Shown here piece after piece: positions 1 through 64,000 of a stretch of DNA of 64,000 bases. Below the pieces are notes generated by a model. It did not search any database and was not told the DNA's origin. It was given only the letters and a program-made list of their open reading frames with translations. Each line of letters opens with the position of its first letter. Positions within the stretch are counted from its first letter, which is position 1. Both the position numbers and the translations under genes were made by a program. The stretch lies in NCBI GenBank assembly GCA_032622095.1, contig CP136067.1, forward strand, positions 83,106,705 to 83,170,704, read 5' to 3'. The stretch is from Siphonodentalium dalli. Lineage: Eukaryota; Mollusca; Scaphopoda; Gadilida; Siphonodentaliidae.

Positions 1-458
1 ATGTGAATGTATCTTGCCCAGGATATGAATTTTATCGGGTCGCCGAGCCCGTGCGACGCCAGCTTCGCGCATGCGCAGACCAGATCTCGGAAACAGGTAG
101 AGATTATCGACTTGAAATTTGCTATGTGAATGTATCTTGCCCCGAATACGAATTTTATCGGGTCGCCGAGCCCGTACAACGCAAGCTTCGCGCATGCGCA
201 GACCAGATCTCTGAAACGGGTGGAGCTATCGACTTGAAATTTGGTATGTGAATGTATCTTGCCCCGGATACGAATTTTATCGGGTCGCCGAGCTCTTGCG
301 ACGCCAGCTTCGCGCATGCGCAGACCAGATCTCGGAAACGGGTAGAGCTATCGACTTGAAATTTTGTTTTTAGCCCGGACAACGTCGGGCTGGGTAGAGC
401 TATCGACTTGAAATTTTGTTTTTTCAATAGCCCGGACAACGTCGGGCTCATCGGCTAG
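1..458 (+). mobile_element. Helitron/HINE-like element, family A, 5' end outside window
   Basis: This stretch holds three complete core units of 122-123 bp. The conserved GCGCATGCGC core recurs in motifs at 66, 189 and 311. The 3' end has the hairpin AGCCCGGACAACGTCGGGCT at 429-448, then six bases and CTAG at 455-458. The next element starts directly with TC. A hairpin just before CTRR at the 3' end and a TC 5' end are the classic Helitron signature. Tandem cores in a non-autonomous element recall the HINE/pearl elements of bivalves, a comparison made from memory. Open frames here are repeat translations without a start context and are not genes. Confidence 0.6.
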
Positions 459-1036
459 TCTCATATATATTTTGAAGACCTCTGTCTGTTTGTTTGTATG
501 TTTGTCTGTATGTTTGTCTGTATGTTTGTCATTTATACAAATCTACGATTCTCGACCGATCGGGACCAAACTTGGTACGTGTGTGTAGTTTGACCAGGCG
601 GTGGACGTTGTCGTATTGGTGAGCCCGTGTGGCGCCCGATTCGCGCATGCGCAGACGAGATCTCGGAAACGGGTGGAGCTATCGACTTGAAATTTGGTAT
701 GTGAATGTATCTTGCCCCGGATACGAATTTTATCGGGTCGCCGAGCCCGTGCGACGCCAGCTTCGCGCATGCGCAGACGAGATCTCGGAAACGGGTAGAG
801 CTATCGACTTGAAATTTGGTATGTGAATGTATATTGCCCCGGATACGAATTTTATCGGGTCGCCGAGCCCGTGCGACGCCAGCTTCGCGCATGCGCAGAC
901 CAGATCTCGGAAACGGGTAGAGCTATCAACTTGAAATTTTGTTTTTGAATTGCCCTGACAACGTCGGGCTGGGTAGAGCTATCGACTTGAAATTTGTTTT
1001 TTGAATAGCCCGGACAACGTCGGGCTAATCGGCTAG
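459..1036 (+). mobile_element. Helitron/HINE-like element, family A, complete
   Basis: The element begins TCTCATATATATTTTG, followed by a TGTC/TGTT-rich tract at about 480-530 and a short unique part (535-640). Three 122-bp core units follow, with motifs at 642, 764 and 886. It ends with the AGCCCGGACAACGTCGGGCT hairpin at 1,007-1,026 and CTAG at 1,033-1,036. Just before the end is a partial duplication of the terminal hairpin segment near 950-970. It abuts elements on both sides with no spacer. No protein is encoded. Confidence 0.6.
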
Positions 1037-2282
1037 TCTATTATATATTTTGGAAGATCTGTGTGTGTGAGGGTGTGTGTGTGTGGGGTGTGGGGGTGTG
1101 TGTGTGTGTGAGAGAGAGAGGGTGTGTGTGTGTGTGTGTGTGTGTGTGATCGTGATGAACTCGAAAACGGCCGACCCGATTTCGATGAAACTTGGTATGT
1201 GGGGATACTTTCGGTCGGGAACTGGCATAGGCATATTAATTTGTCCGTTCGACGTGATCTTCAAAACTCATATATCCGGATCCGGCGTGATTGTCACCCG
1301 ATGCAGGGAGGATAACTCTATATTCATACGTCGACGAACGTAAGCAATTTGCAGGCAATTACGAATCGTGTATTTATCCCAAAATTATAACATTTACAAT
1401 ATATATTGTCAATTTGCAGGCTATTAAGAATCGTGTATCTATCCCAAAATATATCATTTACAATTTCTGATCTATAAATTTTGTTACAGCTGATATTCTT
1501 AGGTCTATTGTCGATAGATTTATTTTTTGTATATTCACACCACGCATAGACTCAAGTCGTTTACAGTTACTCCGCGGGTAAAAGTTCGATAAATTATTAT
1601 CATGTTTATGGTCTGGAATCTCATCCAAGAATCCATTTAGCTGAAATGGCTTCCGCGTACGAATCTACCCGTGGCCCACAAGCCGTCAATGCCAACAACA
1701 TCGACATTGTTGAATTTTTGACGGCGAGAAAATAATTAGTTATAATTAGTTAAAATTTACCACGCAATGCTAATTTATCTTTATGTTGAAGCTTGATAAT
1801 TAATGAGCGTGTGTATATGAGGCGCGTTTATATAGTTGAGTGGAAATCAAATCGGTTAAAACTGGCGGATTATTACGGACGAAATTTGATACATAGGGTA
1901 TCTCGGTATCCGCTGGGCCGGTTTCCCGGTATCCGCTGGTCCGATTTCCACCATTTTTGCGGTGTTGGTGTTGGTGTTGGAAAACTGCCAGACGGATTTT
2001 TTACGAAATTTGATACTTAGTGGTAATTTTTTCCAGGGAGTGTTTTGGACGGGTCAAATCGTGACCCCGACCTGACCTTGACCTTCAAAATGATCAATTC
2101 GAAGTCAAATCGGGTAAAACCGGATGGACTTCGACGGGTACTTTTGTCGGGTACTTTTGTCCGGGCATTTTTTTGGACGGGTCAAATCGTGACCTTCAAA
2201 ATGGACAATTCAAGGTCAAATCGCGCAATTAGCCGAAAAGCAGAGGGGAAACAGCCAGGACGAAGTCGGGTCCACCTGCTAG
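1037..2282 (+). mobile_element. Helitron/HINE-like element, family A, long copy
   Basis: The element starts TCTATTATATATTTTGG, then a GT-rich microsatellite (about 1,060-1,148). Next is a conserved module also found at 3,700-3,800, 46,780 and 47,485 (beginning near GAACTCGAAAACGGCC). The 3' half has degenerate units of about 100 bp with TGACCTTGACCTT and AAGGTCAAAT. The terminal hairpin is degraded (GGACGAAGTCGGGTCC near 2,258-2,273), but CTAG remains at 2,279-2,282 and the next element's TC follows. The 1,270-1,800 part is AT-rich with no recognised coding sequence. Confidence 0.5.
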
Positions 2283-3134
2283 TCTACTATATTTTTTGAG
2301 ACTTCCGTATATATATATATGTGTGTATATATATGTGTGTGTATGTGGGTACTTCATAGAATCGAAAACGGCTGGTCGGATCGAGCTCAAATTTCGTATA
2401 TAAGGGTAAAAACCCACGGGGATCGTCTACGTCGCATTTTGGACAAGCTCTGAGCACTCATTCTCCACTCCCAATCATCAAAATCGCCGAAAACGGGACT
2501 CGGGGGTTAAGGCATCAACGATCTTTATATTGACCGTATTTGGAGTTGTTAACCGACAAACGCTCTTTATTGCCATCGACGTTGCTAAACGGTTACCCAT
2601 GAATACGAAACTACGGACGCAAAACGCGAAATGCATTTATCTTGTTTAAAAAGGCAGAATTAACGTGTTGTGTGATTCTTATGTCTGTCGTTCCTAGGAA
2701 CGTGGGAAATTTTCAATCATACCTCTTTTAGGGACGGGTACTGCGTGTTGTGTGAAAATAAAAAATGCGTGTAGTGTGATTCTTATGTCTGTCGTTCCCA
2801 GGAACAGGGGATTTTTCCATCGGGTCAGTTTTTCCGCCCGATGTACCTTAAATAATACCTCTTTTAGGGACAGGTACTGCGTGTTGTGTGATTCTTATGT
2901 CCTCTTCACGTTAATCGGGTAAAATAAGGTCTAATCGGGTAAATAAATTAACAAATTAATCAAAAAAATTAATTAAAAAATCCAGTAAATTAAAAATGCA
3001 CAATTAACTCATGTTATAAACAAAAAATTAATATTAACTCATTGAAAAAAAACAAATTCAAATTAATTAAATTAAAAAACTTAAAAATTGTCATCTTTCT
3101 GACGAACGCCGCCAGTGGCGGGCTAACATGCTAG
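2283..3134 (+). mobile_element. Helitron/HINE-like element, variant with different internal repeats
   Basis: The element starts TCTACTATATTTTTTGAG, then an AT/GT tract (2,308-2,345). It contains a degenerate internal tandem repeat (about 2,660-2,910) with the recurring phrase GTGTTGTGTGATTCTTATGT and GGGACGGGTACTGCG. An AT-rich tail follows (2,930-3,090). The 3' end has a different stem-loop (GCCGCC-AGT-GGCGGG, about 3,108-3,122) and CTAG at 3,131-3,134. The same end logic with a different hairpin suggests a sister family sharing the mobilisation signal. No gene was seen. Confidence 0.45.
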
Positions 3135-3648
3135 TCTCATATATATTTTGAAGACCTCTGTTTGTCTGTCTGTATGTTTGTTTGTCTGTATGTATGTCAT
3201 TTATACAAATCTACGATTCTCGACCGATCGGGACGAAACTTGGTACGTGTGTGTAGTTTGACCAGGCGGTCGTCGTTGTCGTATTGGCGAGCCCGGGCGG
3301 CGCCCGATTCGCGCATGCGCAGACGAGATATCGGAAACGGGTGGAGCTATCGACTTGAAATTTGCTATGTGAATGTATCTTGTCCCGGATACGCATTTTA
3401 TCGGGTCGCCGAGCCCGTGCGACGCCAGCTTCGCGCATGCGCAGACGAGATCTCGGAAACGGGGGGAGCTATCGACTTGAAATTTGGTATGTGAATGTAT
3501 CTTGCCCCGGATACGAATTTTATCGGGTCGCCGAGGCCGTGCGACGCCAGCTTCGCGCATGCGCAGACCAGATCTCGGAAACGGGTGGAGCTATCGACTT
3601 GAAATTTGGTTTTTGAATAACCCGGACAACGTCGGGCTCATCGGCAAG
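3135..3648 (+). mobile_element. Helitron/HINE-like element, family A, short copy
   Basis: The element starts TCTCATATATATTTTG and has a TGTC/TGTT tract, then the same unique part as the copy at 459. Three 122-bp core units follow, with motifs at 3,310, 3,432 and 3,554. It ends with the hairpin CCCGGACAACGTCGGGCT at 3,621-3,638. The terminal tetranucleotide is CAAG at 3,645-3,648 instead of CTAG, so this end is mutated. The next element starts at 3,649. Confidence 0.55.
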
Positions 3649-4337
3649 TCTATTATATATTTTGGGAAATATGTCTGTCTGTCTGTGTGTGTGTGTGTTC
3701 GCGATGGACTCGAAAACGGCCGAGCCGATTTCGATGAAACTTGGTATGTGGGGATAATTTCGAACGTGGAGTGGCATGGGCCTGTTAATTTGCCCGTGCG
3801 ACGTGACATTGACCTTGAAATCGGTCATTTTAAGGTCAAACTTCCGAGTATCAGCCGATTTCGATGAAACTTGGTATGTGGGGGTAGTTTCCGCCGGGGA
3901 GTGGCATGGGCCTATTAATTTGCCCGTGCGACGTGACCTTGAAATGACCCGAAAAACGCCCAAATATCACGGGATTTCGATGAAAATTAGTGTCTAAGGA
4001 TACTTTCGTATGGGGAGTGTCATAAGCCTATTCATTTGCCCGTGCGACGTGACATTGACCTTGAAATCGGGTCAATTCAAGGTCAAATCGCGAATTTTGA
4101 TGGGATTTCCACGAAATTTGATACATAGGGTTACTTTTGTCCACTGAGTGTTTTGGACGGGTCAAATCGTGACCCCGACCTGACCTTGACCTTCAAAATG
4201 ATTAATTCAAGGTCAAATCGGGTAAAACCGGATGGATTTCGACGGGTACTTTTGTCGGGTACTTTTGTCCGGGCAGTGTTTTGGACGGGTCAAATCGTGA
4301 CCCCACCTGACCTGGACCCTCAAAATGGACAATTCAA
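3649..4337 (+). mobile_element. Helitron/HINE-like element, family A, 3' end missing
   Basis: The element starts TCTATTATATATTTTGGG, then a TGTC/GT tract and units based on the phrases CGATTTCGATGAAACTTGG and GTGCGACGTGACATTGACC. Later units carry AAGGTCAAATCG. It runs into a TA tract at about 4,338 with no hairpin-CTAG end, so it is truncated or interrupted there. Confidence 0.45.
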
Positions 4338-7300
4338 GTATATATATATATATATCTTATATCTATATCTATATTTGCGAATGTCTGTCTGTCTGTCTGT
4401 CTGTCTGTGTTCTATAGAAATTCACAGGGGACCATCTAGATGATGCCAAAGGGGTCTACTAGGGGTAGCTTTTTACGAGAAAGATAATGGTCGGGGTTAG
4501 AATTTTCTAAAGTGACGCCGTTGTTGTCAGGGGCAGAAAAGGGGGAGGGGCAGAAAAAAAATTTGTCGCCGATTGCCACCAAACTTATATATAATCATCC
4601 CCATAATATGAGGAATATAATGGCGTGGTTTAAATATGGCAAAAGTCGCGCCGTTCGCGTCAGGGGTGCCCGGAAGGGGGGGGGGCAGATTTTTTTTCTC
4701 TCGCCGATTGCCACGAAACTTACATATAATCATCCCCATGATATGAAAAATCAACGGTGTGGTTTAAATTTGTCAAAAGTGGCGTCGTTTGAGCCAGGGA
4801 TGAACGGAAGGGGAGAGGGGCACCAAAATTGATAAAACTAATTTTAGCGCCGATTTCCACCAAATTTATATATATTCTTCTTCATGATACAAGAAATCTA
4901 ATTGTGCGATTTAACAACGCCAAATTATTGTTTTTGGATGAGAGATTGGGAGGGGGTGGGCACTAATTTTGATAATTTCGATGGCACCAAATTGATAAAA
5001 AAAATTGTTTAGTCGCCGATTATCACCAAACTTATAAACAATCATCTCCATGATATCAGGAGTGTAATCGTGTGGTTTTAGGATGTCACAAGTGGGGCCA
5101 TTCGAGTCAGTGGCGTATAGAGATGAGAGGGACACAAAAAAAAAATATCTATATGTTTAGTGCCGATTTCCACCAGATTGATACATATTCTTCTCCGTGA
5201 TACGAGGAATCTTATCGTGTGGTTTAGATACACCAAATTGGTGCCCTATGGGTGAGATATATGGGGACCTTAATTTTGATACGAATTTGTATACTCGCCA
5301 ATTTTCACCAATTTCATATATATGCATCTCTAATCTCTAATGAGTCTTAGTGTGTGTAGCTTGAGTCCGAAATAGGGACGGGAGCGTCACCAAAACTGAT
5401 ACAAAATATATTTAGTACCAATTACCATCAAATTCAGACACGTTCTTCTCAAATGATACAGGAAATAAAAGCGTGCTGTCTGTCTGTCTTTTTGTCTGTC
5501 TGTGTGCGTTCTATATATAACTTCTCGCGGTACAATCGAATGGCACCAAGGCGTTCTAAGAGGGGTAATTTTTAACAAGGAAGATAATGGTGCGGGTTAA
5601 AATTTTCTAAAATGACGCTGTTGGCGGGATGGGAAATTAAAATAATATGGTGAAATAGTTTTGTCGCTGATTTCCACCAAACGAATACATAATCATCTTC
5701 CCAATATTGTGTTGTTCGAGTCAGCGTTGCATCAACAATTGATTTAATAAACCAAATTCCACCAAATTCATACACTTTTTTCTCTAATGATATACCATGA
5801 ATTAAATCACATTTGGTGTCGTTTGCGTCACGGATGGCGAGCGGATATGCACTATCATTGATAATTCTTGCTATTCGCCGATATCCACATATAAGATATA
5901 TACAGTCACCAGGCCATCTCCATATGTAGCTTGAGTCCGAAATAGGGACGGGAGCGTCACCAAAACTGATACAAAATATATTTAGTACCAATTACCATCA
6001 AATTCAGACACGTTCTTCTCAAATGATACAAGAAATAAAAGCGTGCTGTCTGTCTGTCTTTTTGTCTGTCTGTGTGCGTTCTATATATAACTTCTCGCGG
6101 TACAATCGAATGGCACCAAGGCGTTCTAAGAGGGGTAATTTTTAACAAGGAAGATAATGGTGCGGGTTAAAATTTTCTAAAATGACGCTGTTGGCGGGAT
6201 GGGAAATTAAAAAAATATGGTGAAATAGTTTTGTCGCTGATTTCCACCAAACGAATACATAATCATCTTCCCAATATTGTGTTGTTCGAGTCAGCGTTGC
6301 ATCAACAATTGATTTAATAAACCAAATTCCACCAAATTCATACACTTTTTTCTCTAATGATATACCATGAATTAAATCACATTTGGTGTCGTTTGCGTCA
6401 CGGATGGCGAGCGGATATGCACTATCATTGATAATTCTTGCTATTCGCCGATATCCACATATAAGATATATACAGTCACCAGGCCATCTCCATATCATTT
6501 TAAGTAGTTGGGCGTTCACATTTCACAATCCCGACATATGGTGACCCACATAAGTCACTTGAACAATTATATCTTCTTAACAGTCATATTTATATGGGAA
6601 TGGCAATCAAGGCATTCACACAATGAGCTAGCAAAAAGAGATAACTAGAAGAAGCATTAAACGTATATGTATCATTCTATTGAAGAGATACATATATTCG
6701 TGCAAACTGAGAGACCTCGAACCGTCAGAGGATTGCATATATATAATAACAAAATTTAGTGTGTTCCATTCAATACAGTTTCCACAAAAAGTTACAATTT
6801 GTCAACAGACATGGAAGGCCTACAGTGTGCAGTCAAATATAGTTTCTTCTGATATACAAGAAAATGCAGTTAGTATCACAAGACTTTTCAGGATCCTACC
6901 AATACTGACATCTGACAAGGGTTTTAGAACAGACTCATCGACTGACATAAACAACTCAAAATCTCGCTCTGTGCCTGGCACATATAGCTGATATATGTGT
7001 GAAGCAACATTTCGTTTAAACTAAGAATATTTAGCCAATATATAGCACCATGAACAGATGAGCACCTGGGAATTTCTTTGAAACATCTGTATCTTCGTGG
7101 AGATATGATAGCCAGGTGTCATCGAGATCTTAGTTCAACCCACTAGATTGATTGATACATCTCAATATGTAAAACCCAATTATCATCTTTTATCGAACTA
7201 ATGTGTTTATGATGTTCATGTATCATATTATAACGTCTAATGTATACGCAGTTGTAAATAAATAAATACTTCATTATTGGTGGAACGGATTAATCGCGAT

Positions 7301-7492
7301 TAGATAAACAGAATGACAATTGACAAGGTGAGCCACTACTTATATTCCATGACTGTAATAATCATGTGTTGTGATGCTATTTGAATATACAATTTATGAG
7401 AAAACGTATAACACTTTAAGCAAGAGCATTCTCTATTCCCAACAAATATCCACAGCATACATTAACCTGGGCAACGCCGGGTAACCCTGCTA

Positions 7493-7493
<1 letters not shown>
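4338..7493 (+). mobile_element. Second Helitron/HINE-like family (B), composite
   Basis: This opens with a TA/TATC tract and a (TGTC)n tract at about 4,381-4,410. Degenerate units of about 120-190 bp follow, sharing the phrases CGCCGATTTCCACCAAA and ATAATCATCTTC. The 3' end has a hairpin (ACCTGGGCAACGCCGGGT, 7,465-7,482) followed by CTAG at 7,490-7,493, the same end logic as family A. The middle contains a 570-bp tandem duplication (separate entry). The part from 6,494 to 7,460 is single copy here and AT-rich; its longest open frame (6,680-6,991) has no recognisable domain. It may be two or more merged copies. Confidence 0.4.
5354..6493 (+). repeat. 570-bp near-identical tandem duplication
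   Basis: Positions 5,354-5,923 and 5,924-6,493 are head-to-tail copies offset by exactly 570 bp. I saw only a few substitutions, such as GATACAGG versus GATACAAG near 5,460/6,030 and one T/A difference near 5,644/6,214. Each copy includes a TGTC microsatellite and several family B units. The near identity contrasts with the decay of neighbouring units, so the duplication is recent (or an assembly duplication). The matching minus-strand open frames in the two copies are repeat translations. Confidence 0.85.

Positions 7494-7524
<31 letters not shown>
7494..7524. repeat. (TA)n microsatellite
   Basis: About 15 TA units directly follow the CTAG end of the family B element. Family A's copy ending at 48,234 is also followed by TATATA, which fits insertion into AT-rich target sites. 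Confidence 0.9.
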
Positions 7525-7526
<2 letters not shown>

Positions 7527-8099
7527 ACTGAACACATATGGCTACAAAGGCTTATGAGTAAGACTTACGTTATACAGAAGGGTATTTTCTTATTTGTGCC
7601 GGCATGTCGTGAGAGTGATCACAACTGACAATAGATATGGCATTACATACGCTCCATATTTGACAATAAGTTTACGATGGCATCCAAAACGCCCAACACA
7701 ATAGAAGTTTCTCACACTTTCCCCCACAGACATGACTGAGTTCGTTATCTGGTGACAAGGGAATTGTTAATCATGAGTTCACTGGTAACCATAAACAAAC
7801 CGAAGAACCCTACTATTGCTTCATTTAATTTAACCTAATGAGTAATTGATTGTCTTAATGACTATAATACTTATTTATTGGGGGAATACTTGATAGAAGT
7901 CAATGTGAAAAATATTAAAACAATCATCACTAACATGTGTCTTTTGGGTCAGTTTAGATAACTAATATCAAAATATATAATTTTTCTGAAGAAATTGAAA
8001 TTGTATGCCCAAATTTCCGGCCTCCAATTTCAAGTTGCCTATCTCTGATGTAAACATCTGTTCAGGTGAAATATTTTATGTTAACGAAATTAGTTGTTA
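7525..8099. other. AT-rich stretch with no recognised feature
   Basis: No open frame of note, hairpin or repeat was recognised in this stretch. Confidence 0.6.
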
Positions 8100-9172
8100 T
8101 ACAGAGGATGTTTTGCCAATAAAGAAATGACTTTTGCAGTGTATAATATTGTGTTGCCAAACAGTTTTCAAGGCATGCTACTACTTCCTATTCTATACGT
8201 TGAGTTCTCTCACTCTGCTCATCATATGAGTCGTCAAAATTTACACTATTTCGGTTATTGTAGACATTCTCACATACATCGTTACATGGTTAGTCTGTGG
8301 TGAAACAAGATCACTTGCTAGATTCATATGAATCTTTAGAGCCAAGGCTCAGTAGTCACAGTAGATCGGGAGGAAGTATAATCCGACCTTGTTTGTGGGA
8401 CTCAATCAAAGAGCGACCATGTCAGGACATTGCACACCAGGCTGGGGAGTTAGTATGCTGTGCCAATCACTGGTATAGTTCACACGAAGATGTTTTAATG
8501 TGATTTCTTAAGGAGTCAGTGGCTGCTGGCGGTAGAATATGTGTCCCAGTGTTCGGTTATACAACATAAGAACGTGAATTGACGACATTATGGCTCACTA
8601 TAATATAGCCCATATGCAAACTTGGTAGGATATATAGTGTCATCGTCAACATTAATAGATTGCACAAATTGGTACAAAATTCGCATAAGAGTTTACTGCT
8701 TTTGACTATTAAGTTAAACGGCTTCATTAAAAGGTGTTTGTGAATGTCGTAGCCCGTCAACGCGTGAATTAGAAGCAAGGTTTCACACACATCTTGGACA
8801 ATACTGTCCGATATGTCGTTCACGAAAATGGCACATGCCCTATTTGTTTTCAGTATGAAGAATTATCCCAGATCCTATTCAACGAGAACCATGGCATTCT
8901 AGTATTTCGACATGTACGTCATGGGAATACAAAACAATAACTTGCTTCCGCACGAAGCGTGTTGCATTGTCTGCATGTAACAGCATACATGTATCCGCTT
9001 CCTCGAGGTAACATACTAGGAAGATATCAGGAACTAACTCTAAGCGAACGTCGACATTCACGGACCGTATCACGTAACATTCGACCCAATGGCAATTTGG
9101 CAAACATAATTCAGTGTTTTTGAAACAGCATGTAGATTCTGCACTCGACCATTCACGAAACAATAGAAGCAT
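8100..9172 (-). pseudogene. Decayed transposon-associated protein with EEADT motif
   Basis: Read on the minus strand, the peptide YLEEADTCMLLHADNA lies around 8,960-9,010 (EEADT at 8,990-9,004). Next come HALTGYD near 8,745-8,770 and LPPAATDSLRNHIK near 8,510-8,550. A Cys-containing tail with stops follows. This order (EEADTR, a His-Ala-phi-Thr-Gly-Cys-Asp block, an LPP segment, a Cys-rich end) is that of a family of uncharacterised, transposon-associated proteins that I recall from many invertebrate genomes. In the usual block GCD is expected; here it is GYD. Frameshifts and stops separate the blocks, so it is not functional. The fold-back element at 35.7-40.7 kb holds a better copy. The family assignment is pattern recognition only. 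Confidence 0.5.
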
Positions 9173-10539
9173 GTCAAGGAGTCTTTGTTATCGCCACCTG
9201 ATAACTATTGGCATTGTCTGGAACTGTGTCAATGAAATAGAATATGTGAAGCCTTGCCTGAATATCAGGAATTTATTCTCGGGTTGCAAGAAAAGGGTAG
9301 CATAATAAGTTATTCTGAAAAAGAAGTGCAATGTATCATACTATGCAACAACAATCTACTAATATCAATGACGACCCACTTACATCCTGCCAATAATTTG
9401 TATGTGCTTTATGTGACAAGCCGACATGTATTCAAGTCGATGAAATACGAAAACAAATTTCTCCTGTTGTAAAACGAGAACAATAACACCAAATGAAGAC
9501 TTCTGAAGCAACACGTTTTTCGTGCAAACTATCAGGCAACTACTTGGTACAATAACTCACCCATTCTGGAATGCCATGTCCTTACAACCCTATGCAACTT
9601 GGCTCCATATATAGCCCTACGTTGTGTGGCATATATAACCATAGCCCGTCCATAATGCACGATATACATGTTTATGGTTATATGATAACAACACTAGGCA
9701 TAGAGATATGAGTTGTCCCTAAAGTATGTCCCTTTACCCATTGCCCGTTTGAGTGTCATGTAAATACTGTTATCCCCTGGACACATAGCGGGAATGGTCA
9801 GCACCAAGATGCACATGCATAAGAACGAATCTATACCCAATAACCTATGATGAAGCAAGATTCATGCGTAATCATGATCGGCCAGTCCACTCTCATTGTC
9901 GCTTTCATGCCCGTCGGGTTCGTAGCATAGATCAATGCCATGCAACTATTATAATCTTCGGATTGTTAACAAATCCAAATGATTTCAGATGACCCAAACA
10001 TTTTTCCTCAAAATCCTATAAAGTACTGAACCTTTTTACATGAAGTGTATCGGATCGCCCCGGGTGGCCCGGTCCACCCCAGCGCTAATATATAATCAAG
10101 CCATATGAGTTCTGGTTGTCTCCCTCAATGTCTGGCTAAAATGACCCCACCATAGAAGTACCGGTAAAGAAAGCATGGTTATCGTGCATGAGATATATGG
10201 GTGCATGGGATTATATGGGATTGGTTGTCCATGACGGCCATCGGTGGTCGCTGCGTGAGGGGCCCGAAAGCCTACACATCGGCAACGCATCGATGACACT
10301 TCATCCCTAGTCAAATGCAGTTATGGATCTACTGCGATGTGAAATTGGCTACAATGATTCATGCAAATTGCTGTTATTTGGCCGCCGACATGTCAGGATG
10401 TACTGGTGTATGAAATGTGAAAATATCTGCATGGAATAACCGAAGTAGTAACAATTTTGACTTAAATGGCTACCCTGAGGACAAGCACAGTTTTTGGACA
10501 TTTTCGTTAATGAATTACTCATCACAATAAATGAGTTGA
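9173..10539. other. No recognised gene
   Basis: This is the region upstream (on the minus strand) of the EEADT pseudogene. It may contain its decayed N-terminal half, but I cannot identify domains. The short open frames here lack similarity to anything I know. A GC-rich patch at 10,050-10,080 stands out in base composition. Confidence 0.5.
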
Positions 10540-12540
10540 GACAAGATATTAGAGTTCTTTAGTTTGTTGAGGAGCACCAGTGAATGCATTTCTTAATGAG
10601 CAATTCATTATACCCATACGACGAACCCAGTTAAATTTGTGTCGGTAAGTTTGAAAATCGTCGATGTTGGTGGCCGTTTTGGACGCCATCTTAAAACAAT
10701 TGTCAAATATGAAGTATCCGAAGCTGTATATATCGTAATTTGTGTCTATTGTCACAAAATGCGCCACAAAATAAGAAAATAACTCCCGGTAAACGTGAGT
10801 CTCACTCGTCAGCCTCGCCATATGTGACCAGTTGAAATATATATATATATGGCTTTGCACAAAAATTTAAATAAAAATTGAAAAAATATGAAATAGTCGA
10901 CAAAAAAGTGATCATGTGAGGTTTTATGAATTTACAAATTCTGGACCAGTATCCTCGTGTGATTTTTCCATACCCCTATCAAAATTTAATCACAATGTTG
11001 GAAAATTTTGAGAAATTAGTAAAAAATTACCATTTTTGCCATTTCCCCCCCCAAATTTTCATCTTAGAACACGTTCGGACAATGTTGTTTATAATTCCCC
11101 TTCATCAATCTCTACGTTGTTTCATGTTATGCCCCTAAAGTCTTCTTTGCATGCGGCATTCTAAGTGTAAACTATACAATGCATTTTTCTAAGAAAATTA
11201 TATTTTAAGGGGTGGGGTTAAGTTTATGCCCACAGCGCATTTTCACAGAAATATAATTGGCATTCCATCATCCAAATTGTTTTGCTAGGTCCTCGGTGCA
11301 ATTTTTTAGATGTGTTGCCCGTCAATAGCCCATGTTGTCACAAGTTATAGCCAATTATATGTGACACTATTTTTCAAGATCCAAGCAATTTTTCGCAATT
11401 TCAAAATATTTTTCGCATTTTTTTCGAACTAGCTTATACATTGGTCCAGTGTTGTATCACATGTTGTTTTATGGTGATCTATACTTAATATAAACGATGT
11501 CTTGTTCACTTTATACCCGCAGTCATTTTTCTATAGCTGACACTTGTACTCGAAGAAATTTTTATTTTATTTTAGGGATAGGAGTTGCCTTCCCTGAAAA
11601 ATATATTTTGGGACACATTCTGAAGCGGGCAACAAGCAAAATCGGATGCGTCGTATAATGACCTTTAATTTGATATATAAAAACCTTTGTTGGAGGTGGG
11701 TGCAGCCAACTTCTAAACTAGAGGCGTTATGAGAATTGGCCCATGGACTAATATGTATGCACAATTTCGACAAAAGGTATTGTTGCATTTTATTTGTGTC
11801 GAGTATTGCGATAGATAGTATTTTTGTTATACTCAACAGAGTATATAGTCAGTTCTCACATGTTTCGACGGAGTAAATAATGGTTGATTTACTTTCAAGT
11901 GTTATACTGTGACCTGTAGCCAGTATATATCATGGCGGCATGTCAGTTAGATGTGCGACTGTGGTATCAAATTAATCTCAGTCGACCATCAATAGATATT
12001 TGGTATGAAACAGATGCTTTTGTGATGTACGTTGATCATTTTAACGTTTAAATGGAGAGTTAGAAATAATATTGTTTTCATTAAATTTCAAGCTTCAAAT
12101 TAAATCAAGTTAAATTAAATAATACAAATTAAGCAAATTGAGTTTCAGCAGTGGAGACACCGAGTTAGAGAGAATGTAGATTGATGCTTAGATGTAAATG
12201 ATAGCATGACAGAGAAAAATAATTTTCCTCTCTTTTAAATCTATTTACTGATAGAAATTAGTATTTTGTCAATGTAGATAATTTATGAAAGAAATATGTT
12301 TTAGATGAATATTTGTCAATGAAATATGTTTGTTTTAGATAGTTTGGATAAATTTCGCCAGTTTCTATTTGTTGCTTACAGATAACATGGCAGTTGAATC
12401 CAGAGACATCTAGCGCTAGTGTATATTAGCTTTAATTTACAATACAGGTTTCATTCTGCTTTGAACCTTGTATCGTTATGAATTTCATGTACATTGGTGA
12501 ATAGGGCAGATAATGATTTCGGAACAAAAACGCAGATGAC
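10540..12540. other. Mostly non-coding AT-rich DNA
   Basis: A YY1-like inverted motif pair (GGCCGTTTTGGACGCCATCTT, about 10,670-10,690) resembles the pairs in the L repeats and the fold-back element, so a fragment of such an element may lie at 10,540-10,860. From 10,870 to 12,540 I see degenerate AT-rich sequence with several similar phrases about tail-like TTTTTCGCA stretches, but no gene. The last part may be the 5' UTR of LINE A. Confidence 0.45.
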
Positions 12541-15105
12541 CCCGATGGTATCAAGATAAAACTAGCTAACGATGTTTTCCATCTTCTATTCTTTATCTTT
12601 GATGAGAATGCCGAATCCATAGTGGACATGATAAGCGGTAGCAAAAGTCGATTACTGTTCTCAAAAGCCACAAAACCTTTTGCAGACACCTTTGCTCTCG
12701 AATTGCCATCCGCCAATGACACCTTCGCTAATCTCCACAAGGACATTTTACTCATGAAAACTGACCAGATGCTTGCTCATGAAAACAACACTCGCGACGT
12801 TCCCGCTCTAAACGGTCTGGTGGCCAGCATTGATTCCCGTCTAAAAGTTATTGAATCAAAACTTTGTCATCTCAACGATATCCCGGAATTGTTCTCCAGA
12901 GTTGACGTACTTGATCAATCAGTAAAATGTCTGTCTGAAGCAGGGGGGGGGGGTCGGACAAATTTCCAGGCACGTATGATCATTTTAATTGTTTCCGGCC
13001 TCGGACCACCCACCCACTCAATTTCTTCCGTTTCCGGCCTTTTTTTCCAGGCAACTTTGGACACCCACCCTTTTTTTTCCGTTTCAGGAATTTTTTTCCG
13101 GTCAGTTTTGGACACACACCCCCTAAATAGTTTATTGCGCGAGATTTTAATAGAACAGTGCATAATGAAGATAACGATACTATTTGAATTTATCATATAA
13201 GTGTCATTAATCAAGAAATGTGTCAACATAATCACATTTCTAGGGATAGGCAGAGTGCCAAAGTTTTTATTAACATTCATTTTCATAATATATAGTCACA
13301 CGATTTAGTCACATAATCACATTTGAGTATTCTACAGACTACATGGTACAACACATTTAAAATTATTTCAAATTTTGATATTTGCTACATGTATATGATA
13401 TATTGCTTGAACCAAATTGTTTATCAAAACATGTGGAAATACAACTGTTCATCCCAGTTCATCCCAGTTTGAAGAATAATGCTAATACCAAACATAACCA
13501 TGATATACCCGCATGACTCTTCTTGGGGCATCTCAGAAACCAGAACTGAGGAAACATGTTATAGCGTGTAATGGTAGGCTGGTAGCCACTGCCTGAAGTA
13601 ATAGGCTTCGTAATAATTGGGAATAACATATGGATGGATAGCCCAATCTCGCTTCTTTTTTGCTCACGATATCAGTGACGATAAAATCTTTGTTACTGTG
13701 ATTAACATTACAAGCTGATCCACATTAACTTGGAAAACTGTTTGAAATTGTTCAAGCTGGCCCGGCTGGCCTTCAATTTATATGTTAAGATTTTATGTTT
13801 TACGTTGTCAAAAGTCTATTTTATTCCATTATTTATTATATCTTTATTTCCATGTCACATGTGGTCAAGTGTGCTTTTATTTTATTGCTTATTTTCAGCT
13901 GAGTTCTGCATAGTTATTCTCATTTTGTTGTATCAGTAGATGGAATCCTGATTAAATTTTATTTTTCCAATAACGCAGTTTCTTGTTCTATCAAGTTGAA
14001 TTTGGGTTATTGTTGGCCATTGTGCAACTGATCCAACTTTTGATAACCTCTATATATATAGTATAGCATTGCTATTAAATATATATGACCTGTTTCTGTT
14101 CAAAACACATCAAAATAAGACTCAATAGCAGAAATGGAAACAAATTTGGCACATGGAAAAAACTGCTTTTCGGACCCGAGAGACACCCACCCACCCCATC
14201 ATACGTGCCTGGAAATGTTTTCCGACCCCCCCCCCCCCCCCCCCTGTCTGAAGACTTTGATTGCGAGTTAAAAACTTAATCGAGCTTAACTCAAGACTTC
14301 GAGAATTACAAAGTTTACAACAAACGTAGTTTGAAGGATATTTCCAATGATATTACTAATTTACTAGGTTCGAGGAGAATATTACTTCATTACATCGACA
14401 AACCGATTCGCAAAGCGGGTTCAAATCAACACTGTAAGATTCTCTTAAAAAGAAACTGACACCACCAGATAAATTTGTACAGTATGCCACTAAAGATTTC
14501 ATTGCATTCACGAAGGCATCAATGGATCATCTGACGACCGAGTCACTTGCAAAACTGGAGTCGTTTTCTAAATCACTTTCAGACTCTGTTCTTTTAATAA
14601 ACAAATGCCAAACAGACATTTCGCATGATATATTGAAGTTGTGTGAATCATCCTTCAGTAATCTTTCGTCGACGAGTCCACCCCATTTCTAGAGATTATG
14701 ACGTCACATGAGATATTCAGCCCGCCAATGACGAATAAACTGCAGTAGTCTCACTGCCACATAATCGCAATGAAGTTTCACTCAGGAGTATCAGCGTGGG
14801 TACGGATTCCGACTGTAAATACAGACCCACCCGCCAATCACGCGAACAAAAGTAACTATTCGCAATCAAAGAAAGACAAAAACAGTGGCCGCTTCATTTT
14901 TTATCAAGAAGGAAAATTCCAAAACACTGAAAACAATTCGACTTTATGTTCGAAATATTCCAAAAACAGTTTGTGCTGGCTCAATGCATGATTATCTGGA
15001 GCAATATGATGTTCATTTTTCAGTTGTCGGATCTTGATGTCTACGCGGAGCTAAATTTGCTTCTGCTATAATCAACGTAGACATCGACGTTGGTGCTTGA
15101 CAAAA
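12541..15105 (+). pseudogene. LINE A ORF1-like protein, broken by insertion
   Basis: The first part (12,541-12,940) reads PDGIKIKLANDVFHLLFF through to a segment rich in hydrophobic heptads (LNGLVASIDSRLKVIESKLC), consistent with the coiled coil of LINE ORF1 proteins. The frame is cut at KCLSE by the hAT-like element. It resumes at 14,254 as DFDCELK if one target duplication is removed. Further blocks follow with stops, including a basic segment near 14,840-14,900 and the C-terminal phrase RLYVRNIPKTVCAGSMHDYL at about 14,959-15,018. This last block resembles the C-terminal domain of ORF1 proteins that precede APE-type ORF2. No zinc knuckle is clear. The start codon is not determinable. Confidence 0.6.
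12941..14246. mobile_element. hAT-like non-autonomous DNA element inside LINE A ORF1
   Basis: The ends are inverted repeats of about 35 bp: CAGGGGG plus a G run, then TCGGACAAATTTCCAGGCAC on the left, matched on the right by GTGCCTGGAAATGTTTTCCGA plus a C run and CTG. The flanking sequence TGTCTGAAG occurs on both sides (12,932-12,940 and 14,245-14,253), giving a target duplication of 7-9 bp. CAGGG ends and a duplication near 8 bp fit the hAT superfamily. Subterminal phrases TTTTGGACAC-ACCC are repeated at 13,050 and 13,110. The interior has no transposase. Joining the flanks restores the LINE reading frame, which confirms the boundaries. Confidence 0.8.
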
Positions 15106-15399
15106 ACGTTTGGCCGGAAGGCGTTGAGTGCACACACTGGACACCACACAGTGTATATATAAATGTGGGCAACGGTAATAACTGGTACACGTACAGGTGG
15201 TAGATATTGTAGTTATGCTGTTGAAAGTTTTGCTATATCTGTGTTTTATTATTGTCCTGATCATACAGGTATGCATTCACACATATGTTGCAACAGAATG
15301 TAGTCACTTGAGGAAGACCGATGCAGGTCGCTGCGTAGTTTTCCTCAACACATGTTGTTATATACGGTACTTAACTTATTCTGTTGAGAATACCACAAT

Positions 15400-16235
15400 A
15401 TTATCCTTGGGAACGTGGAATACCACTGGCATCATGTCCCCTGCACTCTATTTAAGTCACTTATTGACGAGTGGAACTTAGATGTATGTGGAATTTCTGA
15501 ACACTGGTTAAATCTAAAGATATAGATTTCTTTCAAGCAATTCATAAGGATTATGATTTTTGTGCTGTTTCTGATTTTTCCAGCGCCTCCCAATGCAAAG
15601 GGGGAGAAACTCTGGAGGGATAGCCCTGTTTTTGGAAGAGAGATAAATGCGGCGAATCAGTTTCGCAGCTCGATATTGACGATCACCGTGTAATTGGCAT
15701 ACAACTTCGTACATGTACAAGCTATGTCTGTGTCATTGAAGTTTATCTACTATCAACGAATCACTCTTATGCTGAATTTGAAAAGTACATGGAATTACTC
15801 AAATCCATATGGGATAATTATAATGTTCATTGCAAGGTAATTTTCATGGGGGATTTTAACGCTGGTGCCCGCGGCCCCCTCCTGAAAAGATTTTTGAAAT
15901 CAATTGATAGTGTTTCCATGAACAACAAACTAGCTGGCAGTGATTAACCTATGTTCCAGCAATGAATTATGCTGGCTCCATTATCGACCACCTTGTTGTG
16001 AGTGAGTCGGACTCTCACCTAGTTCTTCATTGTGAAGTATCAGATGACGACGTGTCAAATGTATCAAACCATAGAGCGCTTTTACTCCGTTTGGACATCT
16101 CTATGTCGCCATCTTCGGATGAATATAAAAGTATTAACCGCCCACGGTATAACTGGAAACGTTTCAGATCGGACGAAAATGTGTTGACCGCATACCAGGA
16201 TGACCTTAGTTGTAGCTTACCAAATTATCAGTTAA
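15400..16235 (+). pseudogene. LINE A ORF2: AP-type endonuclease domain, decayed
   Basis: Endonuclease landmarks appear in order across frames. LGTWNTTGI (about 15,406-15,432) carries the metal-binding Asn. GISEHWL (15,490-15,510) carries the catalytic Glu. VYLLSTNHS (about 15,740-15,770) stands where family members have a VYxP block. FMGDFNAG (15,844-15,867) is the GDFN motif, and SNHRAL (16,063-16,080) is the catalytic SDH-like His motif, here SNH. This enzyme nicks the genomic target for target-primed reverse transcription. Stops and frame changes between the motifs make it inactive. The linker to the reverse transcriptase is interrupted by the next element. Confidence 0.75.
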
Positions 16236-16239
16236 CAAG

Positions 16240-17225
16240 AGTATCGCTAGGGCGTGGCAAAATACGCCCTTTAGCCATTTCGAATTGTACTATCGCAAAA
16301 TAAGATAATACTTTGAGCTTACATTTGAAGAAAATCTGATATACCCCTAATTTCAATGCCAAAATGTGGTCAATGTAAGTCGAAAAATGGCCATAACTCA
16401 TGTAAAAATAATTAGACATAACCTATATTCAAACTTGGCCTGTAGTTTTAGCTGGGAAATACACATACCAGCTTTGGTTTAGCTCAAATAATCAAAACTG
16501 GAGTTATCGGTCGGAAACCAAAATGTTATGAAATTGGTCAAATTCTAAGTTGAAAAAGGGCCGTAACTCATGTAAAAATAACTGGACGGAACCCATATTC
16601 GAACTTGGCCTGTATCTTTAGCTGGGAAATACACATACCAACTTTGGTTCAGATCAAATAATGCAAACTGGAGTTATCGGTCGGAAACCAAAAATGTTAA
16701 CAGACGGTCAAATTCTAAGTCGAAAAGGGCCGTAACTCATGTAAAAATAATTGGACGGAACCCATATTAGAACTTGGCCTGTATCTTTAGCTAGGAAATA
16801 CACATACCAACTTTGGTTCAGATCAAATAATGCAAATTGGAGTTATCGATCGGAAACCAAAAATGTTAACGGACGGACAGACAGACGGACGGACGGACGT
16901 ACTGGCCAAAGTATACTTGTGGGGTGACCGCACATACCCAAGAATACTTGTGAGGTGCGATCTTTTGTTTGAGTAACTTGTGGGGTGCAACGCACAACTG
17001 ACGATTTTTTAAAGAGCGTATTTTTAAAGAGCGTATTTTTAAAGAAATATTATATTAACGAAATAACGGAGATGGTTTGTAAATAAAACAATTAGAAGAA
17101 AAGCATGTTAAATTCATGTTAAATTCATCGCACCCACAAGTACTCTCTGGTTAGTGCTGACGGACAGACGGGCGGACAGACTGATAACATAATACGACCT
17201 TTTTTCAAAAAGGGCGTATAAAAAG
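16240..17225 (+). mobile_element. Core-repeat (pearl/HINE-like) element inside LINE A
   Basis: Three tandem units of about 170 bp lie at 16,360-16,870, each with GGGCCGTAACTCATGTAAAA and ACATACCAACTTTGGTTCAG. An (ACGG)n/ACAG tract follows at 16,871-16,900 and again near 17,160. The left edge has a small stem (AGGGCGT ... ACGCCCT, 16,248-16,271). The right edge has CCTTTTTTCAAAAAGG (17,199-17,214). LINE A coding sequence resumes at about 17,230. The plan (core repeats, tetranucleotide tract, terminal hairpin) matches the element at 35.1-35.7 kb. No target duplication is visible, as expected for Helitron-type insertion. Confidence 0.6.
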
Positions 17226-17229
17226 TAAG

Positions 17230-18845
17230 TCTGATGTAGATCAATGTTATACAGACATTGTCTGTGCTAAATGTCTGTGCTATTCGTTTTTCGGCTGACA
17301 AAACTGTTCCACAAAAATCATTCAAACCGTTTTTAAAGCCTTATTGGACAAAAGAGCTAAACAATTTGCATAATGACATGAAGTATCACATAATTTTGTG
17401 GATAGCTTCTGGTAGGCCTGTAAACGATTCTCCCGGCTTTATGCTGCATACAAAGCGTCGAAATGTTCATTTAGACGCGAATTTCGCAAAGCATCGAAAC
17501 GGTATCAGGACAAGTTCAACGATGACATTGATCAATGCGCTGACAGCGATCAAGACACCATTTTAAGACTATTTAACGCGAAGCTCGGGGACATTGGTAC
17601 GCTGTCAACAAATGTTTTTCGTCAAAATGGTGAAATCCTTAGAGAAACAAATTTCATCGATGAGCATTTAAATTTGTGAAACATTGCGTATGCAGTCTAC
17701 TATCACAATCTGATTTCAGCCCAGTTGATAAATGTGTACCTTTCCCTATCTCAGTTGAAGAATTGGTAGGCCTTTATTGTAAATTGAATCACAACAAAGC
17801 TGCCGGTTTATATATCATAAACTATGAACATATCATATATGGTGGCGAAACACTAGCTTGCTCACTTGTAAAATTGTACAATGCTTTTATTGAATTTGAG
17901 CATATCCCGACTTTGGCAAATCGTGGTTTAATTTTTTCTTTGTACAAAGGTCACCCTAAACCAAAGGATTCTTTCGACAGTTATAGGGCCATAACTCTTT
18001 GAATGGCTCTTGTTATCCAGGATCGAGAATTTCGCATCATCACTTCGGGTTTCAGTCGGGTGTCATGGTATATGAGAGTATCTCCTACATATCGGAGATG
18101 CAGAGCAGACTCTATGCCTGTTTTCTGGACGTATGGAAGGCGTTCGATACTGTTTGGGTAGATGGTTTATTGTACAAGCTACACCATAGACAGTATCGAG
18201 GCAAAAATTTCAGATTAATCCATCAACTTTTGTCTGGCATTTCGTGTTGTCTAACATATAACAACTGCACATCCCGCTGGATCCCGATGGTACAGGGAAC
18301 TCGCCAAGGAAGTACGTTTTCGCCAATAGTTTATACTATCTTCATAGATGCTTTATTATACAGGATAGAGAAGTCGAACGTTAGTTTTAAGCTTTCCAAC
18401 GTCAATTGTTCTTCACCCACCCATGCTGACGATATGGCACTTTGTTCACTTACGTCTTACGGTCTGCAGTCACTGATTGATATTTGTGTCAACTATAGCA
18501 ACTTTTGGAGGTATAGGTACAATCCTACAAAAACAGTAATTTGCATATTTAATGAGTCCGCTGACACTGCGCACAGATCTTGGAATCTTAATGGCCGGAC
18601 AATCATTGAAGGTGATCATGTCACGCATCTGGGGATTCCACTTGAGAAGCATGCATTCCGAACAAAATTTGTGGAGAATATTTGTTCAAAGTTACGTTCA
18701 ACATATTTTATGATTTCAAATGCAGGTTTGTATGCTGGTGGTATGACACATATTAGCTGTCTCAAAATATACAAGTCGGTTGTTCTCCCGCGTGCTTTAT
18801 ATGGCAGTGATCTCCTTTGTGATCTGACTTCATCTGACAAGGGGG
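17230..18845 (+). pseudogene. LINE A ORF2: reverse transcriptase domain, frameshifted
   Basis: Linker blocks such as FKPFLKPYWTKELNNLHNDM (17,308-17,370) precede the polymerase. Blocks in order: LNHNKAAGL near 17,785; GLIFSLYKGHPKPKDSFDSY (about 17,928-17,987); FQSGVMVYE (18,050-18,075); ACFLDVWKAFDTVW with the first catalytic Asp (18,117-18,158); QGTRQGSTFSP (18,292-18,324); and PTHADDMAL with the catalytic Asp pair (18,417-18,443). The residue before ADD is His, where Tyr or Phe is usual. Between YRAITL and FQSG about 30-40 residues are missing compared with the family. The open frame 17,999-18,845 is the longest surviving piece; its apparent extension to 19,039 is read-through into the SINE. 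Confidence 0.85.
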
Positions 18846-19154
18846 GGGCCTCGGCGGCTCAATCGGTTAGGGGTACAACTCCAAGCCGTTTCGCCCTCCA
18901 GCGCTGGCGATTAGGGTTCAAATCCACATGTTTCCATCATGGACTTTGTAACTCGAAATCGTTATCTGGTGGAGTTACCAGTTACTCGCCGATGGCCGGT
19001 GGTTTGCCGCACATGGTTGACGAGTTTATCAGCCATTGAAATCACTGTTAGATTAGTCGCAAGTGTGCGGATTTCCCACACCACTAAAACTGGCAATGTC
19101 GTGATATGGCCTTAGTGGCTAAAGCGACAATAAACCCCAATCAATCAATCAGTT
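18843..19154 (+). mobile_element. tRNA-derived SINE in LINE A (array unit 1)
   Basis: This is a 312-bp insertion flanked by the target duplication ATCTGACAAGG (18,832-18,842 and 19,155-19,165). Internal RNA polymerase III promoter boxes are visible: GGCTCAATCGG-TTAGGGG (A-box like, about 18,856-18,874) and GGTTCAAATCC (B box, 18,915-18,925). The body has no coding sequence. The tail is AATAAACCCC followed by AATCAATCAATC repeats, so a LINE partner with an AATC-type 3' tail is likely. It interrupts LINE A ORF2 between SSDK and ERLEKSHRLC; the frame is continuous when the SINE and one duplication are removed. Confidence 0.88.
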
Positions 19155-20001
19155 ATCTGACAAGGAACGTCTGGAAAAGTCACACCGTCTGTGTTTGAAG
19201 CACATTCAAGGCTTGCCAATGCGTATACGTGCCGAAATCGTTCTAGGTCTTTTGTGGTGTTTTCCTATTGAGCGAGACATTGAATACAGAAAGTTTTCTT
19301 TGTTTTGCTCAGTATGTCATCTTAAACGGGGGAAGTCCGCGAAGGAGATCTTCCTGTACAGACTATTTCAATATGTGACATGCCTCAAGCTGTCAATAGG
19401 AACGCCTGCTCTGATTTGTTCCAGTTACTACACAAACGGGGCCTTCTTGAGAACGTTTATGCGTATCTCTCTTCTGTGGCATTCCCGGACAAATGTTTGT
19501 GGAAATGTTTTGTCGGACAGAGTGACTTAATTTGGGAACTGTCTTGGTCTTCCAGAACTAAGTATGATATATATTTTTGGAGATTCAACTCAGCCGATTC
19601 TTGCGTGCAAATGTCATATACATGGAAAGCCTGTAAGAAATTTCCGTCGGAGAAAGGCAACTTTTACGTAGCGGCAAAACTTTTATTGCTCAAAATTATT
19701 TGGTGATGAAGAATCTTGTCACGTGTGTGGCACATCCTACACTGACAGAACGGCGCACATTTTACTTTATTGCTCATTCTTAGAGGCCGATATACTTTGT
19801 TTCTGGTATGACTTGATCGACACTTTCCATGTAAATACTTTTATTTCTGTAGACTCTATGTCATTAGACGATCAATTACTTTTATTTCTGGGTGTTATTC
19901 CTATAGAAACTCTATCACAGCATTACAATGACGAGGAGCTTTCGCTTATGGGAGTTTTTCTTAAGGCAACACATGATATGTGGTTTAAATGGAGCTTATA
20001 G
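19155..20001 (+). pseudogene. LINE A ORF2 C-terminal part with CCHC zinc finger
   Basis: The sequence after the SINE encodes LCLKHIQGLPMRIRAEIV and what follows, in three frames separated by two frameshifts (near 19,370 and near 19,700). The last frame has CHVCGTSYTDRTAHILLYC (Cys-x2-Cys-x10-His-x4-Cys, about 19,720-19,776), the C-terminal zinc finger found in several APE-type LINE clades. It ends WFKWSL with a stop at 19,999-20,001. LINE B has the equivalent finger CPNCYKMYLDKVRHVLIEC. The two frameshifts are present in all five array units, so the element was already dead when amplified. Confidence 0.85.
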
Positions 20002-21274
20002 CGCGTCCGGGACGCCGACAAAGAATGTCTGACTTACATTAGCTCTCATTTTCATTGAAAGTCATATTTTCGCTAATTAACAGCAATCTCAATTATGTTC
20101 TCTTTTTAACAACCGAACGTTTAATAACATACGCCAACTTAACGGTTATTAAACGTTCAGTAGTTATATGCACATTCAAGAGTTCTGTTATCGTTAAAAC
20201 GCAGCGACGCGGTGAGCAGGATGCACACTCTGGACCTCCCGTACCCTGAAATTATGTGCTAATTCCAATGAAAATTGTTAAATATGTTGATCTTTAAAAT
20301 TTGCAAAGATATACTGTTTCCACAATTAACTTTCGGTCGATCTAAGTGATGAAAGCACTGTCCCGAGCCTGCAGCATGCTTTCTGTTTTGCCATGTCGCT
20401 GTGGGGAATGGGTCTGTTAGTGAATGTGTAGCTTTATGCTACGGTCTGTTGACATATATCTGTATCTATTGTCAAGAATGTGTGTGCTTGTTTTTATTTA
20501 TTTAATTATTTATTTATGTATGTATGTATTTATCTATTTATTGTGTGCCTATGTGTGATTGTATTGATGAGTGCTTGTGTCTCATGGTGGCAGGAATTAC
20601 TATTTACTTTCCTTTCTATATTTATAATTTTATTGTAACATGTATTTTGTAAAACATACTCTCCTAGCTGGTGGGAAATAAAGATATATGTATATAATTT
20701 ATCAATCTTTTCAAGGTTTGTACAATAATATGTTTTTTTTATCCATGGGTTGAGTTATTTCCTCTAGTACGTGTGTCAGAACAAGAATAGTAGAATGATA
20801 TATGCTAAAGCCATATGGACTATTATATAAGATGTTGTAATTGGTTAGATAACCACTCAATCTGTTATACATTAGTTTCTCGAAAAAATTTGAAACTGGT
20901 CTGTTTTGCTTAGAAGAGTTGGGTATTTGGATATGAAGATGGGGCTTACTTTTGCTGTCTTCATAAGATCTGGAAATGCTCCATTAGCTAGCAAATATAG
21001 CTAGCATATATGAGTTAAAGGTAATATAAACTATTCAAGCATATAATTATGGGTTTTCTTTTGTGACCATTGTGGACACATTTAGTTCTTAGAAATTATC
21101 CGTATCTGCGCAAACTAAAGCTGGCGCATATGCGACTAATTTTCCACCCTGATAGAAATTCCAGTTTCTAAAAACCGCATATAATTGGAAAGCCTATACA
21201 TCATGTTGGAGGAAATCGGTGATAATATGTTTGGTTTTTTTATCAATTTTGTTTCCACGCTGACAAACCCATGC
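20002..21274 (+). other. LINE A 3' UTR and its original 3' flank
   Basis: The 3' UTR runs to about 20,700 and includes a TTTA-rich tract (20,490-20,540) and AATAAA at 20,677. After that, 20,700-21,274 is single-copy-looking flank that recurs only in the other array units. Short open frames here have no recognisable content. Confidence 0.75.
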
Positions 21275-24200
21275 ACTTTTGTCTGGCATTTCGTGTTGTC
21301 TAACATATAACAACTGCACATCCCGCTGGATCCCGATGGTACAGGGAACTCGCCAAGGAAGTACGTTTTCGCCAATAGTTTATACTATCTTCATAGATGC
21401 TTTATTATACAGGATAGAGAAGTCGAACGTTAGTTTTAAGCTTTCCAACGTCAATTGTTCTTCACCCACCCATGCTGACGATATGGCACTTTGTTCACTT
21501 ACGTCTTACGGTCTGCAGTCACTGATTGATATTTGTGTCAACTATAGCAACTTTTGGAGGTATAGGTACAATCCTACAAAAACAGTAATTTGCATATTTA
21601 ATGAGTCCGCTGACACTGCGCACAGATCTTGGAATCTTAATGGCCGGACAATCATTGAAGGTGATCATGTCACGCATCTGGGGATTCCACTTGAGAAGCA
21701 TGCATTCCGAACAAAATTTGTGGAGAATATTTGTTCAAAGTTACGTTCAACATATTTTATGATTTCAAATGCAGGTTTGTATGCTGGTGGTATGACACAT
21801 ATTAGCTGTCTCAAAATATACAAGTCGGTTGTTCTCCCGCGTGCTTTATATGGCAGTGATCTCCTTTGTGATCTGACTTCATCTGACAAGGGGGGGGGCC
21901 TCGGCGGCTCAATCGGTTAGGGGTACAACTCCAAGCCGTTTCGCCCTCCAGCGCTGGCGATTAGGGTTCAAATCCACATGTTTCCATCATGGACTTTGTA
22001 ACTCGAAATCGTTATCTGGTGGAGTTACCAGTTACTCGCCGATGGCCGGTGGTTTGCCGCACATGGTTGACGAGTTTATCAGCCATTGAAATCACTGTTA
22101 GATTAGTCGCAAGTGTGCGGATTTCCCACACCACTAAAACTGGCAATGTCGTGATATGGCCTTAGTGGCTAAAGCGACAATAAACCCCAATCAATCAATC
22201 AGTTATCTGACAAGGAACGTCTGGAAAAGTCACACCGTCTGTGTTTGAAGCACATTCAAGGCTTGCCAATGCGTATACGTGCCGAAATCGTTCTAGGTCT
22301 TTTGTGGTGTTTTCCTATTGAGCGAGACATTGAATACAGAAAGTTTTCTTTGTTTTGCTCAGTATGTCATCTTAAACGGGGGAAGTCCGCGAAGGAGATC
22401 TTCCTGTACAGACTATTTCAATATGTGACATGCCTCAAGCTGTCAATAGGAACGCCTGCTCTGATTTGTTCCAGTTACTACACAAACGGGGCCTTCTTGA
22501 GAACGTTTATGCGTATCTCTCTTCTGTGGCATTCCCGGACAAATGTTTGTGGAAATGTTTTGTCGGACAGAGTGACTTAATTTGGGAACTGTCTTGGTCT
22601 TCCAGAACTAAGTATGATATATATTTTTGGAGATTCAACTCAGCCGATTCTTGCGTGCAAATGTCATATACATGGAAAGCCTGTAAGAAATTTCCGTCGG
22701 AGAAAGGCAACTTTTACGTAGCGGCAAAACTTTTATTGCTCAAAATTATTTGGTGATGAAGAATCTTGTCACGTGTGTGGCACATCCTACACTGACAGAA
22801 CGGCGCACATTTTACTTTATTGCTCATTCTTAGAGGCCGATATACTTTGTTTCTGGTATGACTTGATCGACACTTTCCATGTAAATACTTTTATTTCTGT
22901 AGACTCTATGTCATTAGACGATCAATTACTTTTATTTCTGGGTGTTATTCCTATAGAAACTCTATCACAGCATTACAATGACGAGGAGCTTTCGCTTATG
23001 GGAGTTTTTCTTAAGGCAACACATGATATGTGGTTTAAATGGAGCTTATAGCGCGTCCGGGACGCCGACAAAGAATGTCTGACTTACATTAGCTCTCATT
23101 TTCATTGAAAGTCATATTTTCGCTAATTAACAGCAATCTCAATTATGTTCTCTTTTTAACAACCGAACGTTTAATAACATACGCCAACTTAACGGTTATT
23201 AAACGTTCAGTAGTTATATGCACATTCAAGAGTTCTGTTATCGTTAAAACGCAGCGACGCGGTGAGCAGGATGCACACTCTGGACCTCCCGTACCCTGAA
23301 ATTATGTGCTAATTCCAATGAAAATTGTTAAATATGTTGATCTTTAAAATTTGCAAAGATATACTGTTTCCACAATTAACTTTCGGTCGATCTAAGTGAT
23401 GAAAGCACTGTCCCGAGCCTGCAGCATGCTTTCTGTTTTGCCATGTCGCTGTGGGGAATGGGTCTGTTAGTGAATGTGTAGCTTTATGCTACGGTCTGTT
23501 GACATATATCTGTATCTATTGTCAAGAATGTGTGTGCTTGTTTTTATTTATTTAATTATTTATTTATGTATGTATGTATTTATCTATTTATTGTGTGCCT
23601 ATGTGTGATTGTATTGATGAGTGCTTGTGTCTCATGGTGGCAGGAATTACTATTTACTTTCCTTTCTATATTTATAATTTTATTGTAACATGTATTTTGT
23701 AAAACATACTCTCCTAGCTGGTGGGAAATAAAGATATATGTATATAATTTATCAATCTTTTCAAGGTTTGTACAATAATATGTTTTTTTTATCCATGGGT
23801 TGAGTTATTTCCTCTAGTACGTGTGTCAGAACAAGAATAGTAGAATGATATATGCTAAAGCCATATGGACTATTATATAAGATGTTGTAATTGGTTAGAT
23901 AACCACTCAATCTGTTATACATTAGTTTCTCGAAAAAATTTGAAACTGGTCTGTTTTGCTTAGAAGAGTTGGGTATTTGGATATGAAGATGGGGCTTACT
24001 TTTGCTGTCTTCATAAGATCTGGAAATGCTCCATTAGCTAGCAAATATAGCTAGCATATATGAGTTAAAGGTAATATAAACTATTCAAGCATATAATTAT
24101 GGGTTTTCTTTTGTGACCATTGTGGACACATTTAGTTCTTAGAAATTATCCGTATCTGCGCAAACTAAAGCTGGCGCATATGCGACTAATTTTCCACCCT

Positions 24201-24324
24201 GATAGAAATTCCAGTTTCTAAAAACCGCATATAATTGGAAAGCCTATACATCATGTTGGAGGAAATCGGTGATAATATGTTTGGTTTTTTTATCAATTTT
24301 GTTTCCACGCTGACAAACCCATGC
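21275..24324 (+). repeat. Segmental array unit 2 of 5
   Basis: This is a near-identical copy of unit 1 with a 3,049-bp offset. It contains the LINE reverse transcriptase fragment from LSGIS through HADD (21,280-21,890), the SINE (21,892-22,204), the C-terminal part and finger (22,205-23,051), the LINE 3' end (about 23,750) and the flank. The G run at the SINE start is nine long against eight in unit 1, shifting the frame. It shares the short form (no nine-base insertion) with unit 1. Confidence 0.95.
21892..22204 (+). mobile_element. SINE copy in array unit 2
   Basis: This is the same insertion as in unit 1, with the same ATCTGACAAGG duplication at 21,881-21,891 and 22,205-22,215. It was therefore copied with the array rather than inserted independently. 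Confidence 0.88.
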
Positions 24325-27300
24325 ACTTTTGTCTGGCATTTCGTGTTGTCTAACATATAACAACTGCACATCCCGCTGGATCCCGATGGTACAGGGAACT
24401 CGCCAAGGAAGTACGTTTTCGCCAATAGTTTATACTATCTTCATAGATGCTTTATTATACAGGATAGAGAAGTCGAACGTTAGTTTTAAGCTTTCCAACG
24501 TCAATTGTTCTTCACCCACCCATGCTGACGATATGGCACTTTGTTCACTTACGTCTTACGGTCTGCAGTCACTGATTGATATTTGTGTCAACTATAGCAA
24601 CTTTTGGAGGTATAGGTACAATCCTACAAAAACAGTAATTTGCATATTTAATGAGTCCGCTGACACTGCGCTTAAAACAAACAGATCTTGGAATCTTAAT
24701 GGCCGGACAATCATTGAAGGTGATCATGTCACGCATCTGGGGATTCCACTTGAGAAGCATGCATTCCGAACAAAATTTGTGGAGAATATTTGTTCAAAGT
24801 TACGTTCAACATATTTTATTATTTCAAATGCAGGTTTGTATGCTGGTGGTATGACACATATTAGCTGTCTCAAAATATACAAGTCGGTTGTTCTCCCGCG
24901 TGCTTTATATGGCAGTGATCTCCTTTGTGAGCAGACTTCATCTGACAAGGGGGGGGGCTCGGTGGCTCAATCGGTTAGGGGTACAACTCCAAGCCGTTTC
25001 GCCCTCCAGCGCTGGCGATTAGGGTTCATATCCACATGTTTCCATCGTGGACTTTGTAACTCGAAATCGTTATCTGGTGGAGTTACCAGTTACTCGCCGA
25101 TGGCCGGTGGTTTGCCGCACATGGTTGACGAGTTTATCAGCCATTGAAATCACTGTTAGATTAGTCGCAAGTGTGCGGATTTCCTCCACCACTAAAACTG
25201 GCAATGTCGTGATATGGCCTTAGTGGCTAAAGCGACAATAAACCCCAATCAATCAATCAATCATCTGACAAGGAACGTCTGGAAAAGTCACACCGTCTGT
25301 GTTTAAAGCACATTCAAGGCTTGCCAATGCGTATACGTACCGATATCGTTCTAGGTCTTCTGGGGTGTTTTCCTATTGAGCGAGACATTGAATACAGAAA
25401 GTTTTCTTTGTTTTGCTCAGTATGTCATCTTAAACGGGGGAAGTCCGCGAAGGAGATCTTCCTGTACAGACTATTTCAATATGTGACATGCCTCAAGCTG
25501 TCAATAGGAACGCCTGCTCTGATTTGTTCCAGTTACTACACAAACGGGGCCTTCTTGAGAACGTTTATGCGTATCTCTCTTCTGTGGCATTCCCGGACAA
25601 ATGTTTGTGGAAATGTTTTGTCGGACAGAGTGACTTAATTTGGGAACTGTCTTGGTCTTCCAGAACTAAGTATGATATATATTTTTGGAGATTCAACTCA
25701 GCCGATTCTTGCGTGCAAATGTCATATACATGGAAAGCCTGTAAGAAATTTCCGTCGGAGAAAGGCAACTTTTACGTAGCGGCAAAACTTTTATTGCTCA
25801 AAATTATTTGGTGATGAAGAATCTTGTCACGTGTGTGGCACATCCTACACTGACAGAACGGCGCACATTTTACTTTATTGCTCATTCTTAGAGGCCGATA
25901 GACTTTGTTTCTGGTATGACTTGATCGACACTTTCCATGTAAATACTTTTATTTCTGTAGACTCTATGTCATTAGACGATCAATTACTTTTATTTCTGGG
26001 TGTTATTCCTATAGAAACTCTATCACAGCATTACAATGACGAGGAGCTTTCGCTTATGGGAGTTTTTCTTAAGGCAACACATGATATGTGGTTTAAATGG
26101 AGCTTATAGCGCGTCCGGGACGCCGACAAAGAATGTCTGACTTACATTAGCTCTCATTTTCATTGAAAGTCATATTTTCGCTAATTAACAGCAATCTCAA
26201 TTATGTTCTCTTTTTAACAACCGAACGTTTAATAACATACGCCAACTTAACGGTTATTAAACGTTCAGTAGTTATATGCACATTCAAGAGTTCTGTTATC
26301 GTTAAAACGCAGCGACGCGGTGAGCAGGATGCACACTCTGGACCTCCCGTACCCTGAAATTATGTGCTAATTCCAATGAAAATTGTTAAATATGTTGATC
26401 TTTAAAATTTGCAAAGATATACTGTTTCCACAATTAACTTTCGGTCGATCTAAGTGATGAAAGCACTGTCCCGAGCCTGCAGCATGCTTTCTGTTTTGCC
26501 ATGTCGCTGTGGGGAATGGGTCTGTTAGTGAATGTGTAGCTTTATGCTACGGTCTGTTGACATATATCTGTATCTATTGTCAAGAATGTGTGTGCTTGTT
26601 TTTATTTATTTAATTATTTATTTATGTATGTATGTATTTATCTATTTATTGTGTGCCTATGTGTGATTGTATTGATGAGTGCTTGTGTCTCATGGTGGCA
26701 GGAATTACTATTTACTTTCCTTTCTATATTTATAATTTTATTGTAACATGTATTTTGTAAAACATACTCTCCTAGCTGGGGGGAAATAAAGATATATGTA
26801 TATAATTTATCAATCTTTTCAAGGTTTGTACAATAATATGTTTTTTTTATCCATGGGTTGAGTTATTTCCTCTAGTACGTGTGTCAGAACAAGAATAGTA
26901 GAATGATATATGCTAAAGCCATATGGACTATTATATAAGATGTTGTAATTGGTTAGATAACCACTCAATCTATTATACATTAGTTTCTCGAAAAAATTTG
27001 AAACTGGTCTGTTTTGCTTAGAAGAGTTGGGTATTTGGATATGAAGATGGGGCTTACTTTTGCTGTCTTCATAAGATCTGGAAATGCTCCATTAGCTAGC
27101 AAATATAGCTAGCATATATGAGTTAAAGGTAATATAAACTATTCAAGCATATAATTATGGGTTTTCTTTTGTGACCATTGTGGACACATTTAGTTCTTAG
27201 AAATTATCCGTATCTGCGCAAACTAAAGCTGGCGCATATGCGAATAATTTTCCACCCTGATAGAAATTCCAGTTTCTAAAAACCGCATATAATTGGAAAG

Positions 27301-27382
27301 CCTATACATCATGTTGGAGGAAATCGGTGATAATATGTTTGTTTTTTTTATCAATTTTGTTTCCACGCTGACAAACCCATGC
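24325..27382 (+). repeat. Segmental array unit 3 of 5
   Basis: The offset from unit 2 is 3,050 bp and the unit is 3,058 bp long. It carries nine extra bases in the LINE (ALKTNRSW instead of AHRSW, near 24,668-24,685). It also has ATTATTTC instead of ATGATTTC near 24,817, GAGCAGAC instead of GATCTGAC near 24,928, and CTCCACCAC in the SINE. These define the subgroup of units 3-5. The SINE here has CATATCC in place of CAAATCC in the B box, unique to this unit. Confidence 0.95.
24951..25262 (+). mobile_element. SINE copy in array unit 3
   Basis: This is the same insertion event, flanked by ATCTGACAAGG (24,940-24,950 and 25,263-25,273). One substitution lies in the B box (GGTTCATATCC). The tail has an additional AATC unit compared with units 1-2. 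Confidence 0.88.
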
Positions 27383-30300
27383 ACTTTTGTCTGGCATTTC
27401 GTGTTGTCTAACATATAACAACTGCACATCCCGCTGGATCCCGATGGTACAGGGAACTCGCCAAGGAAGTACGTTTTCGCCAATAGTTTATACTATCTTC
27501 ATAGATGCTTTATTATACAGGATAGAGAAGTCGAACGTTAGTTTTAAGCTTTCCAACGTCAATTGTTCTTCACCCACCCATGCTGACGATATGGCACTTT
27601 GTTCACTTACGTCTTACGGTCTGCAGTCACTGATTGATATTTGTGTCAACTATAGCAACTTTTGGAGGTATAGGTACAATCCTACAAAAACAGTAATTTG
27701 CATATTTAATGAGTCCGCTGACACTGCGCTTAAAACAAACAGATCTTGGAATCTTAATGGCCGGACAATCATTGAAGGTGATCATGTCACGCATCTGGGG
27801 ATTCCACTTGAGAAGCATGCATTCCGAACAAAATTTGTGGAGAATATTTGTTCAAAGTTACGTTCAACATATTTTATTATTTCAAATGCAGGTTTGTATG
27901 CTGGTGGTATGACACATATTAGCTGTCTCAAAATATACAAGTCGGTTGTTCTCCCGCGTGCTTTATATGGCAGTGATCTCCTTTGTGAGCAGACTTCATC
28001 TGACAAGGGGGGGGCTCGGTGGCTCAATCGGTTAGGGGTACAACTCCAAGCCGTTTCGCCCTCCAGCGCTGGCGATTAGGGTTCAAATCCACATGTTTCC
28101 ATCGTGGACTTTGTAACTCGAAATCGTTATCTGGTGGAGTTACCAGTTACTCGCCGATGGCCGGTGGTTTGCCGCACATGGTTGACGAGTTTATCAGCCA
28201 TTGAAATCACTGTTAGATTAGTCGCAAGTGTGCGGATTTCCTCCACCACTAAAACTGGCAATGTCGTGATATGGCCTTAGTGGCTAAAGCGACAATAAAC
28301 CCCAATCAATCAATCAATCATCTGACAAGGAACGTCTGGAAAAGTCACACCGTCTGTGTTTAAAGCACATTCAAGGCTTGCCAATGCGTATACGTACCGA
28401 TATCGTTCTAGGTCTTCTGGGGTGTTTTCCTATTGAGCGAGACATTGAATACAGAAAGTTTTCTTTGTTTTGCTCAGTATGTCATCTTAAACGGGGGAAG
28501 TCCGCGAAGGAGATCTTCCTGTACAGACTATTTCAATATGTGACATGCCTCAAGCTGTCAATAGGAACGCCTGCTCTGATTTGTTCCAGTTACTACACAA
28601 ACGGGGCCTTCTTGAGAACGTTTATGCGTATCTCTCTTCTGTGGCATTCCCGGACAAATGTTTGTGGAAATGTTTTGTCGGACAGAGTGACTTAATTTGG
28701 GAACTGTCTTGGTCTTCCAGAACTAAGTATGATATATATTTTTGGAGATTCAACTCAGCCGATTCTTGCGTGCAAATGTCATATACATGGAAAGCCTGTA
28801 AGAAATTTCCGTCGGAGAAAGGCAACTTTTACGTAGCGGCAAAACTTTTATTGCTCAAAATTATTTGGTGATGAAGAATCTTGTCACGTGTGTGGCACAT
28901 CCTACACTGACAGAACGGCGCACATTTTACTTTATTGCTCATTCTTAGAGGCCGATAGACTTTGTTTCTGGTATGACTTGATCGACACTTTCCATGTAAA
29001 TACTTTTATTTCTGTAGACTCTATGTCATTAGACGATCAATTACTTTTATTTCTGGGTGTTATTCCTATAGAAACTCTATCACAGCATTACAATGACGAG
29101 GAGCTTTCGCTTATGGGAGTTTTTCTTAAGGCAACACATGATATGTGGTTTAAATGGAGCTTATAGCGCGTCCGGGACGCCGACAAAGAATGTCTGACTT
29201 ACATTAGCTCTCATTTTCATTGAAAGTCATATTTTCGCTAATTAACAGCAATCTCAATTATGTTCTCTTTTTAACAACCGAACGTTTAATAACATACGCC
29301 AACTTAACGGTTATTAAACGTTCAGTAGTTATATGCACATTCAAGAGTTCTGTTATCGTTAAAACGCAGCGACGCGGTGAGCAGGATGCACACTCTGGAC
29401 CTCCCGTACCCTGAAATTATGTGCTAATTCCAATGAAAATTGTTAAATATGTTGATCTTTAAAATTTGCAAAGATATACTGTTTCCACAATTAACTTTCG
29501 GTCGATCTAAGTGATGAAAGCACTGTCCCGAGCCTGCAGCATGCTTTCTGTTTTGCCATGTCGCTGTGGGGAATGGGTCTGTTAGTGAATGTGTAGCTTT
29601 ATGCTACGGTCTGTTGACATATATCTGTATCTATTGTCAAGAATGTGTGTGCTTGTTTTTATTTATTTAATTATTTATTTATGTATGTATGTATTTATCT
29701 ATTTATTGTGTGCCTATGTGTGATTGTATTGATGAGTGCTTGTGTCTCATGGTGGCAGGAATTACTATTTACTTTCCTTTCTATATTTATAATTTTATTG
29801 TAACATGTATTTTGTAAAACATACTCTCCTAGCTGGGGGAAAATAAAGATATATGTATATAATTTATCAATCTTTTCAAGGTTTGTACAATAATATGTTT
29901 TTTTTATCCATGGGTTGAGTTATTTCCTCTAGTACGTGTGTCAGAACAAGAATAGTAGAATGATATATGCTAAAGCCATATGGACTATTATATAAGATGT
30001 TGTAATTGGTTAGATAACCACTCAATCTATTATACATTAGTTTCTCGAAAAAATTTGAAACTGGTCTGTTTTGCTTAGAAGAGTTGGGTATTTGGATATG
30101 AAGATGGGGCTTACTTTTGCTGTCTTGATAAGATCTGGAAATGCTCCATTAGCTAGCAAATATAGCTAGCATATATGAGTTAAAGGTAATATAAACTATT
30201 CAAGCATATAATTATGGGTTTTCTTTTGTGACCATTGTGGACACATTTAGTTCTTAGAAATTATCCGTATCTGCGCAAACTAAAGCTGGCGCATATGCGA

Positions 30301-30439
30301 ATAATTTTCCACCCTGATAGAAATTCCAGTTTCTAAAAACCGCATATAATTGGAAAGCCTATACATCATGTTGGAGGAAATCGGTGATAATATGTTTGTT
30401 TTTTTTATCAATTTTGTTTCCACGCTGACAAACCCATGC
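27383..30439 (+). repeat. Segmental array unit 4 of 5
   Basis: The unit is 3,057 bp long and belongs to the 3-5 subgroup. The G run is eight long, so the LINE frame reads into the SINE as ARWLNRLGVQ instead of stopping. The SINE lies at 28,009-28,319, the LINE C-terminal part at 28,320-29,166 and the LINE 3' end near 29,870. Confidence 0.95.
28009..28319 (+). mobile_element. SINE copy in array unit 4
   Basis: This is the same insertion event, with the ATCTGACAAGG duplication at 27,998-28,008 and 28,320-28,330. A and B boxes are intact. Confidence 0.88.
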
Positions 30440-33400
30440 ACTTTTGTCTGGCATTTCGTGTTGTCTAACATATAACAACTGCACATCCCGCTGGATCCCG
30501 ATGGTACAGGGAACTCGCCAAGGAAATACGTTTTCGCCAATAGTTTATACTATCTTCATAGATGCTTTATTATACAGGATAGAGAAGTCGAACGTTAGTT
30601 TTAAGCTTTCCAACGTCAATTGTTCTTCACCCACCCATGCTGACGATATGGCACTTTGTTCACTTACGTCTTACGGTCTGCAGTCACTGATTGATATTTG
30701 TGTCAACTATAGCAACTTTTGGAGGTATAGGTACAATCCTACAAAAACAGTAATTTGCATATTTAATGAGTCCGCTGACACTGCGCTTAAAACAAACAGA
30801 TCTTGGAATCTTAATGGCCGGACAATCATTGAAGGTGATCATGTCACGCATCTGGGGATTCCACTTGAGAAGCATGCATTCCGAACAAAATTTGTGGAGA
30901 ATATTTGTTCAAAGTTACGTTCAACATATTTTATTATTTCAAATGCAGGTTTGTATGCTGGTGGTATGACACATATTAGCTGTCTCAAAATATACAAGTC
31001 GGTTGTTCTCCCGCGTGCTTTATATGGCAGTGATCTCCTTTGTGAGCAGACTTCATCTGACAAGGGGGGGGCTCGGTGGCTCAATCGGTTAGGGGTACAA
31101 CTCCAAGCCGTTTCGCCCTCCAGCGCTGGCGATTAGGGTTCAAATCCACATGTTTCCATCGTGGACTTTGTAACTCGAAATCGTTATCTGGTGGAGTTAC
31201 CAGTTACTCGCCGATGGCCGGTGGTTTGCCGCACATGGTTGACGAGTTTATCAGCCATTGAAATCACTGTTAGATTAGTCGCAAGTGTGCGGATTTCCTC
31301 CACCACTAAAACTGGCAATGTCGTGATATGGCCTTAGTGGCTAAAGCGACAATAAACCCCAATCAATCAATCAATCATCTGACAAGGAACGTCTGGAAAA
31401 GTCACACCGTCTGTGTTTAAAGCACATTCAAGGCTTGCCAATGCGTATACGTACCGATATCGTTCTAGGTCTTCTGGGGTGTTTTCCTATTGAGCGAGAC
31501 ATTGAATACAGAAAGTTTTCTTTGTTTTGCTCAGTATGTCATCTTAAACGGGGGAAGTCCGCGAAGGAGATCTTCCTGTACAGACTATTTCAATATGTGA
31601 CATGCCTCAAGCTGTCAATAGGAACGCCTGCTCTGATTTGTTCCAGTTACTACACAAACGGGGCCTTCTTGAGAACGTTTATGCGTATCTCTCTTCTGTG
31701 GCATTCCCGGACAAATGTTTGTGGAAATGTTTTGTCGGACAGAGTGACTTAATTTGGGAACTGTCTTGGTCTTCCAGAACTAAGTATGATATATATTTTT
31801 GGAGATTCAACTCAGCCGATTCTTGCGTGCAAATGTCATATACATGGAAAGCCTGTAAGAAATTTCCGTCGGAGAAAGGCAACTTTTACGTAGCGGCAAA
31901 ACTTTTATTGCTCAAAATTATTTGGTGATGAAGAATCTTGTCACGTGTGTGGCACATCCTACACTGACAGAACGGCGCACATTTTACTTTATTGCTCATT
32001 CTTAGAGGCCGATAGACTTTGTTTCTGGTATGACTTGATCGACACTTTCCATGTAAATACTTTTATTTCTGTAGACTCTATGTCATTAGACGATCAATTA
32101 CTTTTATTTCTGGGTGTTATTCCTATAGAAACTCTATCACAGCATTACAATGACGAGGAGCTTTCGCTTATGGGAGTTTTTCTTAAGGCAACACATGATA
32201 TGTGGTTTAAATGGAGCTTATAGCGCGTCCGGGACGCCGACAAAGAATGTCTGACTTACATTAGCTCTCATTTTCATTGAAAGTCATATTTTCGCTAATT
32301 AACAGCAATCTCAATTATGTTCTCTTTTTAACAACCGAACGTTTAATAACATACGCCAACTTAACGGTTATTAAACGTTCAGTAGTTATATGCACATTCA
32401 AGAGTTCTGTTATCGTTAAAACGCAGCGACGCGGTGAGCAGGATGCACACTCTGGACCTCCCGTACCCTGAAATTATGTGCTAATTCCAATGAAAATTGT
32501 TAAATATGTTGATCTTTAAAATTTGCAAAGATATACTGTTTCCACAATTAACTTTCGGTCGATCTAAGTGATGAAAGCACTGTCCCTAGCCTGCAGCATG
32601 CTTTCTGTTTTGCCATGTCGCTGTGGGGAATGGGTCTGTTAGTGAATGTGTAGCTTTATGCTACGGTCTGTTGACATATATATATGTATCTATTGTCAAG
32701 AATGTGTGTGCTTGTTTTTATTTATTTAATTATTTATTTATGTATGTATTTATCTATTTATTGTGTGCCTGTGTGTGATTGTATTGATGAGTGCTTGTGT
32801 CTCATGGTGGCAGGAATTACTATTTACTTTCCTTTCTATATTTATAATTTTATTGTAACATGTATTTTGTAAAACATACTCTCCTAGCTGGGGGGAAATA
32901 AAGATATATGTATATAATTTAGCAATCTTTTCAAGGTTTGTACAATAATATGGTTTTTTTTATCCATGGGTTGAGTTATTTCCTCTAGTACGTGTGTCAG
33001 AACAAGAATAGTAGAATGATATATGCTAAAGCCATATGGACTATTATATAAGATGTTGTAATTGGTTAGATAACCACTCAATCTATTATACATTAGTTTC
33101 TCGAAAAAATTTGAAACTGGTCTGTTTTGCTTAGAAGAGTTGGGTATTTGGATATGAAGATGGGGCTTACTTTTGCTGTCTTCATAAGATCTGGAAATGC
33201 TCCATTAGCTAGCGAATATAGCTAGCATATATGAGTTAAAGGTAATATAAACTATTCAAGCATATAATTATGGGTTTTCTTTTGTGACCATTGTGGACAC
33301 ATTTAGTTCTTAGAAATTATCCGTATCTGCGCAAACTAAAGCTGGCGCATAGGCGACTAATTTTCCACCCTGATAGAAATTCCAGTTTCTAAAAACCGCA

Positions 33401-33494
33401 TATAATTGGAAAGCCTATACATCATGTTGGAGGAAATCGGTGATAATATGTTTTTTTTTTCATCAATTTTGTATCCACGCTGACAAACCCATGC
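30440..33494 (+). repeat. Segmental array unit 5 of 5
   Basis: The unit is 3,055 bp long and in the 3-5 subgroup. A private change GGAAATACG replaces GGAAGTACG (RQGN for RQGS). It ends at 33,494, where the flank continues uniquely as ACTTTGGCATC instead of jumping back to ACTTTTGTCTGG. That shared ACTTT marks the original recombination junction. Private changes cluster in its 3' flank (such as AGCAATC, TATATATATG). Confidence 0.95.
31066..31376 (+). mobile_element. SINE copy in array unit 5
   Basis: This is the same insertion event, with the ATCTGACAAGG duplication at 31,055-31,065 and 31,377-31,387. A and B boxes are intact. Confidence 0.88.
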
Positions 33495-35099
33495 ACTTTG
33501 GCATCTTTAAACCATCATTAGATTTCATGGATCATAGAGTGAGAGCTTTCCGATGAATGGCAACAAGCCATATTTCCGACTAAATCCTGAAAAGTTACCC
33601 ATAATTATGCTTTGGCTAAGGAGTCGCTAATTAGAGCATTACTGTAGCTATATAAGTTTGTGTATGAAGAATCTGATTGCTCTTCTATATTCACAATTTT
33701 ATGGCTTCAAGTGTTCGGCAAAAAAAAATAGCCACTCGAAGAAAAGCCAGTATCTGCACTAAACATCCAAGAACATACATGTTCTAAATTAGTTTAATGA
33801 TGGTTGCAATCATTTTATCAGTGCAATTTGATTGTCTTAATATTTTCTTCAAAAGATGAGTGTCCGTTTTAAACACGTACTCCGAGAGTCCGCGACCTAA
33901 ATTATAAATGCCACTGAAAGATTCAAGTTGTTTAAGTCGTCTGCTAAAATGTACACAAGTAGTCTATTTGAGTATGGTATTAGGAAAAGCTGGGACCGAA
34001 CACATTCGCCCATTCGATACGACGGTCTATTACATTATATAGTAAGCAGTCAGTCAAGAAATATAATAGTCTAATGTATGTTAGCAAGGTATAACATCAA
34101 TACCATACGGTAAGACCTTTGACTTGCTATAAAATTAAAGATGATCTACCAAAGATGGGCCCGAATTACAGCAAAAAGATGTTTATACATCCCTATATCA
34201 AGACTACAAATCGCTATTTTTCTGAATAAAATACAGACAAAAACTGAAGATGGGGTATAATATTTATAAACCGAGCCCCACTGTGGAATCATAATGATAA
34301 GATACATAGAGGATATCTACACTTTTTGGTTAGATATGAGATGTAAAAAAAAAATGAATTTCCACGAGTGGCTCTACCACGAGTGGAAATTCATTTTCTG
34401 TGTCATCACGAATGAGATAATTACTATATCCAACAAAAAGTGTAGATGTTCTGTTTATTATATGCTCCGCTCAATTGACGCATGGTTCAACTTGAAAGAA
34501 GAGTAAAAAGTGCTAATTTGTATAACCAAGCACAGCCATGGTAATGAGCTTGTGCATATAATTCTAGTTCCATTTTTCAGAGAGATTGGTTGAGGGGAAA
34601 AGGGGCTAACATCATAGTATGTCTAACAAAGAAATTTACCTTGATCGCAAATTACAATTTCTCAATGAAGCGATGTTAACTCATCTCGTACCGAATCACT
34701 TTTAATTTTAGCGCGGATGGATATGGGTGAGATATCGATATCTCACTAGTCGGATAATGGTCTTTATCTGATGCAACAATACTACTATTTGATAGCATAA
34801 CATATAATAATAGCTATTATGATTGATTAGTGCAACTTGGATTTGCAACATCATAATCTCAGACATCAATCAAATAATCAATCTCAGAATAATCAAAATA
34901 TGCATAAAAACAAATTAATTTGAGTTGTCACCACATATGCCAACACTTACAATAATGATGAGGCATCACACCCATGGCTCAATGTAACAAGTGCACCGCT
35001 GGGCCGACTGTACAATCAGAGAGGATTTATCTTATTTTTGTGCAAATACTTATTAAATGGCACTTTGTAAAGTTATGTTATTCATGAGTATTTAGTACG
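33495..35099. other. Non-coding stretch right of the array
   Basis: This is AT-rich DNA with no recognised gene. It contains one strong hairpin (34,351-34,397, separate entry). The open frame at 34,294-34,506 overlaps the hairpin and has no recognisable content. Confidence 0.6.
34351..34397. repeat. Perfect two-tier hairpin
   Basis: The outer stem AAAATGAATTTCCAC (34,351-34,365) pairs with GTGGAAATTCATTTT (34,383-34,397), 15 bp without mismatch. Inside is a symmetric GA/GA internal loop, then a 4-bp stem GTGG/CCAC and the loop CTCTA. The tandem G-A arrangement could form sheared pairs in RNA. It has no flanking target duplication that I can see. Confidence 0.8.
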
Positions 35100-35745
35100 A
35101 ATGTTGTTCTATATTAGCTTCAAATTTGGTCTGGTGCCACAAAAATAGAAGGAAAACTGAATTTTCTAAAAAAAAAATGAATTTTTTAAGTCGAAAAAGG
35201 GTCATAACTCTAACAAAAATTATCCGATTGAACCGAAATTTTACCTTGTTATCAAGTTATCATCTGGAAACCAAAAAAAGTAGCAGAACAACCTGAATTT
35301 TCTAAGTCCAAAAAGGGGCGTAACTCTGGAAAAAATGGGCGGACGAAACCACGGCTATGGGGAAATCTTGTTCCCCCGGCTGGTCTATTGGCATACCAAA
35401 GATCAACTGAATTGAATTAGCGAAACCAAAGTTATGAGTTGAAACGTTCGTATGCCACAGAAAACTGAATTTTCTAAGTCCAAAAAGGGGCGTAACTCTG
35501 GAAAAAAATGGGCGGCCGAAACCGCAGTTATGGGGAAATCTTGTCCCCCCGGCGGGTCTATTAGCATATCAAAGATCAACTGAATTGAGTTAGCGAAACC
35601 AAAGTTATGAGTTGAAACGTTCGCACGGACGGAAGGACGGATGGACGGAATGACGGACGGACGGACGGACGGACGGAGGGCTCCACTATATACCCCCAAA
35701 TCTCCATCGGAGATCGGGGCATAATAATCACCTACTGAGCTATTG
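35100..35745 (+). mobile_element. Core-repeat (pearl/HINE-like) element
   Basis: Two to three degenerate units of about 180 bp share TTTTCTAAGTCCAAAAAGGG and CAAAGATCAACTGAATTGA (35,160-35,625). An (ACGG)n tract follows at 35,626-35,682. The end has a hairpin made of CCCC-AAATCTCC and GGAGATC-GGGG (35,693-35,720). It has the same plan as the element at 16.2-17.2 kb but a different sequence. Its right edge meets the left end of the fold-back element, so the boundary is uncertain. Confidence 0.55.
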
Positions 35746-36639
35746 GTATTATTGCTGTGAAAAGACCACAGCACGTGAATGACACCCACGCGTGTTATAG
35801 TGTAGGTAGTTAGCGTTTTGATCAATACAAGTCGGATAAAAGCGCCATTTTTTAATATCTTGTTGGACAGCATCTCTAGTCTAGGAATTTTTTCAAGAAC
35901 CAACTTTTTGACCGACGTAGAGCCGAAAATTTAAGATGGCGTCCAAGATGGCCGCCGGTTTGACGGTGGTACACTTAATAGCTTTGCTTCTCAATTTTAT
36001 ATGTTTAACATAACGAATTCCACCCTATTATCTAAGAATGGTGGTTATCGAATAATAGCCCCCACTTTTAGTTGAAAAATGGCCACAATTATTCAAGATG
36101 GATGCCAAAATGGCGGCAAAAACATGGAAATGTTTTTTTTTTTCCTTATTTTTGTTTAAATACTTTACAATTTTAGAGATAATATAAGAAAAGATATCAA
36201 CAATGTGTTGACTATTCGATGGAATAACCTCTGTGAAAGAGTCATGCACACTAAAGGCGAAGTAGTGTAGTTTGTTATGGTACAAATGTGAGGTAGAATA
36301 TGTGCTATGTAAATGAGCAAAATTATTCTCCGACAGGTTTTCATTCTGTAAATGCTTAGAAACGAACCATGAATGGCTCTGATGTCTTCAATTCTATTTG
36401 CGACACTACTATATGGTTGGATAAATTGAATAAACATTTTAATATCGAGATATTTACAAATAACAATTTAGTAGTGGATTTACCACGAAATTAGGAAACA
36501 CCAAATGACAAAACCCATAATCGTCAAACTCAATTTGGTTCTCAAAACAGGAACACATGGAAGGTATTCTGCAACACATCTTCATCATCCGGACTCGTAT
36601 TCAAATTATAAATACTATGAAATTTGAAAATGCACTTTG

Positions 36640-37590
36640 TTTTAAACAAACTGAATTGAACAATTCACTTCTCACAACCACACGGCTGCACAACTTCGTA
36701 CATGGAAGTTTGCTTCTTGAACATTTTCACCTGAAACAAACCGATATGCAAACACATTTAGTCAACTCTGTGCACTCTCTAGCTGCGTCTAGGTTGTCAT
36801 CCATAGAGTAACAAAAGAACTGTCAATCAATTTCCATCCAAAGAAGTCAGGTGTTGGAAACTTTGCATCTACTGTGGGGCTTACAGTCCAGATACCAGTC
36901 TGATATATATAGCACGATATTCATTTGAAAGGGCATGTTCCTCGTTGGTGGTATTGAACATTTCATGTCTAGCTTCATTAACTGAGGTCAGGTTCACAGA
37001 TTTGTCATAAACAATCTCAACGAAATGCTAAATACACTCAATAGTGGTGATGAAACATCAAGAACCACACAGGGATTCCTCGTAATTGGCATCAAGCATT
37101 CTGTGAGCTAAGCTTTACAAGCATCCCAAAATTGCGCTTACCCTTACCAAGGAAATGGGAAGTTGAGTCGCATCCTGATATCGGATGGAATATTGGAAGT
37201 ACAGTTGAATTTTGTTTAGCCCATTGAATTGCACATATCAACTATGTTGTAGGTAACATGGGATTTAGACTTCTCGAAAGACAAACAGTTTCAAATGTTT
37301 GCATTGAAGAAGCATAGCATGCAGATGTCCCAACATGATCACGATAATATATGTGTCAACAGTGTGAACAATAATCGATGAATTATCGGTTTGTAGCATA
37401 TGAAATATATGTTCTTCTCACACCAAAACCAGCGATTCGCCCATCTATAAAAGGAGGGGCGGTAATAAATGTGACTTCCTAAGCTGCATGAAGGTCCCAT
37501 CCGATTCAAACTGCATAGAAACTGCAGAGCCAAATCCAAAGGTCGAGTGTAAGGTGTTCGACGGAGGTGCTCTGATACATTTACTGACAC
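36640..37590 (-). pseudogene. Left-arm mirror copy of the fold-back protein, decayed
   Basis: Read on the minus strand, the left arm repeats the C-terminal half of the protein in the right arm. ICYKPIIHRLLFTLLTHILS (ending near 37,339) matches the right-arm frame ICYTLIIHRLLFVLLTRILS. Further on, LTECLMPITRNPCVVLDV and FVSGENVQEANFHVRSCA correspond to right-arm segments. Many stops and frame changes intervene. There is no independent N-terminal part; the copy exists only as the mirror arm. Confidence 0.55.
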
Positions 37591-39430
37591 CTGAAGTCGG
37601 GCTTACCTTCTCAATGTATATCAGCACAAAGTTTATTCCATATGTTATGATGCAGCTCGCAGATTGTAGAAGTACTGACTTGGTTTTGGACAGGTAAATA
37701 TAGGGTAGTATCGAAACAGGAACGTGAGAGAAACGTGGTTGTGGCATTCGAGGTAAGGTTGGGGCTTACTTCAAAAAATCAACCGAATTGGAATGACTTT
37801 CTCAGAAACACCACAACAGGCAAGAATTGTTTGCATTGGTCAATGAATGTCTCTTTAAATTGGAAACCCTAACAGGGAAAACCATCTTCGTAACGGAGGA
37901 TGGTGACACCGTCCAAATGTGTAACCTATACTCTTTGGATATACGTATGAAGAAGCTGACAGTAGATTAGTCGGACATATATCTCATATGCTACACACTC
38001 ATTATTCATCGATTATTGTTCGTACTGTTGACAAGGATATTATCGTGATTCTGTTGTGACATCTGCATGTTATGCTACTCCAATGCAAAGATTTGAAACT
38101 GTGTCTCTCGGCAAGTCTAAATCCCATGTTATCCGCAACATAGTTGATATGTACAATTCAATTGGGGTCAGAAAAAAATTCAACTTTGCTTCCAATATTA
38201 CATAATTTCCATGCGATATCAGGATGCGACTCAACTTCCTTTTTCTTTGGTAAGGGCAAGCGCACATTTTGGGATGATTGAAAAGCTTACCCATGGCTAA
38301 CAGAATGCTTGATGTCAATTACGAGGAATCCTTTTGTGGTACTTAATGTTCCATCACCACTATTTGTGTGTATTTAGCATTTCGTCGTGATTGTTTATGA
38401 CAAATCTGCGAACATGACCTCAGTTAATGAAGATAGACATGAAATGTTCAGCAAAGGCCGTGCACACGAACAGTTACCACCAAAGAAATCGTGCTACTAG
38501 TATATATCAGGTTGGTATATGGACTGTAAGCCCCATAATAGATGCAAAGTGTCCAGCATCTGACTCACTGGGGGAAAACTATTTCACAAGAATCGATTCT
38601 ATCGCCTTTCTGGTTCTGTCTCTATCGAACTAAGTCCCGACTCTTTCGCGATTTAAAACAAATATTTTCAAAGTTTTGACCGCCATTTATACACTAAATA
38701 TCAAAACAGAACTATTTTCTAAACAAATATCCGTAGATTAGGTCTTTGCTCGTTCTTATTGATGATAATAATGCGAAATCAGCAATTTTGTGCACACTTA
38801 GAGGCATAATGCATTTTTGTGCATTTCCTATTTAAATTAAGCAGCAATTTGATAAGTTTATCGGCCTTGACACTTTTAGTTGGGCTGGAACATATATCTC
38901 TGTATGATCGAACACTATAATAACCACATTTTCTATCATAAAACCTGACAAGTTCCAGCCCAAATTGAATGTGATAAAATCTGAGCATCAAACTGCTGCT
39001 TAATTCTCGTGGGAAATACACTCAAATGCACGTCTCTAAATGTGCACAACAAGCATCCGATTTTGCACAAACAAAGACCGAATCTGTCGATTGTTATTGG
39101 AGAATACTTTCTGTATTGACAGTCAGTGTATAAACAACCTATCAAAACCTATCGAATATTTTTTTAACAAACCGCGAAAGAGTCGGAACTTAATTTGATG
39201 GAGACGGAACCGGAAGGGTGATATAATTGATTCTGGTGAAACAGTCCCCCCCCCCCAATGTGACTCCTTCTGGTGGATATAATGATTATTTTGTTCCTGT
39301 ATGGATGACAACCACAGAAGTGGCGAGAGTGTGCACCGAATTGAATAACTGTGTTTGCAAATCGGTTTGTTTCAGGTGCAAATGTTCAAAAAGCAAACTT
39401 CCATGTACGTAGTTGTGCAGATGTGGTTGT
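37460..39430 (+). pseudogene. Transposon-associated protein with EEAD, GCD and CXC motifs (broken)
   Basis: Blocks in order on the plus strand: KVFDGGALIHLL (37,551-37,586); a segment with EKRGCGIRGKV near 37,727-37,765; QELFALVNECLF near 37,818; EEADSRLVGHI (37,949-37,981); IIVRTVDKDIIVI (38,012-38,050); AISGCDSTSFFFGKGKRTFW (38,213-38,272); KGRAHEQLPPKK near 38,455-38,490; PVWMTTTEVARVC near 39,298-39,336; and a Cys-rich end NCVCKSVCFRCKCSKSKLPC (about 39,347-39,409). This order matches a family of uncharacterised transposon-linked proteins I remember from invertebrates, ending in a Tesmin/TSO1-like CXC segment that may bind DNA. Several stops, frameshifts and the 695-bp MITE break it. The N-terminal half is absent. 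The function of the family is not known to me. Confidence 0.65.
38566..39260. mobile_element. 695-bp MITE in the right arm of the fold-back
   Basis: Imperfect terminal inverted repeats of about 80 bp: the left end CACTGGGGGAAAACTATTTC corresponds to the complement of the right end, CATTGGGGGGGGGACTGTTTC. Both continue to a shared ACTCTTTCGCG. TGACT flanks both sides (38,561-38,565 and 39,261-39,265), so the target duplication is 5 bp or slightly longer. The mirror arm lacks the insert, giving an empty-site comparison. The interior has no transposase. The superfamily is uncertain. Confidence 0.75.
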
Positions 39431-40675
39431 GAGTAGTGAATTGTCAATTCAATTTATTAAAACAAAGTGTATTTTAATATTTGCTGATTCCGTCTTCCCA
39501 CAACATGGCCCCATGGAGTATATCCCAGCAACAATAGAACATACAAAATTATACATATGCATATATATGCAATACATTGCACACTAATGTATATACTGTT
39601 GAATATGTGCTATTCGCATGATTGCTTCATGTTCTGTTGCGGGAATAATTGAGGACACTATATGATACAAGGAAATAATATTATTTCTTATTCCGAACTC
39701 AAATATACTTTCGAGTATATGCTTCAATCATTTTGTGTATAATTTGACATAAAACACTGAATTTAAGTATTGGTAATTTGAATACGAGGCCTGATGATGA
39801 AGATATGTTGCAGAATACCTTCCATATGTTCTTGTTTTTTGAGAACCAAACTGAGTTTGAAGAATATGGGGTCTGTCGTTTAGTGTTTCCTAAATTCGTG
39901 GTAAATCCACTACTAAATTGATTTTTTATTCGTAAACATCTCGACATACAAAGTTGTATTCAATTGATCCAACCATATAGTAGTGTCGTAAATAGAATTG
40001 GTGACATTAGTGTCATTCACGGTTGGTTATTAAGCATTTACAGAATTAAACACAGTCTGAGAATATTTTCATTCATTTTATATAGCACATATTCTATCTC
40101 ACATTACTACCAGAACGAACAATACTACTTCACCTTTAATGTGCATGACTTTTCCACAGAAGTTATCACATCAAATAATGAACACATAGTTGATATCTTC
40201 CTTTATATTATCTCGAAAATTGTAAAGTATTTAATAACAAAATAATGAAAAAACCCAATTTCTCATGTTTTGGCCGCCATTTTGGCATCCATCTTGAATA
40301 ATTGTGGCCATTTTTCAACTAAGAGTCAAGGTTGTTATTCTATAAACACCATTATTATACAATGTGGGGAAATTCATCATGTTTACCATATCAAATCGGG
40401 AAGCAGATCTATTAGGTGTGCCACCGTCAAACTGGCGGCCATCTTGGACGCCATCTTGAATTTTCGGCTCTACGTCGGTCAAAAAGTTGGTTCTTGAGAA
40501 AATTCCTAGACTAGAGATGCTGTCCTACAAGATACTAAAAAATGGCGCTTTTATCCGACTTGTATCGATCCGAGCATTTTTTGTCGCTAACTGCCTACAC
40601 TATTATGAGTACGCTTGAATCTTTTCGCAACATCAAAGCCGTTGAGCGAAATAGGTAATTATATTACCCGCCGTG

Positions 40676-41001
40676 GGAGTGAGACAACACGTCATTATAT
40701 TATCACCTATATTGTTAAAACCGTGCGAATAGATAACATATCGAATTGGTATAATATTATTATGCAGTTAATTAATATGATATGGAGGATATGAATGGGT
40801 GTGAATTAACTGCCAGATATACGTCCAATGATTGACCTATCAACTAACGGCCTAATCATATTATACCAGTGTGCTAATTCAAACTGGCTCACAAGAAATG
40901 TGCGATATGGAACAAAAGCCCAATTTACAGACACATATTGACAAAGCAAATATTCCCAAACATACAGGGACACAAAGGTTGGAGGGGCAAACACACTTCC
41001 A
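40676..41001. other. Spacer without recognised feature
   Basis: This is AT-rich DNA between the fold-back element and the 3' end of LINE B. I see nothing in it. Confidence 0.6.
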
Positions 41002-41159
41002 TATTATTATTATTATATCTTTATTTCCTCCAGATATTGAAGATTTTACAAAGAATATAACATTGTTATGCACAACATAATGAATAGATATCATAATTAA
41101 ATTTTATAGAAACAACACAAATAAATATGATAAGCAAGACGTATTTACATTTCTACAAT

Positions 41160-41520
41160 GGTGGATATACTGACGACGACGATGATGATGATGATGATTT
41201 GGATGATGTTGAGAACGACGACGTTGATCGATGATGACGATGTTAATGTTGAACGTGAGGAAGAAGATGACTATATTGATGATGATGATAATGATGATGA
41301 TGACGATGATGATGATGTACATGATGATGAAGATGATGTTGAAGATGAGGAAATTAGATTATGACGATGACGTCAATGATGACGGTGGCGATGACGACGA
41401 TGAAGATTATGATGATGACATGGACGACGGCGATGATGATGACGATGATTATGTCGATGGTGGTGACGACGACGACGATGATGATAATGATGATGATGAT
41501 GATGATGACGGGCTGACTGA
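41160..41520. repeat. Long (GAT/GAC)n trinucleotide tract
   Basis: About 350 bp of GATGATGAC-type repeats lie in the 3' UTR of LINE B. They read as Asp-rich or His-rich open frames on either strand, which are artefacts of the repeat. Confidence 0.9.
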
Positions 41521-41678
41521 TTTGTATTATTCAATGGACTAGGAAATATTTCTCTGCAAGAGTGCATTGTACCACATCCATAAATTGGCAGTAATCGTTA
41601 CCATGAAGTCCAGAAAGACGTCTATATCATCAACTGCTGTACACATATCACCAGTAATATGAGTCAAATGAAGCAAGA

Positions 41679-43030
41679 TCATTTCGTCCATTGAAAGATC
41701 ATCAATCTTGATAAACATTCTACGCCATAACGATCAATAATATCAAAAAACATATTATTCCGTAGTGATGTCAGGGAACTGCATTCAATGAGAACGTGCC
41801 GTACTTTATCAAGGTACATTTTATAGCAGTTAGGGCACTGGATTAGTGCTTCGTTTAAGTACGTTGTTGCATCGATCACAAGAGCTGTGGTTAGATAGGA
41901 ATGTCTATTATGTGAAAATTTTCGACAGAGTCGCCAAAGATCAGACATGTTTAGGTTGTCATGTACATTCCGAAACCGATTGAATGATGGGTCAATTTCC
42001 GTTCTAATTTTCCAATCTGACTCGGTTGTGTTTCGAATATTATTTCTCGTTAGCGCCTTCCGCGACTCTTTCGAGAGAAATACGCCAGACCTGATGTACT
42101 CATATACTGCATCAGTCAAGTTGTATTTCACGAGTAATGAAAATACTTCGCCAATAAAAGTTGTTGTCGGGTTCTGTGAGTAAACGTAATCAAACAGCCT
42201 AGTTTCAAAGATTGTTTTACAAGCCTTTCCAGGCGTTAGTCGACAAAGGGCTCCAAAGAGTGAAATTTTTCTGGCATCAATACTAACTTGAAGTGGATAT
42301 GTTCCTAGCAGGCCAGTAACGACATCGGTCCTGCATCGGGCAGGTAGGCCCTGAATACGCTTCAAGCAAAATCTGTGAACTCTTTCGAGCTTGATCAAGT
42401 TAGAGGCTGATAAGCCACAGAGAAATTCTGAACCGTAAAGTCCACGAGAAAGTACCACTGATTTATATATTACCATTGAACTCTGAGGTGTTATGCCTCC
42501 TGCGTACGTATACCAGCAGTGCTTAACATAAGATATGTCGATGGAATATTTGAGCTGACACTTTCTGTAAGAGTGTTTGGAAAGTCACTTTTGTGTAATG
42601 GTATGCCCAGGTGCGTGACTGAATCCGTTTTATTAACTGCTATGCCATTTAGCATCCATGTGCGATTGATAGAGGCGTATTTAGATTTCTCATTGAAGAT
42701 AATTACCTGACATTTCTGTTGGTTATACATAAATCGCCATTTTTTACTGTAATTGCCACATATATTACACATTTTTTGTATGCCATATGATGAAAGCGAG
42801 AGGAGGGTCATATCATCTGCCTGTGTGGGAGACGAGCAGTTGATATCTCGCAGCCTGAAACCAAAGTTCGAGTGTTCGAGCTCATTGAGCAAACTGTCTA
42901 TGTAGATGGCGTAGAAAATCGGAGCGAGGGTACTTCCCTGCCTTGTTCCCTGGCTAATAGATATTATACGTGATGTAAGATTTTCGTGGCGTATATTGCA
43001 GCTCACGCCAGTTAAGAATTGTTTAACGCC
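41679..43030 (-). pseudogene. LINE B ORF2, reverse transcriptase C-terminal half and zinc finger
   Basis: The first frame (minus, up to 42,491) has QGTRQGSTLAPIFYAIYIDS and PTQADDMTLLSL with the catalytic Asp pair. Next come a thumb-like region and LGIPLHKSDF. A one-base shift near 42,508 moves to the second frame, which continues GGITPQSSMVIYKSVVLSRG and KRIQGLPARCRTDV. It ends with the finger CPNCYKMYLDKVRHVLIEC (Cys-x2-Cys-x10-His-x4-Cys). Only one shift and the truncation separate it from an intact C-terminal half, so it is younger than LINE A. The apparent N-terminal extension to 43,114 is flanking sequence. Confidence 0.85.
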
Positions 43031-43558
43031 AGTTAAAATAGTCACATCTGCTAAAACCGCAATAAACAGAAAAAATATTAAAATATAGGCATATTTCGTT
43101 CTTATACCGATCATATATAATATATCGTAAATAGTATTATATTGTCAAGTTCGTACGATGTGTTAGTAAACAAAAGCCATGTTATGTTTACAGTACAGTG
43201 AGTAAAGAGTATGCGATAAGAAAAACACTCAACACCGGGGATATCCCATTAATGGAACCTTGGTTGAAATTGCCACCAAGTTGTTTGGAAGATACTGACA
43301 TAGCGCTCGCTAATCCTCGCCACTCAAGATGCCAGTGTTGAATGGGTCACCGTGAATCACTCTCCTAAAAAGTCGTCACGGATTTGAGTGTTCCGCTTAT
43401 CACTCACTCTTTACGTGCTGTATAAAAACAAACGCTCGGCTCACACAAAGTGTGTTTTGTGGAAATATGGCATTCATAATATCATTATGCTGTACTATTA
43501 CTATATTCGTAAGAAATTTTTCATAATATGGAAACTGTTACTTCTAAATTATAACCGA
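43031..43558. other. Spacer with a short phrase shared with 55.66 kb
   Basis: No gene was seen. The phrase around 43,138-43,180 (TATTGTCAAG-TCGTACGATG, then GTAAACAA-AGCC) has a diverged counterpart at about 55,673-55,715. A small dispersed repeat may be present in both places. Confidence 0.4.
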
Positions 43559-44135
43559 CTAGAAGGTGACCCGACTTCGTCCGGGCTTGGACCTTGAACT
43601 GTCCATTTTGAATGTCAAGGTCAAGTGGGGTCACGATTTGACCAGTCCAAAACACTGCCCGGACAAAAGTACCCGACAAACGTGCCCGTCGAATCCATCC
43701 GGTTTTACCCGATTTGACATTGAATTGATCACTTTGAAGGTCCAGGTCGGGGTCACGATTTGACCCGTCCAAAACACTCAGCGGACAAAAGTAACCCTAT
43801 GTATCAAATTTCGTCGAAATCCCATCAAAACTCGCGATTTGACCTTGAAATGACCCGATATCAAGGTCAAGGTCACGTCGCACGGGCAAATGAATATGCT
43901 TATGAGACTCCCCATACGAAAGTATCCTCACATACCAAGTTTTGTCGAAATCCCGTGATATTCGGGCGTTTGACCTTGAACTGACACGATTTCAAGGTCA
44001 AGGTCACGTCGCACGGGCAAATTAATAGGCCTATGTCACTCGCCGGCCGAAAATACCCCAACATACCAAGTTTCATCGAAATCGGCCGTTTTCGAGTCCA
44101 TCGATTACAGACAGATCTTCCAAAATATATAATAG
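43559..44135 (-). mobile_element. Helitron/HINE-like element, family A, minus strand
   Basis: Its 3' end on the minus strand is CTAG at 43,559-43,562, preceded by a hairpin (complement of CCCGACTTCGTCCGGGC, 43,571-43,587). The body has AAGGTCAAGGTCACG units near 43,862 and 43,994. The 5' end TATTATATATTTTGGAAG lies at 44,115-44,135 and is fused to the next element's end, with one copy of the junction bases lost. Confidence 0.55.
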
Positions 44136-44560
44136 CCGATGAGCCCGACGTTGTCCGGGCTATTCAAAAACCAAATTTCAAATCTATAGCTTCACCCGTT
44201 TCCGAGATCTCTTCAAAAACCAAATTTCAAGTCGATAGCTCTACCCGTTTCAGAGATCTGGTCTGCGCATGCGCGAAGCTGGCGTCGCACGGGCTCAGCG
44301 ACCCGATAAAATTCGTATCCGGGGCAAGATACATTGACATAGCAAATTTCAAGTCGATAGCTCCACCCGTTTCCGAGATCTCGTCTGCGCATGCGCTGCA
44401 CGGGCGTCGCACGGGCTCACCAATACGACAACGACCACCGCCTGGTCAAACTACACACACGTACCAAGTTTCGTCCCGATCGGTCGAGAATCGTAGATTT
44501 GTATTAAGGACAGACAGACAGACAGACAAACAGACAGAGGTCTTCAAAATATATATGAGA
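44136..44560 (-). mobile_element. Helitron/HINE-like element, family A, minus strand
   Basis: The 3' hairpin lies at about 44,142-44,162. Two 122-bp cores have motifs at 44,263 and 44,385 (the second with its last base changed). The unique part and a (GACA)n tract (44,509-44,537) follow. The 5' end TCTCATATATATTTTG is at 44,545-44,560. It directly abuts the CTAG of the next element. Confidence 0.55.
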
Positions 44561-45290
44561 CTAGCCGATGAGCCCGACGTTGTCCGGGCTATTCAAAAAC
44601 CAAATTTCAAGTCGATAGCTCCACCCGTTTCCGATATCTGGTCTGCGCATGCGCGAAGCTGGCGTCGCACGGGCTCGGCGACCCGATAAAATTCGTATCC
44701 GGGGCATGATACATTCACATACCAAATTTCAAGTCGATAGCTCCACCCGTTTCCGAGATCTCGTCTGCGCATGCGCGAAGCTGGCGTCGCACGGGCTCGG
44801 CGACCCGATAAAATTCGTATCCGGGGCAAGATACATTCACATACCAAATTTCAAGTCGATAGCTCAACCCGTTTCCGAGATCTCGTCTGCGCATGCGCGA
44901 AGCTGGCGTCGCACGGGCTCGGCGACCCGATAAAATTCTTATTCGGGGCAAGATACATTCACATACCAAATTTCAAGTCGATAGCTCCACCTAGCCGATG
45001 AGCCCGACGTTGTCCGGGCTATTCATCCGGGCTATTCAAAAACCAAATTTCAAGTCGATAGCTCCACCCGTTTCCGAGATCTCGTCTGCGCATGCGCGAA
45101 GCTGACGTCGCACGGGCTCGGTGACCCGATAAAATTCGTATCCGGGGCAAGATACATTCACATACCAAATTTCAAGTCGATAGCTCCACCCGTTTCCGAG
45201 ATCTCGTCTGCGCATGCGCGAAGCAGGCGCCGCACGGGCTCGCCAATACGACAACGTTCACCGCCTGGTCAAACTACACTCACGTACCAA
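44561..45290 (-). mobile_element. Helitron/HINE-like element(s), family A, minus strand, rearranged
   Basis: CTAG lies at 44,561-44,564 with its hairpin just inside, then three 122-bp cores with motifs at 44,643, 44,765 and 44,888. A second CTAG-plus-hairpin sits inside the array at 44,991-45,017, followed by a duplicated fragment of the hairpin (45,024-45,033) and two more cores (45,087, 45,209). The unique part ends near 45,290 at the start of repeat L, with no TC end visible. This is probably two elements, the second truncated. Confidence 0.5.
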
Positions 45291-46760
45291 GATTCGCCCC
45301 CCAGGACTCAACTTCACCCCACTAATTTTCTTCTTTAATGTCTCCTCTAATTTTTTTCACTTGTTAACAAGAAAAAAAAGTGGCCGCAGAGACACCAGAC
45401 AAGATGGCGTCCATCATGGCGCCATTTAAAAAAATGCACCAGGTCTCTTTGATTGTCGTTATAGTAAAGATGATATCACATGCGGTCTTGTTTTCCGCTC
45501 GATTCGTTATGCTAATAAACAACCCTTACAATTTAGCCAAAAATCCGACACCAGAATCCAATATGGCGGCCAAGATGGCCGCCGAAATGTGAAAATATGC
45601 TATTTTTCTGACATGTTACCACATTTCGTTTGTCTCTGTGGGAAAATGTTGGCATCTTTGCGTCATGTTATACATTTATCGTATAGAGGAGTCATTGGCG
45701 AACACATGGGGACCATAATATACATTCATTGCGGGATGTTTTTGTCCGATTTCACGTTTTCCCAAAAGCCGGTATAATAGGTCAAAGCCGAATCTACGTT
45801 AATAACGCGATGTAATGTTTCGAATCAATGAATGTTATTCCTATTATAACAACACCCATGCATATATATGTGCAGGAGATACTCGAGCTAGGATACCTCT
45901 TATACCTGAGTTGAGGAATATTTACCCAAATCCAAGATGGCGGCCAAAATGGCCAACAGAAATAAAAAATCGGCGAAAATCGCCGATTTTAACATCAGTG
46001 AGCATTATTGTCATGAAAACTCCACACCTGTTTACTATTGTGAGTTGGGAACACTTAGGCGAAGAACTTTCCTTGTACCATATCCAAATAAAAGTCCCCC
46101 AAATCCAAAATGGCGCCCACAATGGCGGGCAGATTTTGAAAAATCACCGAAATTCCCTCATAGTCACATCATTGGGCATTATTGTTGAGACAACTCCATC
46201 CATGCTTACAGTTGAGTTGGAAATACTGAGGTGAAGTAATTACCTTACATCTCATGCAAGAAATTGTTTTTCAAATCGAAGATGGCTGCCAAAATGGCGA
46301 CCGAAATTTGAAAACACGCCTACATTCCTTTACTTTCTTAGGATTGGCGTTATTGTTTCGCGATTTCTACCCACCATTACATGTTGATATGTATGAATTA
46401 TTCATTAAGGTTTGGTAAGTGATACTCACAGTCAATGTGGCGGCCAAACTGGCGGCCAGAAATTGAAAAGGAGCCGATATTATCACATACTAATTTCAAC
46501 TTTTTGTCATAATATCGATTTGTATGGACGAAACGGTACATAATATAAGCCATCTATTAGTTCCAACGTAAGTCGTAGCCTTTTGGAAGGATGAAAACCC
46601 ACAATCGCGATGTGGCATTTCAAAATCCATTCTCCACTAAGGGCTCACACTGGCCGTAACCGTATGTAGGTGCGCCGAATAGTCATATTATGACTTCCAA
46701 TAATCAAAACAACAGTACCTGAGCCACATTCAGCATTATCTAGACCCGTTTCCGTCTCTT
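45291..46760 (+). repeat. Repeat L, copy 1, with paired YY1-like motifs
   Basis: L is a series of degenerate units of about 155-190 bp, each with a doubled motif of the type AAGATGGCGGCCAAAATGGC. These lie near 45,401, 45,560, 45,933, 46,106, 46,278 and 46,434. The first 880 bp recur in direct orientation at 50,470-51,175. The 46,200-46,740 part recurs inverted at 49,190-49,743. Open frames here are unit translations. L is probably a mobile element or satellite-like repeat; terminal structures were not identified. Confidence 0.6.
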
Positions 46761-46774
46761 CGTCAGATTAATCT

Positions 46775-47387
46775 AACGACCGAGCCGATTTCGATGAAAC
46801 TTGGTATGTGGGGGTATTTTCTGTCGGGAAGTGGCATAGGCCTATTAATTTTCAGATCCGAGCTCAACTTTTCACGTGCCGAGGTCAAATCTGTTTGTAC
46901 GCCGTTTTGCGCTAATATATTTCAGTTCGGTGCTCACAAATCGATTCTATATAGCGCGAATAATAAATTGCCAGTCATATAATTTGCACGGTTAGAATCT
47001 GTGGCGCTTCATCTTTCCAATGATGTATCACACGCCTGTGTACGTTTAAAGTTTCTACCTTAATTATCGGGAAGAACGCAGGACCATGCTTCGCTCATCG
47101 AAAAACATATATTACGCCATCAACAGATCGTGACGTGATCGCGTTAACTCATCAAAGGCCGAGGTATCCGCAAATGACATTGGGCTATATATCTCGCAAC
47201 GGGTGGAGCTATCGACTTGAAATCTGGTATGTGAATGTATCTTGCCCCGGATACGAATTTTATCGGGTCGCCAAGCCCGTGCGACGCCAGCTTCGCGCAT
47301 GCGCAGACCAGATCTCGGAAACGGGTGGAGCTATCGACTTGAAATTTGGTTTTTGAATAGCCCGGACGAAGTCGGGTCACCTTCTAG
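46775..47387 (+). mobile_element. Helitron/HINE-like element, family A, 5'-truncated
   Basis: The element begins inside the GATTTCGATGAAACTTGG module and lacks the TC end and microsatellite. It has one core (motif at 47,294), a hairpin CCCGGACGAAGTCGGG (47,361-47,376) and CTAG at 47,384-47,387. The next copy starts immediately. Confidence 0.55.
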
Positions 47388-47411
47388 TCTATTATATATT
47401 TGTGGAAGATC

Positions 47412-47442
<31 letters not shown>

Positions 47443-48234
47443 GTGTGTGTGTGTATCTGTGTGTGTGTGTGTGTTCGCGATGAACTCGAAAACGGCCCAG
47501 CCGATTTCGATGAAACTTGGTATGTGGGGGTATTTTCGGCCGGGGGTGGCATGGGCCTATTAATTTTCAGATCCGATGTCAACTTTTCACGTGCCGAGGT
47601 CAAATCTGTTTTACGCTGTGTTACGGGACTTTCATTTGAGTTCGGTGCTTACAAATCGATTCGAAACAGCGCGAATAATAAAATGCCAGTCATAATAATG
47701 ACACTGTGAGAATCTTTCGTGTTTCCTCTTTCCAACGATATATAATGCGTATGTATCCGTTTTAGTTATCTGCCTCAATTATCAAGAAGAAGTGGTACTA
47801 TCTTCCATCAGGATAAAAACAATGCGTAACTTCTATGACGTTGTTAGAGGTCATAACGTTAGATCACGTTAACGCTTAACCGGCCGATGCATTTGACTGT
47901 TTCGGACATCTTGGCGATATATCGGGCACCGATGGTAATTTATCTTTACGTTGAAACTTGATAATTAATGAGCGTGTGTATATGAGGCGCGTTTATATAC
48001 TTGAGTGGAAATCAAATCGGGTTAAACTGGCGAATTTTACGGACGAAATTTGATGCATAGGGTATCTCGGTATCCGCTGACTGACTGACTGACTGACTGA
48101 CTGACTGATTTCCCGGTATCCGCTGGGCCGATTTCCACCATTTTTGGGGTGTTGGTGTTTGACCCCACCTGACCTTGACCTTCAAAATGGTCAATTCAAG
48201 GTCAAAGCCCGGACGAAGTCGGGTCACCTTCTAG
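47388..48234 (+). mobile_element. Helitron/HINE-like element, family A, complete 847-bp copy
   Basis: The element starts TCTATTATATATTTGTGG and has a GT tract (47,410-47,474). The GATTTCGATGAAACTTGG module and a body similar to 46,790-47,080 follow. A CTGA tetranucleotide tract (48,078-48,108) and TGACCTTGACCTTC units come next. The end is the hairpin GCCCGGACGAAGTCGGGTC (48,207-48,225) and CTAG at 48,231-48,234, followed by TATATA. This is the best full-length example in the window. Confidence 0.65.
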
Positions 48235-49180
48235 TATATATATAAAGCTATATGACCATAAAGGTCGCGTTCCCCAACGTCCACAGCCATTGCCATCGAG
48301 ACTGTAAATTGTTCTTTAAATACATAGAGAAATAAATGCACAACAGTTCCTGACATTGTCTTGAATAATACCGCCCAAATACTGACACTAACCCTGAGAG
48401 AGGATAACAAAAAAACGCATACATTCATGCTATAAAGACACTATCCTTTAGTCAATCCGACTGTTTTCAGGGAGGCTAGCATAGTATTATCCAGACAAAA
48501 AATGTACGTAGTTGAATCAGAAAGGCTTCGAATCTGATGTGGAAATACAATGTTACCACACCCAAAAAAAAAACTGACACGCATGACATGCACCAGGTGT
48601 AAGGTGTTGTATACCGTGGCCCATTTCATTCCCACTATCATGGCGCATGTCCACAAACTAGCACCGCGAGCATTGTTCTTCTCTGCTGGGAAATATTCGA
48701 CGAGACAACTGCGGGCCGTCGCACAGTTTGCTTCGGATCATGGTCAAGACGTGTGGGTAGTCTGTACACTATGGTCTTCTCCTTAGCAGATATACATCTG
48801 TCCAATGGAATGGGACAGCTAACAACCTTCGAAACACTGTCGAAGTTGTCCACATATGACAATGCGTTCGCTGAGTTTGTGAGTTGACGAACCATCTATT
48901 GAGAAGTGACTAGCTAACTGGTTCGCCAGGTGTACATGTCGTTATCCCCATGGGGTATGAGACACACACATAGAGATGACCTTCTGTAAGCTTGTATACT
49001 CATCGGTCATATGCCTTCCTAGTTCAAGATGACGCACAAATATCATATTTAGCAAATATTTAAAATCGTAAGCTAGACACCGGAAAATGAATTGTTTGAA
49101 ACGTTATGACTAGAGGGACCCTACTCCCAAGAAGTGGTGAATACTTTGTCGGTGTGAGCGACATAGATTTATCAGACAAA
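48235..49180. other. Centre of the L inverted repeat, no recognised gene
   Basis: Open frames on both strands at 48,550-48,895 overlap each other and match nothing I know. No repeats were recognised. Together with the family A elements it separates the two inverted L segments. Confidence 0.5.
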
Positions 49181-49184
49181 GAAA

Positions 49185-49743
49185 TGGAAGCTGGTCCAGA
49201 TAATTATGGACGTGACGTAGCAGATCAGAATCTGTTATCAGGTAATTGTTCTGATATAACTATTCGGAGCACCTACGCTTACGGCCATTATCGGCGCTAA
49301 GTGGAGAATGGATTTCGAAATTACACATCGCGATATTAATGGTGATTTTTCATCTTTCCAGAAGGATACGAGCTATGTTATGCGTTTTGATACCTTTAAG
49401 TTGAACTAATAGATGGTTTATATACAGTTTCGTCCATACATACCGATATTATGACAAAACGTTGACATTAATATGTGAAAATATCGATTTCTTTTCAATT
49501 TCTAGCCGCCAATTTAGCAGCGATCTTGGCTGTGAGTATCAATTGCCAAACACTAATGAATACTTCATGTCATTATTCCATATCAACATGTAATGGTGGA
49601 TAGAAATCGCGAAACAATAACGCCCATCGTAAGAAAGTAAAGGAATGTAGACTTGTTTTCAAATTTCGGTCACCATATTGGCCGCCATCTTCGATTTGGA
49701 AAACAATTTCTTGCATGAGATGTAAGGTAATTACTTCACCTCT
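49185..49743 (-). repeat. Repeat L, inverted partial copy
   Basis: This is the complement of about 46,200-46,740. Examples are GTGGAGAATGGATTT near 49,301 against AAATCCATTCTCCAC near 46,623, and TTGGCCGCCATCTTCGATTT near 49,680 against AAATCGAAGATGGC near 46,273. It ends abruptly at TTCACCTC (49,743), where repeat X begins. Confidence 0.7.
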
Positions 49744-49749
49744 GTAATT

Positions 49750-50465
49750 CCCGTTATAATGGAAGGCGAGGAACAGTTGTGTGCATCGGGGAAAGGTTTA
49801 CGCTATGTGGTGTTCTTTTACAGTGTATATTATTTGGATTCAGGGCCCAATATGTCTGATTTAATTCAAATAATTTTCAAGGTGGGCTGGACGAAAGGAA
49901 ATTGATAAATCAGCACGATAACAGAGAAACGCTTTCGAAGCCGCTAAAATCGCTGAACTTGGGAAGGCAAACTATAGGTGTGAACACTCTGTAAACATAC
50001 ATTCCCAAAATGTTCGTGGATGCTAAAATTTCAACGCATGCTAGAAATATCACTAACAACAGTGTAAAATTTACTTGTAATGATCTTTAGCAAGCCGGAT
50101 TCAACGATTAAACTGTTAGGTCTCGGAGCGGACATTGTAGTAACGCGATTGAGACATATAAGCAACCACATTGAGTTAGCCAGCCTTCGAAGCCTAATAC
50201 TAAAACCTCTAAAACAAATCGTGCAGCTATGTAGCTACATGTAGCTGTCTCCACATTCAAGAACCGGAATGTGTTGACACTGTCGTCTTTTCAAAGGGAA
50301 ATAGGAGAGTCAAAATTTCGTTGTAGTAAACAGTTTCTCATACCATCCGTTAACTGCATGTGTGTGTCAATTGATGGACTTATGACATATTCGCTAATTG
50401 TCGATGTTTCTTTAAATGCACGGATGGCCTTGGTACTAGTAGTCCAGGAGATATTGGTCGACCTC
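49750..50465 (+). repeat. Repeat X fragment, plus orientation
   Basis: This is the complement of about 51,955-52,660 in the X array, starting CCCGTTATAATGGAAGGCGAGG. It includes the frame LTLSSFQREIGESKFRCSKQ near 50,271-50,330, also seen in each array unit. It ends near 50,460 at the start of the second L copy. Together with the minus-oriented array it forms an inverted pair around that L copy. Confidence 0.75.
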
Positions 50466-50469
50466 TGCA

Positions 50470-51175
50470 CCCCCCAGGACTCAACTTCACCCCACTAATT
50501 TTCTTCCTTAAGGTCTCCTCTAATTTTTTCACTTGTTAACAAGAAAAAAAAGTGGCCGCAGAGACTCCGGACAAGATGGCGTCCATCATGGCGGCCATTT
50601 AAAAAAAATGCACCAGGTCTCTTTGATTGTCGTTATAGTAAAGATGATATCACATGCGGTCTTGTTTTTCGCTCGATTCGTTATGGTAATATACAACCCT
50701 TACAAATTAGTCAAAAATCCGACACCAGAATCCAATATGGCGGCCAAGATGGCCGCGAAATGTGAAAATATGCTATTTTTCTGACATGTTACCACCTTTC
50801 GTTTGTCTCTGTGGGAAATTGTTGGCATCTTTGCGTCATGTTATACATTTATCATATAGAGGAGTCATTGGCGACCACATGGGGATCATATTATACATTC
50901 ATTGCGGGATATTTTTGTCCGATATCACGTTTTCCCAAATGCCGGTATAATAGGTCAAAGCCGAATCTACGTTAATAACGCGATGTAATGTTTCGAATCA
51001 ATGAATGTTATTGCTATTATAACAACACCCATGCATATAAATGTGCAGGATATACTCGAGCTAGGATACCTCTTATACCTGAGTTGAGGAATATTTACCC
51101 AAATCCAAGATGGCGGCCAAAATGGCCACCAGAAATAAAAAATCGCCGAAAATCGCCGATTTTAACATCAGTGAG
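50470..51175 (+). repeat. Repeat L, copy 2, direct orientation
   Basis: This closely matches 45,295-46,000, starting CCCCCCAGGACTCAACTTCA. Paired ATGGCGGCC motifs lie near 50,572, 50,737 and 51,108. It is cut at GTGAGCA (51,177), where the X array begins; copy 1 continues with TTATTGTCATG at the equivalent point. Confidence 0.8.
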
Positions 51176-54100
51176 CAGAGCCAATCATCCAGAACTCCAA
51201 AAATCAACACACTGGAGGTCAACTGGCACATGCCATATTTGATCGCTTGCGGTTTGAACTCTCCTGTTCCTTGTTGTAGCCCAGTCACGCCTAACAACAT
51301 TGTCCCAGCCGTTATTTCTCCTTGTGTGTTTCGGTATTCGTTCAACGATCGGGGCCTTTAGCTAGCTGTCAGTAACTGGAGTCGCATGCCGCGAACGCTT
51401 TGAACTTGCAGGCTGCGTTTGTTCGGCTAAGGTACTGGACACCTCGAAATAACTTTCCGACTGCTGCTTTGTGGTACTGGGAATGCGTTAGAAAATACTA
51501 GATCCCAGTTATCGTCCAAACATGGCCAATTATCAAAATCCCTATTATGACTTGTGAACGCTTGTCTGTGAAATGAATGGACTGTTCAAGAGAATTTTGA
51601 TATAATAGAGCTGCCATTGGTGTTATTTAGACATCATACTACCTATAGCATGAACACACTATTCACAAGTATTTAATCACGACGAGTCGTGGTCAATATC
51701 GTGAATGAATTGATTAATTCGGCTATGTCTTATCTTGTGCTCTAATCAGGTTATAGACTTGTCATTATGGTTTACTCGAAATATGCACTCGCCTGTTGGC
51801 ACGTGACATTTCTCATATATACCAATAATAAGTATGTAACCTACAGAATAAAACTTGCTCATATTGCATGTCGGAATAAACTCACCGGTACACGTCAGTT
51901 CGCGATTGATCTTTAATCATATTGTCTGATTTTCCCGATTATCTATTAAACAGCATACAATGCAAACAAGTACCAAGGCCATCCGTGCATTTAAAGAAAC
52001 ATCGACAATTAGCGAATATGTCATAAGTCCATCAATTGACACACACATGCAGTTAACGGATGGTATGAGAAACTGTTTACTACAACGAAATTTTGACTCT
52101 CCTATTTCCCTTTGAAAAGACGACAGTGTCAACACATTCCGGTTCTTGAATGTGGAGACAGCTACATGTAGCTACATAGCTGCACAATTTGTTTTAGAGG
52201 TTTTAGTATTAGGCTTCGAAGGCTGGCTAACTCAATGTGGTTGCTTATATGTCTCAATCGCGTTACTACAATGTCCGCTCCGAGACCTAACAGTTTAATC
52301 GTTGAATCCGGCTTGCTAAAGATCATTACAAGTAAATTTTACACTGTTGTTAGTGATATTTCTAGCATGCGTTGAAATTTTAGCATCCACGAACATTTTG
52401 GGAATGTATGTTTTCAGAGTGTTCACACCTATAGTTTGCCTTCCCAAGTTCAGCGATTTTAGCGGCTTCGAAAGCGTTTCTCTGTTATCGTGCTGATTTA
52501 TCAATTTCCTTTCGTCCAGCCCACCTTGAAAATTATTTGAATTAAATCAGACATATTGGGCCCTGAATCCAAATAATATACACTGTAAAAGAACACCACA
52601 TAGCGTAAACCTTTCCCCGATGCACACAACTGTTCCTCGCCTTCCATTATAACGGGACCAGCTATAGTCGTTTATGGAAGCAAACACCCCATTTTCCCTT
52701 CTCACCTCCATAACGAAACGGCAGAGCCAATCATCCAGAACTCCAAAAATCAACACACTGGAGGTCAACTGGCACATGCCATATTTGATCGCTTGCGGTT
52801 TGAACTCTCCTGTTCCTTGTTGTAGCCCAGTCACGCCTAACAAAATTGTCCCAGCCGTTATTTCTCCTTGTGTGTTTCGGTATTCGTTCAACGATCGGGG
52901 CCTTTAGCTAGCTGTCAGTAACTGGAGTCGCATGCCGCGAACGCCTTGAACTTGCAGGCTGCGTTTGTTCGGCTAAGGTACTGGACACCTCGAAATAACT
53001 TTCCGACTGCTGCTTTGTGGTACTGGGAATGCGTTAGAGCATACTAGATCCCAATTATCGTCCAAACATGGCCAATTATCAAAATCCTTATTATGACTTG
53101 TGAACGCTTGTCTGTGAAATGAATGGACTGTTCAAGAGAATTTTGATATAATAGAGCTGCCATTGGTGTTATTTAGACATCATACTACCTATAGCATGAA
53201 CACACTATTCACAAGTATTTAATCACGACGAGTCGTGGTCAATATCGTGAATGAATTGATTAATTCGGCTATGTCTTATCTTGTGCTCTAATCAGGTTAT
53301 AGACTTGTCATTATGGTTTACTCGAAATATGCACTCGCCTGTTGGCACGTGACATTTCTCATATATACCAATAATAAGTATGTAACCTACAGAATAAAAC
53401 TTGCTCATATTGCATGTCGGAATAAACTCACCGGTACACGTCAGTTCGCGATTGATCTTTAATCATATTGTCTGATTATCCCGATTATCTATTAAACAGC
53501 ATACAATGCAAACAAGTACCAAGGCCATCCGTGCATTTAAAGAAACATCGACAATTAGCGAATATGTCATAAGTCCATCAATTGACACACACATGCAGTT
53601 AACGGATGGTATGAGAAACTGTTTACTACAACGAAATTTTGACTCTCCTATTTCCCTTTGAAAAGACGACAGTGTCAACACATTCCGGTTCTTGAATGTG
53701 GAGACAGCTACATGTAGCTACATAGCTGCACGATTTGTTTTAGAGGTTTTAGTATTAGGCTTCGAAGGCTGGCTAACTCAATGTGGTTGCTTATATGTCT
53801 CAATCGCGTTACTACAATGTCCGCTCCGAGACCTAACAGTTTAATCGTTGAATCCGGCTTGCTAAAGATCATTACAAGTAAATTTTACACTGTTGTTAGT
53901 GATATTTCTAGCATGCGTTGAAATTTTAGCATCCACGAACATTTTGGGAATGTATGTTTTCAGAGTGTTCACACCTATAGTTTGCCTTCCCAAGTTCAGC
54001 GATTTTAGCGGCTTCGAAAGCGTTTCTCTGTTATCGTGCTGATTTATCAATTTCCTTTCGTCCAGCCCACCTTGAAAATTATTTGAATTAAATCAGACAT

Positions 54101-55059
54101 ATTGGGCCCTGAATCCAAATAATATACACTGTAAAAGAACACCACATAGCGTAAACCTTTCCCCGATGCACACAACTGTTCCTCGCCTTCCATTATAACG
54201 GGACCAGCCTGTCGTTTATGGAAGCAAACACCCCATTTTCCCTTCTCACCTCCATAACGAAACGGCAGAGCCAATCATCCAGAACTCCAAAAATCAACAC
54301 ACTGGAGGTCAACTGGCACATGCCATATTTGATCGCTTGCGGTTTGAACTCTCCTGTTCCTTGTTGTAGCCCAGTCACGCCTAACAAAATTGTCCCAGCC
54401 GTTATTTCTCCTTGTGTGTTTCGGTATTCGTTCAACGATCGGGGCCTTTAGCTAGCTGTCAGTAACTGGAGTAGCATGCCGCGAACGCCTTGAACTTGCA
54501 GGCTGCGTTTGTTCGGCTAAGGTACTGGACACCTCGAAATAACTTTCCGACTGCTGCTTTGTGGTACTGGGAATGCGTTAGAGCATACTAGATCCCAGTT
54601 ATCGTCCAAACATGACCAATTATCAAAATCCTTATTATGACTTGTGAACGCTTGTCTGTGAAATGAATGGACTGTTCAAGAGAATTTTGATATAATAGAG
54701 CTGCCATTGGTGTTATTTAGACATCATACTACCTATAGCATGAACACACTATTCACAAGTATTTAATCACGACGAGTCGTGGTCAATATCGTGAATGAAT
54801 TGATTAATTCGGCTATGTCTTATCTTGTGCTCTAATCAGGTTATAGACTTGTCATTATGGTTTACTCGAAATATGCACTCGCCTGTTGGCACGTGACATT
54901 TCTCATATATACCAATAACAAGTATGTAACCTACAGAATAAAACTTGCTCATATTGCATGTCGGAATAAACTCACCGGTACACGTCAGTTCGCGATTGAT
55001 CTTTAATCATATTGTCTGATTTTCCCGATTATCTATTAAACAGCATACAATGCAAACAA
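51176..55059 (-). repeat. Repeat X tandem array, 2.5 units of about 1,546 bp
   Basis: Unit starts (plus coordinates) are at CAGAGCCAATCATCC: 51,176, 52,722 and 54,266. The third unit stops at about 55,059 after ATGCAAACAA. Units are near identical, with a few changes such as the four-base difference AGCTATAGTC versus AGCCTGTC near 52,665/54,207. Each unit contains an exon-like open frame and a second short frame on the minus strand. The orientation is given by those frames. Confidence 0.9.
54250..54451 (-). other. Exon-like open frame in repeat X (also at 52,706-52,907 and 51,176-51,361)
   Basis: On the minus strand a frame opens after a stop and contains NEYRNTQGEITAGT, LLGVTGLQQGTGEF and CQLTSSVLIFGVLDDWLC. 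It then meets GGAG-GTGAGA, a good splice-donor context. An AG follows GCTAGCTAA just upstream of the frame. There is no ATG in the open stretch, so if real it is an internal exon rather than a complete gene. The frame is conserved in all three copies; the 51,176 copy is cut by the junction with L. The middle looks like amphipathic or membrane-type sequence. I do not recognise the family. Confidence 0.3.
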
Positions 55060-56886
55060 TCCGCCAAAATTTACTCAACAATACATAGGTGATCGTGTAC
55101 GGTAAGATCTAAAACGTCCAAGAAAACACACGAATAGAATAGAATAATCATATCAACTCCTATGTATATGGCCATTCACTTATCTATTCCATGAGAAAGT
55201 ATTATGAATACTCGTCAAAATTGGAGAAGAATGAGAATGAAACTCATAGGATTGATGGTAAGTTACTTTTGATTTGTTTAAATACATTGTGTTCATTAAA
55301 CTTACGCACAGCCTTTTTTTCTTTATTTAAAATTTTTATATTTTTATTGAAATCAAGAACATGTCAATGAATGACATGGTATACAACAACAATACATGGT
55401 GAATTGTTCTAGTTTTCTATATGAGAGAGGGATGGACATATATAGCGTTTTAGACTGAATAGAGATAAGAAGAGGGGAAGAGAAAGTTACAGAAGATGAA
55501 ATGGAATGAAGCATGTGGGTAATTGCATACCATGTGCGTTGGTCGCTATTAAAGGCATGGGCGGCGTTCGTTGCAGAACTGTTCATATTTGTTCAAATCG
55601 CCATCAACAGAAGAAATATTCAAATATATATAGTTTTGTTCATATGCCAAACATAATCAGCGCGTAAATGGTATATTGTCGTCAAGACGTACGATGGTGT
55701 ACGTAAACAAGAGCCTGCTCGTGTTGCAGACATTTTGCTTCTGTTTACATAACACACAGCTCAATTCTATTGGTTGATCACACACAAATGATATAAATGC
55801 TCTTTATTATTTCCATATCAGGAAAACAGTAACAAATAACGCTCTTTATGTTTACCATATCCGGATCTAAACAAAAGCCAGGTGCTGTAATGTTTTTGCT
55901 TTTGTTTACATAACAAAGGAAAACATTTGACAATAACATACTGTTTATGCCATATTTCTGATTGGTATAAGAACAAGGTCTGTCTATATTTTACTATTCT
56001 TTCTGTTTATGGCGATTTTTGACGGAGGAGAATATTTTAACAGCATACCCACTGCCAACGCCGCCCGTATCTTTAAAGAATCATTTTTTTTAAATAGTGT
56101 CTTTTGTAGATTACGAATGATGGTGGCTTGTGTGTAATGTTCGCCCACTGCATCTGCAACAATATCTCATAATTGATCAAACAAAAACTATAATGTTGGT
56201 AACACAATTGTTCCGCTGATCTTGACATGAAATATAAATTATATTATGTATTACTTCTTCCCATATACTGTAATCAGAACACGACGTCGTATATATATAG
56301 CAGCTTTTGGTAATAAACACAACCATCATTCCAGTCAGTAACTGTCTTATATTTCATTTCGAATAAGTCATGTATTTGATAAAAACACCCCAAAAAAAAA
56401 GAAGATGACAAGTGTTCGTTAAACAGGAGTGAGGTCTAATTGTGTTTATATCGGTGTCGTGGTACAGCTCATCATTATGGAGATTTACCGCTCTACGCAT
56501 TCCCGTGTCTAAAGAATCGATTTAGTAATCGCGTTTTACGAACGGGGAGTTATTGCATATTTACTCCGTTTACCGGTGGCAAACATACAGAAAGGTTGCA
56601 GAAATTGTTAGCCGCGGTTGTGCGATTGGTTATCTAATATTTCGACAACAGCTGCAGCCCAATCACTTGGGATATTGATAGCTAGGGATTCCTGTATTGT
56701 TTTACGTGGAAAGGGACTATATGCATGCTATCTTCATTTGGTGTACATGTATATTATTACACGTGTTGGAGACACAGGTGGAACTTGTGTTCAGCTGGAG
56801 TATATGCATGAGATAAACGTTTAATATACCTGCATAGTATTGCACGCGGTTGAGACACCGGTGTCACTTCTGGCCAGCTATCTTCA
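55060..56886. other. Upstream region of the receptor gene
   Basis: No gene was recognised. There is a T-rich tract at 55,310-55,340. Repeated phrases occur near 55,800 and 55,850 (GCTCTTTAT-TTTCCATATC and GCTCTTTATGTTTACCATATC) and a TATATATATA at 56,290-56,299. The distance to the receptor start leaves room for a promoter or 5' exon, but nothing decisive is visible. Confidence 0.5.
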
Positions 56887-57921
56887 ATGGAAAAAGTGGT
56901 TGCTACAAATGAAACTAATATAGAAAACATGGCAAATTCTTCGTTTACACTTTTCGGTCCAAGTGTTCAGATATTTTTTGGTCACGTGATTGCCGTCTCC
57001 TTTACTGTTCCAGCGTTATTTATGAACGGTTTGGCAATATTCGTCATTACGAAATCGAAATTTGTTCCATTGATCTCAAGATTTATATGTGCTGGACTTT
57101 CGTTGTCCTATCTTCTGTCTGGACTGATTTACATATACATGTTTATAACAATTCGGATCACTCGATCTTCACGTCCTAAATCCACACTTTGCGTCCAACT
57201 CAACGACGCTGTATACCGAGATGTCATAGAGGCATGCTTGTTCTGTGTATCTTGTCTCTATACTATGGCACTATCAGCAGACCGTGTGCTTACTCTCAGA
57301 ATAGGTCTGAGATATAAGGTCATGGTGGATAAGTTTAGGGTTTCAATTCTAATGGTATTTATCTGGGTGTTCTCTCTGCTGATAGCAACAACGCCTATCA
57401 TGATATTGTCGGCATCCAGTCAAGTCGGAAAGAAATGTATCAATGGAAGAGCTCCGGATCCTTTAAACAGAATATTTCAATGGAAGTTCGTTATGTGGTT
57501 CGCAGCCGTGATGTGCGTTCTGAATATATTTGCCAACATGTACATATATCGTGTTGCGTCACGCCACAGGAGGCAGATAGCAGCATTAACAGTCGGAAAA
57601 GCTGCCCCGCGATTCGCGCAGTCCGACTGTGTTGTTCTTATTGCTTCTTTCGTGTGGATCCTTTGCGTCCTGCCACCAACAATGTTTTTCTTGTACGATA
57701 ACGATACCATTGGCGACCGGGTGAGGGTTAACAGGTCAAGTAGACCGTTTATTAGCACATCCATTCAAATTGCAGGGACGATAAATCCTATCGTATATGT
57801 TGTCAGGCTGAAAATGGCGCGGCTGGAGGTAAGGAAGTTGTTTGGGTTCTGTTCTTTGGACTGCAGAGAAAAGGCCAAGAAACTTGAGCTAGAATTAATG
57901 GATATCCACATGGGCCATTGA
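56887..57921 (+). CDS. Class A (rhodopsin-like) G-protein-coupled receptor, intronless
   Basis: The product is 344 residues and should sit in the plasma membrane. Seven hydrophobic segments lie at about residues 31-56, 64-88, 105-130, 150-174, 197-222, 247-270 and 287-308. Class A landmarks: N47 (1.50), C102 at the top of helix 3 with C184 in loop 2 for the disulfide, ADR at 131-133 in place of DRY, W160 (4.50), CVLPP at 260-264 in place of CWxP, and NPIVY at 300-304. N-glycosylation sequons are at N8 and N17, and Cys 322/326 could be acylated. Unusual points: helix 2 has LSLSYLL with no Asp at 2.50, and helix 5 lacks the usual Pro. The ligand cannot be inferred; the NPIVY and Cys pattern are generic. 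The start is the first ATG of the frame; a second ATG at residue 16 is possible. Single-exon receptors of this size are common in invertebrate expansions. Confidence 0.9.
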   Translation: MEKVVATNETNIENMANSSFTLFGPSVQIFFGHVIAVSFTVPALFMNGLAIFVITKSKFVPLISRFICAGLSLSYLLSGLIYIYMFITIRITRSSRPKSTLCVQLNDAVYRDVIEACLFCVSCLYTMALSADRVLTLRIGLRYKVMVDKFRVSILMVFIWVFSLLIATTPIMILSASSQVGKKCINGRAPDPLNRIFQWKFVMWFAAVMCVLNIFANMYIYRVASRHRRQIAALTVGKAAPRFAQSDCVVLIASFVWILCVLPPTMFFLYDNDTIGDRVRVNRSSRPFISTSIQIAGTINPIVYVVRLKMARLEVRKLFGFCSLDCREKAKKLELELMDIHMGH

Positions 57922-59578
57922 TTTCTTATGGCTGAGAGTGTGCGTTTCATAATCGCCAGAGAGGGGTCTTCTCCTCTATCCGGAAGATATTGTTTGGTGT
58001 AGGTAGGTAGGTGTGATAATCCCCAGCATGAATGGGTTGCCTCCTATAGTCTGTATCGAGAGCTGTTGACTTCGTCCAGTATGTTTGTGAAAATAACAAT
58101 TGTGTTGATTCGGCGATGTGGAATATTCAACCATGACTCCAAATAAAGGTCCGCATAATACACGTCTTCTCGGCTCCTTCTTTTCCTTGGGCCAATACTA
58201 GATGTATAAGATTCCCCACGCGTATAATTGAGCCACAGATTACGTGATTGAATACTATAAACGGTTAATGTTACACGTGGAGGGGTTTTCCAATTTAGAA
58301 ATCCCTTCCCTTCCACCCCCTCAACCAAACAAACTGTTCAAGTCTGGAAAATTATATTCGCACTCCATCGGGTTGCCGGAATTCTCCAATTGGTTCTCAT
58401 GCAAGCTTTCAAACTGTTGGAAATTTCCAATCCAACACCCACACAAGTCATCACTTAACTTTACGATGCAGTTGTAGACATTCTGTAGCTGTATGCTACA
58501 CGATTTGTACTGAGGATGTTGGATTAGCAAATGTTAAGGAGGATATCATTTAGATGGACATCCTCGACGACGACAAGACACTGGCATGAACTAATTGAGA
58601 TACTATCACTTATTTAAAGATGCATAATCCGAATTAACGCTCGCAAATTACTATTTACTTAGGTTCCGTGGAAAAACATATTTGATTCGAGTCGAGGAAC
58701 CCACCCATCAAAGCTCAGATAGATATCGATTTTTGACATCAATTATTTTCCACCACCGATAATTTTTTGTGGCCCAGTAAACAGTCGACGAGAAGACGGT
58801 CTCAGACCAAATTGCGGATGAAGATGGATAACTCTAAAATCAAGTGGCTTTTTGTGTCAGACATTTGACAAACCGGCAAAATTTCGTTAAACAAACTGTT
58901 GATAAATAACAGGTTTTGGGCAATTTTATACTATAGTTGACCGTGGTTAGCATTATTTTTGAAATTTCTCGATTCTGATAACTGAAGCGGCATTTCAAAA
59001 TTTTTTGTTGTTGTTGTTGTTGTTGTTTAATCTGATGATATGGGTACCATCGAATCGGATTGAGTACCTTTAATGGACTCAATGCCTTCGAATGAGCGCA
59101 TGTGAAATAACATACATTTTATAAAAGTCTGTAAAACAACTTCATCAACAAGTACATGTAAAATATATCGATGTTGTTCATTATTAACTCTCCGATAATG
59201 AGATTTTGCATGTCAAAACAAATTGTTTTGTAAATAGTGGAATTTAATTAAATATAACGGTTATTATCGGAAAAGGTCAAATCATTGAAAAATATTCTGA
59301 AAGTCATATTTAGACTCAAATATTTGAACTTACTACACGATTAGGTATGTTTGTTGATAAATCACTGTAAGAGTTTTGAAACAATGATTTCGGCATTCAA
59401 AACATGTATCACTATTGAATGTAATAACAAGTTTATCTCTTTCTTCTTGTTCCTCTTAGTGATGATGGTTTTACAGACTTCTATATTTTTTGCACATTTC
59501 CCACTGCGAGTAACTTGGGTCATTTAACCTATTCATGGCGGGAGGTGCGCTGGTGCAGCGTTAAAGACCATATGCCAG
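57922..59578. other. Intergenic region downstream of the receptor
   Basis: No recognised gene. There is a (TTG)n microsatellite at about 59,004-59,028. Two short phrases near 58,340-58,460 read as open frames on both strands without recognisable content. Confidence 0.55.
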
Positions 59579-59637
59579 TGCATTCTCTTATATATGCGAG
59601 TCTCTCACAGCGAGCCTCGCATATATAAGAGAATGCA
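59579..59637. repeat. Perfect 22-bp hairpin
   Basis: TGCATTCTCTTATATATGCG plus AG (59,579-59,600) is followed by a 15-nt loop and the exact complement at 59,616-59,637. No mismatch or bulge interrupts the stem. Flanking bases pair poorly. Confidence 0.9.
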
Positions 59638-59913
59638 TGGCTTTCAAGAACAAGGTAAATTGTGTTAGGCCAATGCATTCGCAGGTAGCTCCAGTCATGA
59701 AAGAGTTAAGTAATATTGTTAAAGGAGATAACTCAACATAAGCGGGAACTGTTATTGATTGACGACACAATCATACCAATTATCCAGCTGTTTTGTTTTC
59801 TCTCACCAATATATAGATCCTATTGTTACCCAATAGTAGAGTTTTACTTCGTAAATCATTGGGATTTAGAATTAACTGGTTAACCCCAAATTCGCGTTTG
59901 TAACGCCACAACG

Positions 59914-60062
59914 AACTGTTGCCCGCCCTGAATTAACTGTTGCCCGGTTTGCAATCACGGTCAGCTTTCGTGACGTCACGAGTGAACTGTTGCCCGACCC
60001 GAGCTAACTGTTGACTGGCTCCGAGCGAACTGTTGACTGGCCCGAACGAACTGTTACATGGT
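59914..60062. repeat. AACTGTTGCCCG minisatellite with CRE
   Basis: Six copies of AACTGTT (59,914, 59,935, 59,985, 60,006, 60,028, 60,049) mostly sit 21-22 bp apart. The 50-bp gap between the second and third contains a perfect CRE palindrome TGACGTCA (59,971-59,978). The first three copies continue with GCCCG. The same phrase CGAACTGTTGCCC appears inside the palindrome at 60,240-60,412. Confidence 0.75.
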
Positions 60063-60239
60063 TTGCAATTTCCGTGACGTTTCGGCTATTTCCGGAAATA
60101 GAGACTACATGTGCTTTTTGCATTCAGATACATGGCCTTATATTCCACATAGTTCTCATAATTCGAAATAACACTATTAAAGAGTGTGATTAATTAGCAA
60201 TGACCTGATTATATACAAGTAAATGTATTGGGTAACAAA

Positions 60240-60412
60240 GCAATTATTTCATGTGTCTTTTGGGAACATGCAAAATTGTTGTCCCTCGGTATCAGGAATG
60301 ACTATCGAACTGTTGCCCTCGGCCTACGGCCTTGGTCAACAGTTCGATAGTCATTCCTGATACTTCGGGACAACAATTTGGACTGTTCCCAAAAGACACA
60401 TGAAATAATTGC
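60240..60412. mobile_element. 173-bp palindromic MITE-like element
   Basis: The two arms of about 80 bp run from GCAATTATTTCATGTGTC on the left to GACACATGAAATAATTGC on the right. They meet at the centre GGCCTACGGCC (60,321-60,331). Only small differences interrupt the arms (for example near 60,268 and 60,380). No target duplication was identified with certainty. Confidence 0.8.
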
Positions 60413-61746
60413 TTACTATCACAGTGAATTATGTCACGTATTAATCATCGAAAACAATTGACTATTCTGTTTACTACACACTCTCTACCATTAAAATTCG
60501 TTAATGTTATAGAAAATATATGACAAAATAGGCCACGATTAGCTGTTTGTTCCGTGAAGTTGCGTGAATGAAAACGGCATTTGAATATTTCCGGACAAGA
60601 ACCTATACGCCATAATTTGGCTGAAAATGGGGGCAAGATGTTTCACATCGCAGCCTGTTCTCCCGAAAACTAGCATATTATCTGCATACAATATAACTTG
60701 TATTTGGTAGATAATCAGTCTATGTAAACATACACTCAAATTCATACTGATACTGAGTCTATTGCATTCCCATCAACTTTTCATTTCTGAACGGTTGTGG
60801 GCTTCCCCCAAATTACGTCACACGCACTAAATATAAATATGAAATTAGTTGTAATTGACAGGCGTAAACATGGTCACGTGCCAGTGCCGTCATGGCCGCT
60901 TCAACCCTGTGAAGCCGATTCTAAGAATCGGAATTAATAGTTGCAGGGTTTGTGACTTTTTGTTCGGCGGTTGTTTTACTGACAATAAAGGGAAACAGCT
61001 AACTTCCGGGATCCAAAATAATATGTACAATAACTAAGACAGATCTTCTTGAAATTATAAAAAAAATGTCAATTTATGTGGATCTCTTGGACTCAGAACG
61101 AAGTATTTTTTAGATTGGCCAGGCGATTTGTCGACCATGTTGTCAAAAAATAACACAAATCAACGGCCACGAATAAAAAATACATGAATGTCGGGACTAT
61201 CTGCTAAAACAACTACAGAACTAAAAAAAAGTTAAATGACATAACAAAACGATCTATCAGTTCCCCAGTACCGGCAGTAGTACCACCGCAGCCAAAACGA
61301 GCGAAGAGCAACCCAATTCTACCACCAACCCCACCGAAACCCACCCGACCTTACACAGCCGTATTATAAGCTCCAACGATTGGCCAGTTGTACCCTAATT
61401 ACATTTGCCCGCAATCCAAATTCCGGTGATTCTTGATTTTAAACTTTCGACCGCTCGTCAACAATCTACTTTATTTGTCGATTTGTGAATTTCTCTTCCG
61501 GTATAACATGACGTCATGGATACTATTTTAACAACATTTAGCCACACCTTCGGAATTTCCACACCGAGAGCACGTGACATGTTACTAGTTTTTTTATTGG
61601 GGCACACATTTCTTGGAGCTAAGTTTTGATTGGCGGTAATTACAAGGAATCCCGGGTTTGGGAAATGAAAACTGAACGAAAGGTCGTCAGACCCACTATT
61701 TTTTATATGTGGGTATGTAGTTTACTCCAGACTGGTAGATAATATG
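60413..61746. other. Non-coding stretch between palindromes
   Basis: No gene was recognised. A short plus-strand frame at 60,855-61,037 and a minus-strand frame near 60,445-60,745 have no recognisable content. Confidence 0.5.
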
Positions 61747-61834
61747 CTTAGAATCGCCTTATTTTGAGTCGATAATGTGCTGAAAATGACAACAATTTAG
61801 TCGCATTATCGACTCATAATGAGGCGATTCTAAG
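61747..61834. repeat. Imperfect palindrome with 31-bp arms
   Basis: CTTAGAATCGCCTTATTTTG onward (61,747-61,777) pairs with 61,804-61,834 with two mismatches, around a 26-nt loop. Weaker pairing may extend outward. Confidence 0.85.
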
Positions 61835-64000
61835 TAGATTATTTGTGGACAATGACACAAATAAGCCAAAGCACGACTTTTCATATGCACGCTTTTTAAC
61901 AGGTGTTTTCACTGTGGCCCGCGCCATAAAACGAGATAAAGGGTAAGAGTCCATTATCTGCTTATTTCAGAATCAAATGATCACGTTATGTACATATTTC
62001 ACGTTATCGGTCGATTACGTGCGTATTTCTACGCGAAAATGTTGCACATCGAAGTGAGTTTTCATCGTTTTCTACAGCTATATAAATAAATGAACTCATC
62101 AAGATAGCTAATGAGCGATGTATCAATTGTGCCTGTTCATTGTGAATAAGTATTACTGTTCAGCTGTGTTCACGCTGGACCGGAAAATATTTTGGCCAAT
62201 TTTTTTGCCAATTCTGATATCTTTTGTCAAAGTTTAAATTAAATCCTCGTTTGTTTTCTTGTCTCACAATTACTGAATATTTTTGTTTTATTTAACATCT
62301 AACATTCTATATAATTATGTCCGTACTTTCAAATGCCGTGTTTTGATTTCTTTAATCCCATCATTGTTACTTGACAATATACCACTACCCACCACCTATC
62401 ATTCAGCCTATGACAGACAAAGAAATAATTTTTGTTAATCCTCATTACTGTTTTATTTCATTTGGTGGCACATTATTTGATAGTGAATTGCCATGAGTAC
62501 CTTGTGTTGCATATTAAGCTATATCACATAATCAATTAACAGAAGATCACACTATAAATGTGATTGTCATGTCGCTCCCGTTACAAAATCAATTTGGGTT
62601 TTTTAATTTCCGATTTTGGGGTAAAAAAAATTGCCAAAAGTGTGGGCAAATGAAATTTTAGTTTTTGCCATTTTCGAACAAAATTGGCTATTGGCCTATT
62701 GGAGCGTCAACCCTGTTCTTGAGACAATATAACTGATCAAGTGCATGATTTTGGTCACCATTTTCGAATTTCTGAAATTTGAACGCCAAAATCTCCTTAA
62801 CGCATGTTTTGCCAATATCTCTTTAACTTAAATCTCCTTAACGCACGTTTTTCAAATATTTCCTCGTATTTCAAAATGGATTTTCTCAAAATCTGCCAGG
62901 AATGTCTTTGTGAAATTTGGTGCGAGCGATTATTGTGACACAATATTTAAGAACCATCGACCAATTGCATATTATAACCTCATTTACTTAACTTGTGTTC
63001 AAAATGTCACCGCTTTCAGGTACCAAGAATTTCTGCAAAATATATATAGGTGCAGTTCATATATTCATGATATCATAACTAAAGATCATGAGAGGAGCCT
63101 TAAGTATTCTTGATTCGTGAAATTTGTTGATTATTTTCATTTAGAAAGGCAACTACCCATAAATAATATTGTATATTTGAGAATTTTCATGTTATAAATA
63201 ATTGGGCTCAGACGATTTGTGGGTCATGGGTTCATAACCAAGTTAAAGATGACCACCATATCACAAAATGGTATAATTATAAAGATACTTTACCGTCATT
63301 TTCCTATTTTGGCTGAATGTCCACAAAACAGCCATCGGCAGTTTCTGTGAATACGTTTGGACACTGGTCACAGTTACCCTAAGTCAAACCATATATATCA
63401 TCTGACATTTATTAACAGAAGATAATTTTATATTTAATGTTAGTCCATGCATTAATTGGCTTTGCTCTTAGAAAAATCAGCGAACGAAACTTTTACGAAA
63501 GCCAATCACAATTTGCAAAGTATTTGATTTCACAAATCCACTCTTCCCGACGTGCATGGCCACGGTAAATGAAAACCAAACAAACAGGAATCAATATCAA
63601 ACTTGTTATAGGAAGAGCTGAGACAGACCATCTCTGTAAACTACATAAGGTATCTAAATTTAATAAAGATACCAGTACTCAATTCAATTCAATCTGGACA
63701 AAACTTGGGGAATAACAGTATAGGCCCTGTAATAATTGCATGGTACCGGTAACCGTAAAATATAATACATATGTTCACTTCAGTGTAATTGTAGTCTACA
63801 TAGTTTATATAGCGCATGTATGTAGCTGAAGGATCTAATGACTCGCACGTATTGTCTATTGTGTGAAATATTACAGACTCGCACATGACATATTGAACGC
63901 AGACGTTCCACGCTATATACTGCCAAATTCCCAGTACATTGGACACATAAGTTCGTTCATAATATATAAAGAGAAAGTATGTTCCCACTGTACTGGGAAT
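61835..64000. other. AT-rich sequence with no recognised feature
   Basis: Short open frames (62,910-63,113 plus; 63,689-63,988 minus) carry no known motif. The phrase TCTCCTTAACGCA occurs twice near 62,795 and 62,835. Confidence 0.55.

Follow-up and report, generated by a model that had tools for sequence, protein, structure and literature searches.

The genome of the scaphopod Siphonodentalium dalli contains a long palindrome around a coding center, located in a 64,000-nucleotide stretch of contig CP136067.1 that was analyzed as a whole (the window). A preliminary description left it undecided whether such a structure is the regular form of a transposon family or a one-off inverted duplication, and the locus also raises the question of how a fold-back of this size comes into being. 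The best explanation, to which we assign a probability of roughly 0.85, is a non-autonomous transposon of the cut-and-paste type that was derived once from an autonomous-looking 7.5-kb element and then spread.

Geometry of the palindrome and its unfolded relatives

Repeat search and alignment identified inverted arms at 35798-37412 and 37975-40602, with 227 differences over 1,607 paired sites (85.9% identity, that is, an arm-versus-arm divergence of ∼14%). The inverted local-alignment score was 563, whereas the maximum among 26 control stretches of the same window was 21. The imperfect palindrome is real, and its description as a diverged palindrome around a coding center that is not itself palindromic holds. 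The element, a fold-back (long inverted-arm) non-autonomous DNA transposon on the forward strand, spans 4,805 bp (35798-40602), begins and ends with TAGTGTAGG...CCTACACTA, and is made up of a left arm of 1.6 kb, a center of 0.56 kb, and a right arm of 2.6 kb. Its limits are those at which the 18 fetched close copies start and stop within a few bases, and are flanked by a target duplication, TTA (35795-35797 and 40603-40605, from flank comparison); the ends initially given as 35717 and 40675 were thus misplaced.

The single-copy center (37413-37974, plus strand), whose decayed coding sequence precedes the mirrored part, and the right arm together encode the remains of one protein, distributed over several frames and interrupted by stops. 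Coding sequence does therefore enter the right arm, as had been noted; it extends to ∼39436 and is followed by 3′ non-coding sequence and the right end. The left arm mirrors the C-terminal part of the same decayed protein on the minus strand.

A protein search returned long open frames of 1,509, 1,507, 1,187, and 798 codons, and shorter ones. Two of the relatives, of 7,457 bp (C1:226309758-226317214; target duplication TTC) and 7,660 bp (C1:256363021-256370680; target duplication CTG), are intact. They are 99.1% identical over 6.7 kb, have the same ends as the fold-back, possess open frames of ∼1,500 codons and 3-bp duplications, and carry terminal repeats of about 57-67 bp (75% identity); a long palindrome is absent from both. 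These 7.5-kb elements show the parent form of the fold-back. On the first relative, the left arm corresponds to positions 7457 to 5544 in inverted orientation, and the center plus right arm to positions 4954 to 7457 in direct orientation. Identity to the relative is 94.6% over the first 56 nt and 80-83% in the interior. The fold-back is a derivative of the 7.5-kb elements in that it combines the same termini and a homologous interior with a broken gene frame. It keeps 455 of the relative's 1,509 codons (30%); an arm accounts for 258 of these, which is 57% of what is kept and 17% of the intact open frame, so that the earlier estimate of "a third or more" of the gene residing in the repeat was too high.

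The left arm lacks ∼0.29 kb that is present in the relative (6653-6364) and in the right arm, the gap lying at 36589-36620 (positions 792/823 of the element). A stretch of ∼0.28 kb at 39483-39766 had been considered an insertion into the right arm, which was rejected; the intact relative contains the same sequence, and the left arm must therefore have lost it. The right arm in turn contains a nested insertion of ∼0.69 kb (38567-39260; between 6143 and 6138 of the relative), itself a diverged palindrome flanked by TGACTC repeats and shared by the five subfamily representatives examined (E, F, G, H, and K). When the genome was searched with the nested insertion, many of the best 40 of 455 candidates, which were scored, were at right-arm loci.

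Further repeats were observed elsewhere in the window. Five head-to-tail units of ∼3,055 bp (98.4-99.5% identical) occupy 18217-33499, and the translations of their open frames read as reverse-transcriptase-like. Tandem repeats of 122 bp occur at 1-950, 3288-3618, and 44591-45290, that is, on both sides of the window's center, in opposite orientation. The region 49749-55059 contains inverted repeats of 0.7 kb and direct repeats of 0.8-2.3 kb, with identities of about 99-99.9%.

Formation of the fold-back

The fold-back carries traces of its assembly at both ends of the left arm. Nucleotides 1-27 (35798-35824, plus strand) are of the left-end type: like the relatives' left ends, they show a 10-nt gap and a diagnostic A (nt 27). 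The inverted right-end type has taken over by nt 49. Among the subfamily representatives, E and K have A at nt 33, whereas F, G, and H have T; the switch can therefore be placed no more closely than between nt 27 and nt 49 (35824-35846), and between 27 and 48 nt of the parent's left end were retained. At the inner joint (37409-37412), the inverted and the direct parent sequence overlap by 4 bp (ATGT), identically in E, F, G, H, and K. The element thus reads as the start of a left end, the inverted right part, a 4-bp microhomology, and the right part in direct orientation.

Mis-templated gap repair is the likely origin of this arrangement. A parent copy would have excised, and the gap would have been filled by synthesis from both sides. 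Synthesis on the left would have taken in the first part of the left end, jumped by way of the short terminal inverted repeat to a template's right end, and proceeded inward from there; on the right, the same right part would have been copied from its own end, and the two products would have been joined at ATGT. Such a repair would lose the front part of the gene and keep both recognized ends. With the front of the gene gone, the product would be unable to move itself; it would have been mobilized in trans by intact relatives, and so have spread and divided into subfamilies.

The history of the arms was addressed by tree tests. When the arms of E and F were compared with the intact element A, 50 sites marked the left arms, 46 marked the right arms, and 2 grouped the arms by element; grouping by element was rejected (AU 3.2e-10). 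With six elements and A as the sole root, the left arms and the right arms separated into two clades, each with 100% support. Left arms cluster apart from right arms, and the palindrome thus predates the split into these subfamilies. When two more unfolded copies were included (n1 was left out owing to its poor alignment), the best tree placed the arms closest to each other, two alternatives being retained at AU 0.12 and 0.15, which hints weakly at a single template for both arms.

These tree tests are also compatible with arms stemming from two slightly different copies, as would result from two successive recombination events: recombination between the short inverted ends would flip the interior of a parent, and unequal exchange of the flipped copy with one still in the original orientation would follow. 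This route likewise yields a switch within the terminal repeat, and the 4-bp joint could serve in it. However, it requires two events plus a flipped intermediate, and a joint of 4 bp is more in keeping with end joining or template switching than with homologous exchange; we therefore consider it improbable and prefer gap repair.

Whether the gene was intact at the time of folding can be approached via lesions common to the arms. An in-frame TAG (38375-38377 in the right arm, plus strand; 37028-37030 in the left arm, minus strand) was found in 11 of the 12 arms examined, at a position where the unfolded elements A, B, n8, and n4 have GAG. So widely shared a stop suggests that the source copy was already broken before the fold-back formed. 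A +1 frameshift thought to be common to both arms was withdrawn, since wider comparison put it at different positions, or found none in some arms. None of the other lesions that had seemed shared survived wider comparison, which leaves one shared stop codon.

Decay, spread, and persistence of the family

Mismatches between the arms were distributed evenly over the codon positions (12.3, 14.0, and 13.8%), at a level similar to that of non-coding sequence (14.5%). In the comparison of the F left arm with intact A, by contrast, the third position was in excess (11.8, 13.6, and 26.1%). Given the absence of codon-position bias between the arms, the coding remnant is dead and has been drifting since the fold-back formed, with the intact line under constraint. 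The notion that the right arm completes the protein has to be abandoned, its frame being broken and the arm differences being equal across the three positions. Of 197 private changes in the close copies, 53 fell on the 14% of paired sites at which the arms differ, and 37 of these 53 were to the state of the other arm (cells, not events, were counted); some arm-to-arm conversion, or hot spots, may account for this.

Complementarity between the arms is perfect in 17 runs of 18 bp or more (up to 50 bp), so that a transcript could form a long, if imperfect, double strand and might, as first proposed, give rise to siRNA. The fold-back might accordingly have been kept as a natural silencer, acting on the parent transposon through double-stranded RNA, and not by transposition alone, the more so as its arms align with the intact relative's 3′ part. 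Yet at ∼80-83% identity, this match is poor for silencing the present intact relatives, and the arms evolve without detectable constraint, which makes such a role very improbable.

How widely the structure is shared was determined in the 2.23-Gb assembly (9 contigs). With the right arm as the query, the best 40 of 407 candidates were scored (93-100% identity), and the 18 best other loci, chosen by right-arm similarity and not by structure, were fetched, plus L039, which completes a tandem neighbor. All 18 close copies aligned to 35798-40602 end to end (98.5-99.3% identity), 16 of them in a single unbroken alignment and two (L027 and L035) with internal deletions. Among the 19 close copies including that of the window, pairwise differences ranged between 0.36 and 1.04% (mean 0.68%), and the window copy appears as a member of a recent burst, which forms part of the reading preferred above. 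More diverged relatives were picked from the lower part of a spacer-protein list (150 scored of 836 candidates); all four (L044 to L047) carried the same fold-back with the same nested insertion, the fetched stretches of L045 and L046 stopping short of the right ends. The spacer protein also gave four same-strand matches at C3:121152404-121164689, spaced by ∼4,025 bp, which suggests a tandem array of a related element.

A 201-bp query spanning the joint was covered fully (93-100% identity) by all of the best 40 of 370 candidates, which were scored. A 27-nt joint pattern (at most two mismatches) matched the genome 144 times and its unfolded counterpart, taken from the intact relative (at most three mismatches), 14 times, controls giving no match (the reversed pattern in the case of the joint); the ratio of 144 to 14 is rough, the patterns and mismatch limits differing and diverged unfolded copies possibly escaping. 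Of the 40 right-arm matches, 30 recurred among the listed matches of the 201-bp query, 5 more among those of the 27-nt pattern, and 5 in neither. Other copies thus share the fold-back and its ends (18 of 18 close copies), and single, non-palindromic copies, which would have pointed to a local rearrangement, were not encountered among the fetched close (18 of 18 folded) and diverged (4 of 4 folded) copies; of the two options left by the preliminary description, a real family structure was the right one. A one-off inverted duplication at this locus, for which it can only be said that a single locus would look alike, has practically no probability left, given the fold-back in every fetched copy and the 144 occurrences of the joint, and a local rearrangement was rejected on the grounds that the joint is common to the copies.

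Insertion generated an exact 3-bp target duplication at 19 of 21 sites, namely, those of the window copy, 16 close copies, L044, L047, and the two intact relatives (L022 and L036 were left out, one end not being recognized by the script). In mismatched pairs of flanks, 3-bp agreement was found in 20 of 380. The two exceptions are L028, with a duplication of 4 bp, and L025, where the site joins the two members of a head-to-tail dimer. The dimer (L025 and L039; C3:113.86 Mb) consists of two fold-backs merged at CCTACACTAGTGTAGG, with no duplication between them and TTA outside the pair.

At the window locus, the ∼65-80 bp beyond each end are target sequence (35717-35797 and 40606-40669) and form an imperfect palindrome of their own: when joined, the flanks show self-complementarity over 146 columns (60% identity, E 4.6e-8). 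With the element sitting in the middle of this ∼146-bp palindrome, palindromes are nested three deep. A general preference for palindromic targets was rejected, as flank complementarity was 18 at the window locus and between 6 and 12 at the other 19 sites (background of 380 mismatched pairs, 8.7 ± 1.7, maximum 16).

The fold-back shape might itself be advantageous: fold-backs, giant palindromes that retain half a dead gene and both recognized ends, would have out-multiplied the colinear forms and lasted through several subfamilies, with their arms drifting by 14% in the meantime. The doubled right-end sequence, or hairpin RNA directed at the transposase 3′ end, might alter regulation or mobilization to this effect. 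We regard this as a tentative and rather doubtful idea. The arms began as near-copies and then drifted, so that each element keeps two clocks, one dating the palindrome (∼14% between arms) and one dating the latest burst (mean of 0.68% between copies). A multi-kilobase imperfect palindrome can evidently persist and spread over a long time, and whether such elements silence their parents via small RNAs becomes a directly testable question.

Comparison with known transposons

The defined ends (18 of 18 copies) and the 3-bp duplication (19 of 21 sites) place the family among the class II terminal-inverted-repeat transposons. It is foldback-like in that long inverted arms make up most of the element, a trait shared by all four diverged relatives. 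The arms of Drosophila Foldback are internally tandem-repetitive. So are those of Galileo, according to an excerpt of PMC3573991; here, no tandem array with a score of at least 100 was detected within 35798-40602. Assignment to the MITEs, which carry no coding sequence and as a rule stay well below 1 kb, was rejected in view of the length of 4.8 kb and the coding remnant.

AcademX transposons encode an XPG-type nuclease, and the intact open frame contains what we take to be FEN/XPG-like acidic motifs and a cysteine cluster. Searches of Pfam, PHROGs, and PDB with the open frame and pieces of it gave no meaningful match, only a few below threshold. Affinity to AcademX is likely, a candidate lead and not a classification. 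Rfam at gathering scores gave no match, a phage search no useful match, and IMG/VR three pattern matches, none of which was confirmed. The 3-bp duplication of this family fits the 3 or 4 bp given for AcademX, which is described as having a nuclease in the same excerpt (PMC10045372), and Academ elements have reportedly amplified in bivalves, with a mean length of 5,565 bp (PMC10294476, in extract). No fold-back derivative of Academ was described in the titles and abstract beginnings of the literature searched, which does not prove its absence.

Tetris of Drosophila virilis and Tm1 of Meloidogyne are also termed foldback transposons, a likeness in name. Abortion of gap repair, slippage, and template switching are listed, in a section of PMC4168063, as sources of defective copies. 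The closest likeness is to Galileo (Drosophila, P superfamily), the terminal inverted repeats of which extend by recruiting internal sequence; in the authors' account, one repeat and its neighbor are copied in place of the other, and the longest repeats given in that excerpt are of ∼1.25 kb, with 95% identity (PMC3573991). This is the same kind of extension as proposed here. The present family differs from Galileo in starting from a parent repeat of only ∼60 bp, in having recruited 1.6 kb that take in the gene's 3′ end, in having lost the front of the gene, and in sharing one joint across a lineage of several subfamilies. The fold-back illustrates clearly an already known route by which such elements arise, and its birth is well resolved, with parent form, switch, and microhomology joint all legible in one genome.
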